The position numbers were made by a program, and so were the translations under genes. From positions 1 through 64,000 of IMG/VR virus record IMGVR_UViG_3300043395_004689: a stretch of 64,000 nucleotides of DNA. One strand, 5' to 3'. This document shows, piece by piece, positions 1 to 64,000 of the stretch. This DNA is from a virus. Numbering within the stretch: position 1 is the stretch's first letter; every line of letters begins with the position of its first letter. The notes beneath the pieces were generated by a model that made no database searches, was not told the DNA's origin, and saw only the letters and a program-made list of their open reading frames with translations.

Positions 1-1194
1 ATGGGTTGCGATCTAGGACATTGGAGTGTTAGAGGGCAAAAGTTTTATCAAAAACCTCAAGCCCTATTAAACGCCATTGAGCTCAATGAAAATCATGTGC
101 AGTACCACTACTATGACCAAGTATGGGAGTCTTTTGATCGCTCTTTGCTTGGCAAGCGATCTTTAGATGATATCTACAGGGAACGAGCACAACAGTTACG
201 AGATTCATATGATTACTTGATACTGTCCTACAGCGGTGGCTGGGACAGTAGAAATATCTTACAAACTTTTATTAAAAACAATATTAAACTTGACTGCATA
301 CATTTTAGATGGCCAATGAAATTTGTTGATAACAATTTCTACCCAATTTCTAGAAGTAAATCAAGTACAAACTTTCTTTGCGAATGGGATCTAGTTATCA
401 AGTTTGATCTAAACTGGTTGAGAAAAAACCACCCAGATATTAGAATTGAAATTGTTGACTGGACTGATATTCTTTTAGAAAATAGTACTTTCAAAGATAG
501 TCGGTTTGATGGCATCCAACAATTTTCTTTTATGTCAAATTTTGGACGCCAGCTTAGCCATAGCCTAGTTGAAAGAGAAATGGTTGACAAGGGACTAAAA
601 GTTGCCTGTATTTCGGGCGTGGATAAGCCAGTTGTTGAATTAGATGACAACAATAATTTTTATCTTTGCTTCGCTGATACAGCAACAACAGTTTGTCCTC
701 CTAGATTGTATAACCCGCATGGCAATGAGTACTTTTATTGGACGCCCGACATGCCTCTGGTTGCCTTTGAGCAGGCACATCAAGTACTAAAGCATCTTGA
801 ACTAAATCCACAAGATCAGAAAGTGTTTGGCCGCGACATTGATCCTGAAATAATAAAAGCTCTTGGTGGCGATGCACAACGGCGAAAGTACGAATTAATT
901 CATGCTAAATTCAATGATGAAAATAATCTTATTAAGAAAATTGTCTATTCTGAGTATGATCCAAATCTATTCCAAGCAGACAAGCCAATGCGTAGCTTAG
1001 ATAATTTCAAAGGCAACACCAAGGACTTTTTTCTAGAAACCAACAGCCAGGTCATGGAAGTTAAAAAGGTATGGCATGGTCAGTGGCAGTCCTGGTTAGG
1101 ACAATTTAAAAATAAATTTCAAAGCCCTCCAGGGTGGTTCAATCAGTGTAAAACTAAAAGATTTTATGTTGGGAAACTTAACACGCTGTCTTAA
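1..1194 (+). CDS. PP-loop ATPase (asparagine-synthase-like / ATP-pyrophosphatase fold)
   Basis: Predicted 397-residue protein; it begins exactly at the window edge with ATG, so a longer start upstream cannot be excluded. Residues 76-83 read SYSGGWDS, the PP-loop signature (SGGxDS) of N-type ATP pyrophosphatases such as asparagine synthase B, QueC and TilS, which adenylate a carboxyl or carbonyl group before amidation or thiolation. No N-terminal Cys2 glutamine-amidotransferase domain is seen, so it is not a complete asparagine synthetase. Substrate unknown. The end overlaps the next gene by 29 nt. Fold assignment rests on this one motif and its position after a hydrophobic strand (YLIL). Confidence 0.6.
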   Translation: MGCDLGHWSVRGQKFYQKPQALLNAIELNENHVQYHYYDQVWESFDRSLLGKRSLDDIYRERAQQLRDSYDYLILSYSGGWDSRNILQTFIKNNIKLDCIHFRWPMKFVDNNFYPISRSKSSTNFLCEWDLVIKFDLNWLRKNHPDIRIEIVDWTDILLENSTFKDSRFDGIQQFSFMSNFGRQLSHSLVEREMVDKGLKVACISGVDKPVVELDDNNNFYLCFADTATTVCPPRLYNPHGNEYFYWTPDMPLVAFEQAHQVLKHLELNPQDQKVFGRDIDPEIIKALGGDAQRRKYELIHAKFNDENNLIKKIVYSEYDPNLFQADKPMRSLDNFKGNTKDFFLETNSQVMEVKKVWHGQWQSWLGQFKNKFQSPPGWFNQCKTKRFYVGKLNTLS

Positions 1195-2071
1195 AATTTG
1201 TTTATTAGTAATAACAACATTTTCAAGCAACATTGGGCTGGCACAAACCCAGCCCAATAAAAAACCCAAAGCACCCACCGCAGAACCTGCTCGTGCGGTG
1301 CTGCTGATTGACCGCAAAAATAATACGATAAGACAAAACATCAACGCTTATCAACCCATGCCCATTGCCAGCATTACCAAGGTAATGACGGCTTATGTGG
1401 TGTTAGACAGCAATGTTTCTTTAGATGAAATGTTGCCAGTGGTGGCACAAAAGCTTGAAACCAGTAGAACTTTAAAGGCAGGAACCAAGGTTTCAAGGCT
1501 GGATCTAGTGCGCCTTTCACTGGTTGCCAGTGACAACCTAGCAGCCAAACTGCTAGCAGTTCATCATCCTGGTGGATACGATTCGTTCATTGAAAAAATG
1601 AATCATACTGCGTCTCGTCTGGGGATGATAAACACAAACTTTATCGAGCCCACTGGATTGTTACAGAACACCAGCACAGCCTGGGACCTACACCTCTTAA
1701 ACAAGGCTGCGACCAAATACAGTATATTCAGAGAAGCTGCCATGAGCAAAACTCTGGAAGCTGAATCTTTAAACAAGCGAGGTATTTGGCAAAGAGCAAT
1801 AGTTCGCAATACCAGTGCCTTTGCTGGAGATTATGATATCAAGGTCAGCAAGACTGGCTTCACTAATCCGGCAGGATGGTGCATTACCATGATGATTGAA
1901 CATCAAGATCACATCTTTGATCTTGTAGTGCTTGGTAGCCCCTCAAAGAAAACACGCAATGATCTAGTGTCTGACTATCTTAAAGATTATATGAATTTTA
2001 TTACCAGAAATTCTGTAATACAAAAAATTAATCTTATTGACACTGATACCGGCTTTGAAAGTGCTCCATAA
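1166..2071 (+). CDS. Secreted D-Ala-D-Ala carboxypeptidase/endopeptidase (peptidase S11)
   Basis: 301 residues with all three penicillin-binding-fold motifs in order: SITK at 69-72 (nucleophile Ser69, Lys72), SDN at 122-124 and KTG at 229-231. A basic then hydrophobic N-terminus ending near GLAQ (about residue 27) looks like a cleavable signal peptide, so it should act in the periplasm on peptidoglycan stem peptides. Length fits the short PbpG/DacA-type S11 enzymes lacking the C-terminal amphipathic anchor. It starts inside the preceding PP-loop gene and overlaps the convergent gene on the minus strand by 38 nt. In a phage it may remodel the wall during infection or assist lysis; that role is inference. 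Confidence 0.85.
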   Translation: MLGNLTRCLKICLLVITTFSSNIGLAQTQPNKKPKAPTAEPARAVLLIDRKNNTIRQNINAYQPMPIASITKVMTAYVVLDSNVSLDEMLPVVAQKLETSRTLKAGTKVSRLDLVRLSLVASDNLAAKLLAVHHPGGYDSFIEKMNHTASRLGMINTNFIEPTGLLQNTSTAWDLHLLNKAATKYSIFREAAMSKTLEAESLNKRGIWQRAIVRNTSAFAGDYDIKVSKTGFTNPAGWCITMMIEHQDHIFDLVVLGSPSKKTRNDLVSDYLKDYMNFITRNSVIQKINLIDTDTGFESAP

Positions 2072-2714
2072 CTGACCAGGGTTCTAAGAAACGCAGGCTC
2101 ATGATTATTCTAGGTGCAGTACCTGTCCAGTTAATAGAGTGCAACATGTCGGTTCGCACAAAACTGGCCCATTGGTTGATCTTGGTCAGTTGATTATTTT
2201 TATAAGCAGGCTCTCCCAGCAGACTCCATCGTTCTGCTATGGTTTTTCCTTTGGCCTGTAGTCGCTTGCGAGATTCGCCTCGGGGGTTAACAAATTCTTC
2301 TACCACCAGTGCTGGATGATCTGTGCCAATCACATTCCACCAAGACATTTCTTCGTCTTCGCTACCTTGTATTAGGATATTAAACCTAATAGGAACTAGA
2401 CCATCCACATCCTGATAAGTGTCAATGTGAGGGTTTCCTCTGCGGTCGGGTTTGGGAGCAGGTAGTTGTTTGTAGAGAAACCACTGTATTGCTGGCCTTT
2501 GCATGTTTGCCACCGGAGTAGTAGCAAGTCCATACATGATTTCTCGAAATGCTGTAGATCCATACCAGTCTATGTCGCCGATGGTATCTGTAACAAGGGC
2601 AGATGGCAGCGGAGCATTTTTTTGAAAATTTTCAAAGGTTGGCTGAATTTTAGATCTAATCCAGTCCATGCTGTCTGCGCTAATGCTAAAGGGTATGGTT
2701 AGATAAGGTAGCAT
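2034..2714 (-). CDS. 2OG-Fe(II) oxygenase-like protein
   Basis: 226 residues. A double-stranded beta-helix pattern is visible: HID at 96-98, the distal His192 in LHSINW, and Arg202 ten residues later (PRIIMSLRF), the usual Fe(II) ligands and 2-oxoglutarate-binding Arg of phage hydroxylases. One of eight such predicted oxygenases in the window. Convergent with the S11 peptidase, overlapping by 38 nt. Substrate unknown; a prolyl/aspartyl-hydroxylase-like role on protein is plausible but not shown. Confidence 0.6.
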   Translation of the reverse strand: MLPYLTIPFSISADSMDWIRSKIQPTFENFQKNAPLPSALVTDTIGDIDWYGSTAFREIMYGLATTPVANMQRPAIQWFLYKQLPAPKPDRRGNPHIDTYQDVDGLVPIRFNILIQGSEDEEMSWWNVIGTDHPALVVEEFVNPRGESRKRLQAKGKTIAERWSLLGEPAYKNNQLTKINQWASFVRTDMLHSINWTGTAPRIIMSLRFLEPWSVMEHFQSRYQCQ

Positions 2715-2737
2715 TCGTTACTTAGCAGCAGATAGGG

Positions 2738-2771
2738 ATACAGGTTAGCAAAGAGCTAACCTGTATTTTTT
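2738..2771 (+). terminator. Intrinsic terminator, plus strand
   Basis: A perfect 12-bp stem (ATACAGGTTAGC at 2738-2749 with GCTAACCTGTAT at 2755-2766) with loop AAAGA is followed by TTTTT on the plus strand. The U-run faces rightward, although the flanking genes are on the minus strand, so it would stop plus-strand read-through from 1166-2071. It may also fold on the minus strand but lacks a U-run there. Confidence 0.75.
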
Positions 2772-2782
2772 GTAGGCAAATA

Positions 2783-3061
2783 TTAGTCTAAACGAGTAAC
2801 AACAGATGAAATGCCATTGGCATCGTTATAAGACTTAGCAACTGCTAGCTGAGCAACTCTTTCTGGGTCGGCAACAAAAGCATCCGCTGCGGCAGCGTTT
2901 GCAAAAACTAGCTCAATAGTAGCCTGTAAGCGATTTTCGCTGACTGTTCTACTGCGAGTGTACGAATGTCTTGACTTAATCGACGCTGTATACGATTCTG
3001 GATATGTATAGAATGGTACATCAACAGACGGTCTAGTTTGGACAAATTTTAATGTGGTCAT
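2783..3061 (-). CDS. Hypothetical protein, 92 aa
   Basis: Not recognised. The start ATG (complement of 3059-3061) has an upstream AAAGGAAA ribosome-binding site. The N-terminal half is rich in Tyr, Ser and Arg, and the middle is Ala-rich (FANAAAADAFVADPE), with no signal peptide or membrane segment. A lone minus-strand gene between a rightward terminator and a rightward promoter; likely its own transcript. Confidence 0.6.
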   Translation of the reverse strand: MTTLKFVQTRPSVDVPFYTYPESYTASIKSRHSYTRSRTVSENRLQATIELVFANAAAADAFVADPERVAQLAVAKSYNDANGISSVVTRLD

Positions 3062-3162
3062 TTTTGATTTCCTTTGTAAAGAAATACTGGTTTCTTCTAT
3101 GCATATTTAGCATTTTGTACGAACCGGTACCTTCTTTGGCTATTTACCTTAGGTAAAAATCA

Positions 3163-3191
3163 TTGACAATCCTACTAAATAATTATATACT
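3163..3191 (+). promoter_or_regulatory. Sigma70-type promoter
   Basis: TTGACA at 3163-3168, 17-nt spacer, TATACT at 3186-3191. It drives the run of genes starting at 3216. An imperfect palindrome TTTACCTTAGGTAAA lies just upstream (about 3143-3157) and could be an operator. Confidence 0.85.
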
Positions 3192-3215
3192 AACATTACT
3201 TCAAAAGGATACCCA

Positions 3216-3461
3216 ATGATAGTACACATTGATGTTGGCGTAAAAAAAGAAAACGGCAAATGGATTGGTCGTTGGAAATCTACTAATTGTGCCGGGGATA
3301 ATTTTAACTGCACAGACTGCACAGATTATCCCAGTGAAATTCTAGCAAATCGTCGAGAAGAGCTAGAGCGCAAGTTAGACAAGGCCCTGCGCTTGGCTTT
3401 CCCCAAAGCCAGTTACATTATTCAACATCGAGATAACATGGAAGAGTGGACCCATGCGTAA
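3216..3461 (+). CDS. Hypothetical protein, 81 aa
   Basis: Not recognised. First gene after the 3163 promoter, with AAAAGGA upstream of the ATG. A beta-rich N-terminus carries NCAGDNFNCTDCTD, three Cys in short spacing, followed by a helical charged C-terminal half. Overlaps the next gene by 8 nt, so probably co-translated. Confidence 0.65.
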   Translation: MIVHIDVGVKKENGKWIGRWKSTNCAGDNFNCTDCTDYPSEILANRREELERKLDKALRLAFPKASYIIQHRDNMEEWTHA

Positions 3462-3699
3462 TTTAGGTGCAGAACAACGATTTGCAGATCGTTTGTTTAT
3501 GATAGGCGGAGCATTGTTCTTGCTGGGTTTAATGGCATTGGCCATTGGTACAGAAATGCTGGTACTAAGTTATTTTTCCGTAGATCCTACTATGTTTTGG
3601 ATTTGGCAAGGAACCTGGGCAGTGGTAACTGCCGTGGTAGTTAGCATGGTTGCCAAAATGATTAAATCAAATACTGCGACAAAGAATGGCGATAGCTAG
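3454..3699 (+). CDS. Small membrane protein, 81 aa
   Basis: Two predicted transmembrane helices (about residues 15-38 and 50-70) with a short hydrophilic N-terminus and a basic C-terminus. No family recognised. Overlaps both neighbours (8 and 14 nt), placing it firmly in this operon. Confidence 0.65.
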   Translation: MRNLGAEQRFADRLFMIGGALFLLGLMALAIGTEMLVLSYFSVDPTMFWIWQGTWAVVTAVVVSMVAKMIKSNTATKNGDS

Positions 3700-4009
3700 T
3701 AATCCTCACGAACCATGGTTTGCCAATGAAGAGAAAAGTCTTTATTGGCTACCTATTAAAAAGTTTGACTACGCTGATGATATCAGTGGTCACGAATATA
3801 TTCAATTGCAAACCGAAATCCGTGAGTTCGCTGCCAACATCAGGGCCCAATTGGTTGAACACGATATTGCTGTTGCAAATGTTGCAACACAACAGCATTT
3901 GGATTACCGGGCACTTGGAAGCAGAGTTGCAGTGGCCGTTGGGTTCAAAACCAAAGAAGAATTGGTATTGGCTAAGCTTATACTCAATCGATGCGACGAA
4001 TTAGACTAG
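3686..4009 (+). CDS. Hypothetical protein, 107 aa
   Basis: Not recognised. Acidic and aromatic N-terminus (EPWFANEEKSLYWLP), then an alpha/beta-looking remainder. Overlaps the gene before (14 nt) and after (19 nt), which supports this frame over the alternative reading frame at 3720-4004. Confidence 0.55.
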   Translation: MAIASNPHEPWFANEEKSLYWLPIKKFDYADDISGHEYIQLQTEIREFAANIRAQLVEHDIAVANVATQQHLDYRALGSRVAVAVGFKTKEELVLAKLILNRCDELD

Positions 4010-4254
4010 CAAATTTGTCGCTGGGTGACCCAGATGATGTGGAAATATATGCAGCCGCGGCAGTATGGGAATGGACTCAGCTACCAGACGGTAAAAGGGT
4101 AGTAGAGCAGTTTGGCATTACCACAGATCAAATGTATTGGACTAGAGGACCTATACGACAGGACTCGTATACCATTACTGTAGATATTTGGACCGATGTT
4201 GACAAAGAAACTGAAATGTTGTTGAAGTTGTCCGGATTGTTACCAATCAAGTAA
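3991..4254 (+). CDS. Hypothetical protein, 87 aa
   Basis: Not recognised. Overlaps the end of the previous gene by 19 nt. Sequence resembles a small globular alpha/beta protein (AAAVWEWTQLPDGKRV, then TITVDIWTDVDKET), no signal peptide or membrane segment. Last gene of the 3216-4254 run. Confidence 0.6.
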   Translation: MRRIRLANLSLGDPDDVEIYAAAAVWEWTQLPDGKRVVEQFGITTDQMYWTRGPIRQDSYTITVDIWTDVDKETEMLLKLSGLLPIK

Positions 4255-4340
4255 ACAAATACTTGGGGTTGTGCGTTATATAAATGTAGTAGGACAACAA
4301 TGTCTTAATTACAATGTTTCTAAACCCTTAAGGAGATAAT

Positions 4341-4586
4341 ATGAAACTCGTAGCAACTTTAATCGCCGGCTTGTTTGCCGCTGGTACAGCTTTTGCTCAG
4401 GCCCCTGCCGCCCCTGCCGCCCCTGCTGCACCTGCCAAGGCTGAAGCAAAGAAAGAAGAAAAGAAGGCTGATGCCAAGCCTGCTGATAAAGCAGCCAAGC
4501 CAGCTGAGAAAAAGGCCGAGCCTGCTAAAAGCGATGCAGCCAAGCCAGCTGCCAAGGATCAAAAAGCCGAAGCTCCTAAGAAGTAA
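4341..4586 (+). CDS. Secreted Ala/Pro/Lys-rich low-complexity protein
   Basis: 81 residues. A clear signal peptide (MKLVATLIAGLFAAGTAFAQ) is followed by APAAPAAPA repeats and then alternating Lys, Ala, Pro and Glu to the end. AAGGAGATAAT precedes the ATG. Similar Ala/Lys-rich exported proteins are common in Gram-negative bacteria and rare in phages; function unknown. The mature chain is highly positively charged and probably disordered. Confidence 0.75.
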   Translation: MKLVATLIAGLFAAGTAFAQAPAAPAAPAAPAKAEAKKEEKKADAKPADKAAKPAEKKAEPAKSDAAKPAAKDQKAEAPKK

Positions 4587-4602
4587 TCCACTAAGATTAT
4601 CA

Positions 4603-4797
4603 CTGATAAGATCGGGTACTTTAGAACCATCAGAAATTTTATTTGATGATGAAGATGTTATTGTCCGTTCAAGATGGAAACAAGAAATTGTTATACTTGA
4701 TGAGGACGGTGAACCTGATCTTAGTGATGAAATTAAATGGAAACTGTTCTTAGCCCGTACAGCGGCTATGTTGCGGTATCGGGCAAAATGGGGCTAG
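4603..4797 (+). CDS. Small acidic protein, start uncertain
   Basis: The open frame after the preceding stop codes for a sensible acidic protein (ILFDDEDVIVRSRWKQ, then EDGEPDLSDEIKWKLFLART) ending RAKWG. No ATG is available in frame; CTG at 4603 or another non-ATG codon must start it, so the listed start is a guess. The stop codon lies inside the terminator stem at 4790-4806. Not recognised. Confidence 0.45.
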   Translation: MIRSGTLEPSEILFDDEDVIVRSRWKQEIVILDEDGEPDLSDEIKWKLFLARTAAMLRYRAKWG

Positions 4798-4814
4798 TCT
4801 AGCCCCATTTTTCT
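4790..4814 (+). terminator. Intrinsic terminator overlapping a stop codon
   Basis: GGGGCTA (4790-4796) and TAGCCCC (4800-4806) form a 7-bp stem with a 3-nt loop, followed by ATTTTTCTT. The stop codon TAG at 4795-4797 sits in the stem, so a terminating ribosome would melt it. Confidence 0.8.
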
Positions 4815-4867
4815 TATACAAATTTAACTAAATAAGAGCAGTTACCTATTATAAAGGAGGTGATACT

Positions 4868-4987
4868 ATGTTAGAAACATTATTTTGGTTGGCTTTGGGC
4901 GCATTTATTGGTTGGAATTTTCCTCAGCCACAGTTTGCAAAAAACATTCAGGCCAGGGTAGTAGGACTTTTTAAAGGCAAGGAGTAA
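4868..4987 (+). CDS. Small membrane protein, 39 aa
   Basis: ATG at 4868 preceded by a very strong site AAAGGAGG (4853-4860). The product has one hydrophobic segment (FWLALGAFIGWNF) and a basic tail ending in FKGKE. It ends 3 nt before iscU. TAAATA at 4829-4834 resembles the late-promoter-like boxes seen elsewhere. Function unknown. Confidence 0.65.
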   Translation: MLETLFWLALGAFIGWNFPQPQFAKNIQARVVGLFKGKE

Positions 4988-4990
4988 TGT

Positions 4991-5371
4991 ATGGCCTATA
5001 GTGACAAAGTAGTAGACCATTATGAAAACCCCAGAAACGTTGGTAGTTTTGATAAGTCCGCTAGCGATATTGGTACTGGCATGGTTGGTGCACCTGCTTG
5101 CGGCGATGTTATGAAACTACAGATAAAAGTAGAAGATGGGATTATAACCGATGCAAAATTTAAAACATATGGTTGTGGATCAGCAATTGCAAGCTCAAGC
5201 CTTGTTACAGAATGGGTCAAAGGCAAAACACTCGACGAAGCCAGTTCAATCAAAAACTCAGCCATCGCAGAAGAACTAGCCCTACCACCAGTTAAGATCC
5301 ACTGTTCAATTTTAGCTGAAGACGCCATCAAAGCGGCAGTAGAAGATTACAGAAAGAAACACGGAGCATAA
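4991..5371 (+). CDS. iscU: IscU-type Fe-S cluster assembly scaffold
   Basis: 126 residues, full family length. The three cluster-ligand cysteines are present: Cys37 in GAPACGDV (with the following Asp39), Cys62 in YGCGSAIA and Cys105 in KIHCS. The HscA-recognition motif LPPVK is intact at 98-102. IscU receives sulfur from IscS and builds [2Fe-2S] clusters for transfer to carriers. IscA follows 3 nt downstream, as in bacterial isc operons, but IscS, HscA/B and ferredoxin are absent here, so host partners must be used. A natural link is to the five radical SAM (4Fe-4S) proteins in this window. Confidence 0.95.
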   Translation: MAYSDKVVDHYENPRNVGSFDKSASDIGTGMVGAPACGDVMKLQIKVEDGIITDAKFKTYGCGSAIASSSLVTEWVKGKTLDEASSIKNSAIAEELALPPVKIHCSILAEDAIKAAVEDYRKKHGA

Positions 5372-5374
5372 CAG

Positions 5375-5695
5375 ATGATATCGTTGACTGAGACGGCCCA
5401 AGTTAAAGTCAAGACTATGTTGGACCAACGCGGTCATGGCGTTGGCATCAGGATTGGTGTTAAAACTACAGGTTGCTCTGGGCTAGCTTATGTGCTAGAA
5501 TATGTAGACAGGGTGGAAGAACACGATCAAATTTTTGAATTCGACGGAGTCAAAGTGGTAGTTGATCCAAAAAGCAATGCCTATCTCAACGGCATGCAAA
5601 TTGATTATGTACGCAAGGGACTCAATGCAGGGTTTGAATTTCAAAACCCAAATGAAAGAGATCGCTGTGGATGCGGCGAGAGCTTTAGAGTATAA
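5375..5695 (+). CDS. iscA: IscA-type A-type Fe-S carrier
   Basis: 106 residues. The conserved cysteines are Cys34 (TTGCSGLAY) and the pair Cys98/Cys100 in CGCGESF at the C-terminus. A-type carriers pass Fe-S clusters from the IscU scaffold to apo-enzymes. It starts 3 nt after iscU, so the pair is co-transcribed. IscA, ErpA and SufA cannot be separated by eye; the operon context favours IscA. Confidence 0.93.
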
Positions 5696-5705
5696 GGAGC
5701 TCACT

Positions 5706-6035
5706 ATGAAAAAGTTTGTATTAGCTATTGTTATTGGAATGAGCATGATTGGTTCGGCTGTGGCCAACGATAGACATTATCGGCCACATCACAGACCTCA
5801 TGTGCAACACCATCATCATCATGGACACCATGGTAATCATAGATGGGTAGCACCACTGATCATTGGCGGAGCCATTGGCTACGGTGTCACACGATACTAC
5901 AGTCCACCTCCAGTGTACTATCCCAATGCGCCAGTGATCGTGCATAATCCCCCAATGCCAGCCCCACAATGCACTCGTTATATCTATCAAGACTCTTACG
6001 GTAATACAATCAGGGAAGAAACTCGTTGCGAATAA
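5706..6035 (+). CDS. Exported His-rich protein
   Basis: 109 residues from ATG 5706 (AAGGAGCTC upstream). A signal peptide (MKKFVLAIVIGMSMIGSAVA) is followed by a His-rich tract (residues about 24-46 with more than a dozen His), a glycine-rich hydrophobic stretch (LIIGGAIGYGV) and a Tyr/Pro-rich tail with two Cys. The His tract suggests metal binding (Ni, Cu, Zn or Fe) in the periplasm. Directly downstream of iscA, so an iron connection is possible but unproven. Confidence 0.7.
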   Translation: MKKFVLAIVIGMSMIGSAVANDRHYRPHHRPHVQHHHHHGHHGNHRWVAPLIIGGAIGYGVTRYYSPPPVYYPNAPVIVHNPPMPAPQCTRYIYQDSYGNTIREETRCE

Positions 6036-6061
6036 GTTCAAAATCAGCTAAAATCGTTGAC

Positions 6062-6316
6062 ATGCACATTAACGAAATCACTGAGATTAACCAAATTCTA
6101 AAACACCTAGACCAAGCTGACCACGATAATTTTTGTTATGCATGGTACCAGGGTCTAGATCCATACAAAGAAAATCCTGATGCATTATTGCTTATGGCAA
6201 ACGCGGTGCTGACACATTTTGAAGTGCCGCTGTATGCCACTGGCATAGGTTGGGATCCGTACACAGAATGCTTTGTTTGGAAGTTTGGTAAAAACACCAG
6301 TCCCAGCTACCCATAA
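6062..6316 (+). CDS. Hypothetical protein, 84 aa
   Basis: Not recognised. ATG 6062 chosen over an in-frame TTG at 6026 that would overlap the previous gene. Acidic N-terminal helix, then an aromatic-rich segment ([16 protein letters not shown]). No clear ribosome-binding site. Confidence 0.55.
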
Positions 6317-6342
6317 TTAGAAACAACAGTAAAGGAAAATCT

Positions 6343-6933
6343 ATGAGTCTAGTTCCAATGGTCATTGAGAAGACCAGCACCGGCGAGCGAGCATTTGATA
6401 TCTATAGTCGTTTGCTCAAAGAGCGCATTGTCATGCTGGAAGGCGAAGTGCATGACCAAATGGCCAACTTGATTGTGGCCCAGCTTCTTTATCTTGAGGC
6501 TGAAAATTCAACTCAACCCATTACACTTTTTATCAACAGCCCTGGTGGTAGTGTCACTGCTGGTATGGCCATCTACGATACCATGCAGTTTGTGCGGTGT
6601 CCAGTGTCAACCTATGTTATGGGTCAAGCCTGTTCAATGGGCAGTTTACTGGCACAAGCCGGCGCCGCCGGTCAGCGGTTTATTCTGCCCAGTGCTCGTC
6701 ACATGATTCACCAGCCTTCGGGTGGTGCTCGTGGTCAAGCCACAGACATGGAAATTCAAGTACGCGAAATCCTTGAAATGAAGCGCAATCTTACCAACAT
6801 CTATGTCAAGCATAACAGTCGTGGCAAAAGCTATGACGAGTTTGCTCGAGACATGGAGCGTGATAATTTTATGAGTGCTCAACAGGCTGTGGATTATGGC
6901 CTTGCTGACAGCATTGTTAGCAAACGAGCGTAA
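6343..6933 (+). CDS. clpP: ClpP ATP-dependent protease proteolytic subunit
   Basis: 196 residues, typical length. Catalytic triad visible: Ser98 in GQACSMGS, His123 in MIHQP and Asp174 in ERDNF (the spacing from His to Asp is two residues longer than in E. coli). The SPGGS oxyanion-hole motif is at 66-70. ClpP forms a tetradecameric serine peptidase fed by ClpX or ClpA. Phage ClpX and ClpS are encoded at 42283-43509 and 44381-44692, so a phage-coded ClpXP is possible. AAAGGAAAA precedes ATG and a terminator follows. Confidence 0.95.
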
Positions 6934-6957
6934 GAATTTCAAATTACCAGCAACAAA

Positions 6958-6981
6958 TGCGAGGTCAGCCCTCGCATTTTT
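6958..6981 (+). terminator. Intrinsic terminator after clpP
   Basis: TGCGAGG (6958-6964) pairs with CCTCGCA (6970-6976) around a 5-nt loop and is followed by TTTTT. It separates clpP from the radical SAM genes. Confidence 0.85.
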
Positions 6982-7029
6982 ATGACCATTGGCTTATGCT
7001 AAGTAAGCAAATGAAACAGCAAGCGGTCA

Positions 7030-8040
7030 ATGAAAAAGCTAACACTAATTAAACAGCGCGAACAGGTATTGCAACTAACTTGGTTCATAAACAATATTTG
7101 TACCAATCATTGCGACTATTGTCCTCCTATATTACACAATGGTGCTAACCATAACTACGACTGGACTCATGCTCGTAGCTTTTTAACCAGACTAATAGAT
7201 CGTCATAAAAAGATAAATTGCCTTTTACTTGGCGGTGAGCCAACAGTAAGCCCATTTTTAAATGAAGCAATTGACATGTTGCATTCGCGTGGGCATACAA
7301 TTTCATTGACCAGTAACGGAGTTCGCTCAGTTGAGTATTGGAAAGACATTGCTCCTAAAGTAAATAGTGTAGCTTTCAGTTATCATCCCGGCTATGGCAT
7401 TGAAGATTTTTTTGAGAAAATTGAAGCCATTGGCAAGCATACTCAAATTGGAGTTCGAGTCATGTTTGATTCTAGGCACTGGGACAAGGCTCTGGCATTT
7501 TATAATCAGTGCATAACGATACCATACCTTCGTGTTGATGCAGTTAGAATACTTTCAGAAATTGCAGGCGGTCATACAATTGGATCCGACTACACAGCCG
7601 AACAGCTAGAGTGGTTAAGTATCACTACAAAAAAAGAAATTGCACCTCAACAACATGCTGTTCTAAAAAAGCAAAATCCGCAGTGGAAATTGTTGTACAT
7701 AGGGTCTACTTTTCATTACGACGATGGATCTACTGACCAATACGGTGATGCTAATCATTTAATTTCGTCGGAGAAAAGTTTTTTTAACGGATGGGCTTGT
7801 AGCATTGGAGTAGAGAGTTTGTATATCAACTGGGATGGTCGTGTTAGAAAAGGCAACTGTAGACAAGGACCTGATCTATTTCATCTCAATGATCATGCTA
7901 ACCATTCTTTACCAACTGAAGGTGAAATTTGTACAATGGGCAGATGTATATGCCCAACAGATGTTTTAGTAACAAAATTTCCAGTAGCACAAAAAAGTAT
8001 CATTCAGCCGACGCCGGTGATTCAATTGGTACCACAATAA
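7030..8040 (+). CDS. Radical SAM protein with C-terminal auxiliary-cluster Cys
   Basis: 336 residues. The radical SAM cluster motif CxxxCxxC is Cys24-Cys28-Cys31 (CTNHCDYC) and the SAM-contact motif GGEP is at 68-71. Five more Cys near the C-terminus (257, 277, 301, 306, 308) resemble a SPASM/Twitch auxiliary Fe-S domain, typical of enzymes that modify peptides or proteins. It is followed 1 nt later by a second radical SAM gene and then a family A partner. Substrate unknown. Confidence 0.88.
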   Translation: MKKLTLIKQREQVLQLTWFINNICTNHCDYCPPILHNGANHNYDWTHARSFLTRLIDRHKKINCLLLGGEPTVSPFLNEAIDMLHSRGHTISLTSNGVRSVEYWKDIAPKVNSVAFSYHPGYGIEDFFEKIEAIGKHTQIGVRVMFDSRHWDKALAFYNQCITIPYLRVDAVRILSEIAGGHTIGSDYTAEQLEWLSITTKKEIAPQQHAVLKKQNPQWKLLYIGSTFHYDDGSTDQYGDANHLISSEKSFFNGWACSIGVESLYINWDGRVRKGNCRQGPDLFHLNDHANHSLPTEGEICTMGRCICPTDVLVTKFPVAQKSIIQPTPVIQLVPQ

Positions 8041-8041
8041 T

Positions 8042-9154
8042 ATGCGTTGGCAATCAGTAAAAAAACTTCACTTAGAAATCAGTGCTTTGTGCAATGCGGC
8101 ATGTCCTAATTGTGCTCGCTATCCAACTGCGGGCTACTACGAGTTACCCAGCATCAAACCCGAGCATGTTTGGACCTTAGAACAAACTAAGCAAAGATTT
8201 CCAGCTGGTAGTCTAAGCAACATAGAATTTATTTCTTTTAATGGTACTGTTGGTGACTTTATTACCAATATCGAAGCATTGGAAATTATTCAATATCTTC
8301 ACAACAACTCTAGTCCAATGGTTTGCAAACTGATCAATACCAATGGCTCAGCAAGAAAAGAAGAGTGGTGGCAAGAACTGGCTACCATTCCAAACCTAAG
8401 AGTAAATTTTGGCATTGATGGCCTCAGCGACACTCATCATCTTTATCGTCGTAATACAGATTGGCAAAGGATCATTGACAATGCCAGCGCATTTATTGCC
8501 GCAGGAGGTGAAGCACACTGGGTTATGACTATATTTCAGCATAACCAACATCAGGTTGCTGACTGCGCCAAGCTTGCATCTGAATTAGGCTTTAAGCAAT
8601 TCTGGGCCAGGCATACTGATAGAGAAATTGTACCAGCAAGAGATCGTAACAGGCAAACAACACATTGGATTCGCCCAGCTGACAATGCTCCATCAATGAA
8701 CTTGAAAGTTGTCACTGAGCAAGGAGTTGCACACAAGGAACAACAATTCCTTATAAAAAATTTATATCAAGCAAGTCAAATTCACAACAACATTCCTTTA
8801 CCAAGTTTGGAAAATTGTGATAGCCTACGCGAACGCATGGTCTATGTTGGAGGAGACTGGACAGTGGTACCTTGCTGTTTCCTTGGTGCCATAAGTTTTA
8901 CACGCGAAGGTGACAACCGCTATGATAATTTAGTAAATGCTCTTGCAGAAAATAACCTAACACTAGAAGATTTAAAAGCTAGCGAAACACAAACTGTAGT
9001 TGATATTGTTGATCGCGGATTTGACTGGATATACAATAGAATAACAACATCGCGAGCATTGACAGCTTGTTATAATCATTGTCATCCCAAAGATTCGGCC
9101 TTTCGTACCAGCCAGTCAGACATGAAATCTAAATATGCCAAAACTGCAAGTTAA
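8042..9154 (+). CDS. Radical SAM protein with Twitch/SPASM-like tail
   Basis: 370 residues. CxxxCxxC is Cys17-Cys21-Cys24 (CNAACPNC). GGEP is replaced by a FNGTVGDF segment (about 66-73), as in some viral and SPASM-type members. C-terminal Cys 259, 278, 279, 343 and 347 could hold an auxiliary cluster. The end overlaps the family A gene by 20 nt, which points to coupled translation of the three. Confidence 0.87.
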   Translation: MRWQSVKKLHLEISALCNAACPNCARYPTAGYYELPSIKPEHVWTLEQTKQRFPAGSLSNIEFISFNGTVGDFITNIEALEIIQYLHNNSSPMVCKLINTNGSARKEEWWQELATIPNLRVNFGIDGLSDTHHLYRRNTDWQRIIDNASAFIAAGGEAHWVMTIFQHNQHQVADCAKLASELGFKQFWARHTDREIVPARDRNRQTTHWIRPADNAPSMNLKVVTEQGVAHKEQQFLIKNLYQASQIHNNIPLPSLENCDSLRERMVYVGGDWTVVPCCFLGAISFTREGDNRYDNLVNALAENNLTLEDLKASETQTVVDIVDRGFDWIYNRITTSRALTACYNHCHPKDSAFRTSQSDMKSKYAKTAS

Positions 9155-10043
9155 CTTTGATCTAGGTTTTAATCTAACTTACCAAATTGTTGATTGCGAA
9201 TCTTCTAGGTTTTTCTTGGACAGCATACAGTTAGTATGCCCTAACGACATTTGTCCTACATCCTTAAAAAATGGATTTGCATCAGATGAACTAATCAATT
9301 TGCAGACCAACAGACTGTACAAAGTTGCCAATTATATTAACAGTATATTCCCTAATGAAGTACAGATTGTTCCCTTAGACTCTGATTGGAAACTGGCATT
9401 GCAAATGATGCACACACACTTTCCTGATTTAACAAGTAGGCTTAGTGGCCCAGAATTACAAGCAATAACACCCAGTCTGGGCGAGTTCAATGATCTAATA
9501 CATTGGCTAGACAAAGAGCTAGAAAGAAAACACAGAGGAAACGTTCTCAATAAAACCTGGGCAACACTTTGCTTAGACTTTAATAGATCTGACCGTTGCC
9601 AGCATCGTCCTATACCTGCTGAAGACTATGAGCTCTTTACGCACGAGCTGTATTTTGGTGGACTGCATTTGCACTATGACAATGTTGGAAGGCATCCTTG
9701 GGAACTTTTCAGCAGTTCCGATTATCATTGTCCAGCAGATCAAGTTATAAGTCAAAATCAAATCAGCGCCAGTTGTAATTTATATTTTAACGATTGGGAC
9801 CTTCTAAGAAAAACAAAACAAGTTCAGTCACTGGCGCAGTACCAACTAAAATTCAACAAGTTCTATCACGACAGGGGAGGAATTGATTTTTTTAAATATG
9901 CCCTTGATGATTCTAGACTAGCAGTAGGGTACATGAAAATTGGGCAGCTTGAAAATTTAGCTGATTACTCAACCGTTGACCTTAGACGCAATTTGAGAGA
10001 ACAATTGGCAAAATCTAACATAATTGGCTGGGAGGTTTGGTAA
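9135..10043 (+). CDS. Family A protein, copy 1 (unrecognised, radical-SAM-linked)
   Basis: 302 residues with no known domain that I recognise. It shares a full-length pattern with 28828-29682, 31973-32935 and the C-terminal half of 29679-31973: an N-terminal strand pair (LTYQIVDC, residues about 14-21), FNDLIHWLDKELE (118-130), a core FGGLHLHYDNVG (174-185) followed about 15 residues later by QVISQNQI (203-210) and a NLYF strand, then a GYMKIGQ segment and a short hydrophobic C-terminus. It overlaps the upstream radical SAM gene, suggesting a partner or substrate-binding role. The relationship was found by eye, so the alignment needs profile support. Confidence 0.6.
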   Translation: MPKLQVNFDLGFNLTYQIVDCESSRFFLDSIQLVCPNDICPTSLKNGFASDELINLQTNRLYKVANYINSIFPNEVQIVPLDSDWKLALQMMHTHFPDLTSRLSGPELQAITPSLGEFNDLIHWLDKELERKHRGNVLNKTWATLCLDFNRSDRCQHRPIPAEDYELFTHELYFGGLHLHYDNVGRHPWELFSSSDYHCPADQVISQNQISASCNLYFNDWDLLRKTKQVQSLAQYQLKFNKFYHDRGGIDFFKYALDDSRLAVGYMKIGQLENLADYSTVDLRRNLREQLAKSNIIGWEVW

Positions 10044-10090
10044 AGAATTTTTATAGTTTTGTGTAAATAAGTTCCAAGGAGGGGTGAGCT

Positions 10091-10249
10091 ATGAAACAAC
10101 GTAAGCTAGTTGCTAAGTTGTATCGGGCTTGCTTTGACCATGACACAGAAACTATTGCTGAACTCCGTAAAAAAGAGTTTGCGAAGATACTGAAACGCAA
10201 GGCCGAAGGTAAGCACTTTACAACTAAGTGGACCATTGTGCAAGTGTAA
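10091..10249 (+). CDS. Small basic protein, 52 aa
   Basis: ATG 10091 preceded by AAGGAGGGG. Lys/Arg-rich ([12 protein letters not shown], then [15 protein letters not shown]), no recognised family; may bind nucleic acid. TGTAAATA at 10062-10069 upstream resembles the late-promoter-like boxes. Confidence 0.6.
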
Positions 10250-10265
10250 TAAGATCGAAATACAA

Positions 10266-10307
10266 AGAGCGATAAGTAAGGACATGATGCCCAAAACTTA
10301 TCGCTCT
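10266..10307 (+). promoter_or_regulatory. Hairpin enclosing the start codon of the LpxH-like gene
   Basis: AGAGCGATAAGT (10266-10277) and ACTTATCGCTCT (10296-10307) form a perfect 12-bp stem. The 18-nt loop holds AAGG and both candidate ATG codons (10284, 10287) of the phosphoesterase gene. Such a stem would restrict ribosome access unless melted or bound; control of translation is inference. Confidence 0.6.
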
Positions 10308-11060
10308 ATTTTTATTAGTGATGTACACCTTGGTACCAGAGATAGTCAAGCAGACAGGCTGAATAATTTTTTAAAAAACAATACTTGCGATACACTTTAT
10401 CTGGTTGGCGACATTCTTGATGTGTGGCGCATACAGCAAAATAAATGGCGCTGGAAGCAAAGTCATACCAATGTGATTCGCAGAATACTGGGGCATGCCA
10501 AGCGAGGTACAAGGGTAATTTATGTGGCAGGTAATCACGATGAGTTTTTGCGTCCGCTGATGCCTTATGGTATTAATTTTGGCAATGTAGAAGTTGTGAA
10601 TCAATTTGAACACATAGGCGCAGACGGCAAACACTATTTGGTAACACATGGCGACCTGTTTGATGGCATTACAAGATTAGCACCGTGGATAGCATTTTTA
10701 GGAGACAAGGCCTATGACTTTGTGTTGTCTGCCAACAGCAAATTCAACTGGATACGACATCGTATGGGATTTGGATATTGGAGCCTAAGCAAGTACCTAA
10801 AACAGCGTGTTAAAAAAGCAGTGGACTTTATGTTTCAATTTGAAAAGAATCTAGCAGCTTATTGTAAAAAGCGCGGCTATGACGGAGTAATTTGCGGACA
10901 CATTCATCATGCTGAGATCAAAGAAATAGACGGCGTTGTGTACATGAACGACGGTGACTGGGTAGAATCATGCACAGCTCTAGTAGAGCACCACAACGGT
11001 CGCTGGGAAATAGTAACTTGGATTCGGGAGAAAGATGATGTGGTCAAAGAAAGCACATAA
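10284..11060 (+). CDS. LpxH-like metallophosphoesterase
   Basis: 258 residues from ATG 10284 (10287 is equally possible). Calcineurin-type motifs in order: SDVHLG near residue 12, LVGDILD, GNHDE, HGDLFD and GHIHHAE, which supply the two-metal site. The sequence matches the UDP-2,3-diacylglucosamine pyrophosphatase (LpxH/LpxH2-like) branch, which acts in lipid A assembly, although many members have other substrates. It overlaps a GT2 glycosyltransferase gene by 26 nt, so a joint job in surface polysaccharide or lipid modification is likely. Start lies in a hairpin loop. Confidence 0.8.
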   Translation: MMPKTYRSIFISDVHLGTRDSQADRLNNFLKNNTCDTLYLVGDILDVWRIQQNKWRWKQSHTNVIRRILGHAKRGTRVIYVAGNHDEFLRPLMPYGINFGNVEVVNQFEHIGADGKHYLVTHGDLFDGITRLAPWIAFLGDKAYDFVLSANSKFNWIRHRMGFGYWSLSKYLKQRVKKAVDFMFQFEKNLAAYCKKRGYDGVICGHIHHAEIKEIDGVVYMNDGDWVESCTALVEHHNGRWEIVTWIREKDDVVKEST

Positions 11061-11775
11061 AGAAATGAAGCTTAGTGATAAAATTACCATTGTAGTACCT
11101 TGCAAGAACGAAGAAAATTACATACATCATTTGTTGGATTCTCTTCGCGCTCAAAATATTGAAGACACCAGAGTCATTATTGCTGACTGTTCTACCGACA
11201 ACACTCGTCGGGTGATAAAAGAAAACAGCTACGGTTTAAATGTTGAAATCATAAATGGTGGTCCTGTTTCTGTTGCCAAAAACAACGGTGCCAGATTAGC
11301 AACCACTCCGTACATATTATTCATTGATGCTGATGTGCGTTTCTTTTCTAACCTGGTAATCAATGACGCAGTTCGTATAATTGATTCCAAAAATCTAGAC
11401 CTTGTTGGGCTAAACATCAAGTGTTATGATCGCGATCTTAGAGCCATCATTGGCTTTAAAATTTTCAATGTCATAAACAATGTATTAAAGTTTTTTACTC
11501 CGTTTGCAGTAGGTGCATTCATGCTAACACGAAGAGATCGGTTTGAGGAATTTGGTGGGTTTCCAGAAAAGTTTTCTACTTCAGAAGATTATTTTTTGTC
11601 GCGTATGTATAGCCCTAAGAAGTTTAGAATCGTCAATCATTATTTTGGACAAGACTCGAGACGATTTAAAAAAATGGGCTACTTGGGTATGGCTATGTAC
11701 CTAATAAAAAATTTCATCAATCGCAACAATCGTGCATACTGGGACCGTTTAGATTCTTCAAAGTATTGGAATTAA
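11035..11775 (+). CDS. GT2 family glycosyltransferase
   Basis: 246 residues. GT-A fold signature: an ITIVVPCKNEENYI start, ADCSTDNT, and FIDADVRF carrying the metal-binding DAD motif. A GAFMLTRRDRFEEFGGFPE segment fits the acceptor-side loop of this family. One hydrophobic stretch near residues 155-165 might touch the membrane. Overlaps the LpxH-like gene, so both probably modify lipid-linked sugar. An internal ATG at 11065 is an alternative start, but GGGAGAAAG favours 11035/11038. Confidence 0.82.
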   Translation: MMWSKKAHKEMKLSDKITIVVPCKNEENYIHHLLDSLRAQNIEDTRVIIADCSTDNTRRVIKENSYGLNVEIINGGPVSVAKNNGARLATTPYILFIDADVRFFSNLVINDAVRIIDSKNLDLVGLNIKCYDRDLRAIIGFKIFNVINNVLKFFTPFAVGAFMLTRRDRFEEFGGFPEKFSTSEDYFLSRMYSPKKFRIVNHYFGQDSRRFKKMGYLGMAMYLIKNFINRNNRAYWDRLDSSKYWN

Positions 11776-11787
11776 AAATCTAAGACC

Positions 11788-11795
11788 TATAAATA
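11788..11795 (+). promoter_or_regulatory. TATAAATA box, T4-late-promoter-like
   Basis: Exact TATAAATA, 20 nt before the 15-codon mini-ORF and upstream of a radical SAM gene. T4-type phages use this octamer as the sole late-promoter element. Whether this phage has the gp55-type sigma factor cannot be seen here. Confidence 0.4.
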
Positions 11796-11815
11796 TTGGT
11801 CAGGAGGATTTGACC

Positions 11816-11863
11816 ATGAACGAAGAATGTCCAATTTGCGGTGGTAAACACCCTAAGAAATAA
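11816..11863 (+). CDS. 15-residue CPxCG micro-protein
   Basis: ATG 11816 follows a very strong site (CAGGAGG). The predicted peptide is MNEECPICGGKHPKK. It holds a CPxCG zinc-knuckle half-site plus a His. It lies 20 nt before a radical SAM gene. It could be a leader, a metal-binding micro-protein or a modification substrate. Confidence 0.5.
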   Translation: MNEECPICGGKHPKK

Positions 11864-11883
11864 TAAGGATCTAGTGTATAGCT

Positions 11884-13293
11884 ATGAAAGCAAATAATTT
11901 CAGCAACGATAGCTTTTGCCCTGAAGTGTACAATCAAATTCAGATTGATATGCAGGGCGATTTAAAAGTTTGTTGTCTATCTTCGGATGGTGGACTAGCC
12001 AAGGACCTTGATGGAACACCAATGAATGTAAAAACACATTCAATTGTTGCTGCAATGAACAGCGAAACACACAAGCAGCATCGACTAGATCTAAGCAATA
12101 ATATCAAGCCTCAGAGATGCAGTAATTGTTATAATTGGGAAAATCACAGCAATAACATAAGTCGTCGTAAAAAGTTTATCAGACTGTCTGAGCATACACT
12201 GGACTATGTCAAAGCCGGTGAAGCATTTGATGTAACAAACGATGATGGTTCCATTGATGTTGACACTACCAAGCTGATAAACTTAGATATAAGATTTGGT
12301 AATCTTTGTAATCTCAAGTGCATTATGTGCGATCCAGGAAACAGCAGTTTGTGGTACGAAGACTGGGAACTACTATCTAGAAAATTTTCAAAAACTCGAC
12401 CCAATGGTAGATCAGTAAAATTTTCTTTGGGCGGCATAGATCCTGCGACAGGAAACACACAGTATTGGAAAGACAAAGACAAATTCTATTTGCTGGAAAA
12501 AAATCAGCACGGAAAGCTAAAATTACAAAACGAAGAAAACTGGTGGGAAACAGAATCCTGGAAAACTCAGTTTGTAAAAATTGCACCACAATTACAGTAC
12601 ATCTATTTCACTGGTGGTGAGCCGTTGCTGGTCCCAGCAATGGAAGACCACTTGGCTTACCTGGTTGAAAACGACTTCGCTAAAAATATCATGCTCTGCT
12701 ACGATACAAATTTAACAGTTGTCAATCCAGGTATTATCGACAAATGGAAATTTTTTAAAGATGTTGAATTGCGAATCAGCGTCGACGACACAGGAGATCG
12801 CTACAATGTAGTTCGCAATCCTGGAAACTTTGACAAGCTTTGTGACAACATAAATCGTGTTCAACAGACCAATATAAAAATTAAGCATGTGAGCATAGTC
12901 TGCCATTTGGCTAATGTTTATGGGGTAGTTCGTGTTGCTAAACTTGCAAAACAGCTAGGCATTGGAATGTCTCTGCGATTTGTGTCTAGGCCAACTTGGA
13001 TCAATGTGTTGAATCTGCCGCAGTCTGCCAAAGAAGAAGTAATTGCAACTCTCACCAAATTCTTAGAATCAGACGAATGTGAGTCTATTCACGGATATGA
13101 AAATTTTGTCCACCAACAAATAAAGTATTTTCAAAATAACCTAACAGCACCATACACAGAGTCAGACCTAGAAACTTTTGTGCAGGTAATGAATCTAATG
13201 GACCAATCCAGAAATCTCAATTGGAAAGAAACACTATCGGATGTTGCACAGTTACTTAGAAATCATTGCCCAACACTGGCCCTAGATCAATAA
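11884..13293 (+). CDS. Twitch-type radical SAM protein with N-terminal Cys domain
   Basis: 469 residues. An N-terminal domain with Cys12, Cys30/31, Cys79 and Cys82 (FCPEVYN, VCCLS, CSNCYNWE) resembles a SPASM/Twitch cluster domain placed ahead of the core. The core has CxxxCxxC at Cys142-146-149 (CNLKCIMC) and GGEP at 244-247. The same order is seen in 25831-27270 and 27267-28847. Probably a protein- or peptide-modifying enzyme; substrate unknown. No family A gene is adjacent. Confidence 0.88.
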   Translation: MKANNFSNDSFCPEVYNQIQIDMQGDLKVCCLSSDGGLAKDLDGTPMNVKTHSIVAAMNSETHKQHRLDLSNNIKPQRCSNCYNWENHSNNISRRKKFIRLSEHTLDYVKAGEAFDVTNDDGSIDVDTTKLINLDIRFGNLCNLKCIMCDPGNSSLWYEDWELLSRKFSKTRPNGRSVKFSLGGIDPATGNTQYWKDKDKFYLLEKNQHGKLKLQNEENWWETESWKTQFVKIAPQLQYIYFTGGEPLLVPAMEDHLAYLVENDFAKNIMLCYDTNLTVVNPGIIDKWKFFKDVELRISVDDTGDRYNVVRNPGNFDKLCDNINRVQQTNIKIKHVSIVCHLANVYGVVRVAKLAKQLGIGMSLRFVSRPTWINVLNLPQSAKEEVIATLTKFLESDECESIHGYENFVHQQIKYFQNNLTAPYTESDLETFVQVMNLMDQSRNLNWKETLSDVAQLLRNHCPTLALDQ

Positions 13294-13298
13294 ATTGG

Positions 13299-13327
13299 TT
13301 GACCTTTATGCCATAATATGGTATAAT
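13299..13327 (+). promoter_or_regulatory. Sigma70 promoter giving a leaderless mRNA
   Basis: TTGACC at 13299-13304, 17-nt spacer, consensus TATAAT at 13322-13327. The ATG of the next gene is at 13334, 6 nt after the -10, where transcription should begin. Confidence 0.85.
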
Positions 13328-13333
13328 GGTTGT

Positions 13334-13543
13334 ATGCTAAATTCAATACTCAAATGGACCGCTTGTGTAGTTGTGTGTGCTGGTGCTCTGTGTACCAGCT
13401 TACGCATTGATCCGGTCAACATCTATTTGCTTAACATTGGTACAACATTGTACCTGATATGGTCCATACGCATACGCGAAACAAACTTAATAGTGGTTAA
13501 TGGTTTACTCTTGGTCCTCTACGCTGTGGGCGTGTTTGTTTAA
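13334..13543 (+). CDS. Small membrane protein, 69 aa
   Basis: Starts at ATG 13334, matching the predicted transcription start, so probably leaderless. Two or three hydrophobic segments (WTACVVVCAGALC, YLLNIGTTLYLIW, IVVNGLLLVLYAVGVFV). Not recognised. Confidence 0.65.
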   Translation: MLNSILKWTACVVVCAGALCTSLRIDPVNIYLLNIGTTLYLIWSIRIRETNLIVVNGLLLVLYAVGVFV

Positions 13544-13597
13544 CCCAGGTAAACTGTCGCCGGCTAACCTCTTGAAATCATTCGCTTAAAAAAATGG

Positions 13598-13625
13598 TTG
13601 ACCTTTGGGCTAATGATGCTATTAT
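13598..13625 (+). promoter_or_regulatory. Sigma70-type promoter
   Basis: TTGACC at 13598-13603, 16-nt spacer, TATTAT at 13620-13625. It would transcribe the 28-residue ORF, tRNA-Lys and the structured RNA. Confidence 0.75.
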
Positions 13626-13654
13626 GCCTGGGTAGACGCAAGAGGAACAACGCA

Positions 13655-13741
13655 ATGAACCTTATTAAGAACATCGTTGGTGGGCTTGGCTTTGCGGCTC
13701 TTTTTTATGCTTTTGCTTTTGCAATTGCTTTGACAAACTAA
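13655..13741 (+). CDS. 28-residue membrane peptide
   Basis: ATG 13655 with AGAGGAAC upstream. Nearly the whole peptide is one hydrophobic helix rich in Ala and Phe (GFAALFYAFAFAIAL). Ends 11 nt before tRNA-Lys. Function unknown; tiny single-helix proteins often act in lysis timing or membrane-complex regulation. Confidence 0.5.
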   Translation: MNLIKNIVGGLGFAALFYAFAFAIALTN

Positions 13742-13752
13742 GTTGGTATAAT

Positions 13753-13827
13753 GGGCTGGTAGCTCAGAGGAAGAGCGAGGGACTCTTAACCCCTAGGTCG
13801 AGATTTCAAAATTCTCCCAGCCTACCA
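13753..13827 (+). tRNA. tRNA-Lys (anticodon CTT)
   Basis: 75-nt cloverleaf: acceptor GGGCTGG/CCAGCCT (one G-U), D-stem GCTC/GAGC, anticodon loop CTCTTAA giving CTT, T-loop TTCAAAA, and an encoded CCA end. The anticodon and T stems each have one weak or mismatched pair next to the loop. Confidence 0.85.
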
Positions 13828-13843
13828 ATTTACAATATATTAT

Positions 13844-14022
13844 GGCGGAAGCGAGGCACTGACGAGTGCCATGGCTGTTCGGACGAAGCCTCCGGGACAC
13901 TCCTGGGAAAGTAGGTTCAATTCCTACCTCCGCCCACTAATGTCGGCCCACCGGACTGGGATACGCAGGTGGGAGTGGATCGGGTCGCTGTGCTGAGCCC
14001 TGCTCGCGAGCTGACTCGGTCC
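13844..14022 (+). ncRNA. Structured RNA candidate(s) downstream of tRNA-Lys
   Basis: A 180-nt GC-rich non-coding stretch with successive stems. GGCGGA/TCCGCC closes 13844-13934 around hairpins GGCACT/AGTGCC, CCGGGA/TCCTGG and a T-arm-like GTAGG TTCAATT CCTAC. Then CCCACC/GGTGGG (13947-13973) and a 10-bp stem GGATCGGGTC/GACTCGGTCC (13977-14022), followed by ATTTTACTTT, which could terminate. There is no 5-7-5 anticodon arm, so it is not an ordinary tRNA. May be one or two RNAs; family not recognised. Confidence 0.45.
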
Positions 14023-14080
14023 ATTTTACTTTGGTTAACGATTTACAAAAAGTAATTAACCAATCTTAACTAAAAAGTGG

Positions 14081-14109
14081 TTGACAGCTTGATCCAACCC
14101 TGTTATTAT
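14081..14109 (+). promoter_or_regulatory. Sigma70-type promoter
   Basis: TTGACA at 14081-14086, 17-nt spacer, TATTAT at 14104-14109. It precedes the five-gene small-ORF operon 14135-15223. Confidence 0.82.
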
Positions 14110-14134
14110 GGTCACATAAAGAGGAGATAGACAG

Positions 14135-14335
14135 ATGGAACTGATTAAAGCGATCAAATCCTGCAAGGAAGTCTTCGTTGAAGTGCAAATGCCCAGCACT
14201 TATATCTGGGTGAAGGCTTCCAAGAAGGACCTGCTGACTCACATGCAAGCCAATCGGGACTTCAACTCCAAGGAAATGTACATCGTCACCCGTTACGGTA
14301 ACTTGTCCTTGTATCTTGCCCCTGAAAAGGCATAA
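14135..14335 (+). CDS. Hypothetical protein, 66 aa
   Basis: Not recognised. First gene after the 14081 promoter; AGAGGAGATAG precedes the ATG. Short alpha/beta sequence (EVFVEVQMPSTYIWVKASK). Typical small early phage gene. Confidence 0.65.
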   Translation: MELIKAIKSCKEVFVEVQMPSTYIWVKASKKDLLTHMQANRDFNSKEMYIVTRYGNLSLYLAPEKA

Positions 14336-14347
14336 GGAGAGAAACAA

Positions 14348-14575
14348 ATGGAACGGTATCTTTTGTTTTCCGGTGAAGCCTACTATCCTGGTGGTGGTGC
14401 AGAAGACCTCCGCGCCGACTACGCCACGATGGTCGAATGTATGCAAGACAATTGTTCCTACGATCAGTGGTGGAACATCCTAGACACTCGTACCGGGCGA
14501 ATGTTCCACCACTATGATGTCGACGATAATCAGCGGTTCGAGTGGGCTGCTGGTATTGATGCAGGAGAGGGCTGA
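14348..14575 (+). CDS. Hypothetical protein, 75 aa
   Basis: Not recognised. AAGGAGAGAAAC upstream. Tyr/Asp/Trp-rich with two Cys (ECMQDNCSYDQWWN) and an acidic C-terminus. Overall resembles small phage proteins of unknown role carried between early promoters. Confidence 0.62.
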   Translation: MERYLLFSGEAYYPGGGAEDLRADYATMVECMQDNCSYDQWWNILDTRTGRMFHHYDVDDNQRFEWAAGIDAGEG

Positions 14576-14578
14576 GCC

Positions 14579-14698
14579 ATGCTAGTCGGATTTCTAGGCG
14601 TAATTGCCTTTATCGGCTTCGTGCTACTCGGTCGCGGCCCTCAGGGCAACTGGGTGGGCGAGTTCGAAAAAGCCTTGGAAGAAGAGAAGGAGAAGTAA
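14579..14698 (+). CDS. Small membrane protein, 39 aa
   Basis: ATG 14579, overlapping-style spacing after the previous TGA and a GGAGAGG site. One transmembrane helix (VGFLGVIAFIGFVLL), then a charged tail ending in EEEKEK. Confidence 0.55.
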   Translation: MLVGFLGVIAFIGFVLLGRGPQGNWVGEFEKALEEEKEK

Positions 14699-14699
14699 G

Positions 14700-14900
14700 A
14701 TGGACATGCAGTTATTCATGATTGAAAGCATTGGTGAAGTAGGCCTCGATACAGAAGCTAGCCCAGGCAACGGTCAATACTATGTCAAACTGTTTGATGG
14801 TAGCTACGATGCAGTAGGGTTCGACTCCGTGGAAGAGGCTGTTGCAGAGCTCGAACATGTCACTGACCTTGATATATCTCAAGGTTGGCCTCAACATTAA
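14700..14900 (+). CDS. Hypothetical protein, 66 aa
   Basis: ATG 14700 chosen because AAGGAGAAG lies just upstream. Acidic, predicted mixed alpha/beta (YYVKLFDGSYDAVGFDSVEE). Not recognised. Confidence 0.6.
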   Translation: MDMQLFMIESIGEVGLDTEASPGNGQYYVKLFDGSYDAVGFDSVEEAVAELEHVTDLDISQGWPQH

Positions 14901-14911
14901 AGGAGACGCAC

Positions 14912-15223
14912 ATGGACAAGGTAATTCGTGATGGCAAGGTGGCTGTGCTCTACAGCCCAGACTTTGGTGCTGGTTGGTTCACTTGGAACACTAAGCATCC
15001 CCAGTGTCTTTATGACCCTGAAGTTGTGGCTTGGGTCGAGCAGGGCAAGTCTGAAGAACAGTTCCCTGACCTCGAAGACAAGTACGGGGACTATTTTTAT
15101 GATGGCGGGCGTCACGATCTTGTGATTGCCTGGGTGCCTGAGGGTACCCCCTTTAGGATCGACGAGTACGATGGCTCGGAAACGCTGGTGCTGGCCAGCG
15201 ACCAAGAGTGGCAAACTGCTTAA
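14912..15223 (+). CDS. Hypothetical protein, 103 aa (conserved phage-type)
   Basis: ATG 14912 after AAAGGAGACGCAC. Contains GWFTWNT and DLEDKYGDYFYDGG, with YDGSETLVLA near the end; similar small acidic proteins occur in many large phages without known function. Last gene of the 14135 operon, followed by an inverted-repeat region. Confidence 0.62.
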   Translation: MDKVIRDGKVAVLYSPDFGAGWFTWNTKHPQCLYDPEVVAWVEQGKSEEQFPDLEDKYGDYFYDGGRHDLVIAWVPEGTPFRIDEYDGSETLVLASDQEWQTA

Positions 15224-15232
15224 AAATTAAGC

Positions 15233-15299
15233 AAATCAATGGGTTAGCTAAGTCATTGATTTTTAAAGCTTTTGTTAGCAGTTGCTAACCCATTGATTT
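15233..15299 (+). repeat. Long inverted repeat with competing inner hairpin
   Basis: AAATCAATGGGTTAGC (15233-15248) and GCTAACCCATTGATTT (15284-15299) are perfect 16-nt complements. Inside, GTTAGC (15274-15279) can instead pair with the same GCTAAC (15284-15289) across an AGTT loop, and TCATTGATTTTT (from 15253) repeats the arm sequence. The two folds exclude each other. It lies between the 14135 operon and the 15348 promoter. Confidence 0.65.
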
Positions 15300-15347
15300 T
15301 GTTGCTAAAAAACCACAAAAAAAGTCAAAAAAAGTGCCAAAAAACGG

Positions 15348-15376
15348 TTGACCTTTGGGGCTAGCCCGTGCATAAT
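15348..15376 (+). promoter_or_regulatory. Sigma70 promoter with A-tract upstream element
   Basis: TTGACC at 15348-15353, 17-nt spacer, CATAAT at 15371-15376. Upstream 15296-15347 carries phased A-tracts (CCACAAAAAAAG, GCCAAAAAACGG) closely matching those before the 50823 promoter. ATG 15383 is 6 nt past the -10. Confidence 0.82.
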
Positions 15377-15382
15377 ATGGGT

Positions 15383-15790
15383 ATGATGAACGATACGGAG
15401 CAGACCGTGAGCGAATTCAAGAGCTGGGAAGAAATGACTGATCTTGAGCAGGCCCAGTGCATGTTTTGGGACATGTACAAGGATGCACATGGTGTTCGTC
15501 CTCGTGGCATTGATACCAGCACCTGGACCTTGGAAGACTTCCGCAAGGAGTTTGACTATCTGGGTCAGGTCATTGACCGCGAAGAAACTGCTCGCAAGTC
15601 TGCGGAAGCAGAAGCCGTTGTCAAGTTTGAACAACAGGTCGTTATGACCATCTGTATGGGTGCTGGCAACCGCGAAACTGCTCTACGCTGGATCATGGAT
15701 GCCAGCGAAGCCGGTGGCGATTGGGAGTATTTTTGCTACCTCAATGGACTGCCTTATGGTTACTTCAATAAGGAGATGCAACATGGTTGA
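15383..15790 (+). CDS. Hypothetical protein, 135 aa
   Basis: Not recognised. Start chosen at ATG 15383, the predicted transcription start (leaderless); ATG 15386 or 15377 are alternatives. Acidic, helix-rich, with DLEQAQCMFWDMY and a C-terminal ASEAGGDWEYFCYL. Overlaps the next gene by 8 nt. Confidence 0.6.
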   Translation: MMNDTEQTVSEFKSWEEMTDLEQAQCMFWDMYKDAHGVRPRGIDTSTWTLEDFRKEFDYLGQVIDREETARKSAEAEAVVKFEQQVVMTICMGAGNRETALRWIMDASEAGGDWEYFCYLNGLPYGYFNKEMQHG

Positions 15791-15929
15791 ACTTGGATGC
15801 TTGAGTGTGGCAGGTGGCTGGCAAACCTGTGTTCTAGGCACCACCATAACCTTTGGTCCAGTTTTCAATCGGGTCAATGACCTGTGGAACTGGCAACGAA
15901 CCAATCTCTTTGTCAAGGAGGCTGTATGA
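15783..15929 (+). CDS. Small protein, 48 aa
   Basis: ATG 15783 with AAGGAGATGC upstream, overlapping the previous gene. Hydrophobic N-terminal half with two Cys (LGCLSVAGGWQTCVLG). Ends 3 nt into the next start (ATGA-type overlap). Not recognised. Confidence 0.58.
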   Translation: MVELGCLSVAGGWQTCVLGTTITFGPVFNRVNDLWNWQRTNLFVKEAV

Positions 15930-16102
15930 TGTCTGAGAACCTGGCTATGAGTATTTTCCTTACTGGGCTGATTGTAGTGGCTGGTGCAGTCGGCTTCATT
16001 GAAGCCAGCATCACCGACACTGACTTGGCGCTTGGTGTAGTTACCGGAGCAGTTGGTTGCGGTGCTATGTGGCTGGCTGTTCCTACCTTAAGCGATTGCT
16101 AA
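15926..16102 (+). CDS. Small membrane protein, 58 aa
   Basis: ATG 15926 after CAAGGAGGC. Two predicted membrane helices (MSIFLTGLIVVAGAVGF and LALGVVTGAVGCGAMWLAV). Function unknown. Confidence 0.6.
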   Translation: MMSENLAMSIFLTGLIVVAGAVGFIEASITDTDLALGVVTGAVGCGAMWLAVPTLSDC

Positions 16103-16103
16103 A

Positions 16104-16229
16104 ATGAAACTCATATCACAAGTCAAAGACTTTTTGGTCTCTAGATTTTACCATCTATTCTTTTACTCTGAGGCCCTATTTTTCATAGTGGTTATGGTGC
16201 TAGTGGTGTTGCTGATTGTTGGAAGGTAA
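16104..16229 (+). CDS. Small membrane protein, 41 aa
   Basis: ATG 16104 immediately after the previous stop. A basic N-terminal segment then a long hydrophobic helix (ALFFIVVMVLVVLLIVG). No recognised family; single-helix topology could fit a holin-like or regulatory peptide but nothing proves it. Confidence 0.52.
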   Translation: MKLISQVKDFLVSRFYHLFFYSEALFFIVVMVLVVLLIVGR

Positions 16230-16235
16230 GTTAAA

Positions 16236-16481
16236 ATGCCAACAAGCCTTGAGTTTCCCTATCTGGCAAAAGTTACCAACAACATGAATCCTGTGCTCTT
16301 GGCGCAGGTCAAACAAAGCTTAGAAACTTTTAGCATTGAAGTGAGAATTGATTATGAGCGGTGGACACAATATTGTATGGAGTACGAGTCCTGGCTCGCA
16401 GGTAGCGAAGCAGCCAAGTCTTGCGACAATTCAGTCAGCATCACGTATGAAAAGGAAGAGGAAGCTCAAAATGAAACTTAA
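16236..16481 (+). CDS. Hypothetical protein, 81 aa
   Basis: Not recognised. Sequence suggests helix-rich structure (NMNPVLLAQVKQSLETF) with an acidic tail EKEEEAQNET. Overlaps the next gene by 11 nt. Confidence 0.52.
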   Translation: MPTSLEFPYLAKVTNNMNPVLLAQVKQSLETFSIEVRIDYERWTQYCMEYESWLAGSEAAKSCDNSVSITYEKEEEAQNET

Positions 16482-16752
16482 TTTAAAAGCTCGATTGCGA
16501 AATTGGCTACTGCGCGACGAAGAGTCAGAATGCGTACCAGCAGATGTGATCCGCCACGATCCTGACAGGATCAACCATGAAAACTCTATCAATTTTCAGG
16601 TTATTCAAGCCGCAGGTGGGCGCATTGTGCAGGTCCAAACCTATGATAGGCACAAGGACCGTCACATGACAAGCTTGCACATCATTACGCCCGAAGAGGA
16701 CCTAGCTGAATCTCTGGCCCACATTTTAACGCTGTCTCAACTTTCGCGATAA
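16471..16752 (+). CDS. Hypothetical protein, 93 aa
   Basis: ATG 16471 follows GGAAGAGGAAG, a good ribosome-binding site within the preceding gene. Basic N-terminus (KLNLKARLRNWLLRDE), His/Arg-rich middle (YDRHKDRHM), acidic helix at the end. Not recognised. Confidence 0.55.
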   Translation: MKLNLKARLRNWLLRDEESECVPADVIRHDPDRINHENSINFQVIQAAGGRIVQVQTYDRHKDRHMTSLHIITPEEDLAESLAHILTLSQLSR

Positions 16753-16758
16753 AAACGG

Positions 16759-16787
16759 TTGACCATTCCTGCAATTTAGTTTATACT
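16759..16787 (+). promoter_or_regulatory. Sigma70-type promoter
   Basis: TTGACC at 16759-16764, 17-nt spacer, TATACT at 16782-16787, preceded by AAAAACGG as at the other promoters of this group. Confidence 0.85.
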
Positions 16788-16819
16788 GTATTCAACGCTG
16801 AAGATTTAGGAGAAGTCAA

Positions 16820-17209
16820 ATGGGTTTAGACATGTATGCATACCGTGTTGCTGCTGAAGATGCGATTGATGACTTTACAATCGCACATGATGACAACGAC
16901 ATGAATCATGCAGAAGAAATCTTCTACTGGCGCAAGCACCACGACCTACACGGTTGGATGAAGGATCTTTATCGTGACAAGGGCGGCTCGGCTGACAGCT
17001 TTAACTGCGTCTATGTGCGCCTGACCATGGAAGACCTTGACCGTTTGGAAAAGGACATCCTTGGCTACAAGTTACCGGAGACCACTGGATTCTTCTTTGG
17101 CAACAATCCTCCAGATGAGGATAGTGTCCGCGAGGATATGAAGTTCGTTGCTGAAGCCAAGGTAGTGATAGCATCAGGTGATGCTGTTTATTACTACAGC
17201 TGGTGGTAA
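16820..17209 (+). CDS. Conserved phage protein, MGLDMY family
   Basis: 129 residues. The MGLDMYAYR start with EIFYWRKHHDLHGWMKDLY and a late acidic and aromatic region matches a small family common in tailed phages (sometimes mislabelled phosphoglycerate kinase). No catalytic function is known. ATTTAGGAGAAG upstream; first gene after the 16759 promoter. Confidence 0.7.
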   Translation: MGLDMYAYRVAAEDAIDDFTIAHDDNDMNHAEEIFYWRKHHDLHGWMKDLYRDKGGSADSFNCVYVRLTMEDLDRLEKDILGYKLPETTGFFFGNNPPDEDSVREDMKFVAEAKVVIASGDAVYYYSWW

Positions 17210-17222
17210 ACTGGAGAACACA

Positions 17223-17579
17223 ATGAAAGTAAAGATGAAAAATTCCCAATGGGAAAAGCGGCATCTTTATTTCTTTCCAATCTCAGAGTTCAATGAGTAC
17301 GAGGGCGAGGAGATCCAAGTCAAGTGGCTCAAGCCGGATCAGATGGCTCTAACCACTGGCGATCCTAATTTTCCTTTTCGTGTCCTTGAGCGCAAGTATA
17401 TCGTCAGTATCAACGACAGCTCGTACAGCCACACTCAAACAGTGGCTCAGACTGTGAAGGTTAAGGGTAGCAAGGGCAACGAGTATGTGGTTACTTTGGG
17501 TAACACGCCGCATTGCACTTGCACAGGATTTGGATTTCGAAGGACTTGTAAGCACATTACGGAGGCACAGGCAATATGA
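17223..17579 (+). CDS. Small SWIM zinc-finger protein
   Basis: 118 residues from ATG 17223 (CTGGAGAAC upstream). The C-terminus has CTCTGFGFRRTCKH, the CxC...CxH pattern of SWIM-type zinc fingers, which bind DNA or protein partners. The preceding part is beta-rich. The stop overlaps the WGR-like gene by 4 nt (ATGA), so the two products are probably made together. Confidence 0.72.
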   Translation: MKVKMKNSQWEKRHLYFFPISEFNEYEGEEIQVKWLKPDQMALTTGDPNFPFRVLERKYIVSINDSSYSHTQTVAQTVKVKGSKGNEYVVTLGNTPHCTCTGFGFRRTCKHITEAQAI

Positions 17580-17863
17580 GCAAGATGGTGATTTTGCGAT
17601 TCAAGGAAGGTACTTCGGACAAGATCTGGGGTTATCGGACCATGTCGGATAACACAATCAGCTTCTGGGGTCGCACTGGTGGCACCTTGGCCTTTAAGGT
17701 CTACCGTAATTGGTTTGAGGCTGATGAAGTTGCCGCAACCAAGCGCCGCAAAGGCTATCGCGATGTTTCTGCGGCCCAACAAGAGCAGGTCCTTCCTGTA
17801 GACTTTGAGGGCCAGCTTATGCTAGCGGCTCTGGGCCAGGTAAAGTTTCCTTTGGTGGTATGA
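17576..17863 (+). CDS. WGR-domain-like small protein
   Basis: 95 residues. SFWGRTGG (about 29-36) with following FKVYRNWFEADEVAATKRRKGYRDV matches the WGR domain, a nucleic-acid-binding module found in PARPs and in bacterial proteins. SWIM and WGR domains often occur together in bacterial DNA-repair-type proteins; here they are separate coupled genes. Function inferred only. Confidence 0.65.
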   Translation: MSKMVILRFKEGTSDKIWGYRTMSDNTISFWGRTGGTLAFKVYRNWFEADEVAATKRRKGYRDVSAAQQEQVLPVDFEGQLMLAALGQVKFPLVV

Positions 17864-17893
17864 AAAAAGATTTTGAATTTTGCCAAAAAGTGG

Positions 17894-17922
17894 TTGACCT
17901 AGAATCCGCTTTATGGTATAAT
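17894..17922 (+). promoter_or_regulatory. Sigma70 promoter, consensus -10
   Basis: TTGACC at 17894-17899, 17-nt spacer, TATAAT at 17917-17922. An ATG lies 6 nt beyond (17929), so the first translated frame may be a leaderless leader peptide. Confidence 0.87.
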
Positions 17923-17928
17923 AAGAAT

Positions 17929-18006
17929 ATGAGCAGGAGCTCATATCCGACAGCAAGCGGTTTCTTGCTAAACTTAGACACACACAGGAGTAACCTAAAT
18001 GTCTGA
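17929..18006 (+). CDS. Possible 25-aa leaderless leader peptide
   Basis: ATG 17929 coincides with the expected transcription start. The frame runs 25 codons and ends in TGA at 18004-18006, overlapping the ATG of the next gene. A hairpin AGCAAG/CTTGCT (17952-17969) lies within it. Coupled translation into 17999 is possible; the peptide itself may be of no importance. Confidence 0.35.
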   Translation: MSRSSYPTASGFLLNLDTHRSNLNV

Positions 18007-18289
18007 TAAACTCTTTACCGTTGCCGGCTATTCTACCAAGGATGGCAAGACCAAGGCACGATTCGCAACTGATATGACCCGCATCAAGACGCTGGTCAAG
18101 ACTGGTCATACTGATATTCAGCTGTATGATCTGCCTAAGCCTTTCTCTAAGGTCGAAGCACTGGAGTTCTTGCATGCCAAGAACATCTCGGGTCATGCTG
18201 GCATGGCTATTGCCGAGGAACTGGCCAAGCGCACCAAGCGCAAGGTCGCTGACTTGGTTAAGAACGGCCCGGTTTCCAAGGCCGCCTAA
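17999..18289 (+). CDS. Conserved small basic phage protein, 96 aa
   Basis: CAGGAGTAAC upstream of the ATG. A strand-rich N-terminus (FTVAGYSTKDGKTKARFA) then helices with many Lys (AIAEELAKRTKRKVADLV). Codon use is GC-richer than most of the window, suggesting high expression. No family name recognised; may bind nucleic acid. A GC-rich hairpin follows. Confidence 0.65.
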   Translation: MSDKLFTVAGYSTKDGKTKARFATDMTRIKTLVKTGHTDIQLYDLPKPFSKVEALEFLHAKNISGHAGMAIAEELAKRTKRKVADLVKNGPVSKAA

Positions 18290-18302
18290 TCTTGGGCCCT
18301 TG

Positions 18303-18333
18303 GGGGGCGGGCCAAAGCCCCCTGTACATTTTG
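18303..18333 (+). terminator. GC-rich hairpin, possible terminator
   Basis: GGGGGC (18303-18308) pairs with GCCCCC (18317-18322), followed by TGTACATTTTG. The U-run is short and displaced, so termination may be partial, letting transcription pass into the ligase gene. Confidence 0.5.
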
Positions 18334-18346
18334 CTCTGAGGCGGCC

Positions 18347-19669
18347 ATGACTTATATGAACACTTGTCCTTTTTTCATTCATTCACTTGAGATTCATAAT
18401 AGCCGACTCAATAAAGAAGCCATTATTGAGGCCGAAGCGCAGGCAGGCAACGACGAGTTGTTTGAAGGCATGCGTCTTGCACTTGATCCTATGATTACCT
18501 TTGGGGTCAAGAAAGTGCCCAAGCATGGTGGGCCTGATGGACAAGGCTTGCCCTGGAAGGCATTCCGTGCTCTAGCAGATAGTCTAGCTGAACGCAAGCT
18601 CACTGGCGATGCGGCTCGTGATGCCATTGAACTGTGCCTCAAGTCTGCTAAAAAGACCGAGTGGAACGACTGGTACATGCGTATCCTTACCAAGGATCTG
18701 CGCTGTGGCGTCAGCGAAACCACTGTGAACAAAGTAGTTAAGAAGATCAATCCTGCATATCAGATTCCAGTCTTTGAGTGCCAGCTGGCACATGACAGCG
18801 CCAATCACGAAAGCAAGGTATGTGGCAAAAAGCTAATCGAAGTAAAACTAGATGGTGTGAGAGTGTTGACCATTGTCTATCCAGATGGGCGAGTAAACCA
18901 GTACAGCCGCAATGGCAAGGAGTTGGTGAACTTTGGTCACATCCGGGAACAGTTCGAAAAAGTAGCGGCTGGCTTGACGGAGCCTTGGGTGTTCGACGGG
19001 GAGATCATGTCAAGCAGTTTCCAGGACTTGATGAAACAGGTACACAGAAAAAGTGATGTACAAGCCAATGACTCTGTGCTAAACTTGTTTGATTGTATTC
19101 CGCTTGCTATGTTTAAAACAGGCAAATGGAAGGCCACACAAACATTCCGCAGTGAGCATCTTGCCAAGTTTGTGGAACATTATAAAGATACATTGACTAG
19201 TGTGCAAGTGGTAGGCCAGGAACTGGTTGATCTTGACACCGCCCAGGGCCAGCGGAGATACAAAGAAATTAATGCCAGCGCCATTGCCGGGGGCTATGAA
19301 GGTATCATGCTCAAGGATGTTGATGCACCCTATGAGTGCAAGCGGAGTGTAGCATGGCTCAAGCTCAAACCTTTTATTGAGGTGTCGCTGGAAGTTACCG
19401 CTGTTGAGGAAGGCACTGGTAAAAATGAAGGCCGTCTGGGGGCTTTGGTTTGTGAGGGTGTAGATGATGGTAAAACCATCCGTGTTAATGTGGGCAGTGG
19501 TTTTACTGACAACCATCGCATTGATTATTGGGCTGGTAAAGATAGTCTTGTTGGTGCAGTGGTTGAAGTTCGTGCCGATGCTGTGACACAGAATCAAGAT
19601 GGTTCTTATAGCCTGCGCTTTCCTAGGTTCCTGCGATTCCGAGGATTTGAAGCAGGAGAGAAACTGTAA
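18347..19669 (+). CDS. ATP-dependent DNA ligase
   Basis: 440 residues. Motif I is EVKLDGVR with the nucleotidyl Lys167 (KLDG), followed by YSRNGKEL (motif III region), FDGEI, EGIMLKD (motif IV) and WLKLKP (motif V), then an OB-fold tail (SLEVTAVEEGTGKNEGRLGAL). It seals nicks during phage replication and repair, with AMP transfer from ATP. Size fits T4 gp30-like and other phage ligases. The stop shares its base with the next ATG (19669). Confidence 0.93.
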   Translation: MTYMNTCPFFIHSLEIHNSRLNKEAIIEAEAQAGNDELFEGMRLALDPMITFGVKKVPKHGGPDGQGLPWKAFRALADSLAERKLTGDAARDAIELCLKSAKKTEWNDWYMRILTKDLRCGVSETTVNKVVKKINPAYQIPVFECQLAHDSANHESKVCGKKLIEVKLDGVRVLTIVYPDGRVNQYSRNGKELVNFGHIREQFEKVAAGLTEPWVFDGEIMSSSFQDLMKQVHRKSDVQANDSVLNLFDCIPLAMFKTGKWKATQTFRSEHLAKFVEHYKDTLTSVQVVGQELVDLDTAQGQRRYKEINASAIAGGYEGIMLKDVDAPYECKRSVAWLKLKPFIEVSLEVTAVEEGTGKNEGRLGALVCEGVDDGKTIRVNVGSGFTDNHRIDYWAGKDSLVGAVVEVRADAVTQNQDGSYSLRFPRFLRFRGFEAGEKL

Positions 19670-19872
19670 TGTCAACGCCTATCAAGCCCGGCAACGAGCT
19701 GTTTACTTTTGTTGAGAAGTTTACCCTCTCACAGAGAGCAGCCATTGAAATATCAAACGAATGTCCTTCTAATTATGCTTCAGTGATTGCACAATGTATC
19801 AATCGAGGGTGGATCAAACCTGTTGCTTATGTAAGTGACGAAGAATACCTGTTGCTCAAGTTATCAAACTAG
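19669..19872 (+). CDS. Hypothetical protein, 67 aa
   Basis: ATG overlaps the ligase stop (TAATG). Sequence NELFTFVEKFTLSQRAAIEIS suggests a small helical protein. Not recognised. Confidence 0.55.
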   Translation: MSTPIKPGNELFTFVEKFTLSQRAAIEISNECPSNYASVIAQCINRGWIKPVAYVSDEEYLLLKLSN

Positions 19873-19888
19873 AGCAAGAAGGAGCCAC

Positions 19889-20113
19889 ATGAAAGAAATA
19901 TCTGAAGAAGAACATCTTGTATTTGAAAAGCTAAAGACAATTTTTAAACACGCCCAGGCTGAAAAGTTTGAGGGCGTGTATTTTATCTGCGGCGAAGCAG
20001 GCGTCAAAGACAGCATGGGCCTGCCTGAACGGATTCTTGTATGTCCTGCCTATGGATTGGACGGCTTTGCAATCTATACCAAGACCTCTGACTATTCTGC
20101 GCCAGGGTATTAG
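19889..20113 (+). CDS. Hypothetical protein, 74 aa
   Basis: ATG 19889 after AAGAAGGAGCC. Acidic N-terminal helix, then a beta-rich half (GVYFICGEAGVKDSMG). Not recognised; part of the co-directional run after the ligase. Confidence 0.55.
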   Translation: MKEISEEEHLVFEKLKTIFKHAQAEKFEGVYFICGEAGVKDSMGLPERILVCPAYGLDGFAIYTKTSDYSAPGY

Positions 20114-20117
20114 AATC

Positions 20118-20378
20118 ATGCACCAACGAATTCGAGAACTTATGATTGAAGCTGGCTATGCCGCACCCGAGCTGGCCAGCCGGGCTCACAAGCTTGCTGA
20201 GTTAATCATCGCTGAAAGCGAAAAGCTTAATAAAGCACAATCCTATGAGCTAGCAGGTGTTATCATTGACACCGAAGCACAGGGATTTGATACTGTTTGT
20301 TTGGATACAGTCACACGAGTGGAACAGTATCTCGCAGGAAAATCATTAACAAAACATTTCTATGAGCATTTACCTTGA
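20118..20378 (+). CDS. Hypothetical protein, 86 aa
   Basis: ATG 20118 chosen because upstream sequence overlaps the previous gene. Mostly helical (LASRAHKLAELIIAESEK). Overlaps the putative endonuclease gene by 17 nt. Not recognised. Confidence 0.5.
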   Translation: MHQRIRELMIEAGYAAPELASRAHKLAELIIAESEKLNKAQSYELAGVIIDTEAQGFDTVCLDTVTRVEQYLAGKSLTKHFYEHLP

Positions 20379-20913
20379 CAAAGATAAGATACTGGATCTA
20401 ATTCAGTTTAGAGATAAAATTTTTGCTGAGCATGCCGTGGCTTTTGAAAAGTACGGCATTGATATTTTGGCCAATGACATATTGAGCTCGTTGTCCACTT
20501 GGGAAATTGTTACACAATACGACCCAGAATATAATACTAACTTTCATCGCAATGGCGAAGATGCCCGTAGCGGATCAACACTGATTGAACGCAAGTGTGC
20601 CACAGTAAAGCCAGGAAAACGCGGCGCCGTAGGCAACAGCGGTTGGCAGTTTCATGCCCAAGAAACAGACAAGAGCTCTAGATATATCTTTGCAGTCAGG
20701 CGCAAGGACAATTTAAAAATTGTCAGGTTGTACGACATTTCATCTGCTGAAGCAATAAAGGTTGTACGCGATTGCCTTGAACAAGGCAGACAAGGTTGGA
20801 TCAACAAAGGCAAACCCAACCACGATGCTATTCTGGTTCCTGAAAAATTGCTGAAAACCTTGCCCGTACTCAAACAACTGGTCATTGACAACTGCATGGT
20901 TTATAAGCTATAA
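20362..20913 (+). CDS. Putative PD-(D/E)xK endonuclease next to a DNA methyltransferase
   Basis: 183 residues. NGEDARSGSTLIERKCA (about residues 67-83) resembles the D...ExK catalytic core of restriction-type nucleases, with a following conserved-looking HAQETDKSSRYIFAV segment. The gene lies 10 nt before a DNA methyltransferase, the normal layout of a type II restriction-modification pair. No hit search was possible; the ExK match alone is weak evidence, context makes it credible. Confidence 0.45.
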   Translation: MSIYLDKDKILDLIQFRDKIFAEHAVAFEKYGIDILANDILSSLSTWEIVTQYDPEYNTNFHRNGEDARSGSTLIERKCATVKPGKRGAVGNSGWQFHAQETDKSSRYIFAVRRKDNLKIVRLYDISSAEAIKVVRDCLEQGRQGWINKGKPNHDAILVPEKLLKTLPVLKQLVIDNCMVYKL

Positions 20914-20916
20914 ATA
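20909..20916 (+). promoter_or_regulatory. TATAAATA box, T4-late-promoter-like
   Basis: Exact TATAAATA overlapping the end of the putative endonuclease gene and 8 nt before the methyltransferase ATG. Could be coincidental in AT-rich sequence. Confidence 0.3.
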
Positions 20917-20923
20917 CGTGACC

Positions 20924-22198
20924 ATGAAGCAACTACTTTTTACAGAGCAAGACTTTTTGTCATTGTTCACCTTGCCTAAACCCAGCTTTGATCAGTTCTG
21001 TAAGCAGATCCAGATCCTGGATATCTCTGACAAGTCAGGTACCTTTGCGGTAAGGCAAGACCTTGACAGCTTTATTGCCCGTGTGGCCAAGAAAGATGAC
21101 CGTCAACAACGCTTACCTGAGTTTAAGAAAAAACTCTACCAAATACTGGTAACAGATGCAGAGCAAAACCTCAAAGCATGGTTTGGTGGTCAGGGTGCTT
21201 TGCCAGAAAGCATTGACTACTATTTTAACATACCCTATGAGCCAATCTTAGAAGGCAAGGTCTTTGCTGGTAGAACCAATGCCAAGTATGGTAAGATTTG
21301 TAAAAACATTAACTTTCAAAACTACTACAATACACGCAAGTGGTACGCCAACGACAGCGAGTATGTGTTTGGACTACTACGGGCGATGATGGAAGAATTC
21401 AAGCTGAGAAACAGCTTGGTGGGGCCGGCCTTCTTTGATCAAATCTGCCGCTACGATGGCGATCCGGGAGATTTTTGGCGAGCCTTTCTCATGGGCGCCA
21501 ATAGACCCAGCACATTTAATCCTGCTACCTACAAAGGCATACTGGATAACCTATTCACTGGTGATACCTTGTTTGCACCATGCATGGGTTGGAACGCCTA
21601 TCAGTTGGCCTTCTATAGCAGTAATTTTAAAAAATTCATAGCCACAGATGTGATACCTGATGTGGTTGAGAACAGCAGTCTCTTGCACCAAGAATTTTTA
21701 AGTTACCAAGGCGCACAGAAAGAAGCTGTTGTCAACAGCGTATTCACCACAGATCAAATCAGCAAGGAAGCAGAGTTTTATCTGTGTCCCAGTGAACAGT
21801 TGGCTCAACGACATAATTTTGATCAACGCTATCAAGAGCAGGTAGATGCTGTGCTATTCAGCCCTCCATACTTTGATCTAGAGATTTATAACAGCCCAAA
21901 TCAAAGTGTTACCAATTTCCCTAACTACCAAGACTGGCTCACAGGTTACTGGGAAGCCACTGTCAAGTTATGTAAAACAGTAATGAAACCGGGTGCAAGG
22001 TTTGGATTTGTAATCAGCAACTATCGCAATGCTGACAAGGTTGTGACTTCAATTAGCGAGGACATGCGCGATGTGGCTGCACAACATCTTGACCTAGTAG
22101 ATCATTATCGTGTACAATGGAGTGCAATTGGTGGTAGCCGTCAGGCCAAAAAAACACGCGGTGGCAACTTTGAGGACCTTTGGTTATTTCAAAAATGA
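20924..22198 (+). CDS. DNA methyltransferase (N6-A/N4-C type)
   Basis: 424 residues from ATG 20924. Catalytic motif IV is SPPY in LFSPPYFDLE (about residue 307), and a motif I-like FAPCMGWNAYQLAF lies before it, giving the order seen in beta-class amino-methyltransferases. A long N-terminal region (residues 1-200) is not recognised and may hold target recognition. The phage could use it to protect its own DNA, with or without the adjacent putative nuclease. Confidence 0.78.
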   Translation: MKQLLFTEQDFLSLFTLPKPSFDQFCKQIQILDISDKSGTFAVRQDLDSFIARVAKKDDRQQRLPEFKKKLYQILVTDAEQNLKAWFGGQGALPESIDYYFNIPYEPILEGKVFAGRTNAKYGKICKNINFQNYYNTRKWYANDSEYVFGLLRAMMEEFKLRNSLVGPAFFDQICRYDGDPGDFWRAFLMGANRPSTFNPATYKGILDNLFTGDTLFAPCMGWNAYQLAFYSSNFKKFIATDVIPDVVENSSLLHQEFLSYQGAQKEAVVNSVFTTDQISKEAEFYLCPSEQLAQRHNFDQRYQEQVDAVLFSPPYFDLEIYNSPNQSVTNFPNYQDWLTGYWEATVKLCKTVMKPGARFGFVISNYRNADKVVTSISEDMRDVAAQHLDLVDHYRVQWSAIGGSRQAKKTRGGNFEDLWLFQK

Positions 22199-22239
22199 AA
22201 ATCTTCACATACATGGTACAACGATAAGAGCAGAATCAC

Positions 22240-22701
22240 ATGCCCAAATGTTATCAACTGGTAGGAATTCCTGGCTCAGGCAAAAGCACCTGGGTAGCAA
22301 ATCAGCCCTGGGCCACAGACTGTGTGGTAGTGTCCACCGACGAGTTCGTAGAAGCAGAAGCATTGTCGCAGGGCAAAACCTATAGTGAAGTCTTTGCTGA
22401 CTACATGCCCACAGCCATTGGCATGATGATGAACAAGGTCAATGCTGCCCGCCGCACTGGCAAAGATATTATCTGGGATCAAACTTCTACTACCGAAGCA
22501 AGCCGTAGACGCAAGTTTAAGGCATTGCCTGAATATTATCATATCGCGGTGGTGTTTAAACCACCGGCCATGACAGAGTTGATTCGGCGACTTGATTCCC
22601 GGCCTGGCAAGACAATCCCACCCGATGTTATTCGTGACATGTTGGATAATTTTGACATGCCTGACGAAAGCGAAGGCTTTAAAGAAATTTGGATCGCTTA
22701 A
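22240..22701 (+). CDS. P-loop kinase, polynucleotide-kinase-like (AAA_33)
   Basis: 153 residues. Walker A GIPGSGKST near residue 9, VVSTDEF as the acceptor-side Asp, and a late RLDSRPGKTIP lid region match the kinase half of T4 Pnk and related AAA_33 proteins that phosphorylate 5'-OH ends or small molecules. No phosphatase domain. In T4 such kinases help repair cut tRNA; that role is inference here. Confidence 0.75.
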   Translation: MPKCYQLVGIPGSGKSTWVANQPWATDCVVVSTDEFVEAEALSQGKTYSEVFADYMPTAIGMMMNKVNAARRTGKDIIWDQTSTTEASRRRKFKALPEYYHIAVVFKPPAMTELIRRLDSRPGKTIPPDVIRDMLDNFDMPDESEGFKEIWIA

Positions 22702-22715
22702 TTTAGGAGATAAAC

Positions 22716-22952
22716 ATGGTAACCAAAAGCATTTATACCGAAGTTGAAGTAGATGTTGATCTCAGTGACTTTGACACCGACGACTTGATCGAGGAACTGG
22801 AAAGCCGCGGTCTGGACTACAACACCAATGGTGTAGACGGTGACGACATGCGTGAAACACTGGAAGCTGTTTGGTACAAGCGCAGGCTTGGCAAGGATTA
22901 TCAAGAAGAACTAGATCGTCTAATCTGGGGAGTACTAGGAAAGCTAATATGA
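22716..22952 (+). CDS. Hypothetical acidic protein, 78 aa
   Basis: TTTAGGAGATAAAC upstream. Alternating acidic strand (EVEVDVDLSDFDTDDLIEEL) and a helical C-terminus. Not recognised; overlaps the next gene by 4 nt (ATGA). Confidence 0.6.
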   Translation: MVTKSIYTEVEVDVDLSDFDTDDLIEELESRGLDYNTNGVDGDDMRETLEAVWYKRRLGKDYQEELDRLIWGVLGKLI

Positions 22953-23125
22953 ACGCAGACAACACCAGCCAATGTAGTGTGTGCCAATGCGAATTTACCG
23001 CCGCTGAAGGTGGCATACACGGCTATTTTGGCATGATACCAGTGAGCTTTTGTCCGACCTGTTTTAGTTGTATGTGTGACATGGTCAATCAAGTTGTAAA
23101 TTTTGAGGAGAACATCGATGAGTGA
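22949..23125 (+). CDS. Small zinc-ribbon-like protein, 58 aa
   Basis: ATG 22949 overlaps the previous stop. Two CxxC pairs (CSVC at residues 9-12 and CPTC) plus extra Cys form a probable zinc ribbon. Overlaps the following ATG by 8 nt. Role unknown, perhaps protein or nucleic-acid binding. Confidence 0.6.
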   Translation: MNADNTSQCSVCQCEFTAAEGGIHGYFGMIPVSFCPTCFSCMCDMVNQVVNFEENIDE

Positions 23126-23468
23126 ATATGTTCCGGACCGTTGGATGCTGGTAAAGATTACTACCCAAGAAGCAAAGTCTCACTACCGGGTGTTTGCTTC
23201 TTGGTATGGTGGTTATCTTGGTTCTGATTCGTGGAAGCTAAACTCGGGAGTTACTCATGTAGACGAAGACGAAAATTCTTATCTATTTCATGGATCCAGC
23301 GGATCAATTTACAAGTGTCATAAGACATCATATGGCATTTCTGGCTACGGTATGAGTGTGCTTTCCAATATGATTGCTGAAGCCAATGAAGATGGTATCA
23401 ATATTGATATGCTGCCACATGATACTAATCCCTTAGTCTTAGAATACAATCAGGGAGTAAAAAAATGA
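23118..23468 (+). CDS. Hypothetical protein, 116 aa
   Basis: ATG 23118 after GAGGAGAAC, chosen over an upstream start. Beta-rich (YRVFASWYGGYLGSDSWKL) with a C-terminal helix. Not recognised; ends within the next gene's start. Confidence 0.6.
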   Translation: MSEYVPDRWMLVKITTQEAKSHYRVFASWYGGYLGSDSWKLNSGVTHVDEDENSYLFHGSSGSIYKCHKTSYGISGYGMSVLSNMIAEANEDGINIDMLPHDTNPLVLEYNQGVKK

Positions 23469-23713
23469 AGGTCGTTAGCGTAAACCCTGCTGAAAAGAAA
23501 GCAGAAGAACGGCGCCTAGCATTGCTAGAAGTTATCGAAGAAATGCGCGAGCAAATTGAAGACGGTCGCATACAAGAGTTTGTGGCTTGTAGCATGGACG
23601 CAGATGCTGTTTGTCAAATTCATGCCAGTGCTCTAGATCTAGCAGGTGCTGTTGGTTTGTATGAAATTGGCAAACACATGATGATACAAACCATGGCTGG
23701 CGACGATAATTAA
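23465..23713 (+). CDS. Hypothetical protein, 82 aa
   Basis: ATGA overlap with the previous gene. Predicted helical, acidic, with two Cys (FVACSMDADAVCQIH). Not recognised. Confidence 0.55.
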   Translation: MKVVSVNPAEKKAEERRLALLEVIEEMREQIEDGRIQEFVACSMDADAVCQIHASALDLAGAVGLYEIGKHMMIQTMAGDDN

Positions 23714-23717
23714 TGCT

Positions 23718-24026
23718 ATGCTTAACACTGAAAAACAAGAAGCCGAAGAAGATCTAATTCGCGAGCTAGACGAACTAGGACTTGAATTTCAAAGACTAAT
23801 AGAAGAGGAAAATAACATGGCCAATAAGACAGCAAATCGAATCAGCGACAAGCTGGTAAAGGTAAACGAATCATTTACCATCAACATGTACGACAATGGT
23901 TTTATGATTGAAGCCAGCGGTCGTAACAAAAAGGATGATTATGTGACTGCTAAAATTCTTTGCAGTAGCATTGACGAAGTAATTAACCTGGTGCGCGAAG
24001 TTGCAGACATGGAACGCGACAGCTAA
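23718..24026 (+). CDS. Hypothetical protein, 102 aa (start uncertain)
   Basis: The N-terminal third is an acidic coiled coil-like helix (EEDLIRELDELGLEFQRLIEEE). ATG 23817 with AGAGGAAAA upstream would give a 69-residue version without it, and is the better-supported ribosome site. Not recognised. Confidence 0.5.
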   Translation: MLNTEKQEAEEDLIRELDELGLEFQRLIEEENNMANKTANRISDKLVKVNESFTINMYDNGFMIEASGRNKKDDYVTAKILCSSIDEVINLVREVADMERDS

Positions 24027-24037
24027 AGGAAACTGCC

Positions 24038-24448
24038 ATGGCAATCTGGAAAATTGTAAATCAACACAAGAAGAACTGCGAAGAGCGTCAATTTTGGACC
24101 AAAGACGAACTTACCATTGTTCGTACTGAAGGGTTTCGCTGGGGTAGCTTTACTGTAGAAACTACAGACGACAATCCACCTGAAGGTATTACTGCGGAAA
24201 ATCCTGATGGCATTGACATGTACAGTTATTCAGGCGAAAACGCCCCCGATGGCGCCGAGCTTGACATGATGGACGATGGTTGTTATGGCGATTGGGAATT
24301 TCCCGACAGTATGGACGAAGAAGAGCAAAATCGAATCCAAGAGGGCTGGGATGAAGACTACTACGACTTCATGGAAGGTGACGGATGGGTCAATGACGAA
24401 ACTGAAGCCTGGTTGTTTGGTCCACTGGATATTGAGCGAGTAGATTAA
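24038..24448 (+). CDS. Hypothetical acidic protein, 136 aa
   Basis: AAAGGAAACTGCC upstream. Very acidic, with YSGENAPDGAELD and a C-terminal DEDYYDFMEGDGW. Might be a DNA-mimic-type inhibitor by composition alone, which is weak evidence. Not recognised. Confidence 0.58.
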   Translation: MAIWKIVNQHKKNCEERQFWTKDELTIVRTEGFRWGSFTVETTDDNPPEGITAENPDGIDMYSYSGENAPDGAELDMMDDGCYGDWEFPDSMDEEEQNRIQEGWDEDYYDFMEGDGWVNDETEAWLFGPLDIERVD

Positions 24449-24449
24449 A

Positions 24450-24875
24450 ATGCTGAATCTAGATCTTGCTCTACGATGGCCTCTAAGTTCTAGATTTAGC
24501 AATTTAAAATCCTGGCACGGCTCAACACCCTTTGCTAACAAGCATTGGGAATTTCAAATTTCCAAAACTACTGATATTGTTGCAGTCAATTTGGATTTTA
24601 CTGTACAAGGCGAAACCGATCATGCTGGTCTACGGTGCGGATTAGGATTATGTGGATTTGCTGTAGAGTTTAATTGGTACGACTCAAAGCATTGTAATAC
24701 TCCAGCTAAGAATCCCACAATATGGGAAGTTAAGTTTTATATGTTGGACAGAGAAACCGGCTTTGAGTTTGCAGCAAGGACAGAATTGTGCTATAGTGTA
24801 TTTGAAGCAGAGCAACTGGTAGCCGACGAAGGGCACAAATATGATGTTTGCCGTATTATTCCGAGTACACAATAA
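24450..24875 (+). CDS. Hypothetical protein, 141 aa
   Basis: Starts 1 nt after the previous stop. Beta-rich with TDHAGLRCGLGLCGFAVEFNW, suggesting a compact beta-sandwich. Not recognised; end touches the next gene (TAATG). Confidence 0.57.
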   Translation: MLNLDLALRWPLSSRFSNLKSWHGSTPFANKHWEFQISKTTDIVAVNLDFTVQGETDHAGLRCGLGLCGFAVEFNWYDSKHCNTPAKNPTIWEVKFYMLDRETGFEFAARTELCYSVFEAEQLVADEGHKYDVCRIIPSTQ

Positions 24876-25237
24876 TGATGTTATATGAAGTAGCCTTACT
24901 ATTACTGTTTGTCAAACATTGGGCCTGTGATTTTGTATTTCAAACACCGACCATGATTGCGGCTAAGTCGCACTACAAGTCATGGCCCAGCATACTACAT
25001 AGCCTTCACCATGCAGGTATGACCTTTTTAATCTTTGCCTTGGGTGGAGTTGTACTGGCATTATTTTTGGCCTTGTTAGATTTTGTCTTGCATTATCACA
25101 TCGACTATGCTAAAGTAAAGTACGGCGAAGCCGATACCAATTCCAGTAGATACTGGAATCACTTTGGTTTGGATCAACTGGCACACTATGTAACCTATTT
25201 GGTTATAGTGGCAATTTTTGTAAGGATCGTAGAATGA
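24875..25237 (+). CDS. Membrane protein, DUF3307-like
   Basis: 120 residues from ATG 24875. Hydrophobic segments at residues 3-20, 50-75 and 98-118, with KHWACDFVFQTPTMIAAKSH and HSLHHAG between. The HW-DFxxQ-x-MA-K and HxxxH pattern resembles the DUF3307 membrane family, which often lies in mobile elements and phages. Function unknown. Confidence 0.6.
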   Translation: MMLYEVALLLLFVKHWACDFVFQTPTMIAAKSHYKSWPSILHSLHHAGMTFLIFALGGVVLALFLALLDFVLHYHIDYAKVKYGEADTNSSRYWNHFGLDQLAHYVTYLVIVAIFVRIVE

Positions 25238-25764
25238 TTAATCTCAAAGACTGGTTTGAAGCAGTAAATTATCGGATCACTGAGGGCACCAAGTATACTT
25301 GGAATTGCTATGGTCCTGATGCCCATGTATTGGACAGCTGGAATGGAGAGCAAGACGGTCATAGTTTTAGTGTGGTATTTGACACAAAGACTCAAGAAGT
25401 TTATGAAGTACAGGCTCATGACTACCAGCGAAATCGCGCCTATCGCTTTTTTAACAACGATTCGGAAGTTTGCTACCTAGATGAGTGCAAGCTTCATGAC
25501 ATCGATGGAAACGAAGCATGGGAAGGTGTCAACTACACCACTCTGGAAGTTGCTGAGGATTGGCTTGCCAAGGCTCATGCAATTGCGTCGGGTATTGACT
25601 ATGATACCAAGGTACAGATACCAGTGGATTTTTCCGACGAAGAATTACTGCGCTACATGAAGATGGCTCATGACATGGATATTACTTTTAATCAATTTAT
25701 TGAGCAAGCACTTAGAGCAGCGATTGAAAAACATCAAGTAGATCCCCACACAGACTGGGATTAA
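25234..25764 (+). CDS. Hypothetical protein with RHH-like C-terminus
   Basis: 176 residues. The N-terminal two-thirds is beta-rich and unrecognised. The last about 45 residues (QIPVDFSDEELLRYMKMAH, then FNQFIEQALRAAIE) have the strand-helix-helix pattern of a ribbon-helix-helix DNA-binding domain. Overlaps the previous gene by 4 nt and is followed by a strong terminator. Confidence 0.6.
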   Translation: MINLKDWFEAVNYRITEGTKYTWNCYGPDAHVLDSWNGEQDGHSFSVVFDTKTQEVYEVQAHDYQRNRAYRFFNNDSEVCYLDECKLHDIDGNEAWEGVNYTTLEVAEDWLAKAHAIASGIDYDTKVQIPVDFSDEELLRYMKMAHDMDITFNQFIEQALRAAIEKHQVDPHTDWD

Positions 25765-25783
25765 TATCTAGAATTATACTGTA

Positions 25784-25815
25784 AAAGCCAGTGGTCTGAC
25801 CACTGGCTTTTTTCT
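25784..25815 (+). terminator. Intrinsic terminator
   Basis: AAAGCCAGTGG (25784-25794) pairs over 11 bp with CCACTGGCTTT (25800-25810), loop TCTGA, followed by more T. It separates the small-gene region from the radical SAM operon starting at 25831. Confidence 0.93.
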
Positions 25816-25830
25816 TTGCTAAGTATCGTC

Positions 25831-27270
25831 ATGGATCCAAACAATTTACCACCTGCCTTTTGTGTGCTCCCTTGGATGCATACCGCCATTAATCCCAATG
25901 GGGATGTTAGTCCCTGTTGCATGTCCAAATTTGGATTTGCCTATGGAAATTTAAATAAAACTCCTTTACTCAAAGATATATTCAACAGTGATACAGCCAA
26001 ATCTGTTAGAAAAGAAATGCTAGAAGCAGATCAGTTACCAGAAATCTGTACTCGCTGTAGCTATGTTGAAACGGTGAGAGAAGAAGTGGTCTCTGATATA
26101 AAAACCGAATCTTATCGTCAGAGGATGAACAAAAAATATAAAGATTTTATTAAAACATTAGAACCAAACCCCGACGGTTCTGCAGAGTTTCGACAGTTAT
26201 ACATTGATTACAGATTTTCAAACAAATGTAATTTCAAATGCATCACATGTGGTCCAACCTTGAGTTCAAGCCATGCAGTTGAGTTTAAAAAGCTAGCCGA
26301 ACTTAATCCGCTTGTGTATGGCTCTAAAACTCCAGATGATACCAAGCCAATTTCTAAGGCTCTGATCGAAGTTGATCATGCCAGTATGTTTGAACAGTTT
26401 AAGGAATTTGGGCACGAAGTTAGAGAAATTTACTTTGCTGGCGGCGAGCCATTGATCAATGATCATCACTATGAAATTTTGCAGTACATCATTGACAGCC
26501 AGCAACCTATCTACATATACTACAATACAAACTTTAGCGAGCTTAGATATCGAGACCATAATTTACTTGACATGTGGCGCCGAGTCAACGGAAAGGTAGA
26601 TATATTTGCCAGCATTGATGGTTATGGTCTCGAAGGTGAGGCCATTCGCTATGGTTTGGATTCTAAGATCTTTGAAGATAATGTTAACACTCTTATAGAA
26701 GCCAGAATTCCCAATGTAAATTTAAATTTTTCTATCACCTTTGGCATTGCTAATTATCATAGTGTAGTTGATACGACTAAGTGGCTTGTAAAACTCTTGC
26801 CGGACTGGTACAGAAGTGAGCGCAATATCCTATCAACCAATGTAGGATATAATCCAATCACCTTTAGCAAAGAATTCTCCACTCTGTTTATGAACCAACA
26901 ACAGCGACAGGCAGCTATCGAATTAGTAACCGCTCAAATTGAAAATTTTGAAAACGAATTCAGCAAGAAATATGCCAGCGACCTGCGCTTTCATTATCTA
27001 ACTTGGATTTCAAATCTTCATCGCGCAGCCTATGACAACCAAGGCAAGCGTGGAATGATTTTAACTCGATGGGGATACATGGATAAAACCGACGAAATTA
27101 GACAACTTGATTGGAAACAAAGACTTCCAAATTTAGCTCGACTTTGGGCGGAGATTTGGAACGAGCTAGATCAACTCGGCATTGATATGCAGATAAGAAA
27201 TAGCCTAGACAAACCAGCTATTAGAAGCATTGATGCTTACATTGCTGAACACAAGATAGGCCAGCAATGA
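25831..27270 (+). CDS. Twitch-type radical SAM protein, first gene of the cluster
   Basis: 479 residues from ATG 25831. N-terminal Cys domain: Cys11, Cys29/30 (VSPCCMS) and Cys73/76 (CTRC). Core cluster CxxxCxxC at Cys133-137-140 (CNFKCITC), GGEP at 204-207. This N-terminal-auxiliary then core order matches 11884-13293 and the next gene. Such enzymes generally modify ribosomally made peptides or proteins by radical chemistry. It overlaps the next radical SAM gene by 4 nt (ATGA). No strong promoter or ribosome site is visible; TAAGTA at 25820-25825 lies 5 nt before ATG. Confidence 0.9.
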   Translation: MDPNNLPPAFCVLPWMHTAINPNGDVSPCCMSKFGFAYGNLNKTPLLKDIFNSDTAKSVRKEMLEADQLPEICTRCSYVETVREEVVSDIKTESYRQRMNKKYKDFIKTLEPNPDGSAEFRQLYIDYRFSNKCNFKCITCGPTLSSSHAVEFKKLAELNPLVYGSKTPDDTKPISKALIEVDHASMFEQFKEFGHEVREIYFAGGEPLINDHHYEILQYIIDSQQPIYIYYNTNFSELRYRDHNLLDMWRRVNGKVDIFASIDGYGLEGEAIRYGLDSKIFEDNVNTLIEARIPNVNLNFSITFGIANYHSVVDTTKWLVKLLPDWYRSERNILSTNVGYNPITFSKEFSTLFMNQQQRQAAIELVTAQIENFENEFSKKYASDLRFHYLTWISNLHRAAYDNQGKRGMILTRWGYMDKTDEIRQLDWKQRLPNLARLWAEIWNELDQLGIDMQIRNSLDKPAIRSIDAYIAEHKIGQQ

Positions 27271-28847
27271 AAAAACCACCACAGGTAAAAATTATGGATC
27301 AGTTTACAAAAAACATCGTTGAAACAGAAGCCAAGATCAATGACATCAGTCCAAGTATGTGTATGGCCAAATGGTATCAGGTAACCATACATTTACAAAA
27401 TGGTCATACTCACAGTTGCCACCACCCAGGAACTCATTTGGTTCCATTAGAAGAACTTAGAGAAAATCCCAGTGCTCTGCATAATACCAAGCACAAGAAA
27501 ACTCTTAGAGAAATGATGGTCACTGGTGAACGGCCAAAAGAGTGCGACTACTGCTGGCGCATTGAAGATGTTGGAGAGCGAAGCGATCGTGTGTACAAGA
27601 GTGCTGACTCTTGGGCTCGTCCTTACATTCCTCTAGCTCAAGAGGCACAAAAAAACAAAACCTTATTGGACTTTGCCAATGCAGATGTGAATCCTACCTA
27701 CGTTGAAGTAGTATTTGACCATACCTGTAATTTCAAGTGCGCTTATTGTGCGCCTAATATCAGCAGTCAGTGGATGGAGGAAGTTAAAGAACACGGCCCT
27801 TACCTAACTTCTCCTTACTTTAATGATCTGCGCTGGATTGAAAAGCAAGGTCAAATGCCTATTCCAAACCGGGAAGAAAATCCTTATGTGGAAGCATTTT
27901 GGAAATGGTGGCCTACGCTGATTCCGGGACTACACACATTCCGTATTACCGGCGGCGAACCCCTGTTAAGCAAGAATACTTTCAGAGTAATGGATGATAT
28001 CATTACCAATAACCCAAATCCCAATCTGCATTTGGCTATTAACAGCAACATGTGTGTTCCACAAAAGATCTTTGATGAGTTTGTTGTCAAGTTGAATCGA
28101 GTAAGAAACAATGTGCAAAAGGTAACAATTTATACCAGCATTGATACTTTTATCCCTGAGCACAATGAGTACATTCGCTTTGGTATGATACACGACGACT
28201 TCTGCCGCAACGTTGAAAAGCTATTAGACAGCGTAGAGCAAGAAATTACTCTAAGCTTTATGATCACTATCAGTAATCTAAGTGTGTACGGCACACGCGA
28301 ACTAGTTGAATGGATTTACAAGCTTAAGGAAAAGTACAAGGGCAAGCACAGACTCATGCCTGATTTTCCTTATCTGCGTCATCCGGAATTTCTCTGCGTT
28401 GATGTCAATGCCGAAGATGCTGTGCGCGAATTAGAAAGAGCCTTGGAGTTTGTCCGAGAAAAAAGTGTCAGCGAATTAAGCAAGACCTGGGAGCAAGAAG
28501 AAAAGGATCGATATGCTTTTAATTGGAAAAACTATGCATTCTTTGACGACTTTGCAGTTCAACGTCTGGGTAGGGTTGTTGAGTTTGCCAAAGATAAGGT
28601 AGTTAATCCTAATCCTAATTTAGGCACTCGCATGGAAGACTTTGCTCTTTATGTTGATGAGTACGACTATAGGCGAGGCACCAAGTTTACAGAGCTGTTC
28701 CCGCAAATGGTTCCTTTTTATAATCGCTGCAAAACACTTTTAATTAACAGCGGTCGTCCAAGGAACCTGCGAAAGGAGTCTGTGGTTAAAGTTGTGCCTA
28801 AAAAAGGTTCTTTGTTTGATTTAGCAAATGGCAAAAAGAAAGTTTAA
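27267..28847 (+). CDS. Twitch-type radical SAM protein, second gene of the cluster
   Basis: 526 residues. N-terminal Cys32, Cys51, Cys93 and Cys96 (with THSCHHPG and CDYC) give an auxiliary-type site. Core Cys154-158-161 (CNFKCAYC) and GGEP at 229-232. About 50 residues longer than its neighbour, with an extended charged C-terminal region. It overlaps the first family A gene by 20 nt. Two different radical SAM enzymes coupled in tandem suggests successive modifications or a heterodimer. Confidence 0.9.
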   Translation: MKKPPQVKIMDQFTKNIVETEAKINDISPSMCMAKWYQVTIHLQNGHTHSCHHPGTHLVPLEELRENPSALHNTKHKKTLREMMVTGERPKECDYCWRIEDVGERSDRVYKSADSWARPYIPLAQEAQKNKTLLDFANADVNPTYVEVVFDHTCNFKCAYCAPNISSQWMEEVKEHGPYLTSPYFNDLRWIEKQGQMPIPNREENPYVEAFWKWWPTLIPGLHTFRITGGEPLLSKNTFRVMDDIITNNPNPNLHLAINSNMCVPQKIFDEFVVKLNRVRNNVQKVTIYTSIDTFIPEHNEYIRFGMIHDDFCRNVEKLLDSVEQEITLSFMITISNLSVYGTRELVEWIYKLKEKYKGKHRLMPDFPYLRHPEFLCVDVNAEDAVRELERALEFVREKSVSELSKTWEQEEKDRYAFNWKNYAFFDDFAVQRLGRVVEFAKDKVVNPNPNLGTRMEDFALYVDEYDYRRGTKFTELFPQMVPFYNRCKTLLINSGRPRNLRKESVVKVVPKKGSLFDLANGKKKV

Positions 28848-29682
28848 ATCTGTCAGGCTGACCTTTGTCAACGATGATGCCAAAGAACAGATACTAGAAT
28901 ATAAACTAGTACGCTCTCCCGCCAGAGATGCTTGGGTATCTCAAATTGAAGCAGCAGTCGCAGATCGTGAAAACCTAGTTCATCTTGGAACTGCTAATGT
29001 CCCAACGCCCGAGCGTTTAAAAAGGCACTGGGACATAGTCAGGTACTTTACAAATTTGGCAAATCAGGATCATCTCTTAGATGAATGGTTGCATTTGCCA
29101 CAGACTTTGGATTTAGAACAAGACAACAGCAAGTTATTCAATGAGCTGAGGGCTAGGTGTCAGGCCTATGAGATGTATGCATCTGTAAATCAGCAAGAGT
29201 CAGAGACAAGGGCCAACTTAAAAAGAGTAAGCAGAGCAATTAGTATATTTGAATATGTGTTAAATTCAGGCTCAGATAAACCGGCTCAGGCTTATTGGTT
29301 TAAATCGCAAAATCCTCCAAGCAAAATCCCAAATCTGGATCAGGATAAGCATCTTACCAACAAAGTAAGCTATGGAGATTTGGTTATGTTAGGCCCGGGC
29401 ATTTCGCGAACGGCCAATGAAGCTAGGCTTGCCAATGATGTTCAAGTAGTAAAAAGAAACATGATCAGTGAATGGTTGCCAAGCCCTATAACACTATTGG
29501 CGTTTAGTGATTTCTATGAAGATCTGGCAGCAACACAGCAATGGCTTGTTCAGCAAGGCAGCAAATTAACTGCCAAACCTTCATACTGCATAGTTGGTAA
29601 ATTAGTAACAGAGATTGCCAAAGACGAACTTGGCAATTTATTAAATACCTACAAGATATCAAGCATGGACCTTATACAATGA
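28828..29682 (+). CDS. Family A protein, copy 2 (unrecognised)
   Basis: 284 residues. Shares the family A layout: LEYKLVRS near residue 23, FNELRARCQAYEM (about 104-116), YGDLVML (182-188), then QVVKRNMI (206-213), LLAF and a C-terminal TYKISSMDL. The usual Tyr of the core motif (LHY in copy 1) is changed to LGP here. Overlaps the radical SAM gene before and the fusion gene after (4 nt). Function unknown; probably a partner or substrate-recognition protein for the radical SAM enzymes. Confidence 0.62.
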   Translation: MAKRKFKSVRLTFVNDDAKEQILEYKLVRSPARDAWVSQIEAAVADRENLVHLGTANVPTPERLKRHWDIVRYFTNLANQDHLLDEWLHLPQTLDLEQDNSKLFNELRARCQAYEMYASVNQQESETRANLKRVSRAISIFEYVLNSGSDKPAQAYWFKSQNPPSKIPNLDQDKHLTNKVSYGDLVMLGPGISRTANEARLANDVQVVKRNMISEWLPSPITLLAFSDFYEDLAATQQWLVQQGSKLTAKPSYCIVGKLVTEIAKDELGNLLNTYKISSMDLIQ

Positions 29683-31973
29683 GCAAAACATATTTCTTGC
29701 TTAACATAAAAAATGTCAAGCCTTTTAATCCAACCTTGGATTACCTTGAGCTGTTAAAAAAGACCTTTAAGAATTTATACGGTAAGCCTGAGGATGAAAT
29801 TCACATAACAGATCATCCAACGGGCTATGGCATGCACATTGATCAAGCACTAGCAAATCCAGAGATTACTGAATTTGTGGTTGCTCCTATCGACCTTTAC
29901 GAGCCCGATGTAATTCAGAACATGAGATCGCAGGCGTTGCTTGGCTCACAGCACTTGGTGGCAAAAATTTACAATTCCACTGATCAAAAAGAATACTGGA
30001 GCATTGATCCGGATTTATTTTATCTAAGTTTTGCAGGCCTTGACAGAACACAAAGTCTAGACTGGGGCTCTATGAGCACACTGACAGTAGGACAAGGTGT
30101 TCATTTTAATATCCCCAAAGAAATCAACGGCGTTTATTGTTTTGAAGAATGTATTCATTTTCCGCATGACATGGAAGCGGGCTGGGGTTGGATTATATTC
30201 AACAAACTGATTGGGCGTGGTCACTTGGTGGCTCAGCGAGACCCTAGCATTCAAGTTAACTGTGTAGGATATTATGAAAACTTGGTTAGAAACATAACCG
30301 ATATTCCAACAGTTGCTGACTTAGACGACCAGCAAAGAGCCTACTATAGTATTTCAAGACAAATCATGCTAGCAGAATGGGAACAGGAAATGTTTAATAA
30401 CACCATTAATGCTACAGGTTTTACTCAAAATAATGTATTTGTTGAAAACTTTTACATGGTGTCAGATTATAGATTCACTGGACTACAACAACTGGTAGCA
30501 CTGAATAAAAACAACGACACCAGACTGATATTTGTACACGACACGGACGCAGACAAAGCTAATATTGAACATATTCTAGCAGCCTGGACAGGCACAAACA
30601 CCAATGAGCTAGCAGTCACCGAAGACATTCAATCACAACTTGCGGAGTTTTATCAAACCTTTGCTCCCAGCGAGTTTGAGGCTTTTTGGAATTACTGCAA
30701 GTCCATCTATCATGCTCATTACCTAAGACATGAACTAGACTTTCTTGATGATTTAGAATCACAATGTCATGTTAACAATGTATTTTGGATGAGTGACCGT
30801 GGAAATTATTCCACACTACTGCGAGCAACCAAGTCTAGACTAACAGCCACTGAATTTCATTATCAGAGAGTAGACGGTTTGGTTTCTATTGTAAAAGTAG
30901 GGCCAAGATATTATCAACGCAATTTTTACAAAAAATTTCGTATGACTTTTAGAAATACACAAACCAATGCTCAACAGACTATAAGCTGGCTATTAAAAGA
31001 AAATCTGTTGGCACAGAAGTGGGCAAGATGCAATCAGTACGACTACCTAGAACAAGAATGTACAGCCGAAAAGAATTACATGTTACAGCATTGGGAATAC
31101 GATGACTATAACCCCAATGGGCGACACTTATCAGCTCTTTGCATTGAGATGAATAGATATGTTTCTATTATCAATGAATATTTCAATGGCAGCAGTGATC
31201 GTCGTGTAAATTATCACATTACTCAATATTTTGATCCGCAAACACTCAATCAAGATATCCTCAATGAGATTCATCATCATTTTGAAGTTCTCATTGGTCA
31301 AGTATGGAATATAAGTGACTATTTTAAAAAGGCCGACAAGCCCACATGCTTTGCAATTAGACAGCTTAATAATCTTTGTCACGAAATGGAAAGCCTGCGT
31401 CGTCGAGGTGTCCGTGAATCAAAGTATTGGGATGCATACATTTATTTCCCTTGGATACCTGGATATCGTTATAAATTTGTTGACAGCGATTACGACCATT
31501 GGCAAAGACCTCGTATTTTTGGTGACCTAAATCTACACTATGCACAACTAGGAAAAACGCCCTTAGAGGCCTGGGGAGGCCGCGATGAAATTATTTTTGA
31601 TGACAATATCAGTGGGTTGAGATATCTCAGTGGAGAGTTTGTTATCAATTTTAGTCCTGACATTCCTGTAGAAGAACAACTAAAACACATAGCAAAAAAC
31701 GATGAGAAATTTTTCCCCTGGCTTAGAAGCCGTGGACAAGATCCTGAAAGCAAGTATACCGGAGTTGGTAATATTGTAGTTGGCACATTTGATCGCAGTG
31801 AGTTTCCTGGAAAAACTGCCGAAGAAATCATGCTTGACCTATTTCAATATGATGACATTTATCGTTTAGAACTGCTTGACGACAATGGAAATATACTGTC
31901 AGAAAAAACACTTGATTATACATGGTATGATGTTTTAAGAATAACTGACCCAACTCGCAATGGAGGTCAGTGA
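29679..31973 (+). CDS. Family B plus family A fusion protein
   Basis: 764 residues in two parts. Residues about 1-400 match the stand-alone protein at 32932-34338: FTGLQQL (266-272) before TRLIFVHDTD (281-290), and FWNYCKSIYH then NNVFWMSDR with YSTLLR. Residues about 410-764 match family A: KFRMTFRN, LNEIHHHFEVLIG (528-540), FGDLNLHYAQLG (614-625), IIFDDNISG and a late GNIVVGTFD. The B part looks Rossmann-like (hydrophobic strand ending in Asp) and may bind a nucleotide or SAM; that is inference. A natural fusion implies that A and B proteins work together. Confidence 0.62.
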   Translation: MSKTYFLLNIKNVKPFNPTLDYLELLKKTFKNLYGKPEDEIHITDHPTGYGMHIDQALANPEITEFVVAPIDLYEPDVIQNMRSQALLGSQHLVAKIYNSTDQKEYWSIDPDLFYLSFAGLDRTQSLDWGSMSTLTVGQGVHFNIPKEINGVYCFEECIHFPHDMEAGWGWIIFNKLIGRGHLVAQRDPSIQVNCVGYYENLVRNITDIPTVADLDDQQRAYYSISRQIMLAEWEQEMFNNTINATGFTQNNVFVENFYMVSDYRFTGLQQLVALNKNNDTRLIFVHDTDADKANIEHILAAWTGTNTNELAVTEDIQSQLAEFYQTFAPSEFEAFWNYCKSIYHAHYLRHELDFLDDLESQCHVNNVFWMSDRGNYSTLLRATKSRLTATEFHYQRVDGLVSIVKVGPRYYQRNFYKKFRMTFRNTQTNAQQTISWLLKENLLAQKWARCNQYDYLEQECTAEKNYMLQHWEYDDYNPNGRHLSALCIEMNRYVSIINEYFNGSSDRRVNYHITQYFDPQTLNQDILNEIHHHFEVLIGQVWNISDYFKKADKPTCFAIRQLNNLCHEMESLRRRGVRESKYWDAYIYFPWIPGYRYKFVDSDYDHWQRPRIFGDLNLHYAQLGKTPLEAWGGRDEIIFDDNISGLRYLSGEFVINFSPDIPVEEQLKHIAKNDEKFFPWLRSRGQDPESKYTGVGNIVVGTFDRSEFPGKTAEEIMLDLFQYDDIYRLELLDDNGNILSEKTLDYTWYDVLRITDPTRNGGQ

Positions 31974-32935
31974 TGTATGATTACTTAGACAAATGGTATC
32001 ATGTTATTCTAAAGCATAAAACAGATTCCGCTGCACCTCGGCAACGACTTAGTTTTAGATTAATTAATACACCAGTTACTGAGCTATGGTTGGAAACCAT
32101 AAGGGAAACCATTGCTGACCCTAATTTTAAAGTGTACTACAATCAAATGGCCACCTTTATTCCAACTCTAGAGAAAATTCACAGTATATGGGATGAAATG
32201 TACCAAGGAGTTCAAGCAGCCAACAGTAAACAATGGGTTGATGTTGATTACATATCAATGCCCGAGCACTTCAATCCTGACGAAAACCCGCAGGCTTTGT
32301 TAAATCACTTACACTATGAATTTCATAGGTTTGAAGAAGCAGTTGCTACCGAGCGTTGGCGAGTGATTAACGATGCATACGATCCTTTACAAATTGTCAA
32401 TGTGCTGATACACAAATTAGAGCAAATGACAACCATGTGGTTCTCAAATTTCCCACTGGATAAAACTCTTCTAGTTTCAACATTTTTTATACATAGAATT
32501 AATCCCAATGACGGGAATCCGCTGCTGTCCGTTAGGCCAATACCCAATGAGCTTTATCAGTACTGGAACCCCAGCGACGCCGACGGTGTACTGCTACTGG
32601 GATATCATACCATTGGTAAAAATCTTTTCCATTGTTACAAGGACAATGATGTTAATTTGGTCAAAATGAATATGATTAGGCCGCAGATAAACCTTGGCAC
32701 AGAAACACAGATGTATTTTGGTGGATGGCCTACCTGCGATCAGCAGGCTTACTTAGAAGGCATGCATCAATGGGTCAAAGACAATCACCTAGAAGCTTAT
32801 GTAGATTCTCATGCACCACAGCACTCTGTGAGTCAACAACCCTTGCTTGGCAAAATACAAAACAATCTAAGCAGACAAGAGATCAGCGACTTTTTTGAAT
32901 ACTATCAGATTGAAACAGTAGAATTAGAAGAATGA
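31973..32935 (+). CDS. Family A protein, copy 3 (unrecognised)
   Basis: 320 residues from ATG 31973, after a strong TGGAGGTCAG site; it overlaps the previous TGA by one base. Family A landmarks: LSFRLINTP (26-34), LNHLHYEFHRFEE (110-122), GVLLLGYHTIG (205-215), LVKMNMIRPQI, QMYF, then LLGKIQNN and YYQIETVEL at the end. Four-base overlap with the next gene. Function unknown. Confidence 0.62.
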   Translation: MYDYLDKWYHVILKHKTDSAAPRQRLSFRLINTPVTELWLETIRETIADPNFKVYYNQMATFIPTLEKIHSIWDEMYQGVQAANSKQWVDVDYISMPEHFNPDENPQALLNHLHYEFHRFEEAVATERWRVINDAYDPLQIVNVLIHKLEQMTTMWFSNFPLDKTLLVSTFFIHRINPNDGNPLLSVRPIPNELYQYWNPSDADGVLLLGYHTIGKNLFHCYKDNDVNLVKMNMIRPQINLGTETQMYFGGWPTCDQQAYLEGMHQWVKDNHLEAYVDSHAPQHSVSQQPLLGKIQNNLSRQEISDFFEYYQIETVELEE

Positions 32936-34338
32936 AAACAGTAGCAGTTGGATTATATAATCAGCTTGGAAATTATTCACAGAAATTTCAGGAGCGAATG
33001 CAAGAAATAACAGACTATGGGTTAATCACTGAGTCTAGGCAGTACTGGGTTCAATCACAAACTCGTCTTCAATACCAACATAAAATTTTTTCCTCCAGCA
33101 TAGATGATATTATGACACAGGCTGCTGCCTTTGGAGTAGACTATGTGTATATTATAGCTCTTGGTCATCGTAGTACAGTGATTGATCATTTATCCGCTGC
33201 CGTTGCTTGTCTTGAAAATACCAATCATGCTGCATTGGCTCACATATTGCAAGATGATCCAGACCAAGATTCTCAGTTTTATTCCCTGCATCATCAGTGT
33301 GTGCTCATTGATTTAAACAAATGGCAGCAAGCAGGCCGTCCTCAGTGGGGAGAAAACACTCGTGTAGTAGATTACAGTTTACCAACAATCAACAGAAGCC
33401 AAGAAAATTTTCACGACAAATATACACCTTACTGGATTGCACCATCATCTGACTCTGCTAAACAATATTCTGGTGTACTAAGAGAAGGATGGCAATTGAT
33501 CAAAGGAATCATTGAATCCGGGCAAAGCATTGGAAATTTCCCTCAAGAAGTTCGCAATTTAAAAATGCATCTTTATCCAGAATTTGGAGGACCATTTGAA
33601 CGCATAATAGTTGATGGCATTGATGAAATACCAACAAACTTTAATCAGCGTCGATATTTACAAGCTACAAGTTTTAAATCAGCTCAACGAACTGTGTTTG
33701 TTTACAATACTGATCCAATGCACAACAAGGTCAACATGACCTATGACAAATCAACTAGACTTGATAATGTCTATGCTGTTGCCGCCGGATTCAGGCCACT
33801 ACAGTTATTGAATGCTTGTCAGTACCACAGTGGTACTAGAGTTGTTTATTTTGATTATAGTCAATCGGCTCTTAATTTTAAAAAATGGCTATGGGAGAAT
33901 TGGGATGGTCGTGATTATAATGCAGCCATTGGCTTCTACAAAACTCAAGTTGATCCGCAGTTTAGTCCAATTTGGTTTGTTGGCAAGAACTACGATTCTC
34001 AATGGAAAGAAGTGCTGGATTATTTTGGTGGAGAAGATGCTTGGCTAGAATTTTGGCAAGCATATCGCAAGCTTGAACATGAATTTATTCACTGTAGTTT
34101 GTTTGATGATTATACAAATCTAACAAATGATATGAAGCAACATTCGGGTAATAACTTGGTTTGGTTTAGTAACAGCTTTCATACCGAAGCAGCATTAAGA
34201 CATTACTCTGGAAACAAATTAAAAGAGATGTACAATCAGTGTCTTGCTAACTTTGCAAAGAACAATACCAGTATACAGATCTGCGGAACTGACAGTTTGG
34301 GCATTGAAAACTGGGTACACCATGGAGAGCTAACATGA
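32932..34338 (+). CDS. Family B protein, stand-alone (unrecognised)
   Basis: 468 residues. Landmarks shared with the N-terminal half of the fusion: FRPLQLL (287-293), TRVVYFDYSQSALNFKKWL (302-320), FWQAYRKLEHEF, and NNLVWFSNSFHTEAALR (407-423). The VVYFDYS strand after a helix looks like a nucleotide- or SAM-binding Rossmann strand, so a transferase is possible. Overlaps its neighbours by 4 nt on both sides. I know no named family for it. Confidence 0.6.
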   Translation: MKTVAVGLYNQLGNYSQKFQERMQEITDYGLITESRQYWVQSQTRLQYQHKIFSSSIDDIMTQAAAFGVDYVYIIALGHRSTVIDHLSAAVACLENTNHAALAHILQDDPDQDSQFYSLHHQCVLIDLNKWQQAGRPQWGENTRVVDYSLPTINRSQENFHDKYTPYWIAPSSDSAKQYSGVLREGWQLIKGIIESGQSIGNFPQEVRNLKMHLYPEFGGPFERIIVDGIDEIPTNFNQRRYLQATSFKSAQRTVFVYNTDPMHNKVNMTYDKSTRLDNVYAVAAGFRPLQLLNACQYHSGTRVVYFDYSQSALNFKKWLWENWDGRDYNAAIGFYKTQVDPQFSPIWFVGKNYDSQWKEVLDYFGGEDAWLEFWQAYRKLEHEFIHCSLFDDYTNLTNDMKQHSGNNLVWFSNSFHTEAALRHYSGNKLKEMYNQCLANFAKNNTSIQICGTDSLGIENWVHHGELT

Positions 34339-35081
34339 TACCTAGTGCTATTGTAGAATTTTTCAACGACATTGGCTCTCCCTGGTCTGTGGATTTTAAA
34401 AAGCAACCTATACCAACATTTGAGCATGAATATCAATTGCTAGACTGGATTATTCATCGAAGCCAATGGCCTTATTTGCCAATAACTTTACCGGATGCAC
34501 CTTACTCAGACATGCTTCGAGAAGCATTGGCACTTGAAGACTTATTTGTAGCCCACAGATCTGCCCCCAATGAACTAGCAGAATATGCTCATCGTGGCTG
34601 GCGCAGTATTTGTTTACACGGCGAGGCCTGGAACAAAACACAGCATTATCACGACTACCCTGAAAATGCAGGCAAGACCATTGATGAAATTCAATATAGT
34701 TGGTGCCCTGAGATCACCGAACGCTGCCCAGAAACCACAAGATATTTCAAAGAACTTTTCCCCTATCACAATTATCAACGACTGCGCTACATGTGGTTAG
34801 AGCCCAATGGCTACATACAACCTCATCGTGACAGAACTGAAAATTTCTTGCAACCAATGAATATTGCACTGAACAATCCCGACGGTTGTGTTTTTAAAAT
34901 GCACGAAAAGGGTTATGTACCTTTCAAGGACGGCGGCAGCGCCAGTCTAGTTGACATTGGTAATCTACATGCAGTTTGGAACAACAGCGACACTCCACGC
35001 ATACACATGATAGCTCATGCTCAGTGGAAACCAAAAGAGTTTACTCGCATTGTTATCAATAGCCTAAAAGAATTGCTATAG
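34335..35081 (+). CDS. Aspartyl/asparaginyl beta-hydroxylase-like 2OG oxygenase
   Basis: 248 residues. Fe ligands HRD (His164, Asp166) and His212, with Arg222 for 2-oxoglutarate, embedded in YMWLEPNGYIQPHRD and GNLHAVWNNSDTPRIHM, the cupin-like core of aspartyl beta-hydroxylases. Last gene of the coupled operon (ATGA overlap), so hydroxylation probably belongs to the same modification pathway as the radical SAM enzymes. Cytoplasmic (no signal peptide). Confidence 0.8.
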   Translation: MIPSAIVEFFNDIGSPWSVDFKKQPIPTFEHEYQLLDWIIHRSQWPYLPITLPDAPYSDMLREALALEDLFVAHRSAPNELAEYAHRGWRSICLHGEAWNKTQHYHDYPENAGKTIDEIQYSWCPEITERCPETTRYFKELFPYHNYQRLRYMWLEPNGYIQPHRDRTENFLQPMNIALNNPDGCVFKMHEKGYVPFKDGGSASLVDIGNLHAVWNNSDTPRIHMIAHAQWKPKEFTRIVINSLKELL

Positions 35082-35130
35082 ATAAGTAGTGCTAGAAAGA
35101 ATCTCAATTTAACGAGAGAGGAGAATTAAC

Positions 35131-35574
35131 ATGATTAAAATTATTGCAGCCGCTTTACTTTCAATGACAGTAGCAGGCTCTGCTCTTGCAGAAAAAGTAC
35201 CAGAAATGAAAACATACGACTGGAAGATTACTCGAGTCGTTGATGGCGACACAGTTGAGTTTGCCGCACCTTGGTTACCCGACCCATTAAAGAAGCGTTT
35301 AACTATTCGCGTCTATGGCGTTGATACTCCAGAAAAGGGTTTCCGTGCCAAGTGCGAAAGCGAAGCCAAGCGCGGTGCCGCTGCTACTGAGTTTACCAAG
35401 AAAGTAATCACAGAAAGTAAAGTGGCACAAGTGGCCATCTGGGACTGGGACAAGTTTGGTGGTCGTGTTCTAGGAGACATTATCTTAGATGGTGTGAGCC
35501 TAAGAAGTCTTTTGATTAAAAATGGTTTTGCTCGTGAGTACTATGGCGAGGCAAAACAATCATGGTGTAACTAA
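35131..35574 (+). CDS. Secreted staphylococcal-nuclease-like thermonuclease
   Basis: 147 residues. Signal peptide (MIKIIAAALLSMTVAGSALA), then an SNase domain: RVVDGDTVEF, IRVYGVDTPEKG, a Glu-rich helix and FGGRVLGDI. Active-site Asp, Arg and Glu of the family appear to be in place. It would hydrolyse DNA or RNA in the periplasm, perhaps for nucleotide salvage or excluding other phages. GAGAGGAGAATTAAC upstream; own transcript likely. Confidence 0.88.
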   Translation: MIKIIAAALLSMTVAGSALAEKVPEMKTYDWKITRVVDGDTVEFAAPWLPDPLKKRLTIRVYGVDTPEKGFRAKCESEAKRGAAATEFTKKVITESKVAQVAIWDWDKFGGRVLGDIILDGVSLRSLLIKNGFAREYYGEAKQSWCN

Positions 35575-35660
35575 CACCCTACCTTAGGACCATTGCGTTA
35601 CAGGGTGGCCCGGCTGCTGGGCTGAGAGGAGTAGGAGTCGTGCCCAAAACTCTCTAAAGT
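35575..35660 (+). ncRNA. Run of hairpins, possible structured RNA
   Basis: Three stems in order: CACCCT/AGGGTG (35575-35607), GCCC/GGGC (35608-35622, loop GGCTGCT) and GAGAG/CTCTC (35624-35654). GC content is clearly higher than the flanks. No poly-U end. It could be a 3' UTR structure of the nuclease mRNA or a small RNA; nothing recognised. Confidence 0.35.
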
Positions 35661-35676
35661 GAGCACCTAATTTTGG

Positions 35677-35705
35677 TTGACTTTGCACCCAAATGAATGT
35701 AAAAT
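35677..35705 (+). promoter_or_regulatory. Sigma70-type promoter
   Basis: TTGACT at 35677-35682, 17-nt spacer, TAAAAT at 35700-35705, ahead of the lipoprotein gene at 35738. Confidence 0.75.
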
Positions 35706-35737
35706 CTAGATATTACAGCTTATTTGGTGGATCAGCT

Positions 35738-36949
35738 ATGCGTAAACTCAGTACCTTAATTGTTGGCTCAGTGTTTGCTGGGCTTGCATTGTTAACTTGC
35801 ACAGCCTGTGGCGGCGGCGGAACAACTGGACCAGTTATAACAGGACCAACAGTTCCTGGACCAGTTACAGTAAACCGCGCTCGGGCATTAAGCACAGAAT
35901 CTTATCTAAATGCTAAAAATCTAGACTTCTTCAGCGAAGACTTTCCTCGAGACCAAGGCGGTGTTAATCCACTTAGCGCAGATGCAGTGGCCTTTTTTAG
36001 ATATCCCGACGGAACTCAAGGCCTGGTTGCCAGCATAAACCAATACTGGCAAAACGGATCAATGATGCCACTGAGTTCGGCTTCACCGGGTCGCATTGTA
36101 TTTTACAGAAAACTGTCATCGGACGCTCCTGGTGCTGGTATGACTGCAACTGGTTGGCAAGTTCACAATGTTGCTGTACAACAGCAGGTTCAGCCTTGTA
36201 TCCATGCTCGTAAAATTCTTGTAGCAGACTTTAACAGGGATTCTGTTCCTGATTTTGCAATCATGTGTCACGGATGGGATGCACCTCCATATCCAGGAGA
36301 ACGCAGTACCATACTGCTGAGTCAAGGCGATGGCTATGTGCTAGCACACATGTCAGATCAAGTTGATTTTTATCACGGTGGTAGTACTGCTGATTTTAAC
36401 GGTGATGGCATACCGGACATTGTTGTGACTACCATGGCAGGGCTCCGTGTTTATATCAATAACGGCGCAGGATCCTTTACAGCATCATCCACTTATACAA
36501 TTCCGGTAATGCGGAGAGCATTTCATGTGGAACTGGTCGACCTCAATGGCGATGGACACTTTGATGTTGTTGCTGGAAGTCATGAATGGGATGATGCTAC
36601 TCGTATTGTTATCAACCCAGGAAACAATCAATTTAACAACGCTAGATCAGTTACCATACCTGCGGTTCCAGGTGCCGGGGTCGTTGTTGACTTTGTGCAT
36701 ACACCGGCAACCAACTCCTTATACATCTTGAGAACAGGTGATGGCAAAAACAATGGTACAGTATTTTATCAAGGCCTGTGGCTGCAAAAGTATTCACTGA
36801 CCACAGGAATAAGCACCGTTGTGTATGCAGATCCAAATTGGACTGATCCAAGATTTGGTTATCCTTCTCGCTGGCTCAGATGGATTGACGAAGAAAACGG
36901 TTACATTGTGAGTCAATGGGGTAATGCAATTCGAATTAAAGTAGACTAA
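35738..36949 (+). CDS. Lipoprotein with FG-GAP/VCBS-type repeats
   Basis: 403 residues from ATG 35738. An N-terminal hydrophobic segment ends in LLTCTACGGGG, a likely lipoprotein signal with lipidated Cys, followed by a Gly/Pro/Thr linker. Three Asp-rich Ca-binding repeats follow: ADFNRDSVPDF, ADFNGDGIPDI and VDLNGDGHFDV, as in beta-propeller FG-GAP/VCBS proteins that bind surfaces or proteins. A phage-coded outer-membrane lipoprotein could alter adsorption or superinfection; that is inference. Confidence 0.8.
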   Translation: MRKLSTLIVGSVFAGLALLTCTACGGGGTTGPVITGPTVPGPVTVNRARALSTESYLNAKNLDFFSEDFPRDQGGVNPLSADAVAFFRYPDGTQGLVASINQYWQNGSMMPLSSASPGRIVFYRKLSSDAPGAGMTATGWQVHNVAVQQQVQPCIHARKILVADFNRDSVPDFAIMCHGWDAPPYPGERSTILLSQGDGYVLAHMSDQVDFYHGGSTADFNGDGIPDIVVTTMAGLRVYINNGAGSFTASSTYTIPVMRRAFHVELVDLNGDGHFDVVAGSHEWDDATRIVINPGNNQFNNARSVTIPAVPGAGVVVDFVHTPATNSLYILRTGDGKNNGTVFYQGLWLQKYSLTTGISTVVYADPNWTDPRFGYPSRWLRWIDEENGYIVSQWGNAIRIKVD

Positions 36950-36960
36950 TAAATAGCAGT

Positions 36961-37587
36961 ATGATTAAAGATCTACTACAGTCTAGATTTACTGCTAAAT
37001 GGTGGAACGAGCAAGCAGTTGAACCAGAAAAACTTTCACAGTTACTGGATACAGTATACCTAGCACCCAGTAAAAATGGCAGGTATACTTTTACCTTGTA
37101 TGTGCTTGCTGATAGCTCAGCCGCATTAGAGTTCAAGCAATGGCTGTATTGGGAAAACACCTGGTGCTTGGATACTGTTAGAGGCAAGCCTGGGCCTGGC
37201 TTAAAGAGATTTAATGGTCAGGTCATTGCACCGGTGGTCCTACTGTGGGTAGGACATGATCAAAGCAGAGAAACTCGTGACGATATCATGGTAAGTGCTA
37301 CAGTGGCAATGTGTGCCGCACAAGAACTTGGACTGCAAACAGGATTCAATGGCTGTCTGGGTGAAACAGAAATTACTGAAAAGCTTGGTATCGCCGACAA
37401 AAAAATTGTTGATGTCATGTCCTTGGGAATTGGATACGCCAGCATTGACCAAGAAACCAAAAGACCTGTGTATGATCAACAAGGTGTTGAAGTGGGTTTT
37501 GATTTGGCAAATGTAGATCCTGCAAACAGGAAAGTTCCTACGCGACAATCTCAACCCAGCAAGGATATCCTGATTAAATTGTTTTAA
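36961..37587 (+). CDS. Nitroreductase-family flavoprotein
   Basis: 208 residues. RFTAKWW at the N-terminus and DIMVSATVAMCAAQELGLQTGFNGC (given in two parts: DIMVSATVAMCAA then QELGLQTGF) plus VMSLGIGYA match the FMN-binding nitroreductase fold. Likely reduces a small molecule with NAD(P)H; substrate unknown. TAAATA at 36950-36955 ends 5 nt before the ATG, so a leaderless transcript is possible. Overlaps the convergent gene by 14 nt. Confidence 0.78.
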   Translation: MIKDLLQSRFTAKWWNEQAVEPEKLSQLLDTVYLAPSKNGRYTFTLYVLADSSAALEFKQWLYWENTWCLDTVRGKPGPGLKRFNGQVIAPVVLLWVGHDQSRETRDDIMVSATVAMCAAQELGLQTGFNGCLGETEITEKLGIADKKIVDVMSLGIGYASIDQETKRPVYDQQGVEVGFDLANVDPANRKVPTRQSQPSKDILIKLF

Positions 37588-38113
37588 TTAGTTCTCTTTT
37601 GAGAGAATATGTATCTGTGAAGCGTATGCTCTTATAAGCATATTCTGAAGCAATAAACGAATATATTTCTCTTGCATCTTTTCCTGGAGTAGTTGAATCA
37701 TAACAAAGATCAATAACAACCCAACAGTTCTTTGTTAGAGAACTGAGCCAATGGTAGTTGTATTGAAGTGTTTCATTTAAAATGCAACCAGTTGCATTGC
37801 CCCCAATAATGTAAACAGAGTCATTGGGTGTAATCAGAGAAGCAAGATGCTCTTGATTTGCGGCGATTATAAAGTTGCCATCATCGATCCACCGGTTGAC
37901 CAATCTTTCTTGATAGTATTCTGCATCCTTTTGGCTATCCCAGTTGTGTGCCCAAATTACTTTTAAATTTTTAAGCAACCCAGAAAATCCAAGCTCTCTA
38001 AAAAACAAGAGGTGAGCCTTGGTCATTTCTTTAAGTGCATCTTTTTCGATGCCATCGATATTCCATTGGGTTCCGGTGTTTTGGTCAATGATAACAAAAA
38101 AAATCATAGTCAA
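37574..38113 (-). CDS. Hypothetical protein, isochorismatase-like at best
   Basis: 179 residues. FFVIIDQNTG at the start and VYIIGGNATGCILNETL around residue 100 faintly recall the isochorismatase/nicotinamidase fold (Asp and Cys positions), but the intervening catalytic Lys is not clear. Could be an unrelated Rossmann-like protein. Convergent with the nitroreductase gene. Confidence 0.5.
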   Translation of the reverse strand: MTMIFFVIIDQNTGTQWNIDGIEKDALKEMTKAHLLFFRELGFSGLLKNLKVIWAHNWDSQKDAEYYQERLVNRWIDDGNFIIAANQEHLASLITPNDSVYIIGGNATGCILNETLQYNYHWLSSLTKNCWVVIDLCYDSTTPGKDAREIYSFIASEYAYKSIRFTDTYSLKRELIKTI

Positions 38114-38205
38114 ATATTTATTAAAACCCAGTTAAATTACCAGAGCCAACCAATTAAAGCCCAGGTTAACTTGGGCCTTAAACATTGTACTTAATGAAAA
38201 TCGCC

Positions 38206-38223
38206 TCTAGCGGTGCCGCTAGA
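38206..38223. promoter_or_regulatory. Palindrome upstream of a promoter, possible operator
   Basis: TCTAGCGG TG CCGCTAGA is a perfect 8-bp dyad centred 35 nt upstream of the 38250 -35 box. It could be a regulator-binding site or a hairpin ending leftward or rightward transcripts. Confidence 0.4.
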
Positions 38224-38249
38224 AGGTATTCCTTGGACGCTGATATTCC

Positions 38250-38278
38250 TTGACCAGTAATAAGTAAACTGCTATAAT
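38250..38278 (+). promoter_or_regulatory. Sigma70 promoter giving a leaderless mRNA
   Basis: TTGACC at 38250-38255, 17-nt spacer, TATAAT at 38273-38278; ATG 38285 is 6 nt beyond. Confidence 0.88.
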
Positions 38279-38284
38279 AGTAAG

Positions 38285-38803
38285 ATGAAGGTAATCAATG
38301 TCGTAGCAGGCCCAGGAGCCGGAAAAAGCACACTAGCGTCAGGCATGTATCATGATGCCAAACGCCGAGGGTGGAATGTAGAACTGGTAACAGAAGTTGC
38401 CAAAGATCTGGTCTGGGAGGGCAGGCATTGTGCGCTGGAAAATCAAGCCTATGTTTTTGGGAGGCAGGTACAAAGAATACACAGGCTTGCAGGACAAGTT
38501 GACTATGTGATTACAGACAGTCCTGTACTATTGAGTGCTATCTATGCTCCAAGCGACTATCCTGAGGAATGGGAGCAGGTAGTGGTAAAACTTTGGAAAC
38601 GCAACGAGAATTATGTTGCATTTCTAGATCGCGGCCCGTGGTTCGATGATCGCGGCCGTGTGCATAACCTTGAGAAGAGTCTTGAGGTCGATCAGAAGAT
38701 CGCGGTGCTATTGGACAAGCATGATATAACCTACACTCGGGTAGATCATGGATACCATAGCCCAGGTGAAGTCTTAGACCAAGTATTAGGGTCAAAGGCC
38801 TAA
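38285..38803 (+). CDS. P-loop ATPase/kinase, NadR-like (AAA_28)
   Basis: 172 residues. Walker A AGPGAGKST near residue 8, with LVTEVAKDLVWEGR and a DYVITDSPVLLS strand, a pattern seen in NadR-type nucleotide kinases and in a family common in T4-like phages. Enzyme activity unknown. Probably translated from a leaderless mRNA, since no ribosome site lies between promoter and ATG. Confidence 0.72.
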   Translation: MKVINVVAGPGAGKSTLASGMYHDAKRRGWNVELVTEVAKDLVWEGRHCALENQAYVFGRQVQRIHRLAGQVDYVITDSPVLLSAIYAPSDYPEEWEQVVVKLWKRNENYVAFLDRGPWFDDRGRVHNLEKSLEVDQKIAVLLDKHDITYTRVDHGYHSPGEVLDQVLGSKA

Positions 38804-38837
38804 CTGGAGGTGATCTCTATGAAAGGAGGAGTTGCAC

Positions 38838-39515
38838 ATGACCCCAACAGCCAATATGGGCATGTCTATAAAACGACTAGAAACTATTCTAGTTAGGATT
38901 ATTTTAGGTATCACAATATTAGCAGTATTTGGTTTCTCGCAGGCAACAGCCGGTGGCGGAACTAGACTACAACCTGGTATGGTACCTTTTACTGACTGGC
39001 TTGGTGAGCAAGTACATCGTTATGAAAATGAGTCTTGGGAAGATAGACTCAAGCGACTAATGACTGCTAACCTAACCAGCATCGGCGGAACATCTGCGGC
39101 GCTGAAAGACCGTCAGCTTCAGTGTTTGGCCAAAAACATTTATTATGAAAGCAGAGGCGAAAGCCTACAAGGACAAGTGGCTGTGGCCAAGGTTACACTA
39201 ACTCGTCTTGACGAAGGCTATGCTAGAACAGTTTGTGGCGTTGTACAACAGCGATCACCTGCCGGTTGCCAATTTGAATGGGTCTGCAAAGAATCTTTGC
39301 CCAGACCCGCAGGTGAGGTATGGCAGCAGGCCGTTGCTATTTCGGCTCTGTTACTACATGCACCGAGAGGAACTGTTGAAGATCCGACTAACGGTGCCAC
39401 CCATTTCCACGCTACATACATTAACTGGAGACCAAGTTGGACCAGAGACAAGGACTCTGTGCAACGAATTGGTAACCATGTTTTTTATAGAGTAAAACCA
39501 AGAGAGGAAAAATGA
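38838..39515 (+). CDS. SleB-like cell wall hydrolase
   Basis: 225 residues from ATG 38838 behind AAAGGAGG. A hydrophobic segment near residues 17-35 is a signal peptide or anchor. The domain is recognised by CLAKNIYYESRGE, QVAVAKVTLTRL, CQFEWVC and GATHFHATYINWRPSW, the Hydrolase_2 (SleB) lytic-transglycosylase family, with the catalytic Glu in YYESRGE. Acts on peptidoglycan in the periplasm; may serve in lysis or DNA entry. Overlaps the next gene by 4 nt. Confidence 0.85.
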   Translation: MTPTANMGMSIKRLETILVRIILGITILAVFGFSQATAGGGTRLQPGMVPFTDWLGEQVHRYENESWEDRLKRLMTANLTSIGGTSAALKDRQLQCLAKNIYYESRGESLQGQVAVAKVTLTRLDEGYARTVCGVVQQRSPAGCQFEWVCKESLPRPAGEVWQQAVAISALLLHAPRGTVEDPTNGATHFHATYINWRPSWTRDKDSVQRIGNHVFYRVKPREEK

Positions 39516-39856
39516 GACGATTGTATCCGGCAAGATTGTTAGAAGTACGCGGCACTGACATGCTTGATGTAGAACTAGATCTTGGCTTCAATGTCTATAC
39601 CAGACAAAAGATTCGTTTGTTTGGTGTAGCCAGTGCTGGTAAGGACAGCGATGTACGCATTGTTCTTACTGAACTGTGCAAAGATGGTTTTCTTGTAGAA
39701 CCAATCATCACCAAACGGGCCAAACTAGGTCGTGTATTAGGATGGGCTTATATCGCCAACGAAACCGGCGACCCTACCTTAAATATCAATGAAGCCTTGG
39801 TAGAGCAAGGATTAGCAACCAGCTTCCAGGCCCCCGAAGAGGATGATGACGAGTAA
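39512..39856 (+). CDS. SNase-like OB-fold protein
   Basis: 114 residues. ARLLEVRGTDMLDVELDLG, IRLFGVASAG and KLGRVLGWAYI follow the staphylococcal-nuclease fold, but the GDT and active-site Arg/Glu positions are altered, so it may be inactive as a nuclease. No signal peptide, acidic tail. Overlaps the SleB-like gene and touches the next one. Confidence 0.6.
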   Translation: MRRLYPARLLEVRGTDMLDVELDLGFNVYTRQKIRLFGVASAGKDSDVRIVLTELCKDGFLVEPIITKRAKLGRVLGWAYIANETGDPTLNINEALVEQGLATSFQAPEEDDDE

Positions 39857-40615
39857 ATGTATGAGCCCGGTCTAACTGCTAGAAAAGTAGCCACTTTCGA
39901 TACTGCAATATTTGATCAGTATCGAAAGTGGGAATCAGCATGGGATTGGGATCCGCCCAATGATGCAAATAGATATCTGCGAAGCGTTCCACCGGGTCGG
40001 CGACCAGATTATACCTACATGATATATCTCCCGGTCAACGAAGCTCGTTGCCGTGCCTTTTACAACGATATGAAAAAGTATCCACCAGAGATTTATCAAA
40101 TGTGGGAAAATATATTAAAGCCTGCCTGTGAATTCTTAGCCAGTTTGACTGGCCAAGACGACCCTGTTATTGTACAAGCAGATATTGCCAGGATGAAACC
40201 ATTGAATGGTGATACCCTGCTTCACACAGATACTCGATATAATCAACGCTACGCAAGACGCTATAACATAGCAATTAGTACTAATAATAACTGCTGGTTA
40301 TATCACCACGGATATGATTTAAATACAGGTGGCGTGAGAGATCATATCCACGAAGGAGAGATGTGGGAGTTGAATAATAAAATCCCACATGCCGCTGTAA
40401 ACCAAGGAGACACTTGGCGCACACACTTAATTCTGGATATTATGCCAAGGAACTATTGGAATCGCATGTGCGAGTTGTACGATCCATACGGCAAGGTACC
40501 AAATCCTCAGGGAAAGAATTACACCTATGATCTTGATTTAGACGGCAAGCTAATTCACGAACCGCTGTTCACAGACTTGCCACATTGCTTTAAAGCAAGG
40601 ACCAACGCGATATGA
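39857..40615 (+). CDS. Aspartyl beta-hydroxylase-like 2OG oxygenase
   Basis: 252 residues. HTD (His123, Asp125), His178 in IPHAAVN and Arg188, with AISTNNNCWLYHHG between, the aspartyl-hydroxylase core. It starts 1 nt after the previous stop and overlaps the next gene by 4 nt. Substrate unknown; a phage-encoded protein is plausible. Confidence 0.75.
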   Translation: MYEPGLTARKVATFDTAIFDQYRKWESAWDWDPPNDANRYLRSVPPGRRPDYTYMIYLPVNEARCRAFYNDMKKYPPEIYQMWENILKPACEFLASLTGQDDPVIVQADIARMKPLNGDTLLHTDTRYNQRYARRYNIAISTNNNCWLYHHGYDLNTGGVRDHIHEGEMWELNNKIPHAAVNQGDTWRTHLILDIMPRNYWNRMCELYDPYGKVPNPQGKNYTYDLDLDGKLIHEPLFTDLPHCFKARTNAI

Positions 40616-41850
40616 ATACAAAAATAACTTTTTCAGATAAACTAGTTGCATGGTTTGCCCTACTAAGCGGTCTCAGTATCAGTGCTGTAGCTGTGTGGTA
40701 CAGCGTGGCTGGTTTGGTAGCAATCTTTGCAGCCAGCGTTATTCCCATTATTGTCATGGGAGTGGTACTAGAAGTTGGCAAGCTGGTTGCTACCATATGG
40801 CTCAAACACAACTGGAGTATTGCTCCTAGGCTAATCAAGCTTTATTTGTTTGTGGCTGTGGTAATCTTAATGTTTATTACCAGCATGGGTATCTTTGGTT
40901 ATCTATCTAAAGCGCACCTAGATCAAGCAGTACCTACTGGCAATGTTGTGGCTCAAGTTGAAATCATTGATCAAAAAATTCAAACGCAAAATGATCTTAT
41001 AACATCTGCTCGTACTGTGCTTAGACAAATGGACGAAACAGTAAACCAAAGTCTAGGTCGCGGTGCTTCTACACTACCACCCAATGCTACACCTGCACAA
41101 ATACAGGCTGCACAAGCGGCTGCTGAGCGTAACACAAATGCGGCAGCTACTCTGAGAAGAAATCAACAACGAGAGCGCGATGCCCAGCAAGCCATTATCA
41201 ACAAGGCAACTGCTGAAATTCAAAAGCTTCGCGAAGAACGAGCACCACTGGCAGCAGAAATTCGCAAGGTAGAAGCCGAAGTAGGTCCTATCAAATACAT
41301 TGCTGCTCTAATCTACGATACCAAGCCTGACGCAGATCTATTAGAAAAAGCGGTGCGCTGGGTTATTGTATTAATTGTTATGATCTTTGACCCGTTGGCC
41401 GTTGTGCTGTTGCTGGCCAGCCAATACAGCTTTGGTTGGTTTAGACGCCAAAGAGAATTGGCCGCAGAGACAGCACCAGCGGTTCCTGTGGCAGTTGTAG
41501 AACCTGCGCCAGTGAACAATGAAGTAGGCGAAGTGACCACCGAAAGCTTGCCAGAACCTTCAACTGTGTTGGCAACTTATCCTCGCACCGAGGAAGAAAT
41601 AAAAGAATTCAGCGATGCCAAAGCAGAAGCCAAAGCAGTTGTCTTAGCAGACAGTATGCCTGCGCCAGCGCCAGCAGTAGTTGAAGCGCCGCCCGGTACT
41701 CCTGGCGAAGTATGGGATGCACCTGCAAAATCTGAACAACCCGGCGACACTGATCTTGATAAAATATATAAGGCAAGCTCAGAGGAACTCGCTAAGAAAA
41801 AAAGAAGTCGCGGCTGGTTCAACGTTCAATTTCCTAAACGCGACAATTAA
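40612..41850 (+). CDS. Membrane protein with central coiled coil
   Basis: 412 residues. Hydrophobic segments at about 12-35, 38-58, 76-100 and 248-270 frame a long helical, Ala/Gln/Arg-rich coiled-coil region (about 115-225), followed by a Pro/Ala/Glu-rich disordered tail. The coiled coil between the third and fourth helices would lie on one side of the membrane. Similar proteins occur in T4-like marine and freshwater phages without known function. Confidence 0.65.
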   Translation: MNTKITFSDKLVAWFALLSGLSISAVAVWYSVAGLVAIFAASVIPIIVMGVVLEVGKLVATIWLKHNWSIAPRLIKLYLFVAVVILMFITSMGIFGYLSKAHLDQAVPTGNVVAQVEIIDQKIQTQNDLITSARTVLRQMDETVNQSLGRGASTLPPNATPAQIQAAQAAAERNTNAAATLRRNQQRERDAQQAIINKATAEIQKLREERAPLAAEIRKVEAEVGPIKYIAALIYDTKPDADLLEKAVRWVIVLIVMIFDPLAVVLLLASQYSFGWFRRQRELAAETAPAVPVAVVEPAPVNNEVGEVTTESLPEPSTVLATYPRTEEEIKEFSDAKAEAKAVVLADSMPAPAPAVVEAPPGTPGEVWDAPAKSEQPGDTDLDKIYKASSEELAKKKRSRGWFNVQFPKRDN

Positions 41851-41870
41851 TAACATAACAAGGTTTTAAA

Positions 41871-42290
41871 TTGGCAGATTCAAGTGTTTATATTGTGAGC
41901 CCTCCTACGCTATACATGCCAGCAGCCGGGCTCACTTTTTGTCTGATCAGCAGCGACAAAAGATGGCAAGAAAATATTGTAGGCCTGCTGGAAAAAGGAA
42001 TACAGAACCAGCTTTGCTTTTTTACCAACGAAGATGGCGTTAAAGATCCTAAGGTCTGGGTTTGGTATTGGCATGTGGCTCCAAATTGTGCAATGGTACT
42101 TGTTGATGTGGCCAGCTGCTCCGAGCACGAAATAAGAATGACCTTGGGCATGTGTAAAGAAGGTCTTCCTGTGATATATCATGTTAAGCCAGGCAACCAA
42201 GAATTTGTAGCTTTGCTCAAAGCTATAGATGTTCCGCATTGGGAGACTGATGAAGATTTTATAGCAATAATGGAATCAATGAATGGATAA
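41871..42290 (+). CDS. Hypothetical protein, 139 aa (TTG start)
   Basis: Only TTG 41871 fits as a start (AACAAGG upstream). An alpha/beta sequence with [32 protein letters not shown] and GLPVIYHV recalls the flavodoxin-like nucleoside 2-deoxyribosyltransferase/TIR-like fold, but catalytic residues cannot be assigned. Overlaps clpX by 8 nt. Confidence 0.5.
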
Positions 42291-43509
42291 AAATCAATCA
42301 TTGAATTGCAGTTTTTGCTCCAAGCACAGAGACGAAGTCAAGGCGTTGATTGCTGGCGAACGGGCCTATATTTGCAACGAGTGTATCAGCCTGTGCTTGG
42401 AAGCATTGGCGTCGGACAGCGATCAAGAAAAAAACAAGATAGCAGACTTGTCTACTCCAAGAGAAATTAAAAATTATCTAGATAGGTATGTTGTTGGGCA
42501 AGAATTAGCTAAACGCAGTCTTAGTGTAGCAGTACGCAACCATTATAAAAGATTAGGTCAAGGCGAAAGCAATCTTATTAAGAAAAGCAATGTACTCTTA
42601 GTTGGCCCTACTGGCAGCGGAAAAACATTGTTAGCGCGAAAACTTGCTGAAAAACTAAATGTCCCCTTTGCCATTGGCGATGCAACTACACTCACTGAAA
42701 GCGGTTATGTTGGTGATGATGTTGAAAGCGTAATACATCGCTTGGTACAAGCGGCAGGCGGTGATATCAAAAAGGCTGAAACAGGAATTGTTTATATTGA
42801 CGAAATTGATAAAAAGAGTCGCAAAAGTGAAAGCACCAGCATTACCAGAGATGTCAGTGGCGAAGGTGTTCAGCAGGCTCTACTAAAACTTATTGAAGGC
42901 ACTGAGTGTCGTGTTCCTGTCAATGGCGGGCGTAAGCATCCTGGGCACGAAGCCAATATTGTAAACACCAAAAACATCTTGTTTATTCTAGGTGGTGCTT
43001 TTGTTGGCCTTGAGGAACAGGTTAAGAAGCGTACTCGCACCGGCAGTGGCATAGGGTTTGGCGCAGCCCTAGACAACAAGAATGAGAATGTAAATCATTG
43101 GCTATCTAGCGTTGAGCCCGAAGATTTTGTTAAGTTTGGCATGATTCCAGAGTTTATGGGTCGTGTTCCTGTTATTGCTTCGTTAGAAGAACTAAGTGTT
43201 GAAGACCTTGTCAGGGTTATGACAGAGCCCGATGACAGCATTGAACGAGAATATCAGGCTATTTTTAGTCTCGACGGGGTTGAGTTAGAGTTTAATGATG
43301 AAGCTAGAATTGCCATTGCTAAACTAAGTATAGCAAAGAAAACAGGCGCTCGAGGATTGAGAAATATCATTGAGAATCTGCTGTTAGAACTTCAATTTAG
43401 TTTACCCGAGCTGGCCAAAGAAGGTTTAAGCAAGGTGATAATCACTGATAAAAGTGTTGAAGACCACTTACCAGTGTTAGTATATAAAAGTAGAGAAGAA
43501 GTAGCATAA
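42283..43509 (+). CDS. clpX: ClpX ATP-dependent unfoldase
   Basis: 408 residues, full length. Zinc-binding domain Cys9/12/31/34; Walker A GPTGSGKT (108-115); pore loop GYVG (141-144); Walker B YIDEID (171-176); RKH loop at 217-219; and IGF loop at 257-259, which docks on ClpP. All working parts appear intact, so it should feed phage or host ClpP. Phage clpP (6343-6933) and clpS (44381-44692) are elsewhere in the window. It starts inside the previous gene and is 6 nt from rpsU. Confidence 0.96.
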
Positions 43510-43515
43510 AATAAA

Positions 43516-43755
43516 ATGACGACTGTGACAGTTAAAGACGGCCAATTTGAAAAGGCCCTACGCAAGTTTAAAAAGAAAGTTCAAGAAAGTGGAATTCTTG
43601 ACGAGCTTAGAGAACGCGAGCACTATACCAAGCCCACTACCAAGCGCAGAATGGCCAAAAATAAGGCAGTTCGTCGCCATCAGCGTGAAGTAGAGCAAGA
43701 GGAGTTGGAGGGGCTTAGACCGCCCCGTGAGGGCCGTCTTAAACGGTTATACTGA
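43516..43755 (+). CDS. rpsU: Ribosomal protein bS21 homologue
   Basis: 79 residues. FEKALRKFKKKVQESGIL, then REREHYTKPTTKRR and basic helix RRHQREVEQ match bacterial bS21, which sits by the anti-Shine-Dalgarno end of 16S rRNA and helps initiation. Phage bS21 copies are known in large aquatic phages and are thought to bias host ribosomes to phage mRNA. It lies 6 nt after clpX. The C-terminus is longer and more acidic than in E. coli before ending LKRLY. Confidence 0.9.
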   Translation: MTTVTVKDGQFEKALRKFKKKVQESGILDELREREHYTKPTTKRRMAKNKAVRRHQREVEQEELEGLRPPREGRLKRLY

Positions 43756-43758
43756 TTG

Positions 43759-43787
43759 TTGACACTTTGATCAATAATAAATACAAT
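43759..43787 (+). promoter_or_regulatory. Sigma70-type promoter for hsp20
   Basis: TTGACA at 43759-43764, 17-nt spacer, TACAAT at 43782-43787, just after the rpsU stop. Predicted start near 43794, giving an about 90-nt 5' UTR. Confidence 0.85.
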
Positions 43788-43793
43788 TGCAAA

Positions 43794-43883
43794 TGCAGTC
43801 AGTGCCTTGAGGGCTGATTGCAATGCAATAACAAGGCCCAAGAGGGATTGTTAATTAAAACTCGCTTTATTAAGGAGAATAAA
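43794..43883 (+). promoter_or_regulatory. Structured 5' UTR of hsp20, possible ROSE-like thermometer
   Basis: TGCAGTCAG (43794-43802) pairs with CTGATTGCA (43814-43822), a 9-bp stem (one G-U) at the very 5' end. Next to the ATG, TTTATT (43866-43871) and AATAAA (43878-43883) flank AAGGAG, and TCGCT (43862-43866) fits the UYGCU element that pairs with AGGA in ROSE thermometers, which regulate this same gene family in proteobacteria. Confidence 0.4.
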
Positions 43884-44312
43884 ATGACCAAGCTAGTACC
43901 CTTTCCATCGTACTCTCAAATGAGTATCGGTTTTGACCGCATGTTCCAAGAGTTAGACAGGCTAACTCAGGTTGCTGGAAATGCCGGTGGTGGATATCCC
44001 CCTTTTAACATTGAACGCATTAGCGAAACTTCGCATCGCATTATCATGGCAGTTGCAGGTTTCTCTGAGTCAGAGATTGATATCACACTCAGCGAAAATG
44101 TACTGTCTATCAAGGGCGAAAAATCAGAAGAGACCAATTCTAATCTAGTGTATCGCGGCATTGCCAAGCGCAATTTCCGTAGAGAATTTGTTTTAGCTGA
44201 TCATGTTGAAGTTAAAAATGCTGCCCTTAAGGATGGCATGTTAACCGTGGAACTCGAGCAGTTAGTGCCTGAGGAAAAGCGTCCAAAGAAAATTCCTTTA
44301 ATTAAGGAATAA
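43884..44312 (+). CDS. Hsp20 small heat-shock chaperone (IbpA-like)
   Basis: 142 residues from ATG 43884. An alpha-crystallin domain runs from about residue 35: PFNIERISETSHRIIMAVAGFS, VLSIKGEK and a late DGMLTVELEQ. The C-terminal IxI anchor is visible as IPLIKE. It prevents aggregation of unfolded proteins, handing them to host chaperones. Upstream UTR looks structured. With ClpX/P/S it forms a protein quality-control group. Confidence 0.92.
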   Translation: MTKLVPFPSYSQMSIGFDRMFQELDRLTQVAGNAGGGYPPFNIERISETSHRIIMAVAGFSESEIDITLSENVLSIKGEKSEETNSNLVYRGIAKRNFRREFVLADHVEVKNAALKDGMLTVELEQLVPEEKRPKKIPLIKE

Positions 44313-44322
44313 TTCAACCTGG

Positions 44323-44349
44323 CCTAGGTGGGTATATTGCCCACCTAGG
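44323..44349 (+). terminator. Hairpin after hsp20
   Basis: CCTAGGTGGG (44323-44332) and CCCACCTAGG (44340-44349) form a 10-bp perfect stem with a 7-nt loop. No U-run follows; TAAATAAC comes directly after, so it may be a processing or promoter-associated element rather than a classical terminator. Confidence 0.5.
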
Positions 44350-44380
44350 TAAATAACATTAGCAAACGGAAACACAAACA

Positions 44381-44692
44381 ATGACAGATACTGCAACCGC
44401 TACTGTAAGAAAGACAGAAAACACCACAGGCATTAAAGAGCCTGAAAAGTTTCGCGTTGTCATTTTAAATGATAATTCAACACCGATGGAATTTGTCATT
44501 GAATTGCTTAAGGTTATATTTCATCATACACAAGAAGCTGCTGTACAAATTATGATGCAAGTTCATAATAACGGCAAGGGTACCGCAGGGATTTATACCT
44601 TTGAAGTAGCTGAGCAAAAGGCCATGGAATCAACGCAAATTGCTCGAACCAATGGTCACCCATTGGGAGTCAGCGTTGAGCTTGCCGGCTGA
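44381..44692 (+). CDS. clpS: ClpS adaptor
   Basis: 103 residues. FRVVILNDNSTPMEFV, FHHTQEAAVQIMMQVH and a final HPLGVSVE match ClpS, which hands N-end-rule substrates to ClpA; the Asp/Asn and His binding residues (LNDN, MMQVHNNGKG) are present. ClpA is not in the window, so the partner is probably host ClpA, or the adaptor alters host ClpAP choice. Overlaps the next gene by 17 nt. Confidence 0.92.
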   Translation: MTDTATATVRKTENTTGIKEPEKFRVVILNDNSTPMEFVIELLKVIFHHTQEAAVQIMMQVHNNGKGTAGIYTFEVAEQKAMESTQIARTNGHPLGVSVELAG

Positions 44693-45275
44693 TATTGAAC
44701 GCAAACTAATTATCGACATAGATGATACCTGTGTCGATACCTTAACAGGCTTTGTTAAGTGGTTGGCCAGCCTTAACCGGCTGAAAAATGTAAATGGTAA
44801 TATCATCACCCATAGAGAACATCTAGGGTCGTGGCTCAATGTTCCAGATGAGTTGGCTGAGATTTGGACCAAAGAATTCTGCGAGCAGTCATGGGAATGG
44901 GGCGCACTATGGCCTTGCCTTGGTGCAGAAAAAGTATTGCCTCAAATCAAACAGCACGGCTGGCATGTAATAGGTTACAGCAAGAGTTCAGGAGACATGC
45001 ATCGTGCTACACTACGCCGAGCTAACCTTGAACTGTTGTTTCCAGGAGTGTTCAACGAACTTTATGTAATCAATCGAGCCGCTAATTTTAATGCAGTAAT
45101 CAAGGAAAACACCAATTCTGTTTGCGTTACTGCATTGGAATCTACTGCATTGGCCAGTGCTGAGGCAGGTCATATTACCTATCTGCTTAACCAACCTTGG
45201 AACAAAGACTTTTCTAATATCTCAGTGAGAAAATTCAACAACTGGTTGGAAATTGCAGATGTTATGTTGAATTAG
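44676..45275 (+). CDS. HAD-family 5'(3')-deoxyribonucleotidase-like protein
   Basis: About 199 residues from TTG 44676 (GGGAG 8 nt upstream); TTG 44682 or ATG 44652 are alternatives. LIIDIDDTCVD gives HAD motif I (DxDDT), and the remaining layout with VIGYSKSSGD (motif II Ser/Thr) fits small phage nucleotidases. May dephosphorylate nucleotides or a metabolite. Overlaps clpS. Confidence 0.65.
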   Translation: MSLPADIERKLIIDIDDTCVDTLTGFVKWLASLNRLKNVNGNIITHREHLGSWLNVPDELAEIWTKEFCEQSWEWGALWPCLGAEKVLPQIKQHGWHVIGYSKSSGDMHRATLRRANLELLFPGVFNELYVINRAANFNAVIKENTNSVCVTALESTALASAEAGHITYLLNQPWNKDFSNISVRKFNNWLEIADVMLN

Positions 45276-45282
45276 TAAGTGT

Positions 45283-46050
45283 ATGGATCTAAGATTCCTT
45301 TCTCACATAAGTCCTACTGCATGGCCACACATCAGCGCAGTAGATGAACAATGGACACCGGTTCCTTGGTTGCCATTGGCTGTACCCAAAATAGAACCAG
45401 ATAACTGGGACCTGTTTTGGAAGCTGTGGAATGAAAAACAAGGTGATATCACTCGAGGTCTTAACGAAACACAATTCTGGCGAGGACTATGTTGCTGGCT
45501 AAACCCCAAAATTGATCACACCAAATTCAACTACAGCAACACAGTGGTCGACGACTGGAGTCAGCATTTTCCAAAGATGTTTGAACAGATTAAGTCTTGC
45601 TTGCCATTTACCTTTTTAGAAAAAGTAGTGCTGTGGAGTAACATCAATGAAGTAACTCCACACTTTGATCCAGATGCACAGGTTTCGCCATGGCCGGACA
45701 GTCTTAGAATAATGATCTGGGACTCAAACGACAGGCCTACTTTTTACATGTGTCGCTGGCCCGATCGCAATGAAAATTTTAATCCTCCAATAATTACACA
45801 GCGCAACAAAGGCTCATATGGTGTCAGCGCATCACGCATACCTCAAAATAAACGCATGTATGTGAATTTGCCCCCAGACACAAATTCTTTTGTATTCAAC
45901 AACGGTGCATTCCTACACGGCGCTGACTTGGCCAAACCCAAGATCATCATGGCAGTCAAAGGTCGCTGTGACAAAGATGCTTGGCTTAAACAGCTAGAAC
46001 TCAGTAGAGAAAAGTACAAGGATTACATACCCAATGCCAGTGACTATTGA
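45283..46050 (+). CDS. 2OG-Fe(II) oxygenase-like protein
   Basis: 255 residues. HFD (His127, Asp129) and distal His212 in GAFLHGADLAKPK, with YGVSASRIPQNK in between. Start overlaps nothing; the end overlaps the next oxygenase by 17 nt. Two adjacent oxygenases may act on the same substrate. Confidence 0.7.
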   Translation: MDLRFLSHISPTAWPHISAVDEQWTPVPWLPLAVPKIEPDNWDLFWKLWNEKQGDITRGLNETQFWRGLCCWLNPKIDHTKFNYSNTVVDDWSQHFPKMFEQIKSCLPFTFLEKVVLWSNINEVTPHFDPDAQVSPWPDSLRIMIWDSNDRPTFYMCRWPDRNENFNPPIITQRNKGSYGVSASRIPQNKRMYVNLPPDTNSFVFNNGAFLHGADLAKPKIIMAVKGRCDKDAWLKQLELSREKYKDYIPNASDY

Positions 46051-46930
46051 TAGAAGCGAACTGCCAGAGCACTATACAATCGCTCATAGTCTTGACAAGC
46101 TGGTGGCATTTAGGCAACATGGCATTGTTGCCAAACACACAGATCCTTTGCTAAAACTTTCAATCCAAGATCTAAATCTGGAATTGTTAATCAAAGACAC
46201 CATTGCTTCAATGGAGCAGTTTGGGTCGTGGAATTACAGACTTGGCATGAAAGAAAATTCTGTATTGCATGATGCAGGCTATGGCGGCATTGGGTTAACA
46301 TATAATCCTACGCATCACGAACTTGAAAACTCAAATATACACGAACAGGTTCAAGGAAATCCTAGACCAGCCCAGGGAATGAAAAATCCATTTAGTTCTC
46401 TAACTGCTGATAAAACTCGTCAGTATGCCACTAGAAACTCACACTACGATACCTATGGATTGTCATATCGCACACCGGCTAGCCGCTATGCCTATCTAGG
46501 AACTTTTTTAGATCGCTGTCAGCGAACCATGGTGCGATCAGCGGTGAGAATTATATATGCTGAAAATGAAGGTCCAGTAGGTGAGGATCGTTATGCTGGT
46601 GTGACATGGCACCGTGATGAACCAATGTTTGAAAACCTTAGAGTCAATATCCCCTTGGTTACGGATCCTATCTTTGTCTTAGAGCAGCAAGGACATGCTC
46701 CTGTTCATTTAGAAGCTGGTTATGCTTACTCATGGGATACCAATATACTGCACAGGGCTTATGCTACCAAAAAGGAACCCAAGCACAGAATACATCTAAT
46801 GCTGGGTTTTAGCTGTTGGTGGGATTTTGACGAAAACACAGGTACATGGACACAGAATGAATTTTTTGGCAAAATGCATCCAAAAGACATGCTGGCCGAC
46901 GGACTTGTAATAAAAGGTGTGTCGTTATAA
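46034..46930 (+). CDS. 2OG-Fe(II) oxygenase-like protein
   Basis: 298 residues. HRD (His193, Asp195) in GVTWHRDEP, distal His240 (NILHRAY) and Arg252 in KHRIHLMLGF complete the facial triad and 2OG Arg. A 180-residue N-terminal part is not recognised. Overlaps the preceding oxygenase gene by 17 nt, so they are probably co-translated. Confidence 0.78.
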   Translation: MPVTIDRSELPEHYTIAHSLDKLVAFRQHGIVAKHTDPLLKLSIQDLNLELLIKDTIASMEQFGSWNYRLGMKENSVLHDAGYGGIGLTYNPTHHELENSNIHEQVQGNPRPAQGMKNPFSSLTADKTRQYATRNSHYDTYGLSYRTPASRYAYLGTFLDRCQRTMVRSAVRIIYAENEGPVGEDRYAGVTWHRDEPMFENLRVNIPLVTDPIFVLEQQGHAPVHLEAGYAYSWDTNILHRAYATKKEPKHRIHLMLGFSCWWDFDENTGTWTQNEFFGKMHPKDMLADGLVIKGVSL

Positions 46931-47021
46931 CGGTACTTTTTGTGTCTGAGTTGGTAGTTTAATCAAACTCTCTAAGCAATAAATAGTAGTACTCAGGAGA
47001 GGAATATCGAGGGCCCATAAT

Positions 47022-47438
47022 ATGGCTAAGATTCAACTCTATAAGCTGGTAGAAACTGCCGAACGGCAAGGCCGCAAATCGCCAGTGGTAGCTACTGTTG
47101 CTAAAGTAGAACAAATTTATGACGCCATTAACAACGCAGTTTTTGGCGGAGTTCTTACTAGGCCAAAAATCGTAGTACGCGATTACACCAAAAGACAAAT
47201 GTGGGGCGAGTGTGAAGGCTGGCAACGCGGTAGCCGTTGGGGTCCTCATTATACCGCAGTTATTCGCATAGAAAAAAATTTCCCAAACTTAAAAAAACTT
47301 ATTGCGGCAGTGGCACATGAAATGGTGCATCAATATGAATGGGAATATTATGGCGTAATGACTCATGGCTCAACCACATTCTTTGCTTGGGAAGAAAGAC
47401 TTCGTTCTAAGGGAATTAGACTAAGCATTACCCTTTGA
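47022..47438 (+). CDS. SprT-like zinc metallopeptidase domain protein
   Basis: 138 residues. HEMVHQ (His99, Glu100, His103) is the gluzincin-type active site, with His115 as a probable third ligand, in the layout of SprT/Spartan proteins (DNA-protein-crosslink proteases). No C-terminal Zn finger, so short. ATAAATA at 46979-46985 and GGAGAGGAA lie upstream. Confidence 0.78.
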   Translation: MAKIQLYKLVETAERQGRKSPVVATVAKVEQIYDAINNAVFGGVLTRPKIVVRDYTKRQMWGECEGWQRGSRWGPHYTAVIRIEKNFPNLKKLIAAVAHEMVHQYEWEYYGVMTHGSTTFFAWEERLRSKGIRLSITL

Positions 47439-47456
47439 TAGTTGATAACTATCTGC

Positions 47457-48200
47457 ATGGAACCAATTAATCAAGATCAATCAGCAATAGTACAGGGCAG
47501 TGGCCCCAGTGGAACACGACAAGGCATTGGCGGATTTAATCCCTTGCTTCTAGCTGCCGAAATGTCTCTTAGTCAACTTGGAAATTTTGAACCGCTGGAA
47601 TATCGCTTAGACTATCATGCGATACAATCTACTATTATGCAAAAGTACAGCAACGATTGGGTGCCGTACCTACCGCGCACAGATCGTCCAAACAATCGTA
47701 AAGCACTTACTCTTACAACGCTAGAAGGATGGGACCACAAAGCTTTACCAAGCCTAGCCGAAGCCACACAGAAGCTGGGCAGACCAGTTAAAGAAACCGA
47801 ATTCTGTCATCCCACACAATTATATAAAGATTGTGATCAAGCATTTCCTGGAAACCTAAGCCTTAAAGAATTTCTAGACGAGTGGCAACCACTGGGTAGA
47901 ACTTTTATTGTTAACAGCGGTATTGGTGGATATTTTGTTCCGCATCGAGATCATCCAGGTATGCCTAGACCAGTGTTTCGTTTAGTGGCATTTTTAAAGA
48001 ACTGCGGGCCTTTGGAATATGACTGGTGGATGGATGACCGCAAGGCCAACATTGAATTAGGTCGAGTTTATTATGTCAACACTCGTATGACACATAGAAC
48101 AATTAGTTGGACAGAAGATAGTTGGCATCTTATTATTAATGTTCCTTTTACTGTAGGAAATGTAGATAAGTTACTAAGACATTTACAGCATAGACATTAA
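47457..48200 (+). CDS. 2OG-Fe(II) oxygenase-like protein
   Basis: 247 residues from ATG 47457. HRD (His163, Asp165) in GYFVPHRDHPG, distal His213 (MTHRTISW), consistent with the oxygenase core. Its long N-terminal region is unique. Immediately followed by the QueC-like gene (1-nt gap). Confidence 0.68.
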   Translation: MEPINQDQSAIVQGSGPSGTRQGIGGFNPLLLAAEMSLSQLGNFEPLEYRLDYHAIQSTIMQKYSNDWVPYLPRTDRPNNRKALTLTTLEGWDHKALPSLAEATQKLGRPVKETEFCHPTQLYKDCDQAFPGNLSLKEFLDEWQPLGRTFIVNSGIGGYFVPHRDHPGMPRPVFRLVAFLKNCGPLEYDWWMDDRKANIELGRVYYVNTRMTHRTISWTEDSWHLIINVPFTVGNVDKLLRHLQHRH

Positions 48201-48201
48201 C

Positions 48202-48852
48202 ATGATTATTTTCAGCGGGCCAGATAACGACAAGCGAGAAATTAAAGTCGAGCTACCGGCGCACCATCAACGCATAGGTGTAATGCTTAGTGGTGGCGCA
48301 GATAGTGCAATACTCTTGTATATTCTTGCACTTGAACTCAAGATGTCTGGCAGCAAACAGGAACTAATTACATTGACTGTGCCTAGAGCCGACGGGGCAA
48401 GTAACTATGTTGATGCAATTGTCAACAAGGTAAATGAGTTAGTACCAGGTGTAAACATTCCTTTGCCAATACGCTTAGGTGATCCAACAGTACATCATAG
48501 CCAGCAAGGTAAATCAGGCGAAATAGCTGCCAGACAACATCATAATATTGAGCATATCTTCTATGGTAGCCAAGCACATCCTCCTGTGCCTATGCCGGGC
48601 GAGTACCCAGGCAGACCCGATCGCACTGAATACACAAACAATCAAGGCATAGTCACAACAACATGTCCATTTGCACTACTTGATAAGCGTCATACCATAG
48701 ACCTCTACGAAATATTTCAAGTATGGCCCTTGATTGAGCTAACTCACTCTTGCACACACCGCACTGAAGGACGCTGTGGTGAGTGTTATAACTGTAAAGA
48801 GCGTGCCTGGGCTATGGAAGCACTGGGCTACACAGATCCAGGTAGACTATAA
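48202..48852 (+). CDS. QueC-like PP-loop synthase
   Basis: 216 residues. SGGADS at 30-35 is the PP-loop, and Cys184, Cys192, Cys195 and Cys198 (CGECYNC) form the zinc site of 7-cyano-7-deazaguanine synthase (QueC), which turns CDG into preQ0. The neighbouring QueD, QueE and FolE are absent here, so it may use host precursor for tRNA or DNA deazaguanine modification, or be a divergent ligase. Convergent with the next oxygenase gene (6-nt overlap). Confidence 0.72.
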   Translation: MIIFSGPDNDKREIKVELPAHHQRIGVMLSGGADSAILLYILALELKMSGSKQELITLTVPRADGASNYVDAIVNKVNELVPGVNIPLPIRLGDPTVHHSQQGKSGEIAARQHHNIEHIFYGSQAHPPVPMPGEYPGRPDRTEYTNNQGIVTTTCPFALLDKRHTIDLYEIFQVWPLIELTHSCTHRTEGRCGECYNCKERAWAMEALGYTDPGRL

Positions 48853-49551
48853 TCTACTAGTGAAAATACTAAGGCCTAGTTTTTTAGCTACACCCTGCCG
48901 CGGAAATGCGCTACTGACATGTAGGCGGTCACGTGGGAATGTAATTGGTGTACCGGGTATCCATTGAAAAACTTTATCTACTGTTAGCCCGTAAAAGTTT
49001 TTCATATTAAGATGCGGACAATGTTCTAGCAGTATGCCATCAACACTAGAGATTTCGTCTAAATTACCAACCCCTTCATTGTAATAGTCTCTAACCACTA
49101 CATTGTATTCGTTTGGTTCAGTGTCTTCTCCGCTTAGAAAAAATGCTGCTGGTCCAGACCATGTTTGATTTAGAACTAAAAATTTTACTCGATCAAATCT
49201 TGGAACAACATTGGGCTTGGGCGTAAAGCGCAAGGGAAATACAAATGTTTGCCAAACTTTTTCTGGACCTTCTTTACCGGTGTCTGCGTGAACACGATAG
49301 CCTGTTTCAGTTTCAAAGAAATTACCTCCAGCTACAGTCCATGAGTCTTGGCCCAAAACCTTATCAATAATGGGCTTGACTATTTCCATTGCAGGACCAA
49401 GATCCAATCCAAATTTTCTACCTGGATACTCTTGTAATTTTGAATTGTTTTCAAAACAAGCTATTAGCCCGTTGAGTTGGTCCTGATTTAACGGATCAAG
49501 TATGCGCGGTTCAATCATACGATATTTAGTTGACAAAATAAGCAATTTCAT
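48847..49551 (-). CDS. 2OG-Fe(II) oxygenase-like protein, minus strand
   Basis: 234 residues. HAD (His88, Asp90) in YRVHADTG, distal His211 (RDRLHVSSAF) and a following basic residue at 223-224. One of two minus-strand oxygenases in the window, tail to tail with the QueC-like gene. Its start region overlaps the rightward promoter at 49530. Confidence 0.68.
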   Translation of the reverse strand: MKLLILSTKYRMIEPRILDPLNQDQLNGLIACFENNSKLQEYPGRKFGLDLGPAMEIVKPIIDKVLGQDSWTVAGGNFFETETGYRVHADTGKEGPEKVWQTFVFPLRFTPKPNVVPRFDRVKFLVLNQTWSGPAAFFLSGEDTEPNEYNVVVRDYYNEGVGNLDEISSVDGILLEHCPHLNMKNFYGLTVDKVFQWIPGTPITFPRDRLHVSSAFPRQGVAKKLGLSIFTSRL

Positions 49552-49558
49552 TTACACT
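49530..49558 (+). promoter_or_regulatory. Sigma70-type promoter
   Basis: TTGACA at 49530-49535, 17-nt spacer, TACACT at 49553-49558, inside the 5' end of the minus-strand oxygenase gene and ahead of the serine hydrolase gene at 49590. Confidence 0.7.
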
Positions 49559-49589
49559 ATGATTATCGTTGATGACTAGAGGTTCAGCT

Positions 49590-50753
49590 ATGAAAAGAAT
49601 TTGGCATTATTTTGCGGTCACTGCCGTTGTTGCGGCAGCTTTGTTTCCAACTGCAACGCAGGCTCAAACACTGCCTAGGACCAGTGATAACCGGCCCACA
49701 CTACCGGATAATCTTCTCTTAGGAAATCCTTCTCGGCATCATTACCAAACTGCAACAGCACTAGCGCCTTCTACTCTGGTATTCCGCGAGCCGCGCGGCC
49801 GCGAAATAGAAATTGTAGCAAGAGCCCAGCAACTACTGGCCAACAGCGAATCCAAAAGCTTTGCACTGATCAATGGCAATGAGGTAGTGTGGGTTGGCTA
49901 CAAGTCTCCTGCATCAAGTAATTCTAGATTTCTTAGCATGAGTGTTGGCAAAACTGTTACGGCCATGGCCGTAGGAGCCGCCATATGTGAAGGACGACTA
50001 CAGTCCAGCTCCCGAGTAGGAGACCTGGTACCCGAACTGGCAGACACTCACTTGGGCAAGTCTACTGTAACTGATCTTCTTCGCATGAGTAGCGGCACAC
50101 AGGAAGCCGCCAGTGATTCTACCATTGAAACCCCAGCACAACGAGATGCCATATTTGCCGGGCGAATGAGTTATCTAGATCTACTACGCACCGAGCGAGC
50201 AAGTTCGCAACATCGTAGTTTATTTGGTGGACGGCAACCTGGTGAGACATTTTCTTATGGCACCACAGATCCTCTGACATTAGCAGTCATGATTAATCGA
50301 GCAACTGGTTCAACCTATGCTCAGTATGTTGAACAGAAAGTTTTGATTCCTGCAGGAATTGCACGACCTGGCGCAATTGGCCAAGATCATTTTGGTTATG
50401 GGCAAGGAGCAGGCAATGTTAGATTGACCATGGAAGATTGGATTAGGTTTGCCGTCTGGGTCAAGTCCAGCTCACTGAAAAATGATTGCTTTGGCGACTA
50501 TGTGCGCGAAGCTACACGAACACAGATTTCCAATTCTTCTCGCACTTCGGGCGCAGCCTTCTCTGGATATGGTTATTTGATCTGGACTGATAATCAGTAC
50601 AGTACTAGAGACAGCTTCTGGGCCAGTGGCTATGGTGGCCAACGCATTGGTTGGAATCGGTCCAACAACCGTATGATGGTTGTGTTTAGCAACGAGCAGA
50701 GCCATGTTGTTGACCTGTACCGGCTCTATGCAGATTGGGCCGCACTACGATAA
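49590..50753 (+). CDS. Secreted serine hydrolase, beta-lactamase/PBP-like fold
   Basis: 387 residues from ATG 49590. Signal peptide (VAAALFPTATQA), nucleophile SVGK at 118-121, Tyr-type motif YGT at 223-225 and a late GYGG. Belongs to the class C-like serine hydrolases, which include esterases and D-aminopeptidases rather than only lactamases. Periplasmic; may act on peptidoglycan or a surface ester. GAGG precedes ATG. Confidence 0.82.
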   Translation: MKRIWHYFAVTAVVAAALFPTATQAQTLPRTSDNRPTLPDNLLLGNPSRHHYQTATALAPSTLVFREPRGREIEIVARAQQLLANSESKSFALINGNEVVWVGYKSPASSNSRFLSMSVGKTVTAMAVGAAICEGRLQSSSRVGDLVPELADTHLGKSTVTDLLRMSSGTQEAASDSTIETPAQRDAIFAGRMSYLDLLRTERASSQHRSLFGGRQPGETFSYGTTDPLTLAVMINRATGSTYAQYVEQKVLIPAGIARPGAIGQDHFGYGQGAGNVRLTMEDWIRFAVWVKSSSLKNDCFGDYVREATRTQISNSSRTSGAAFSGYGYLIWTDNQYSTRDSFWASGYGGQRIGWNRSNNRMMVVFSNEQSHVVDLYRLYADWAALR

Positions 50754-50822
50754 TCTGCTAAGTTGTTGATTTTAAAGCGGTTTTTTGTTGTAAAAATACC
50801 ACAAAAATAGCCCAAAAAACGG

Positions 50823-50851
50823 TTGACCTTTAGGTACAATGAGCCTATACT
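50823..50851 (+). promoter_or_regulatory. Sigma70 promoter with A-tract upstream element
   Basis: TTGACC at 50823-50828, 17-nt spacer, TATACT at 50846-50851. Upstream 50781-50822 (TTTTGTTG, CCACAAAAATAG, CCCAAAAAACGG) mirrors 15296-15347. Confidence 0.85.
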
Positions 50852-50882
50852 ATAGGCATAGTGTAAGAAAAAGGAGCCAAAA

Positions 50883-51053
50883 ATGAAAGTTGAAACTGCA
50901 ATTAAACAGATCCAAAACGAAGCCAAGTTTTTGGGCATGGAATTTTTGGATGTGATCCAAGATGTAGAAAAGTTTGGTCGCATGATTTACAGCGAACGGG
51001 TAGTTGAAGCTGTTCGCATTGTTCGTGAAAAAGCCCCTCATATCTTTGCCTAA
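50883..51053 (+). CDS. Hypothetical protein, 56 aa
   Basis: ATG 50883 after AAAAAGGAGCC. Helical and amphipathic (IKQIQNEAKFLGMEFLDVIQ). First gene of the 50823 operon. Not recognised. Confidence 0.6.
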   Translation: MKVETAIKQIQNEAKFLGMEFLDVIQDVEKFGRMIYSERVVEAVRIVREKAPHIFA

Positions 51054-51063
51054 GGAGATCCAC

Positions 51064-51336
51064 ATGTCAGCACTTCAAAAGTTCATTGATCAGAAGAACC
51101 ATTGGAATAGTTTTTTCAATGGTGAGCAGTACGAAATCCGTACCGCCCAAGGCCGTCAGCGAGTTGCTGACATGATTGACTCGGCTCTGAGTCCTGAAAA
51201 TCTGACCTGTGATGGCGAGCTGCCTCGCAGTGAAGTTAACCGCCGCTATCGTGAATTGATGTCTGCGGCTCGTGCTCTCTATAAGCTTGATCCTAAGGTC
51301 AAGTTTTATGAGTGGTCCAGTGAAATTGAGGCCTGA
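51064..51336 (+). CDS. Hypothetical protein, 90 aa
   Basis: ATG 51064 after TAAGGAGATCC. Helical, Arg-rich (RTAQGRQRVADMIDSALS, then RRYRELMSAARALYKL). Not recognised. Confidence 0.6.
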   Translation: MSALQKFIDQKNHWNSFFNGEQYEIRTAQGRQRVADMIDSALSPENLTCDGELPRSEVNRRYRELMSAARALYKLDPKVKFYEWSSEIEA

Positions 51337-51338
51337 TC

Positions 51339-51566
51339 ATGAAAACCATTTTTGAAATTTTTCCGGGCATCCAGGTCTATGACAAGGAGCCTGTTGAAGT
51401 GGCTAACCCTTTCAGCGGCGAAACTGCAATCCTTGAACCCGAGGAAGTTGCAGTATACGATTACATCAAGGGCTGTGAAATGGTCAGCGACTATGATGGG
51501 GTGCGCCGTGGCCTGGATTGGTTTAGCCGCAAGAACCCCGAAGCTTATATGACCCTCTTGGATTAA
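51339..51566 (+). CDS. Hypothetical protein, 75 aa
   Basis: Starts 2 nt after the previous stop. Beta then acidic helix (FEIFPGIQVYDKEPVEVAN; EPEEVAVYDYIKGCEMV). Not recognised. Small early-type gene in the 50823 run. Confidence 0.58.
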   Translation: MKTIFEIFPGIQVYDKEPVEVANPFSGETAILEPEEVAVYDYIKGCEMVSDYDGVRRGLDWFSRKNPEAYMTLLD

Positions 51567-51577
51567 GGAGAAGACGC

Positions 51578-51778
51578 ATGGGGTATGCTATACTGCCTGC
51601 TCGTGATAACAAATGGCAACCTAGGAAGGGACTGGAAGGCCCTTTCTGGTATGTTGACCGTGTATTGTATTATGATCCTCGGGCTGGTCAGTACTGGGAT
51701 CCAACCACAGACTTCTATGTTGAGCAGGATGAAATGGATCTGCTTCAACAGCGAGTCATTGACATTCTAGCAAGGTAA
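51578..51778 (+). CDS. Hypothetical protein, 66 aa
   Basis: ATG 51578 after AAGGAGAAGACGC. Aromatic-rich N-terminal half (GPFWYVDRVLYYDPRAGQYW), suggesting a small SH3-like or WW-like fold. Not recognised. Confidence 0.6.
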   Translation: MGYAILPARDNKWQPRKGLEGPFWYVDRVLYYDPRAGQYWDPTTDFYVEQDEMDLLQQRVIDILAR

Positions 51779-51783
51779 TTGAA

Positions 51784-52464
51784 ATGCCTCCTGGAGTTCA
51801 AATTAGTCAACAAGATGCATGGGCTTTGGTAGCTTATGCTGACCGCATCAACAAGGGCCAGTATGTAAAGTTTCCCGAGTTTGATCAGGATACTGGCAAA
51901 ATTTCAGTACAACCAAATCGCGACATTATCAAAGAGCAACTTCGTTGCGAAATGGCAAATGTTACAGACGCCGATCGCGCTCTGGGTGTAAAAATGTATG
52001 AGCATTTTCAAGGCTTGGCATTTACTGCATTGGGAGGTGGCGGCCAACCTCTGCGAGAGTACGACCAAAAGATCATTAACTTGATCAGCAAAGACACCAT
52101 GCCGGCTGGCATCAGTATGGTTTACCTAGCCCCAATGGGTGCTCGCTATTGGCGAGAAATCAAGCGAGAAGAACAAACTGAAATTCAGGAAAAGATTGGC
52201 GCTACCAGCACACATCAGGGCTCAGTTGGAGGACCGTATGCTGGTAAAGTAGTAGTACTATCAAAGTTTATGGGAAAGCTATTTCCTGGCTCAGTGGTTA
52301 AGGCCACTGACGGTACTAACCTTTATTTTTGGACCAGCAGTAAGACTGTTGATGTATGGCCCGATTCGCCAGAACCTTTTACAATCTCTGCTTCAGTTAA
52401 AGCACATGGAAGCACAAGAGAAGGTCACCCCGAAACAAGGCTAACTAGAGTAAAGATTACATAA
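51784..52464 (+). CDS. Hypothetical protein, 226 aa
   Basis: Not recognised. N-terminal helical half (DAWALVAYADRINKGQYVKF) and a beta-rich C-terminal half from about residue 150 (GGPYAGKVVVLSKFMGKLFPG, split here) with an OB- or SH3-like pattern. A strong terminator follows. Last gene of the 50823 operon. Confidence 0.6.
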   Translation: MPPGVQISQQDAWALVAYADRINKGQYVKFPEFDQDTGKISVQPNRDIIKEQLRCEMANVTDADRALGVKMYEHFQGLAFTALGGGGQPLREYDQKIINLISKDTMPAGISMVYLAPMGARYWREIKREEQTEIQEKIGATSTHQGSVGGPYAGKVVVLSKFMGKLFPGSVVKATDGTNLYFWTSSKTVDVWPDSPEPFTISASVKAHGSTREGHPETRLTRVKIT

Positions 52465-52479
52465 CAAAAATCAAACTAC

Positions 52480-52507
52480 AAATCCTGCTCCGGCAGGATT
52501 TTTTTTG
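52480..52507 (+). terminator. Intrinsic terminator
   Basis: AAATCCTGC (52480-52488) pairs with GCAGGATTT (52493-52501), loop TCCG, followed by TTTTT. Canonical. Confidence 0.95.
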
Positions 52508-52544
52508 AGTAAACATTCAGCTATCAAGATTGCTACATACAAAC

Positions 52545-53096
52545 ATGTTCGCACCTCCACACATTATTAACTACATCAAAGACTCTATTCCTGTATACGC
52601 AGATTGGCCAGCGGCAGGAGTACAATACAAAAATACCGTTGAACTTTTAAAGAATCCAACGGCATTTGGATACAGTATCGACTGGTTCACCACCCTAGGA
52701 AGAACTGTTGGCGCTCAAGCTATTTTTGCCGCAGATGCTCGAGGTTTTATCTGGGGATCAGCAACAGCTCGTGATCTAAGACTGCCCATGCATGTGGTAC
52801 GCAAGCCAGGAAAGTTACCAGGGCTGGTTTGGTCTCAAGAGTATGCCTTAGAGTACGGCACGGACAAGCTAGAGCTGGGTTGTATTGAACTTGATAGACA
52901 TCGTCCTGTTTTAATCATTGACGATGTGCTGGCCACTGGCGGAACGGCTGAAGCTATTTGTAAACTGTTGCACAACAATTTAGGTATAGATTACAGTCTG
53001 ATGACTGTGGCTGTATTAATTAACCTGGGATTTCTGGGTGGGGATGCAAAATTGACTTCCATGGGCGTAAAGGTTCATGGACTGATATATGAATGA
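52545..53096 (+). CDS. Adenine phosphoribosyltransferase-like protein
   Basis: 183 residues from ATG 52545. AADARGFIWGSA, VRKPGKLP, EYGTDKLE and the PRPP-binding VLIIDDVLATGGTA match Apt, which converts adenine and PRPP to AMP. It overlaps the nucleosidase-like gene by 8 nt. Together they could salvage adenine from MTA, SAH or 5'-deoxyadenosine. No ribosome site is visible at this start. Confidence 0.87.
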   Translation: MFAPPHIINYIKDSIPVYADWPAAGVQYKNTVELLKNPTAFGYSIDWFTTLGRTVGAQAIFAADARGFIWGSATARDLRLPMHVVRKPGKLPGLVWSQEYALEYGTDKLELGCIELDRHRPVLIIDDVLATGGTAEAICKLLHNNLGIDYSLMTVAVLINLGFLGGDAKLTSMGVKVHGLIYE

Positions 53097-53634
53097 TATT
53101 ATATTGTTTGCGCTAGAAGACGAGGCTCCGGGTCTTTTCAAAGAGCTAGACAACATATTTTGCATTGGGGTTGGCAAGGTAAACGCAGCCATCAATACCA
53201 CAAGACTTTGCAACACTTATCGGCCCAAAAGAATCATTAACATGGGCACAGCCGGTGGCATTAGATTGGGGCATGGCATACATCGCATCAATACAGTATG
53301 GCAACATGATGTGAACTTGATGGCCTTGGGCATGAAGCCTGGTATCCACTTTAATGACTCTGAAAGTATGATTATAATGCCGGGCGTTGGCAAGACCTGT
53401 GCCAGTGGAGATATTTTTATCACTGAGCCAAATAAATTACGAGTAGAGTGCGATGTTGTTGATATGGAAGCATACAGCGTTGCTAAGGTAGCAAACAAAC
53501 TTGTCACTGATATCGAAATATGGAAATATATAAGTGACCCAGCAGACGCAGGGGCCGGAAAAACTTGGAAGGAACAAGTAGCAGCCGGTGAACCTTATTA
53601 TAGAAAAATATTAAAAGAGCTAGGAGCAATCTAA
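53089..53634 (+). CDS. MTA/SAH-nucleosidase-like protein
   Basis: 181 residues, shorter than bacterial MTAN (about 230). Recognisable parts: FALEDEAPGL at the start, IGVGKVNAA, INMGTAGGI, VVDMEAYSVAKV with Glu127 (ribose-binding Glu of the MEG-type motif) and SDPAD with Asp150 (base-binding Asp). The family cleaves MTA, SAH and 5'-deoxyadenosine to adenine, which the upstream phosphoribosyltransferase could use. The middle region around residues 80-105 looks compressed compared with MTAN, so activity must be tested. Confidence 0.75.
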   Translation: MNDIILFALEDEAPGLFKELDNIFCIGVGKVNAAINTTRLCNTYRPKRIINMGTAGGIRLGHGIHRINTVWQHDVNLMALGMKPGIHFNDSESMIIMPGVGKTCASGDIFITEPNKLRVECDVVDMEAYSVAKVANKLVTDIEIWKYISDPADAGAGKTWKEQVAAGEPYYRKILKELGAI

Positions 53635-54233
53635 TGAATGGACCGACTGGATTTGCTGAAATGTTTCTCTGGTACGACGGAAATCCCAACAACGAAGACC
53701 GAGCCGGAATGACAGTGGTCTTAGAAGAAGGCGACAAAGTTAGGGTAGCAGATAAGCCATACGATGCTCGTTACACGGAGCAGATCATAGGCGTTATTGG
53801 CGGAGACAATACCTCAGTGAGTGCAATAAGCAATGCATCACCGGAGGAGTGGCATGGCAAACATCTTCGAGATCCTTTTAATAGATTACTCTGGGAACCA
53901 CAGGTAATGGTTGAATGGATCGTCGACGGATTTAGGCATTGGTATGAAGCCGACCGCATACCAGAAGGAGTTGTAGTACCTGCTAATGCTACCTATTACC
54001 GCAACGAGTGGAATGGATACAAACTGCAAAGACAAATACTGTCTGAAGAATTTAAAAATCCCGGCAAGCCTGTTGCCCCTTATTTGCCTAGATGGGAGCG
54101 TCAAGAATGGGCCATTGTAATTTTGCTAGGTCGTGCTGTAGTACGCAACAACCAATTAACAAATCCTGGTTGGAAAAAGATTAGATCTATCAGCGATGGT
54201 ACAGTAGCACTATCCGAGTGGCTAATAAAATAA
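53634..54233 (+). CDS. Peptidase_G2-like (tail-spike chaperone) domain protein, tentative
   Basis: 199 residues. IIGVIGGDNTSVSAISNASPEEWHGKHLRDP (split: IIGVIGGDNTSVSA, then SPEEWHGKHLRDPF) and the late WERQEWAIVILLGRAVVR, RSISDGTVALSEWLIK resemble the intramolecular-chaperone domain found at the end of phage tail spikes. Here it stands alone, without a tail-fibre part. Could instead be an unrelated protein. Starts on the previous gene's stop. Confidence 0.45.
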   Translation: MNGPTGFAEMFLWYDGNPNNEDRAGMTVVLEEGDKVRVADKPYDARYTEQIIGVIGGDNTSVSAISNASPEEWHGKHLRDPFNRLLWEPQVMVEWIVDGFRHWYEADRIPEGVVVPANATYYRNEWNGYKLQRQILSEEFKNPGKPVAPYLPRWERQEWAIVILLGRAVVRNNQLTNPGWKKIRSISDGTVALSEWLIK

Positions 54234-54244
54234 AAAGGACTACC

Positions 54245-54487
54245 ATGAAAGAAAATCACTATGAAATTGTAAACACTATTATCATGGGAAGTCTCAAAGA
54301 GATGCTGACCAATTCAGATCTAACCTACATCAGTCAGACTAGCCCTCAACATTCTCACCTAAGAAACCCTGGTGAAAAATATGTGCTAGATTTGATCAAG
54401 TCAGTGCTGCCTTTGCTAGTCAATGCCCACGCACTAACAGCCAAAGAAAATGCTGAATTGCTTATGTTGGACAAACTGAGTAAATAA
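54245..54487 (+). CDS. Hypothetical protein, 80 aa
   Basis: ATG 54245 after AAAAAGGACTACC. Helical (VNTIIMGSLKEMLTN, then ENAELLMLDKLSK). Not recognised; lies between the G2-like and TauD-like genes. Confidence 0.6.
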   Translation: MKENHYEIVNTIIMGSLKEMLTNSDLTYISQTSPQHSHLRNPGEKYVLDLIKSVLPLLVNAHALTAKENAELLMLDKLSK

Positions 54488-54490
54488 TGG

Positions 54491-55342
54491 ATGCAAACCA
54501 AAGACATCTACACCCAATGGGGTACGGAATTTACAGACATCTCTGATCTGTTTTCTCAGGATGTAGTTGAACTGCGAAAACTTTTATATCAGCGCAAGAT
54601 GCTGGTATTTCATGCTCCGGACTGGACTGAACTAGAATATTGGCGTTTTCTTACTCTTTGGGGTTCTCCTTGGGAAAGAGAAGAGTATATTAAAAGCACA
54701 GAGCGGTGGAAAGCAATTCCTGATCCTGGCTCTGGAAAATATCGCTACATCACCTGGATGAGCAACAGGCTCAGCAAGAGGTTGCAAGATTTTGCAATGC
54801 CTTGGCATGCTGACATTGCTAATCGCGTGACAGGAATCAACTTCCCTCATCGCTGTATCTATATGAAGACTGTGCCAAATCCTGAGGCAGGATTTACATA
54901 CTGGCTAGACATGGAATTGGCTTACCCTGAAGTGCATCCTAAATTGCGGCAACGATGGGAATCAAAGACTGTGGTTCAACAAAACTGGCACCACCCAGGC
55001 AAGGATATTGTGCAAGTAAGTGCCATGAAACAACATCCCATTACTGGCCGCTGGAGCCCTAGATGTAATTATCACGGGGTCAGCGATAGCTGGATCTTAG
55101 ATATCATTGACTCAAACGGCAACAGCTACGGCACTGGAATTGTAGAAGAGCTCATGGAAGCCATGGCTGAAATCAAAGACTGTGTCTATGAAATGCGTTG
55201 GCAACCCAACGACATTGTTCTCTATGACAATTGGCCCTTTGTGCATAGAAGAACCGCCCCAAACCTCAAAGAAGGTCAAGAGCGGTTAATGTGGCGTGCC
55301 AATATTGATCACGATCCTAGCATCAAGGAACTGCTGGATTAA
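54491..55342 (+). CDS. TauD/TfdA-type 2OG oxygenase
   Basis: 283 residues. HAD (His106, Asp108) in MPWHADIA, distal His252 (WPFVHRRTA) and Arg265/269 nearby (LMWRANIDHD), the clavaminate-synthase-like layout. The N-terminal VELRKLLYQRKMLVFHAPD is also typical. Usually acts on small molecules (taurine-type). Convergent with the HNH gene (4-nt overlap). Confidence 0.82.
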   Translation: MQTKDIYTQWGTEFTDISDLFSQDVVELRKLLYQRKMLVFHAPDWTELEYWRFLTLWGSPWEREEYIKSTERWKAIPDPGSGKYRYITWMSNRLSKRLQDFAMPWHADIANRVTGINFPHRCIYMKTVPNPEAGFTYWLDMELAYPEVHPKLRQRWESKTVVQQNWHHPGKDIVQVSAMKQHPITGRWSPRCNYHGVSDSWILDIIDSNGNSYGTGIVEELMEAMAEIKDCVYEMRWQPNDIVLYDNWPFVHRRTAPNLKEGQERLMWRANIDHDPSIKELLD

Positions 55343-55899
55343 GGTTCTAGCTCAGTATCCCAGTAGAGGTAATCTCTCCAGGTTTCGTGCAAGTCCCTGC
55401 TCTGCGGCATCTTTCGGGCTTTGACATACAATTGCCAACTAGTTGGTTCCGTTGGCTTTTTCAAAGGAAGCATACCAACATCCTTGGGCAAATGCGAACC
55501 TTTACGATGATTACACGGTCCACAGGCCGCTACCACATTGTGCCATGTGCTAGTACCACCATGTGCTCGTGGAATAACGTGGTCAAAGGTCAACTGACGA
55601 GTTTCAAATTCGCTACCGCAATATTGACAAGTATAGTCATCCCGTAGGAAAACATTGAACCTGCTAAAGGTTGCCATTTGGTCTCGACGCACATATTCTT
55701 TAAGGGCCACAACACTGGGTAAACGCCAGGCCCTACGGCTACTGTGAACCTCAATGTCATATTCCTCAACCACAGTGACTCTATCACCTATTACAGCCTT
55801 GATGGCTTCTTGCCAAGAGATGGTGCTCAGTGGATAAATTTGAACCGGTTGCCAATCTGCGTTTAGCAGTAGGGCCGGATATTTGCTTTCGTGTAACAT
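55339..55899 (-). CDS. HNH endonuclease
   Basis: 186 residues. CQYC (about residue 91), FDHVIPRAHGGTSTWHNVV and CGPCNHRKG supply the HNH motif plus the zinc-binding Cys pairs. Similar free-standing HNH proteins occur in bacteria and phages. No homing context is visible. Plausible role: packaging-type nickase or a selfish nuclease. Confidence 0.85.
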   Translation of the reverse strand: MLHESKYPALLLNADWQPVQIYPLSTISWQEAIKAVIGDRVTVVEEYDIEVHSSRRAWRLPSVVALKEYVRRDQMATFSRFNVFLRDDYTCQYCGSEFETRQLTFDHVIPRAHGGTSTWHNVVAACGPCNHRKGSHLPKDVGMLPLKKPTEPTSWQLYVKARKMPQSRDLHETWRDYLYWDTELEP

Positions 55900-55921
55900 A
55901 ATTTCACATATTTATAAGGAG

Positions 55922-55950
55922 TTGACACTGGATGTAGTTTACTATATAAT
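55922..55950 (+). promoter_or_regulatory. Sigma70 promoter giving a leaderless mRNA
   Basis: TTGACA at 55922-55927, 17-nt spacer, TATAAT at 55945-55950 (full consensus). ATG 55957 is 6 nt beyond. Confidence 0.9.
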
Positions 55951-55956
55951 GTGTAC

Positions 55957-56166
55957 ATGAGCAAGAAAATATTACGGAAACTTGTGCGGTCCGATGTTGA
56001 CATGGACAATATTAATTCTTGGCTGCTGGCATTGCATGAAGCAATTGACTCTGAGACCATGCTCACTGTCGAAGAACAAGAAGAATTAGAAGCAATAATT
56101 TACGGAAACATAAGCCACTATCTAGAAAGGTTTTTTGATTTTCCAGGCTACGGAAATTACAACTAA
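55957..56166 (+). CDS. Hypothetical protein, 69 aa
   Basis: ATG 55957 at the predicted transcription start (leaderless; GTG 55951 overlaps the start site and is less likely). Helical, acidic middle (TVEEQEELEAIIYGN). Not recognised. Confidence 0.62.
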   Translation: MSKKILRKLVRSDVDMDNINSWLLALHEAIDSETMLTVEEQEELEAIIYGNISHYLERFFDFPGYGNYN

Positions 56167-56175
56167 ATATATCAT

Positions 56176-56463
56176 ATGCTAAAATCTTTTGTACGGGCCG
56201 CCCGGCCTTTCAAAATTTTTGATCCAACTCTAACTGAGCATCGAGAACTTTTCTACAAGTTTGAACGAACCCAATCTTGGATAGGGTGCCCTTATCAGTG
56301 GGCCATAGATGATGACTGCCTGGATGTAGTGCATCATATCCGCAAAAAAATGCTGGATTTTTACATGAAAAATGAATTTGTTGCGAAAAAACAACAAAAA
56401 CAGCCCAAAAATGTGTTAAAAATCAAGCACTTACAGGCTCAAAAAAGCAGAAAAAACGGTTGA
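56176..56463 (+). CDS. Hypothetical protein, 95 aa
   Basis: ATG 56176; TAAATA at 56164-56169 lies 6 nt upstream, so it may also be leaderless from a late-type promoter. N-terminal aromatic/basic part, then a Lys/Gln-rich tail (KKQQKQPKNVLKIKH), whose codons form part of the A-tract region before the 56460 promoter. Possibly nucleic-acid binding. Not recognised. Confidence 0.55.
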   Translation: MLKSFVRAARPFKIFDPTLTEHRELFYKFERTQSWIGCPYQWAIDDDCLDVVHHIRKKMLDFYMKNEFVAKKQQKQPKNVLKIKHLQAQKSRKNG

Positions 56464-56488
56464 CCATTGGCTCCAGCTTTGCTATACT
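56460..56488 (+). promoter_or_regulatory. Sigma70 promoter with A-tract upstream element
   Basis: TTGACC at 56460-56465, 17-nt spacer, TATACT at 56483-56488. It sits at the end of the preceding gene's coding frame. AAAAAACGG directly upstream matches the related promoters. Confidence 0.85.
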
Positions 56489-56518
56489 ACTTGTATTGTA
56501 AATGAGAAAGGGCCACAA

Positions 56519-56743
56519 ATGACTGAATTTGAAAAGAACTGCTACGGAATTTCTGAATCAGACATCCGCGAAGAATACATGAATAGCATCACTGCCAAAT
56601 TCAGTGGGCTAGAAATGGTCGCAATGAGTGTGCTCAGCGATGCACAAGAATTGATGGCCATGGACCGAGTTGAACAAGCTCGTAAACAAATCAACATCGC
56701 CAAGTTCATACTGTCAGAAATGATGGAAGCTCGTGTTGCATAA
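56519..56743 (+). CDS. Hypothetical protein, 74 aa
   Basis: AGAAAGGGCC upstream. Predicted all-helical with a negative surface (CYGISESDIREEYMNS; MAMDRVEQARKQINIAK). First gene after the 56460 promoter. Not recognised. Confidence 0.62.
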   Translation: MTEFEKNCYGISESDIREEYMNSITAKFSGLEMVAMSVLSDAQELMAMDRVEQARKQINIAKFILSEMMEARVA

Positions 56744-56757
56744 AAACAACACACAGT

Positions 56758-56778
56758 AACCCGTCAGGTTGACGGGTT
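56758..56778 (+). terminator. Perfect 9-bp hairpin overlapping a -35 box
   Basis: AACCCGTCA (56758-56766), loop GGT, TGACGGGTT (56770-56778). The second arm contains most of the TTGACG -35 box at 56769-56774. It is followed by ATTC rather than a U-run, so it may regulate rather than simply terminate. Confidence 0.5.
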
Positions 56779-56797
56779 ATTCAAACGGTGCTAGAAT
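56769..56797 (+). promoter_or_regulatory. Sigma70-type promoter inside a hairpin
   Basis: TTGACG at 56769-56774, 17-nt spacer, TAGAAT at 56792-56797. Drives the gene at 56826 (AAAGGAACGC upstream of ATG). Confidence 0.75.
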
Positions 56798-56825
56798 AGA
56801 GTTATTGTTTAAGAAAGGAACGCAA

Positions 56826-57305
56826 ATGAACTGCTCACCCACTCTTACCGCAGACGAGTTCAAGGACCTTCACAATGCCCTGTGCGAACTTCGTAGCATT
56901 CGGGACAGTATGCATCACAGCATGGTCAAGCTGGACCGTGTTGAAGATGTAATCGACCGCTTTGAGCAAGCTCTTGCTGGTGCATATCAGCAAGACAACG
57001 ATGCCTTTAGCACCAAGAGCGACCACTATGATGAGGTTCGCAAGGGCTTGGGGCTCAGTGCTATTTGGAGCATTTACGAAGTAGACAATCTCAGTGAGCC
57101 GCATCCGTTTGGCGATGTTACTACAGTGACCTACGAAAGCCATTGGGGACCTAATCCTGTGGTCAAGGGCATTGCTGGTACTACCTGGGCGGCCCTGTAT
57201 ACTGCGGCCAATGCTTGCATCCGCGACAGCGGCGACGATCATCATGTGTTTATCGAGGACTTTAAGGTCCGCGGCGACACCTTGGTTCTTTCAACCGGTT
57301 CTTAA
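56826..57305 (+). CDS. Hypothetical protein, 159 aa
   Basis: ATG 56826 after AAAGGAACGC. N-terminal helical half (ALCELRSIRDSMHHSMVKLD), then an alpha/beta C-terminal half with WGPNPVVKGIAGTTWAALY. Conserved-looking phage protein but not named. GC-richer codons than the flanks, as in other genes of this promoter class. Confidence 0.62.
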   Translation: MNCSPTLTADEFKDLHNALCELRSIRDSMHHSMVKLDRVEDVIDRFEQALAGAYQQDNDAFSTKSDHYDEVRKGLGLSAIWSIYEVDNLSEPHPFGDVTTVTYESHWGPNPVVKGIAGTTWAALYTAANACIRDSGDDHHVFIEDFKVRGDTLVLSTGS

Positions 57306-57323
57306 TCCCTAAGGAGACAGCAC

Positions 57324-57611
57324 ATGGAACAGCTCAGCCCGATTCAGCAGATTAACCAATCTATCATGTTTGGTAATTTCACTGACGATCAGCTAAACTC
57401 AATTATCAGTGCCGTGAAGTTTGCTCGCGGTTGCTTGGCAAAATCTACCAAGCGGCAACTTCGAATCGGATCTTCGGTGCGCTGGGCCAGCCAGCGAACA
57501 GGCCGAGCCGAAACTGGTACTGTCGAAAAGATTGCCATCAAGTTTGTAACAGTTAAAACCCCTACCGGAATGCGTTGGAAGGTTCCAGCTAACATGTTGG
57601 AGGTTGCATAA
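57324..57611 (+). CDS. Hypothetical protein, 95 aa, SH3-like C-terminus
   Basis: AAGGAGACAGCAC upstream. N-terminal helix region, then GSSVRWASQRTGRAETGTVEKI and KFVTVKTPTGMRWKVPANML, a small beta-barrel pattern (SH3/KOW-like) that often binds RNA or ribosomes. End shares its last base with the next ATG. Confidence 0.6.
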   Translation: MEQLSPIQQINQSIMFGNFTDDQLNSIISAVKFARGCLAKSTKRQLRIGSSVRWASQRTGRAETGTVEKIAIKFVTVKTPTGMRWKVPANMLEVA

Positions 57612-58072
57612 TGGCAACTCGTAGCACTATTGCAATTGAACACGAAGACGGCACCGTGTCGCAGGTTTACTGCCACTGGGATGGTTATCTAGATCACAAC
57701 GGTCGTATTTTGATGGAGCACTATCAAGATCCAGTCAAGGTCGAACAACTGATTGCTCATGGATCAATTTCTAGTCTCAAACCCGAAATTGGTGAGAAGC
57801 ACGACTTTGACTGGTACTTCAATAAAAACGAAATCTCAGAAGAGATGAAGCAGATCTACGAAAACCTCTGGACCACATTTTATCATCGGGACCGTGGTGA
57901 GGATCTTGCAGTTACCAAATTTTGGAATTTTGATATGTATCGTACCAGTGCTGTTTTTGAGGAGTACGATTACATTTATCGGTCAGGCAAGTGGTATGTA
58001 CAGGTACACGGTCGTGGCTGGTCCAGTTTAGAAAAAGCATTTAATGCAGATGCTGCCTTGGAGGACGCATAA
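57611..58072 (+). CDS. Conserved phage protein, 153 aa
   Basis: MATRSTIAIEHEDGTVSQVY with CHWDGYLDHNGRILMEHY is a widespread phage protein family of unknown function. Its C-terminal region (SGKWYVQVHGRGW) is also typical. Overlaps neighbours by one base on each side. Confidence 0.7.
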   Translation: MATRSTIAIEHEDGTVSQVYCHWDGYLDHNGRILMEHYQDPVKVEQLIAHGSISSLKPEIGEKHDFDWYFNKNEISEEMKQIYENLWTTFYHRDRGEDLAVTKFWNFDMYRTSAVFEEYDYIYRSGKWYVQVHGRGWSSLEKAFNADAALEDA

Positions 58073-58245
58073 TGAATATTAACACCGATCAATTGATTCA
58101 ACGACTTGAGCATGGTATTGCCCTTCTCAAAGAATCGCAGTCTGATTTTAGTCGACAGCAGAAGGTACTAGTTACCATTTCGGCTCTAGCTCGCGAATAC
58201 GCAAAGCAACTAAACGAAAAGGAATGCGAATATGAAACGCAATGA
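58072..58245 (+). CDS. Small helical protein, 57 aa
   Basis: ATG 58072 overlaps the previous stop. LIQRLEHGIALLKES then LVTISALAREYAKQLNEK: amphipathic helices, no known family. Overlaps the next gene by 14 nt. Confidence 0.55.
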   Translation: MNINTDQLIQRLEHGIALLKESQSDFSRQQKVLVTISALAREYAKQLNEKECEYETQ

Positions 58246-58399
58246 TCAGTGGCTTGAAGATTTTGATCAACTGATTTGCCAGGTGCCTTCTTTGTTTCTT
58301 CCTGAGCCTGTGCGTGATGCTATAATGTTGAAACTGGAAAACATCCAGGAAGAAATTTCAGAGCAGATTGAACTGCAAAGCACTGACTGGAGCGCATGA
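58232..58399 (+). CDS. Small acidic protein, 55 aa
   Basis: ATG 58232 after AAAAGGAATGCG. Acidic helical (WLEDFDQLICQVPS; LENIQEEISEQIELQ). Not recognised; part of a chain of overlapping short genes. Confidence 0.55.
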   Translation: MKRNDQWLEDFDQLICQVPSLFLPEPVRDAIMLKLENIQEEISEQIELQSTDWSA

Positions 58400-58579
58400 A
58401 TGGATAAAGAAAATTCTCCCAGATATACTGTTCGCTGGACTCAGCCCTATCGCCTGCAGATTAATCCAGAGCTGATTGCAATGAAAATGCTTGCAGAACT
58501 AATTGAACAGCAACAGCTAGAAGAGTCCGAGTACAAAGAGGCTAACCAAGTAATTCAACGCATTAAGGAAAAACTATGA
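58400..58579 (+). CDS. Small protein, 59 aa
   Basis: ATG 58400 directly after the previous TGA. SPRYTVRWTQPYRLQINPEL then an acidic helix. Not recognised; 4-nt overlap with the next gene. Confidence 0.52.
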   Translation: MDKENSPRYTVRWTQPYRLQINPELIAMKMLAELIEQQQLEESEYKEANQVIQRIKEKL

Positions 58580-58740
58580 ACACGAATCGTCAAAAAAATC
58601 TTGCACACGAACAGCGCCAACAAGCCAAACAGCGACCTGCTCAACCTCTTTACGATTTCTCTGCATTAGAATCTGTAGTGCGGGCCTGGGCTAAGCCACA
58701 AGCAGAAGAGCTCAGCCCTTACGCTACCTGCAATTCATAA
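58576..58740 (+). CDS. Small basic protein, 54 aa
   Basis: ATGA overlap; AAGGAAAAAC upstream. Gln/Arg/Lys-rich start (NRQKNLAHEQRQQAKQ) suggests nucleic-acid contact. Not recognised. Confidence 0.52.
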   Translation: MNTNRQKNLAHEQRQQAKQRPAQPLYDFSALESVVRAWAKPQAEELSPYATCNS

Positions 58741-58741
58741 T

Positions 58742-58831
58742 ATGGCTTGGGTTGGAGTTCTCATGCTTTTGATGCTTGGTCATCTTGGCTGGGCGTTGAT
58801 CTATGCATTGATAATTTTAATTTTTAGCTAG
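58742..58831 (+). CDS. 29-residue membrane peptide
   Basis: ATG 58742, 1 nt after the previous stop. Almost entirely hydrophobic (WVGVLMLLMLGHLGWALI). May be non-functional, but co-directional placement in a tight run supports it. Confidence 0.4.
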   Translation: MAWVGVLMLLMLGHLGWALIYALIILIFS

Positions 58832-58846
58832 TTGATTATAAATTGT

Positions 58847-59407
58847 ATGAACCTACAAGAATCATTGCAACAGTTTGTAGCACCGGTCTACGGCAAAACC
58901 AAACGCAGTTCAGCAACTTATAAGACTGTGGCCGAACATTGTCACCAGCATCTCATTGTGCTGAAAACAGAATATGCAACAACTCGCAATGATCAGCAAA
59001 AGCTTCGTGAGATTCGTAACGACATGGATTACTATCTTCGTCGGTATCACAAATACTGCATTGAAGAACGCGACGGCATGGATGCTCATTACCTTGAAAT
59101 AGGGGCCGATAAGGATACAGATTTTGAACACTTAATTCCTGCGGCTCGCATCCGAGACCTGTTGTTGGCTGGTGTGCTCAGTGTGGAGCAGGCCCTAAAC
59201 GCTCCTACTGTTAAGCTTAGCCGAAGCAAGCACATGGCTCTTAAAGAAGCAGGCTGGGGCAGTCACACACCAGACATGTGGTTGCCATTTAAACGCTATA
59301 GCAAGGTGTTTGCAGGAAGTTACCAAACCCATGATGGAACCATGATAGATCCAGATACTTGGACTTTGCAACAGCATTTTGAGTATTTTGCTCACTTGAA
59401 AATTTAA
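58847..59407 (+). CDS. Hypothetical protein, 186 aa
   Basis: ATG 58847; TATAAA at 58837-58842 is close upstream but has no good -35. Helical, Arg/Tyr/His-rich middle (MDYYLRRYHKYCIEE), C-terminal WLPFKRYSKVFAGSYQ. Not recognised. Confidence 0.6.
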   Translation: MNLQESLQQFVAPVYGKTKRSSATYKTVAEHCHQHLIVLKTEYATTRNDQQKLREIRNDMDYYLRRYHKYCIEERDGMDAHYLEIGADKDTDFEHLIPAARIRDLLLAGVLSVEQALNAPTVKLSRSKHMALKEAGWGSHTPDMWLPFKRYSKVFAGSYQTHDGTMIDPDTWTLQQHFEYFAHLKI

Positions 59408-59424
59408 GCACTCTAGTGTATAAT
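59396..59424 (+). promoter_or_regulatory. Sigma70 promoter giving a leaderless mRNA
   Basis: TTGAAA at 59396-59401, 17-nt spacer, TATAAT at 59419-59424, overlapping the preceding stop. ATG 59430 is 5 nt beyond the -10. Confidence 0.78.
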
Positions 59425-59429
59425 AAAAT

Positions 59430-59756
59430 ATGATTGATTATATTATTAGCACAGATTCAACAATTATAGAAGCATCCGCCCACGGCGGTAGTGGTGCTTA
59501 TATCAGCGGTGCAGTTTATTGGGATTCAAACAGTCGCCAGTTCAAGGTTATTGATGGTAATGGTAATCCGCAGACATTGTCTGGTGGTACTGCCAACATC
59601 AGTGTTGGAACCAAGCTTCGAGAAATGATTGCCTGGTTTGAGCAAAAGCAATTTGAAGAAAAGCAACTGGCCGAACTCTGCAAGCAATATCCGAATCTTG
59701 CTGAAGCCAAAAGAGAATTTGATTCCATATACAATCTTGTCAAGGAGCACAAATGA
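59430..59756 (+). CDS. Hypothetical protein, 108 aa
   Basis: Starts at the predicted transcription start (leaderless). Gly/Ser-rich N-terminus (EASAHGGSGAYISGAVYW), then a charged helix (MIAWFEQKQFEEKQLAEL). ATGA overlap with the next gene. Not recognised. Confidence 0.6.
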   Translation: MIDYIISTDSTIIEASAHGGSGAYISGAVYWDSNSRQFKVIDGNGNPQTLSGGTANISVGTKLREMIAWFEQKQFEEKQLAELCKQYPNLAEAKREFDSIYNLVKEHK

Positions 59757-60028
59757 TTACTTTCACTACCGAAACAGCAGACGCCCGACGCGGCGTTATT
59801 CAAGAGCAGCTACGCGAACAGGTTTGTGTGGTAACCTTTACCAAGGTCGACGGCTCTCAACGAGAAATGCCGTGTACGCTAAAAGAATCGTTGTTACCGG
59901 TTTCTACTGCTATTGGAACCAAGACCAAGAAACCAAACCCAGGTGTCATGAGTGTATTTTGCACCGACAAGCAAGAGTGGCGCAGTTTTAGGTTGGAGAA
60001 CGTTATCAACATTCGCCCGCAGGAGTAA
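59753..60028 (+). CDS. SH3-like beta-barrel phage protein (WYL-related family)
   Basis: 91 residues. VVTFTKVDGSQREMPCTL and MSVFCTDKQEWRSFRLENV match a small beta-barrel family widespread in T4-like phages, of unknown role. Overlaps the previous gene by 4 nt. Confidence 0.72.
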   Translation: MITFTTETADARRGVIQEQLREQVCVVTFTKVDGSQREMPCTLKESLLPVSTAIGTKTKKPNPGVMSVFCTDKQEWRSFRLENVINIRPQE

Positions 60029-60032
60029 CCAA

Positions 60033-60344
60033 ATGTTTGAAGATAGCTTCAGCTTTTGGTTACTGATTATTGCTTTGTTTTCGCTTTGGATATGGGTTCG
60101 TCGTGTTCGACGCGAAGCAGAGGAATTGAGAACTGAGATGCAGAAGGTGCTTGATGCAATTCTGTTTATGAAAATTGAAAACCATGGTGAAACTCTTTAT
60201 GCTTATAATGCACTCACTGGAGAGTTTATTTGTCAAGGAAAAAACCTAGCTGAATTGAATCAAGGGTTTGCTAAAAGATTCCCAAAGTCCAAAGGCGTAA
60301 TTGTTGAGCCCATTGAAAAACTTGTTCCTCTCAAAGGAGAATAA
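60033..60344 (+). CDS. Membrane-anchored small protein, 103 aa
   Basis: ATG 60033 after CAGGAGTAACC. A single N-terminal helix (FWLLIIALFSLWIWV), a basic flank, then a soluble domain (YNALTGEFICQGKNLAEL). Not recognised. Confidence 0.6.
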   Translation: MFEDSFSFWLLIIALFSLWIWVRRVRREAEELRTEMQKVLDAILFMKIENHGETLYAYNALTGEFICQGKNLAELNQGFAKRFPKSKGVIVEPIEKLVPLKGE

Positions 60345-60539
60345 ATGATTTACACAGTATTTAAAATAGCAACATATGGAAGTAATCAGCTGCTCTTGGT
60401 CAAGAGCGGTGATGACCTTGCTGTATCTGTGTACAACGAGCATACTGGCAATACCTTGATGAGGATGGTAGAAGCTAACCTAGATAATCTAGAAATAGCA
60501 ATTTCCATTCTCAAAGAAACTGCCTGCGGAGATTCATAA
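60345..60539 (+). CDS. Hypothetical protein, 64 aa
   Basis: Starts right after the previous stop; CAAAGGAG upstream. Beta then acidic helix (LLVKSGDDLAVSVYNEHTG; NLDNLEIAISILK). Not recognised. Confidence 0.58.
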   Translation: MIYTVFKIATYGSNQLLLVKSGDDLAVSVYNEHTGNTLMRMVEANLDNLEIAISILKETACGDS

Positions 60540-60869
60540 ATGGCTCGGCAATGGGTAGTTTTATTTGACACCCTAGGTGTTGATACCTTGCTTCCTTGGG
60601 ATGATCTCAAAGGCGAAGACATGCTAACTGTGTTAGCAGGCAAGAAGCCCAAGGATTCAATTAATAAAAGAATCAACATGATGGTAGTCAGAGCGCAGGC
60701 CAATATTCAACGCTGGCCTGAAGTATGGGCATATGACACCAGCGAAGACTATGAAGAGCCTGTTATGCGACAGGCGTGGGAAGCCAATCCTCAGTACATG
60801 GCTGATTTGGTAAGAGAAAAGGGAACTAACCTTTTCAAACATCAAAGGCAAAAAGAAATCATTGTTTAA
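60540..60869 (+). CDS. Hypothetical protein, 109 aa
   Basis: Starts right after the previous stop. LFDTLGVDTLLPWDDLKGED then helical, Lys/Arg-containing C-terminus. Not recognised. Same operon as 59430-60539 by spacing. Confidence 0.6.
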   Translation: MARQWVVLFDTLGVDTLLPWDDLKGEDMLTVLAGKKPKDSINKRINMMVVRAQANIQRWPEVWAYDTSEDYEEPVMRQAWEANPQYMADLVREKGTNLFKHQRQKEIIV

Positions 60870-60899
60870 GATTAAATAATTTATAGGAGGTATCAAAAT

Positions 60900-61601
60900 A
60901 TGTTTGGAGCAAATTACACACAACCAGGTGCAATGACCTGGCGTTCTGCGGAACAAATTAACTCGGCTATGGCTCGTGTTTATGGTCACATGAGTTTGGC
61001 CGTGATTACCAGTATGATTGTAAGTTACCTTGTTGGCACCTCGCCGGCTTTGTTGGCTTTCTTCTTTACTGGCATAATGAAATGGATTGTAATCTTTGCA
61101 CCGCTGGCAGCAGTTTTTGCCATTGTTTTCCTAATGGAAAAGGTTGGTAAGCAAGGTGCTCAGCTTATGCTACATGGCTTTGCGGCTCTAATGGGTCTCA
61201 GCTTTGCCACAATCTTTGCGGTGTTTACCATGGGCAGTATTGTCAGCGCATTTATGGGTGCTGCCATTTTGTTTATTGTAATGAGCGGGTATGGCTATTT
61301 TACCAAGTCCAGCCTTGACAGCATGGGCAAGTTCATGTTTGTTGGACTGATTGCAATCGTTATTGCCAGCATTGTAAATATCTTTATTGGCAGTACTGTA
61401 ATGCAAATGGTTATCAGTGCTTTAGCTATTATCATCTTTCTAGGACTAACAGCCTACGACACACAAAAGATTCGCGAAGAGCTCAGTGTGGAAGCAGATA
61501 CAGGGTTGGCCGAAGTACGAGGTGCCTTGACATTGTACCTTGACTTTATCAACCTCTTTATTAATCTCTTACAACTGTTTGGCGTTAAGAATAACGACTG
61601 A
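60900..61601 (+). CDS. Bax-inhibitor-1/YccA-family membrane protein
   Basis: 233 residues with seven hydrophobic segments from about residue 34 onwards, and the family's C-terminal LTAYDTQKI with nearby Glu/Asp. ATAGGAGGTATC precedes ATG. BI-1/YccA proteins are channel-like; YccA inhibits the FtsH protease in E. coli. A phage copy could protect phage membrane proteins from FtsH, an inference from that known link. Overlaps the minus-strand hydrolase by 17 nt. Confidence 0.88.
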   Translation: MFGANYTQPGAMTWRSAEQINSAMARVYGHMSLAVITSMIVSYLVGTSPALLAFFFTGIMKWIVIFAPLAAVFAIVFLMEKVGKQGAQLMLHGFAALMGLSFATIFAVFTMGSIVSAFMGAAILFIVMSGYGYFTKSSLDSMGKFMFVGLIAIVIASIVNIFIGSTVMQMVISALAIIIFLGLTAYDTQKIREELSVEADTGLAEVRGALTLYLDFINLFINLLQLFGVKNND

Positions 61602-62154
61602 CCGTTTCTGAGATAATCTTAGTTAACTCTGGGCTTTGTAGCACTTCATTGTGCCCGTAGTCCAGAGTTATTTCTTTTTCTTTGCTATGCAATTCTTGCT
61701 GACTGGCCACTGTGACCACACCATCGTTGGCACCTACACCAAACAAATCAAACCCGTGAGTGGTTATAACATTGGTCCAAGGAACTGCTGGATCAAGCAA
61801 TCTGGTTTGTGTAGTCCAAGGTTCCATTCTGCTCAACATGTGTAACCAAGGAACATTAAGGTTGAACATTTTCCAAAAGCCAGCTTGGATAGATCCACCA
61901 AAGGGTGTGCCAACACTGATTCCATGCACAATCTTGTTGGGATTTCGATTTGCCAAGTGCCATGCGTAAAGACCACCCATGCTGTGACCTACTATGACAC
62001 AGCGGTCAGGTAGTTCGTCTTCCATGGCTTTTAGATTAACTTCTGGATCTAGCATCATGCTCCAAGTCAAACAGCGATGCGGATTGATTTTAGATCCGGC
62101 CCAGTTCCATGAAGTTTTGGAAGCATTGGCGCCGTGAATAAAAATTGTTTCCAT
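61585..62154 (-). CDS. Alpha/beta hydrolase
   Basis: 189 residues. Nucleophile elbow GHSMGG with Ser58; Asp in FGVGANDGVV and His in YGHNEVL complete a likely triad. IFIHGAN is the usual oxyanion-hole strand. AAGGAG upstream on the minus strand. Lipase or esterase substrate unknown. Divergent from the dCMP deaminase; its first codons lie next to that gene's promoter. Confidence 0.82.
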   Translation of the reverse strand: METIFIHGANASKTSWNWAGSKINPHRCLTWSMMLDPEVNLKAMEDELPDRCVIVGHSMGGLYAWHLANRNPNKIVHGISVGTPFGGSIQAGFWKMFNLNVPWLHMLSRMEPWTTQTRLLDPAVPWTNVITTHGFDLFGVGANDGVVTVASQQELHSKEKEITLDYGHNEVLQSPELTKIISETVSRYS

Positions 62155-62182
62155 TGACTTGCTCCTTATTTCTTGTTATACT
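62154..62182 (+). promoter_or_regulatory. Sigma70 promoter giving a leaderless mRNA
   Basis: TTGACT at 62154-62159, 17-nt spacer, TATACT at 62177-62182. ATG 62189 is 6 nt beyond. It overlaps the ribosome site of the divergent hydrolase gene. Confidence 0.85.
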
Positions 62183-62188
62183 TATATC

Positions 62189-62644
62189 ATGAAGCCAAAA
62201 CATATCAAAGCCCACATGCAAACTGCCGAAAACTATGCTAGACTTAGCACAGCTCGCAGGCTTCAGGTCGGTGCGATACTTGTCAAGGATGATAGAATTA
62301 TCAGCATTGGCTACAATGGCATGCCGGCGGGTTGGGATAATAATTGTGAAGAAGAGGTTGTTGTTGCCATAGTTGACGGGGTACCTCAAAGAGAAATCAA
62401 AGAACTCAAAACCAAACCTGAAGTGCTTCATGCCGAAGCCAACGCTATTGCCAAGGTAGCCCGCAGTCCAGAAAGTTCCGAAGGTGCTGTGTTGTTTGTC
62501 ACTCATTCGCCATGCATGGAATGTGCCAAACTGGTTTTTCAAAGCGGAATAAAACAAGTTTTTTGGCGACATAATTACAGAAGCGATGATGGTTTAAATT
62601 TTCTGCGCCAAGCAGGCGTAACAACTAACAAGGTAGAAGAGTAA
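62189..62644 (+). CDS. Deoxycytidylate (dCMP) deaminase
   Basis: 151 residues from ATG 62189. Zinc site HAE (His81, Glu83) and PCMEC (Cys109, Cys112) are complete, with GYNGMPAGWDN for substrate binding. Makes dUMP for dTTP synthesis, a standard T4-type nucleotide gene. Likely leaderless. The stop overlaps the next gene's first base. Confidence 0.93.
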   Translation: MKPKHIKAHMQTAENYARLSTARRLQVGAILVKDDRIISIGYNGMPAGWDNNCEEEVVVAIVDGVPQREIKELKTKPEVLHAEANAIAKVARSPESSEGAVLFVTHSPCMECAKLVFQSGIKQVFWRHNYRSDDGLNFLRQAGVTTNKVEE

Positions 62645-63480
62645 TGCGTAGCAACTATTGGTCATGTAGCAAATTTGCAGACTGGCTTCGTGGCACTAAA
62701 AAGCTTGGAGCAGGTACATCTGAAGAATGGGATGACTGGACCAAACAGGCCAAGAGCAAGCATTCTGTTCGCTACTGGCTTGCAGAAGAAGGTTTAGATG
62801 CCGTACAAAACTTTATCAATTGGCCCATGGACAAATTAGACAACATTCGTTACTATGTTAACAATCGTTGGGTCAGTCATAGCCATCGCCTTACTGCACA
62901 TCCTCGAGACATCAAACCTGGTCAATGGAGTGATGTAGGCAATCGTTTCCTGCCATGCCTTTTCAATGAGCTTGTGGATTTTGTTGAAATTGAACAAGCC
63001 TGGCATCACTGCCTATGGAGCGACGAAATGAAAACCAAGTATAATGTACCTTGGTATCGCAGTGGATGGTTGCGCTGGCGCACATGGCGCTGTCCAGAAG
63101 CTGGTATAGAATATCTGCAATGGGCTAGTACTCTTACCAACGAAGAATGGTTAGAAGATCATGAGAAGCACAAAGCAGAACCGACCTATCAAGCTAAGGC
63201 TGCTAAGGAGATTATAGAACTTTATACTTGGTGGACTACTACCTATCGCAATCGACCAGATCCATATGAATCAAGCGGCTGGAGTGCTTACTGTGATGCT
63301 TGTCGTGCCGAAAACGGTGGAAGTCTTTGGGGTAGCTTAAAAGATACCAAGAATCCGGCTCTTAAGAAGCAAGGCGACAAGGCACTTAAATTACTTCGAA
63401 AAATTGAACTTGCCTACGAAAAAGAAGACGAAGCTATGATGATTCGCCTTATTAAGATTCGACAGGCACTTTGGACCTAA
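62644..63480 (+). CDS. Conserved phage protein, 278 aa
   Basis: Trp-rich protein (SNYWSCSKFADWLRGT; CLWSDEMKTKYNVPWYRSGW). Looks like a family seen in large phages beside nucleotide-metabolism genes. No enzymatic motif recognised. Overlaps the deaminase stop by one base. Confidence 0.65.
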   Translation: MRSNYWSCSKFADWLRGTKKLGAGTSEEWDDWTKQAKSKHSVRYWLAEEGLDAVQNFINWPMDKLDNIRYYVNNRWVSHSHRLTAHPRDIKPGQWSDVGNRFLPCLFNELVDFVEIEQAWHHCLWSDEMKTKYNVPWYRSGWLRWRTWRCPEAGIEYLQWASTLTNEEWLEDHEKHKAEPTYQAKAAKEIIELYTWWTTTYRNRPDPYESSGWSAYCDACRAENGGSLWGSLKDTKNPALKKQGDKALKLLRKIELAYEKEDEAMMIRLIKIRQALWT

Positions 63481-63504
63481 TATATTTGGAAAGCGAGAAT
63501 ACAA

Positions 63505-63726
63505 ATGACAATGCCCGATCAACGATACAGAGCCATGCTTGAGGGTATGAGACTGATTGAAGACCTATTGATTCCTCAGGCAACACCACGAGTTCCGGGT
63601 AGCATTAGAGAACGGGCTCGTTGGATTATGAGACATCACCCCAGTCAAAGCGAGCTTGAACATATGGCTACTCTTTGTCCTCAGATGTTGAGCACTTACG
63701 ATTTTAATAAACAAAAAATTAAATGA
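63505..63726 (+). CDS. Conserved phage protein, 73 aa
   Basis: GGAAAGCGAG upstream. RYRAMLEGMRLIEDLLIPQ and RARWIMRHHPSQSELEHM resemble a small T4-like phage family with a BPSL0761-type helix bundle. Function unknown. Ends 7 nt before the next gene. Confidence 0.6.
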   Translation: MTMPDQRYRAMLEGMRLIEDLLIPQATPRVPGSIRERARWIMRHHPSQSELEHMATLCPQMLSTYDFNKQKIK

Positions 63727-63733
63727 GTTAAAA

Positions 63734-63922
63734 ATGAGTACAGAAAACACATGGGTCTTAACTGTGCAAGAAGACCCTGAAACCGGTGATGCTATCTTAG
63801 AATTTCCTCCTGATCTCCTAGAAAAAGCAGGATGGAAAGAAGGCGATACCCTGAAGTGGACAGATCAGGGAGATGGCAGTTGGATGTTGACAAAGGCGGA
63901 AGTTACCGATGAACAAGGCTAA
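63734..63922 (+). CDS. AbrB/SpoVT-like swapped-hairpin protein
   Basis: 62 residues. ILEFPPDLLEKAGWKEGDTLKW is the AbrB-type DNA-binding pattern (strand, helix, GDxLxW). Such antitoxin-like or regulatory proteins are common in phages. Overlaps the exonuclease gene by 14 nt. Confidence 0.7.
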   Translation: MSTENTWVLTVQEDPETGDAILEFPPDLLEKAGWKEGDTLKWTDQGDGSWMLTKAEVTDEQG

Positions 63923-64000
63923 TCCCGGAAATCACATTATGGTCGACCTTGAGACCTTGGGTACCAAGCCCAACAGTCTCATGCTTACAATAGGAGCCGT
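63909..64000 (+). CDS. DexA/DnaQ-like 3'-5' exonuclease, cut by the window edge
   Basis: Only the first 30 codons are present. MVDLETLGTKPNS carries the Exo I motif (DxE) of RNase H-fold exonucleases; the MVDLETLG form is typical of T4 DexA-type phage enzymes, which degrade DNA from the 3' end. The rest lies beyond the right edge. Confidence 0.8.
   Translation, partial: MNKANPGNHIMVDLETLGTKPNSLMLTIGA

Follow-up and report, generated by a model that had tools for sequence, protein, structure and literature searches.

The DNA analyzed here, which we call the window, comprises the initial 64 kb of an IMG/VR virus record 103,158 bases long. Seven open reading frames occupy positions 25831-35081, all of them present, open and on the (+) strand. 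We designate these genes g1 to g7 and list them below together with the terminator that precedes them.

25783..25811, +, intrinsic terminator, a 13-pair stem with a T run, which sets the operon apart from the upstream genes
25831..27270, +, g1, twitch-domain radical SAM protein (NF033640), 479 aa; 276.5 bits, with PF04055 and PF13186
27267..28847, +, g2, twitch-domain radical SAM protein (NF033640), 526 aa; 307.2 bits
28828..29682, +, g3, family A paralog; iterated HMMs
29679..31973, +, g4, B-A fusion, B-like over residues ~1-430 and family A over ~430-764; HMMs and hhalign, with an AF2 model for the A part
31970..32935, +, g5, family A, invariant N/H/N/H/G/K/E set retained; iterated HMMs and alignment
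32932..34338, +, g6, family B; AF2 model (pLDDT 74) and Foldseek, weak fold match
34335..35081, +, g7, PF05118 2OG-Fe(II) oxygenase with HxD...H...R; profile score and motif

Results

Seven overlapping genes follow a strong terminator

The stem-loop at 25783-25811 has a folding energy of -19.6 kcal/mol (z = -5.4). Behind it, g1 and g2 overlap by 4 nt (27267-27270), g2 and g3 by 20 nt (28828-28847), and the pairs g3/g4, g5/g6 and g6/g7 by 4 nt each. The overlap of g4 with g5 is 4 nt if g5 starts at GTG 31970 and 1 nt if it starts at ATG 31973; g1 has an alternative TTG start at 25816. The initial annotation had described a seven-gene operon with overlaps of 1-20 nt behind a strong terminator, and the open frames and the 13-pair stem agree with that description. 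The operon is flanked by a gene for a 176-aa protein on one side and a SNase gene on the other. No precursor peptide gene was found in or beside the operon, where the overlapping genes leave no coding gap, and profile searches with Pfam, PHROGs and NCBIfam detected no RRE-type leader-binding domain in the seven proteins. Codon statistics give dN/dS of ~0.1 or below in the less diverged sister pairs, which shows that these are genuine gene families subject to selection. The most conserved core gene is g2, with 85% identity to the sister loci as compared to 74% for the phage DNA ligase.

The operon begins with twitch-domain radical SAM proteins and ends with an oxygenase

Over the whole protein, both g1 and g2 score above the curated NF033640 cut-off of 170 bits. 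Their invariant cysteines comprise the core CxxxCxxC motif (C154, C158, C161) and four auxiliary residues (C32, C51, C93, C96) in a Cys-rich twitch domain that is N-terminal to the core, in keeping with their annotation as radical SAM proteins with Cys-rich N-terminal domains. A profile search with the N-terminal twitch domain gave an alignment to the auxiliary domain of BtrN (4m7s, E = 4.5e-5), a twitch radical SAM dehydrogenase of butirosin synthesis whose substrate is an aminocyclitol. The radical SAM core covered by that profile has further matches in SkfB (6efn), viperin and cytosylglucuronate decarboxylase, so the profile does not settle which substrate is used; nor does the twitch domain, a trait of the whole family. 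A viperin-like role in defense was rejected, as PADLOC pVip reached just 21-23 bits over a partial stretch and NF038283 scored 20.7 bits against a cut-off of 180.

The product of g7 scores 47.4 bits against PF05118 (cut-off 22.6) and has the residues HRD...H...R, which substantiates the oxygenase core noted earlier. It also has a weak PDB match to the beta-hydroxylase 7v4f. Since the family also includes LpxO, which hydroxylates lipid A, membership in PF05118 is no evidence for protein hydroxylation.

Family A has a confidently modeled fold with no PDB match

Iterated HMMs unite g3, the C-terminus of g4, g5 and a further gene at 9135-10043 as one family, A. Family B, represented by g6, matches the N-terminus of g4 (E ~1e-7 by HMM; hhalign 92-95%), and so the order A, B-A fusion, A, B proposed from the sequence stands. 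Neither family had a meaningful match in Pfam, PHROGs, NCBIfam or PADLOC, and their profiles found no credible PDB relative by sequence. With the domain cut-offs passed by g1, g2 and g7, this fits the earlier description of radical SAM plus 2OG-type chemistry with dedicated partners of no recognizable family. Searches of GenBank phage records by tblastn returned no match for g4, g5, two further A proteins, g2 or g7, while the positive control, ClpP, was recovered. A genome-wide species scan for relatives gave a single match, to a phage-like contig in a MAG.

The AF2 model of the A part of g4, built on an alignment of 66 members, has a pLDDT of 90 and a pTM of 0.88. It had no structural match in the PDB at E <= 0.001 and ten viral matches in BFVD, all uncharacterized, which include a 768-aa relative (72% identity) and a protein of Agrobacterium phage Atu_ph07. 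A reading of A and B as structural proteins was set aside, as it found no family or PDB support. Residues W40, N121, H124, N156, H160, G217 and K218 are invariant across the 66 members and E245 is conserved in 65, where the patterns used to find relatives favored N121/H124 and N156/H160 and not G217, K218 or E245. Conservation of this N/H/N/H/G/K/E set suggests an active site. Nearly all of the invariant polar residues are missing from g3, and the same loss occurs in its orthologs at two other loci (L006 and L018), so g3 is probably a non-catalytic partner.

The AF2 model of g6 (pLDDT 74) retrieved nucleotidyltransferases and GT-A enzymes in Foldseek at E ~1e-3, with low TM-scores. Among these matches, which are weak and, for the GT-A enzymes, generic, are collagen hydroxylysine glycosyltransferases. 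By this model, B looks like a GT-A-like N-terminal domain joined to a putative Rossmann-like C-terminal domain, the latter read by eye. No Pfam, PHROG or NCBIfam match to g6 names a glycosyltransferase. The profile and Foldseek searches recommended with the initial annotation thus gave no credible PDB relative for A and a weak GT-A likeness for B.

The window contains a second cassette

Other features of the window that bear on the operon are as follows.

4991..5371, IscU-like gene
5375..5695, IscA-like gene
7030..8040, +, radical SAM protein of the second cassette, in the profile group of the radical SAM part of an A-radical SAM fusion
8042..9154, +, radical SAM protein of the second cassette; profile matches
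9135..10043, +, divergent family A copy of the second cassette, overlapping the preceding radical SAM gene; HMM
11035..11775, GT2 gene, 14 kb from the operon; profile match
11884..13293, +, third twitch-domain radical SAM gene of the window, outside the operon; profile matches

The copy at 9135-10043 is the fourth A of the window and lies outside the operon beside another radical SAM pair; the 103,158-base record contains five radical SAM genes. None of the sugar marker profiles that we tested matched in the window, and PF02543 and PF01370 were absent from the 103-kb record, which may be incomplete. Besides the GT-like B, the only recognizable sugar gene for this copy of the operon is the distant GT2 gene, and for this reason its substrate is one that we infer.

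Family A adjoins radical SAM genes across uncultured phages

Family A is widespread in uncultured phages. An A-profile scan found it in at least 221 IMG/VR stretches, of which we analyzed the best 80; these loci are metagenomic contigs, often partial, and finding them relied on conserved peptide patterns. In 51 of 62 non-redundant loci A is directly adjoined, on the same strand, by a twitch radical SAM gene, and the radical SAM genes by A usually stand in arrays five to seven genes long. A reverse scan that started from radical SAM yielded at least 600 matches, and we analyzed the best 80 loci with 8-kb flanks. Every one of these 80 has two or more tandem radical SAM genes and 77 have at least three; GT8-like genes are found in 59/80, A in 38/80 and a carbamoyltransferase in 19/80. 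Arrays lacking A thus make up 42/80 of the best loci, where several arrays are cut by the 8-kb flank. By the reverse scan, the stretches with radical SAM relatives number at least in the hundreds, out of 2.9 million viral contigs. With such rarity, and with no GenBank phage match to g2, the adjacency of A and radical SAM is far from chance. Some A genes lie between the terminase genes gp16 and gp17.

Gene fusions point the same way. Single proteins combine A with a radical SAM domain at two loci (L007, L008), and relatives of B with such a domain at five (L093-L096 and L100). The order radical SAM-A-oxygenase-B, with the same parts as the window, occurs in L094-L101. Sister locus L018 shares the core of the window, in the order A (minus strand), a radical SAM pair, A and B-A; next come a carbamoyltransferase and SGNH in place of the window's A-B-oxygenase, and then the same SNase gene. 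The initial annotation had suggested that the radical SAM proteins work jointly with A and B; recurrent co-occurrence in the neighborhoods of other phages, together with these fusions, now supports it, and neither family turned out to match a known structural protein.

Sugar genes recur around family A

Within 63 loci, the genes near A encode a twitch radical SAM protein (52), carbamoyltransferase (44), NAD epimerase (25), SGNH (24), DegT aminotransferase (22) and a GT8-like family (16), the profile of which matches glycogenin (E = 3e-8). An unassigned family of GT-like appearance is found at 36/63 and another, likewise without assignment, at 25/63. Two recurrent families, comp3 and comp5, look GT-like by eye with no support from the tools used, and hhalign found no kinship of either A or B with comp3, comp5 or comp9. 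Genes for thyA, DHFR and dCMP deaminase recur near the arrays. A glycosyltransferase and a carbamoyltransferase share an island in many relatives and not in the window's own record. Because GT8-like and O-carbamoyltransferase genes populate the wider islands, the substrate is more likely to be a carbohydrate than a peptide.

Discussion

We hypothesize that the operon is a variant of a cassette, widespread in large tailed phages, whose products assemble a carbohydrate or a molecule containing sugar and edit it by radical chemistry, and we give this reading a probability of roughly one half (0.48). It rests on the position of A beside twitch radical SAM genes, the GT8-like and carbamoyltransferase islands, the fold of B, the BtrN alignment, the gene fusions and the exchange seen in L018. 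Since the relatives lie in sugar-building islands, the kit probably decorates a sugar coat or a sugar-based molecule. We speculate that B, through its GT-A and Rossmann-like domains, would build or attach a sugar, and that the twitch radical SAM enzymes would abstract H from ring carbons to oxidize, epimerize or deoxygenate them, a chemistry modeled on BtrN acting on its aminocyclitol. Family A, in which g3 would be a non-catalytic partner, would bind or process what the radical SAM enzymes produce, and g7 would add a hydroxyl. In sister phages, the carbamoyltransferase and SGNH would fill the slot of A-B-oxygenase. What results is most likely a glycan with such decorations, borne by the virion or the surface of the host. 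The main weakness of this proposal is the lack of sugar markers around the window's own copy, and the weak fold match of B, the arrays that lack A and a rhizobial cassette with a likely protein substrate count against it as well.

That cassette, from two isolated rhizobial jumbo phages (Atu_ph07 of Agrobacterium and Phosso of Sinorhizobium), is the strongest case for a protein target. It encodes a distant A-like protein (hhalign 88%, Foldseek E = 4.8e-9), several radical SAM proteins and a cupin/JmjC-like protein near a giant virion gene, along with a 300-residue protein ending in CHxxCHxxCH...SRSRR that looks like a modification tail. The radical SAM proteins and oxygenase of the operon could alter a virion or host protein encoded elsewhere, with A binding the substrate and B glycosylating the modified residue, as the collagen hydroxylysine glycosyltransferases among the matches of B and the kinship of g7 with Asp/Asn hydroxylases would allow. 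However, a protein with such a tail was absent from the window and from the IMG/VR loci examined, where known cassette genes showed unrelated CH dipeptides and the search for CHxxCH otherwise gave just chance-like scatter, and the GT-A matches of B are generic. The initial annotation favored a protein or peptide modification system, which the evidence does not support: the operon has neither a precursor or substrate gene nor coding space for one, which also led us to reject a RiPP cluster, and the conserved neighbors are sugar genes (GT8-like, O-carbamoyltransferase, SGNH, epimerase and DegT) rather than peptidases, transporters or leader-binding proteins, alongside a B that is itself glycosyltransferase-like. 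We regard a protein target for the operon as rather unlikely.

The same mixture of carbamoyltransferase, SGNH, DegT, epimerase and 2OG enzymes resembles aminoglycoside-type clusters, and the BtrN-like twitch domain would suit a diffusible sugar- or amino-acid-derived compound that aids the infected host or excludes competitors. Iyer et al. 2021 proposed such a metabolite for a related type of cluster (PMC7824862). However, no exporter or self-resistance gene is prominent among the recurrent neighbors and the GT8-like genes suggest a polymeric or surface glycan, making such a secondary metabolite improbable. More improbable still is a role in which radical SAM chemistry and the transfer of sugars modify the phage's nucleotides or DNA bases. 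Glycosyltransferases and radical SAM enzymes do occur in phage DNA hypermodification, some A loci sit between gp16 and gp17, and nucleotide genes recur near the arrays, but we recognized no hmU/hmC synthase, base kinase or pyrophosphorylase family in the cassettes, the available gp16-A-gp17 contigs carry no radical SAM gene, and the nucleotide genes look like neighboring core genes.

If carbohydrate editing is right, large phages carry a modular kit in which radical SAM arrays and a family of unseen fold edit sugars. This would help explain why some marine phages carry their own Fe-S assembly genes, and would offer new enzymes for carbohydrate chemistry and a route to disguise virions or infected hosts. 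Even with a protein target, a recurrent radical SAM partner family that has no solved fold poses a clear biochemical question. A bolder proposal, which we make tentatively and hold to be doubtful, is that A is a new superfamily of enzymes or obligate partners with an unseen fold, acting with tandem twitch radical SAM proteins in a radical-based, virus-specific carbohydrate-editing system that has no described cellular counterpart.

Phage radical SAM cassettes and carbamoyltransferase/2OG clusters are already known, whereas we found no description of A, B or the ordered cassette in the open-access literature, which upholds the initial impression of a system not yet described. Among characterized enzymes, BtrN has an auxiliary twitch domain recognizably similar to the N-terminal domain of g1 and g2, where the domain order is permuted to place the auxiliary domain N-terminally and sequence similarity is low. 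The SkfB-type RiPP maturases are matched by the core of the same profile; unlike theirs, this operon has no precursor peptide and its relatives are neighbored by sugar genes. In jumbo cyanophages, clusters that likewise join carbamoyltransferase and 2OG enzymes in a sugar or secondary-metabolite setting were proposed to decorate capsules or make a metabolite, and that paper lacks the term "radical SAM", with neither A nor B described in the text available from it (PMC7824862). As far as the accessible portions of the paper on pelagimyophages go, their radical SAM cassettes are mentioned in passing, with no description of A, B or an array-A-carbamoyltransferase order, yet these are also tailed-phage islands with radical SAM among surface-sugar genes, in glycosyltransferase-rich host-recognition clusters, and they support the carbohydrate reading (PMC7029224). 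The excerpted report on T4-like environmental viral genomes gives no operon structure, partner families or proposed product, but these genomes, with an IscU/A-type carrier along with as many as 12 radical SAM genes, share with the window a richness in radical SAM genes alongside phage Fe-S assembly genes, here IscU-like and IscA-like (PMC5332604).

Genes bordering family A

Family A, which has no library match, is flanked by the terminase small subunit gene gp16 and SNase-gp17 in the T4-like contigs L010-L015 (for example at L011:9905-10975), and radical SAM genes are absent from the visible contig around gp16-A-SNase-gp17. Differently arranged A-containing modules are followed by an SNase-family gene in the window, its sister loci L006 and L018, and L010-L014. 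An FG-GAP repeat lipoprotein-like gene is also kept 3′ of the cassette in sister phages (equivalents in L006, L007 and L018).

35131-35574, SNase-family gene, 3′ of the A-containing module
35693-36949, FG-GAP repeat lipoprotein-like gene, downstream of the cassette

We found TAAGTA at most 120 nt 5′ of 4 of 27 hand-picked gene starts in the window (7030, 25831, 35131 and 38285), with 0.4 expected; read post hoc from starts chosen by hand, it is a possible late-promoter element.

Enzymes and candidate substrates

Radical SAM and 2OG enzymes seem unusually abundant in this phage, several further proteins resembling 2OG-type oxygenases by eye. Beside radical SAM genes in L109 and L110, phage proteins with a C-terminal CHxxCHxxCH...SRSRR look, from their sequence, like candidate modification substrates.

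2034-2714, 39857-40615, 45283-46050, 46034-46930, 47442-48200, 48847-49551, 54491-55342, 2OG-type oxygenase-like proteins
L109:11119-12009, minus strand, CHxxCHxxCH...SRSRR protein
L110:11415-12335, minus strand, CHxxCHxxCH...SRSRR protein

L102, a contig filed under a Pacearchaeota MAG, looks like phage and carries tail-fibre-like genes, family A, SGNH and an IscA-like gene; the MAG as a whole has 19 matches to the radical SAM model NF033640.

Upstream of the radical SAM cassette starting at 7030 lie:

4991-5371, IscU-like gene
5375-5695, IscA/A-type carrier-like gene
6343-6933, ClpP gene

These genes resemble those of the T4-like genomes described in PMC5332604.
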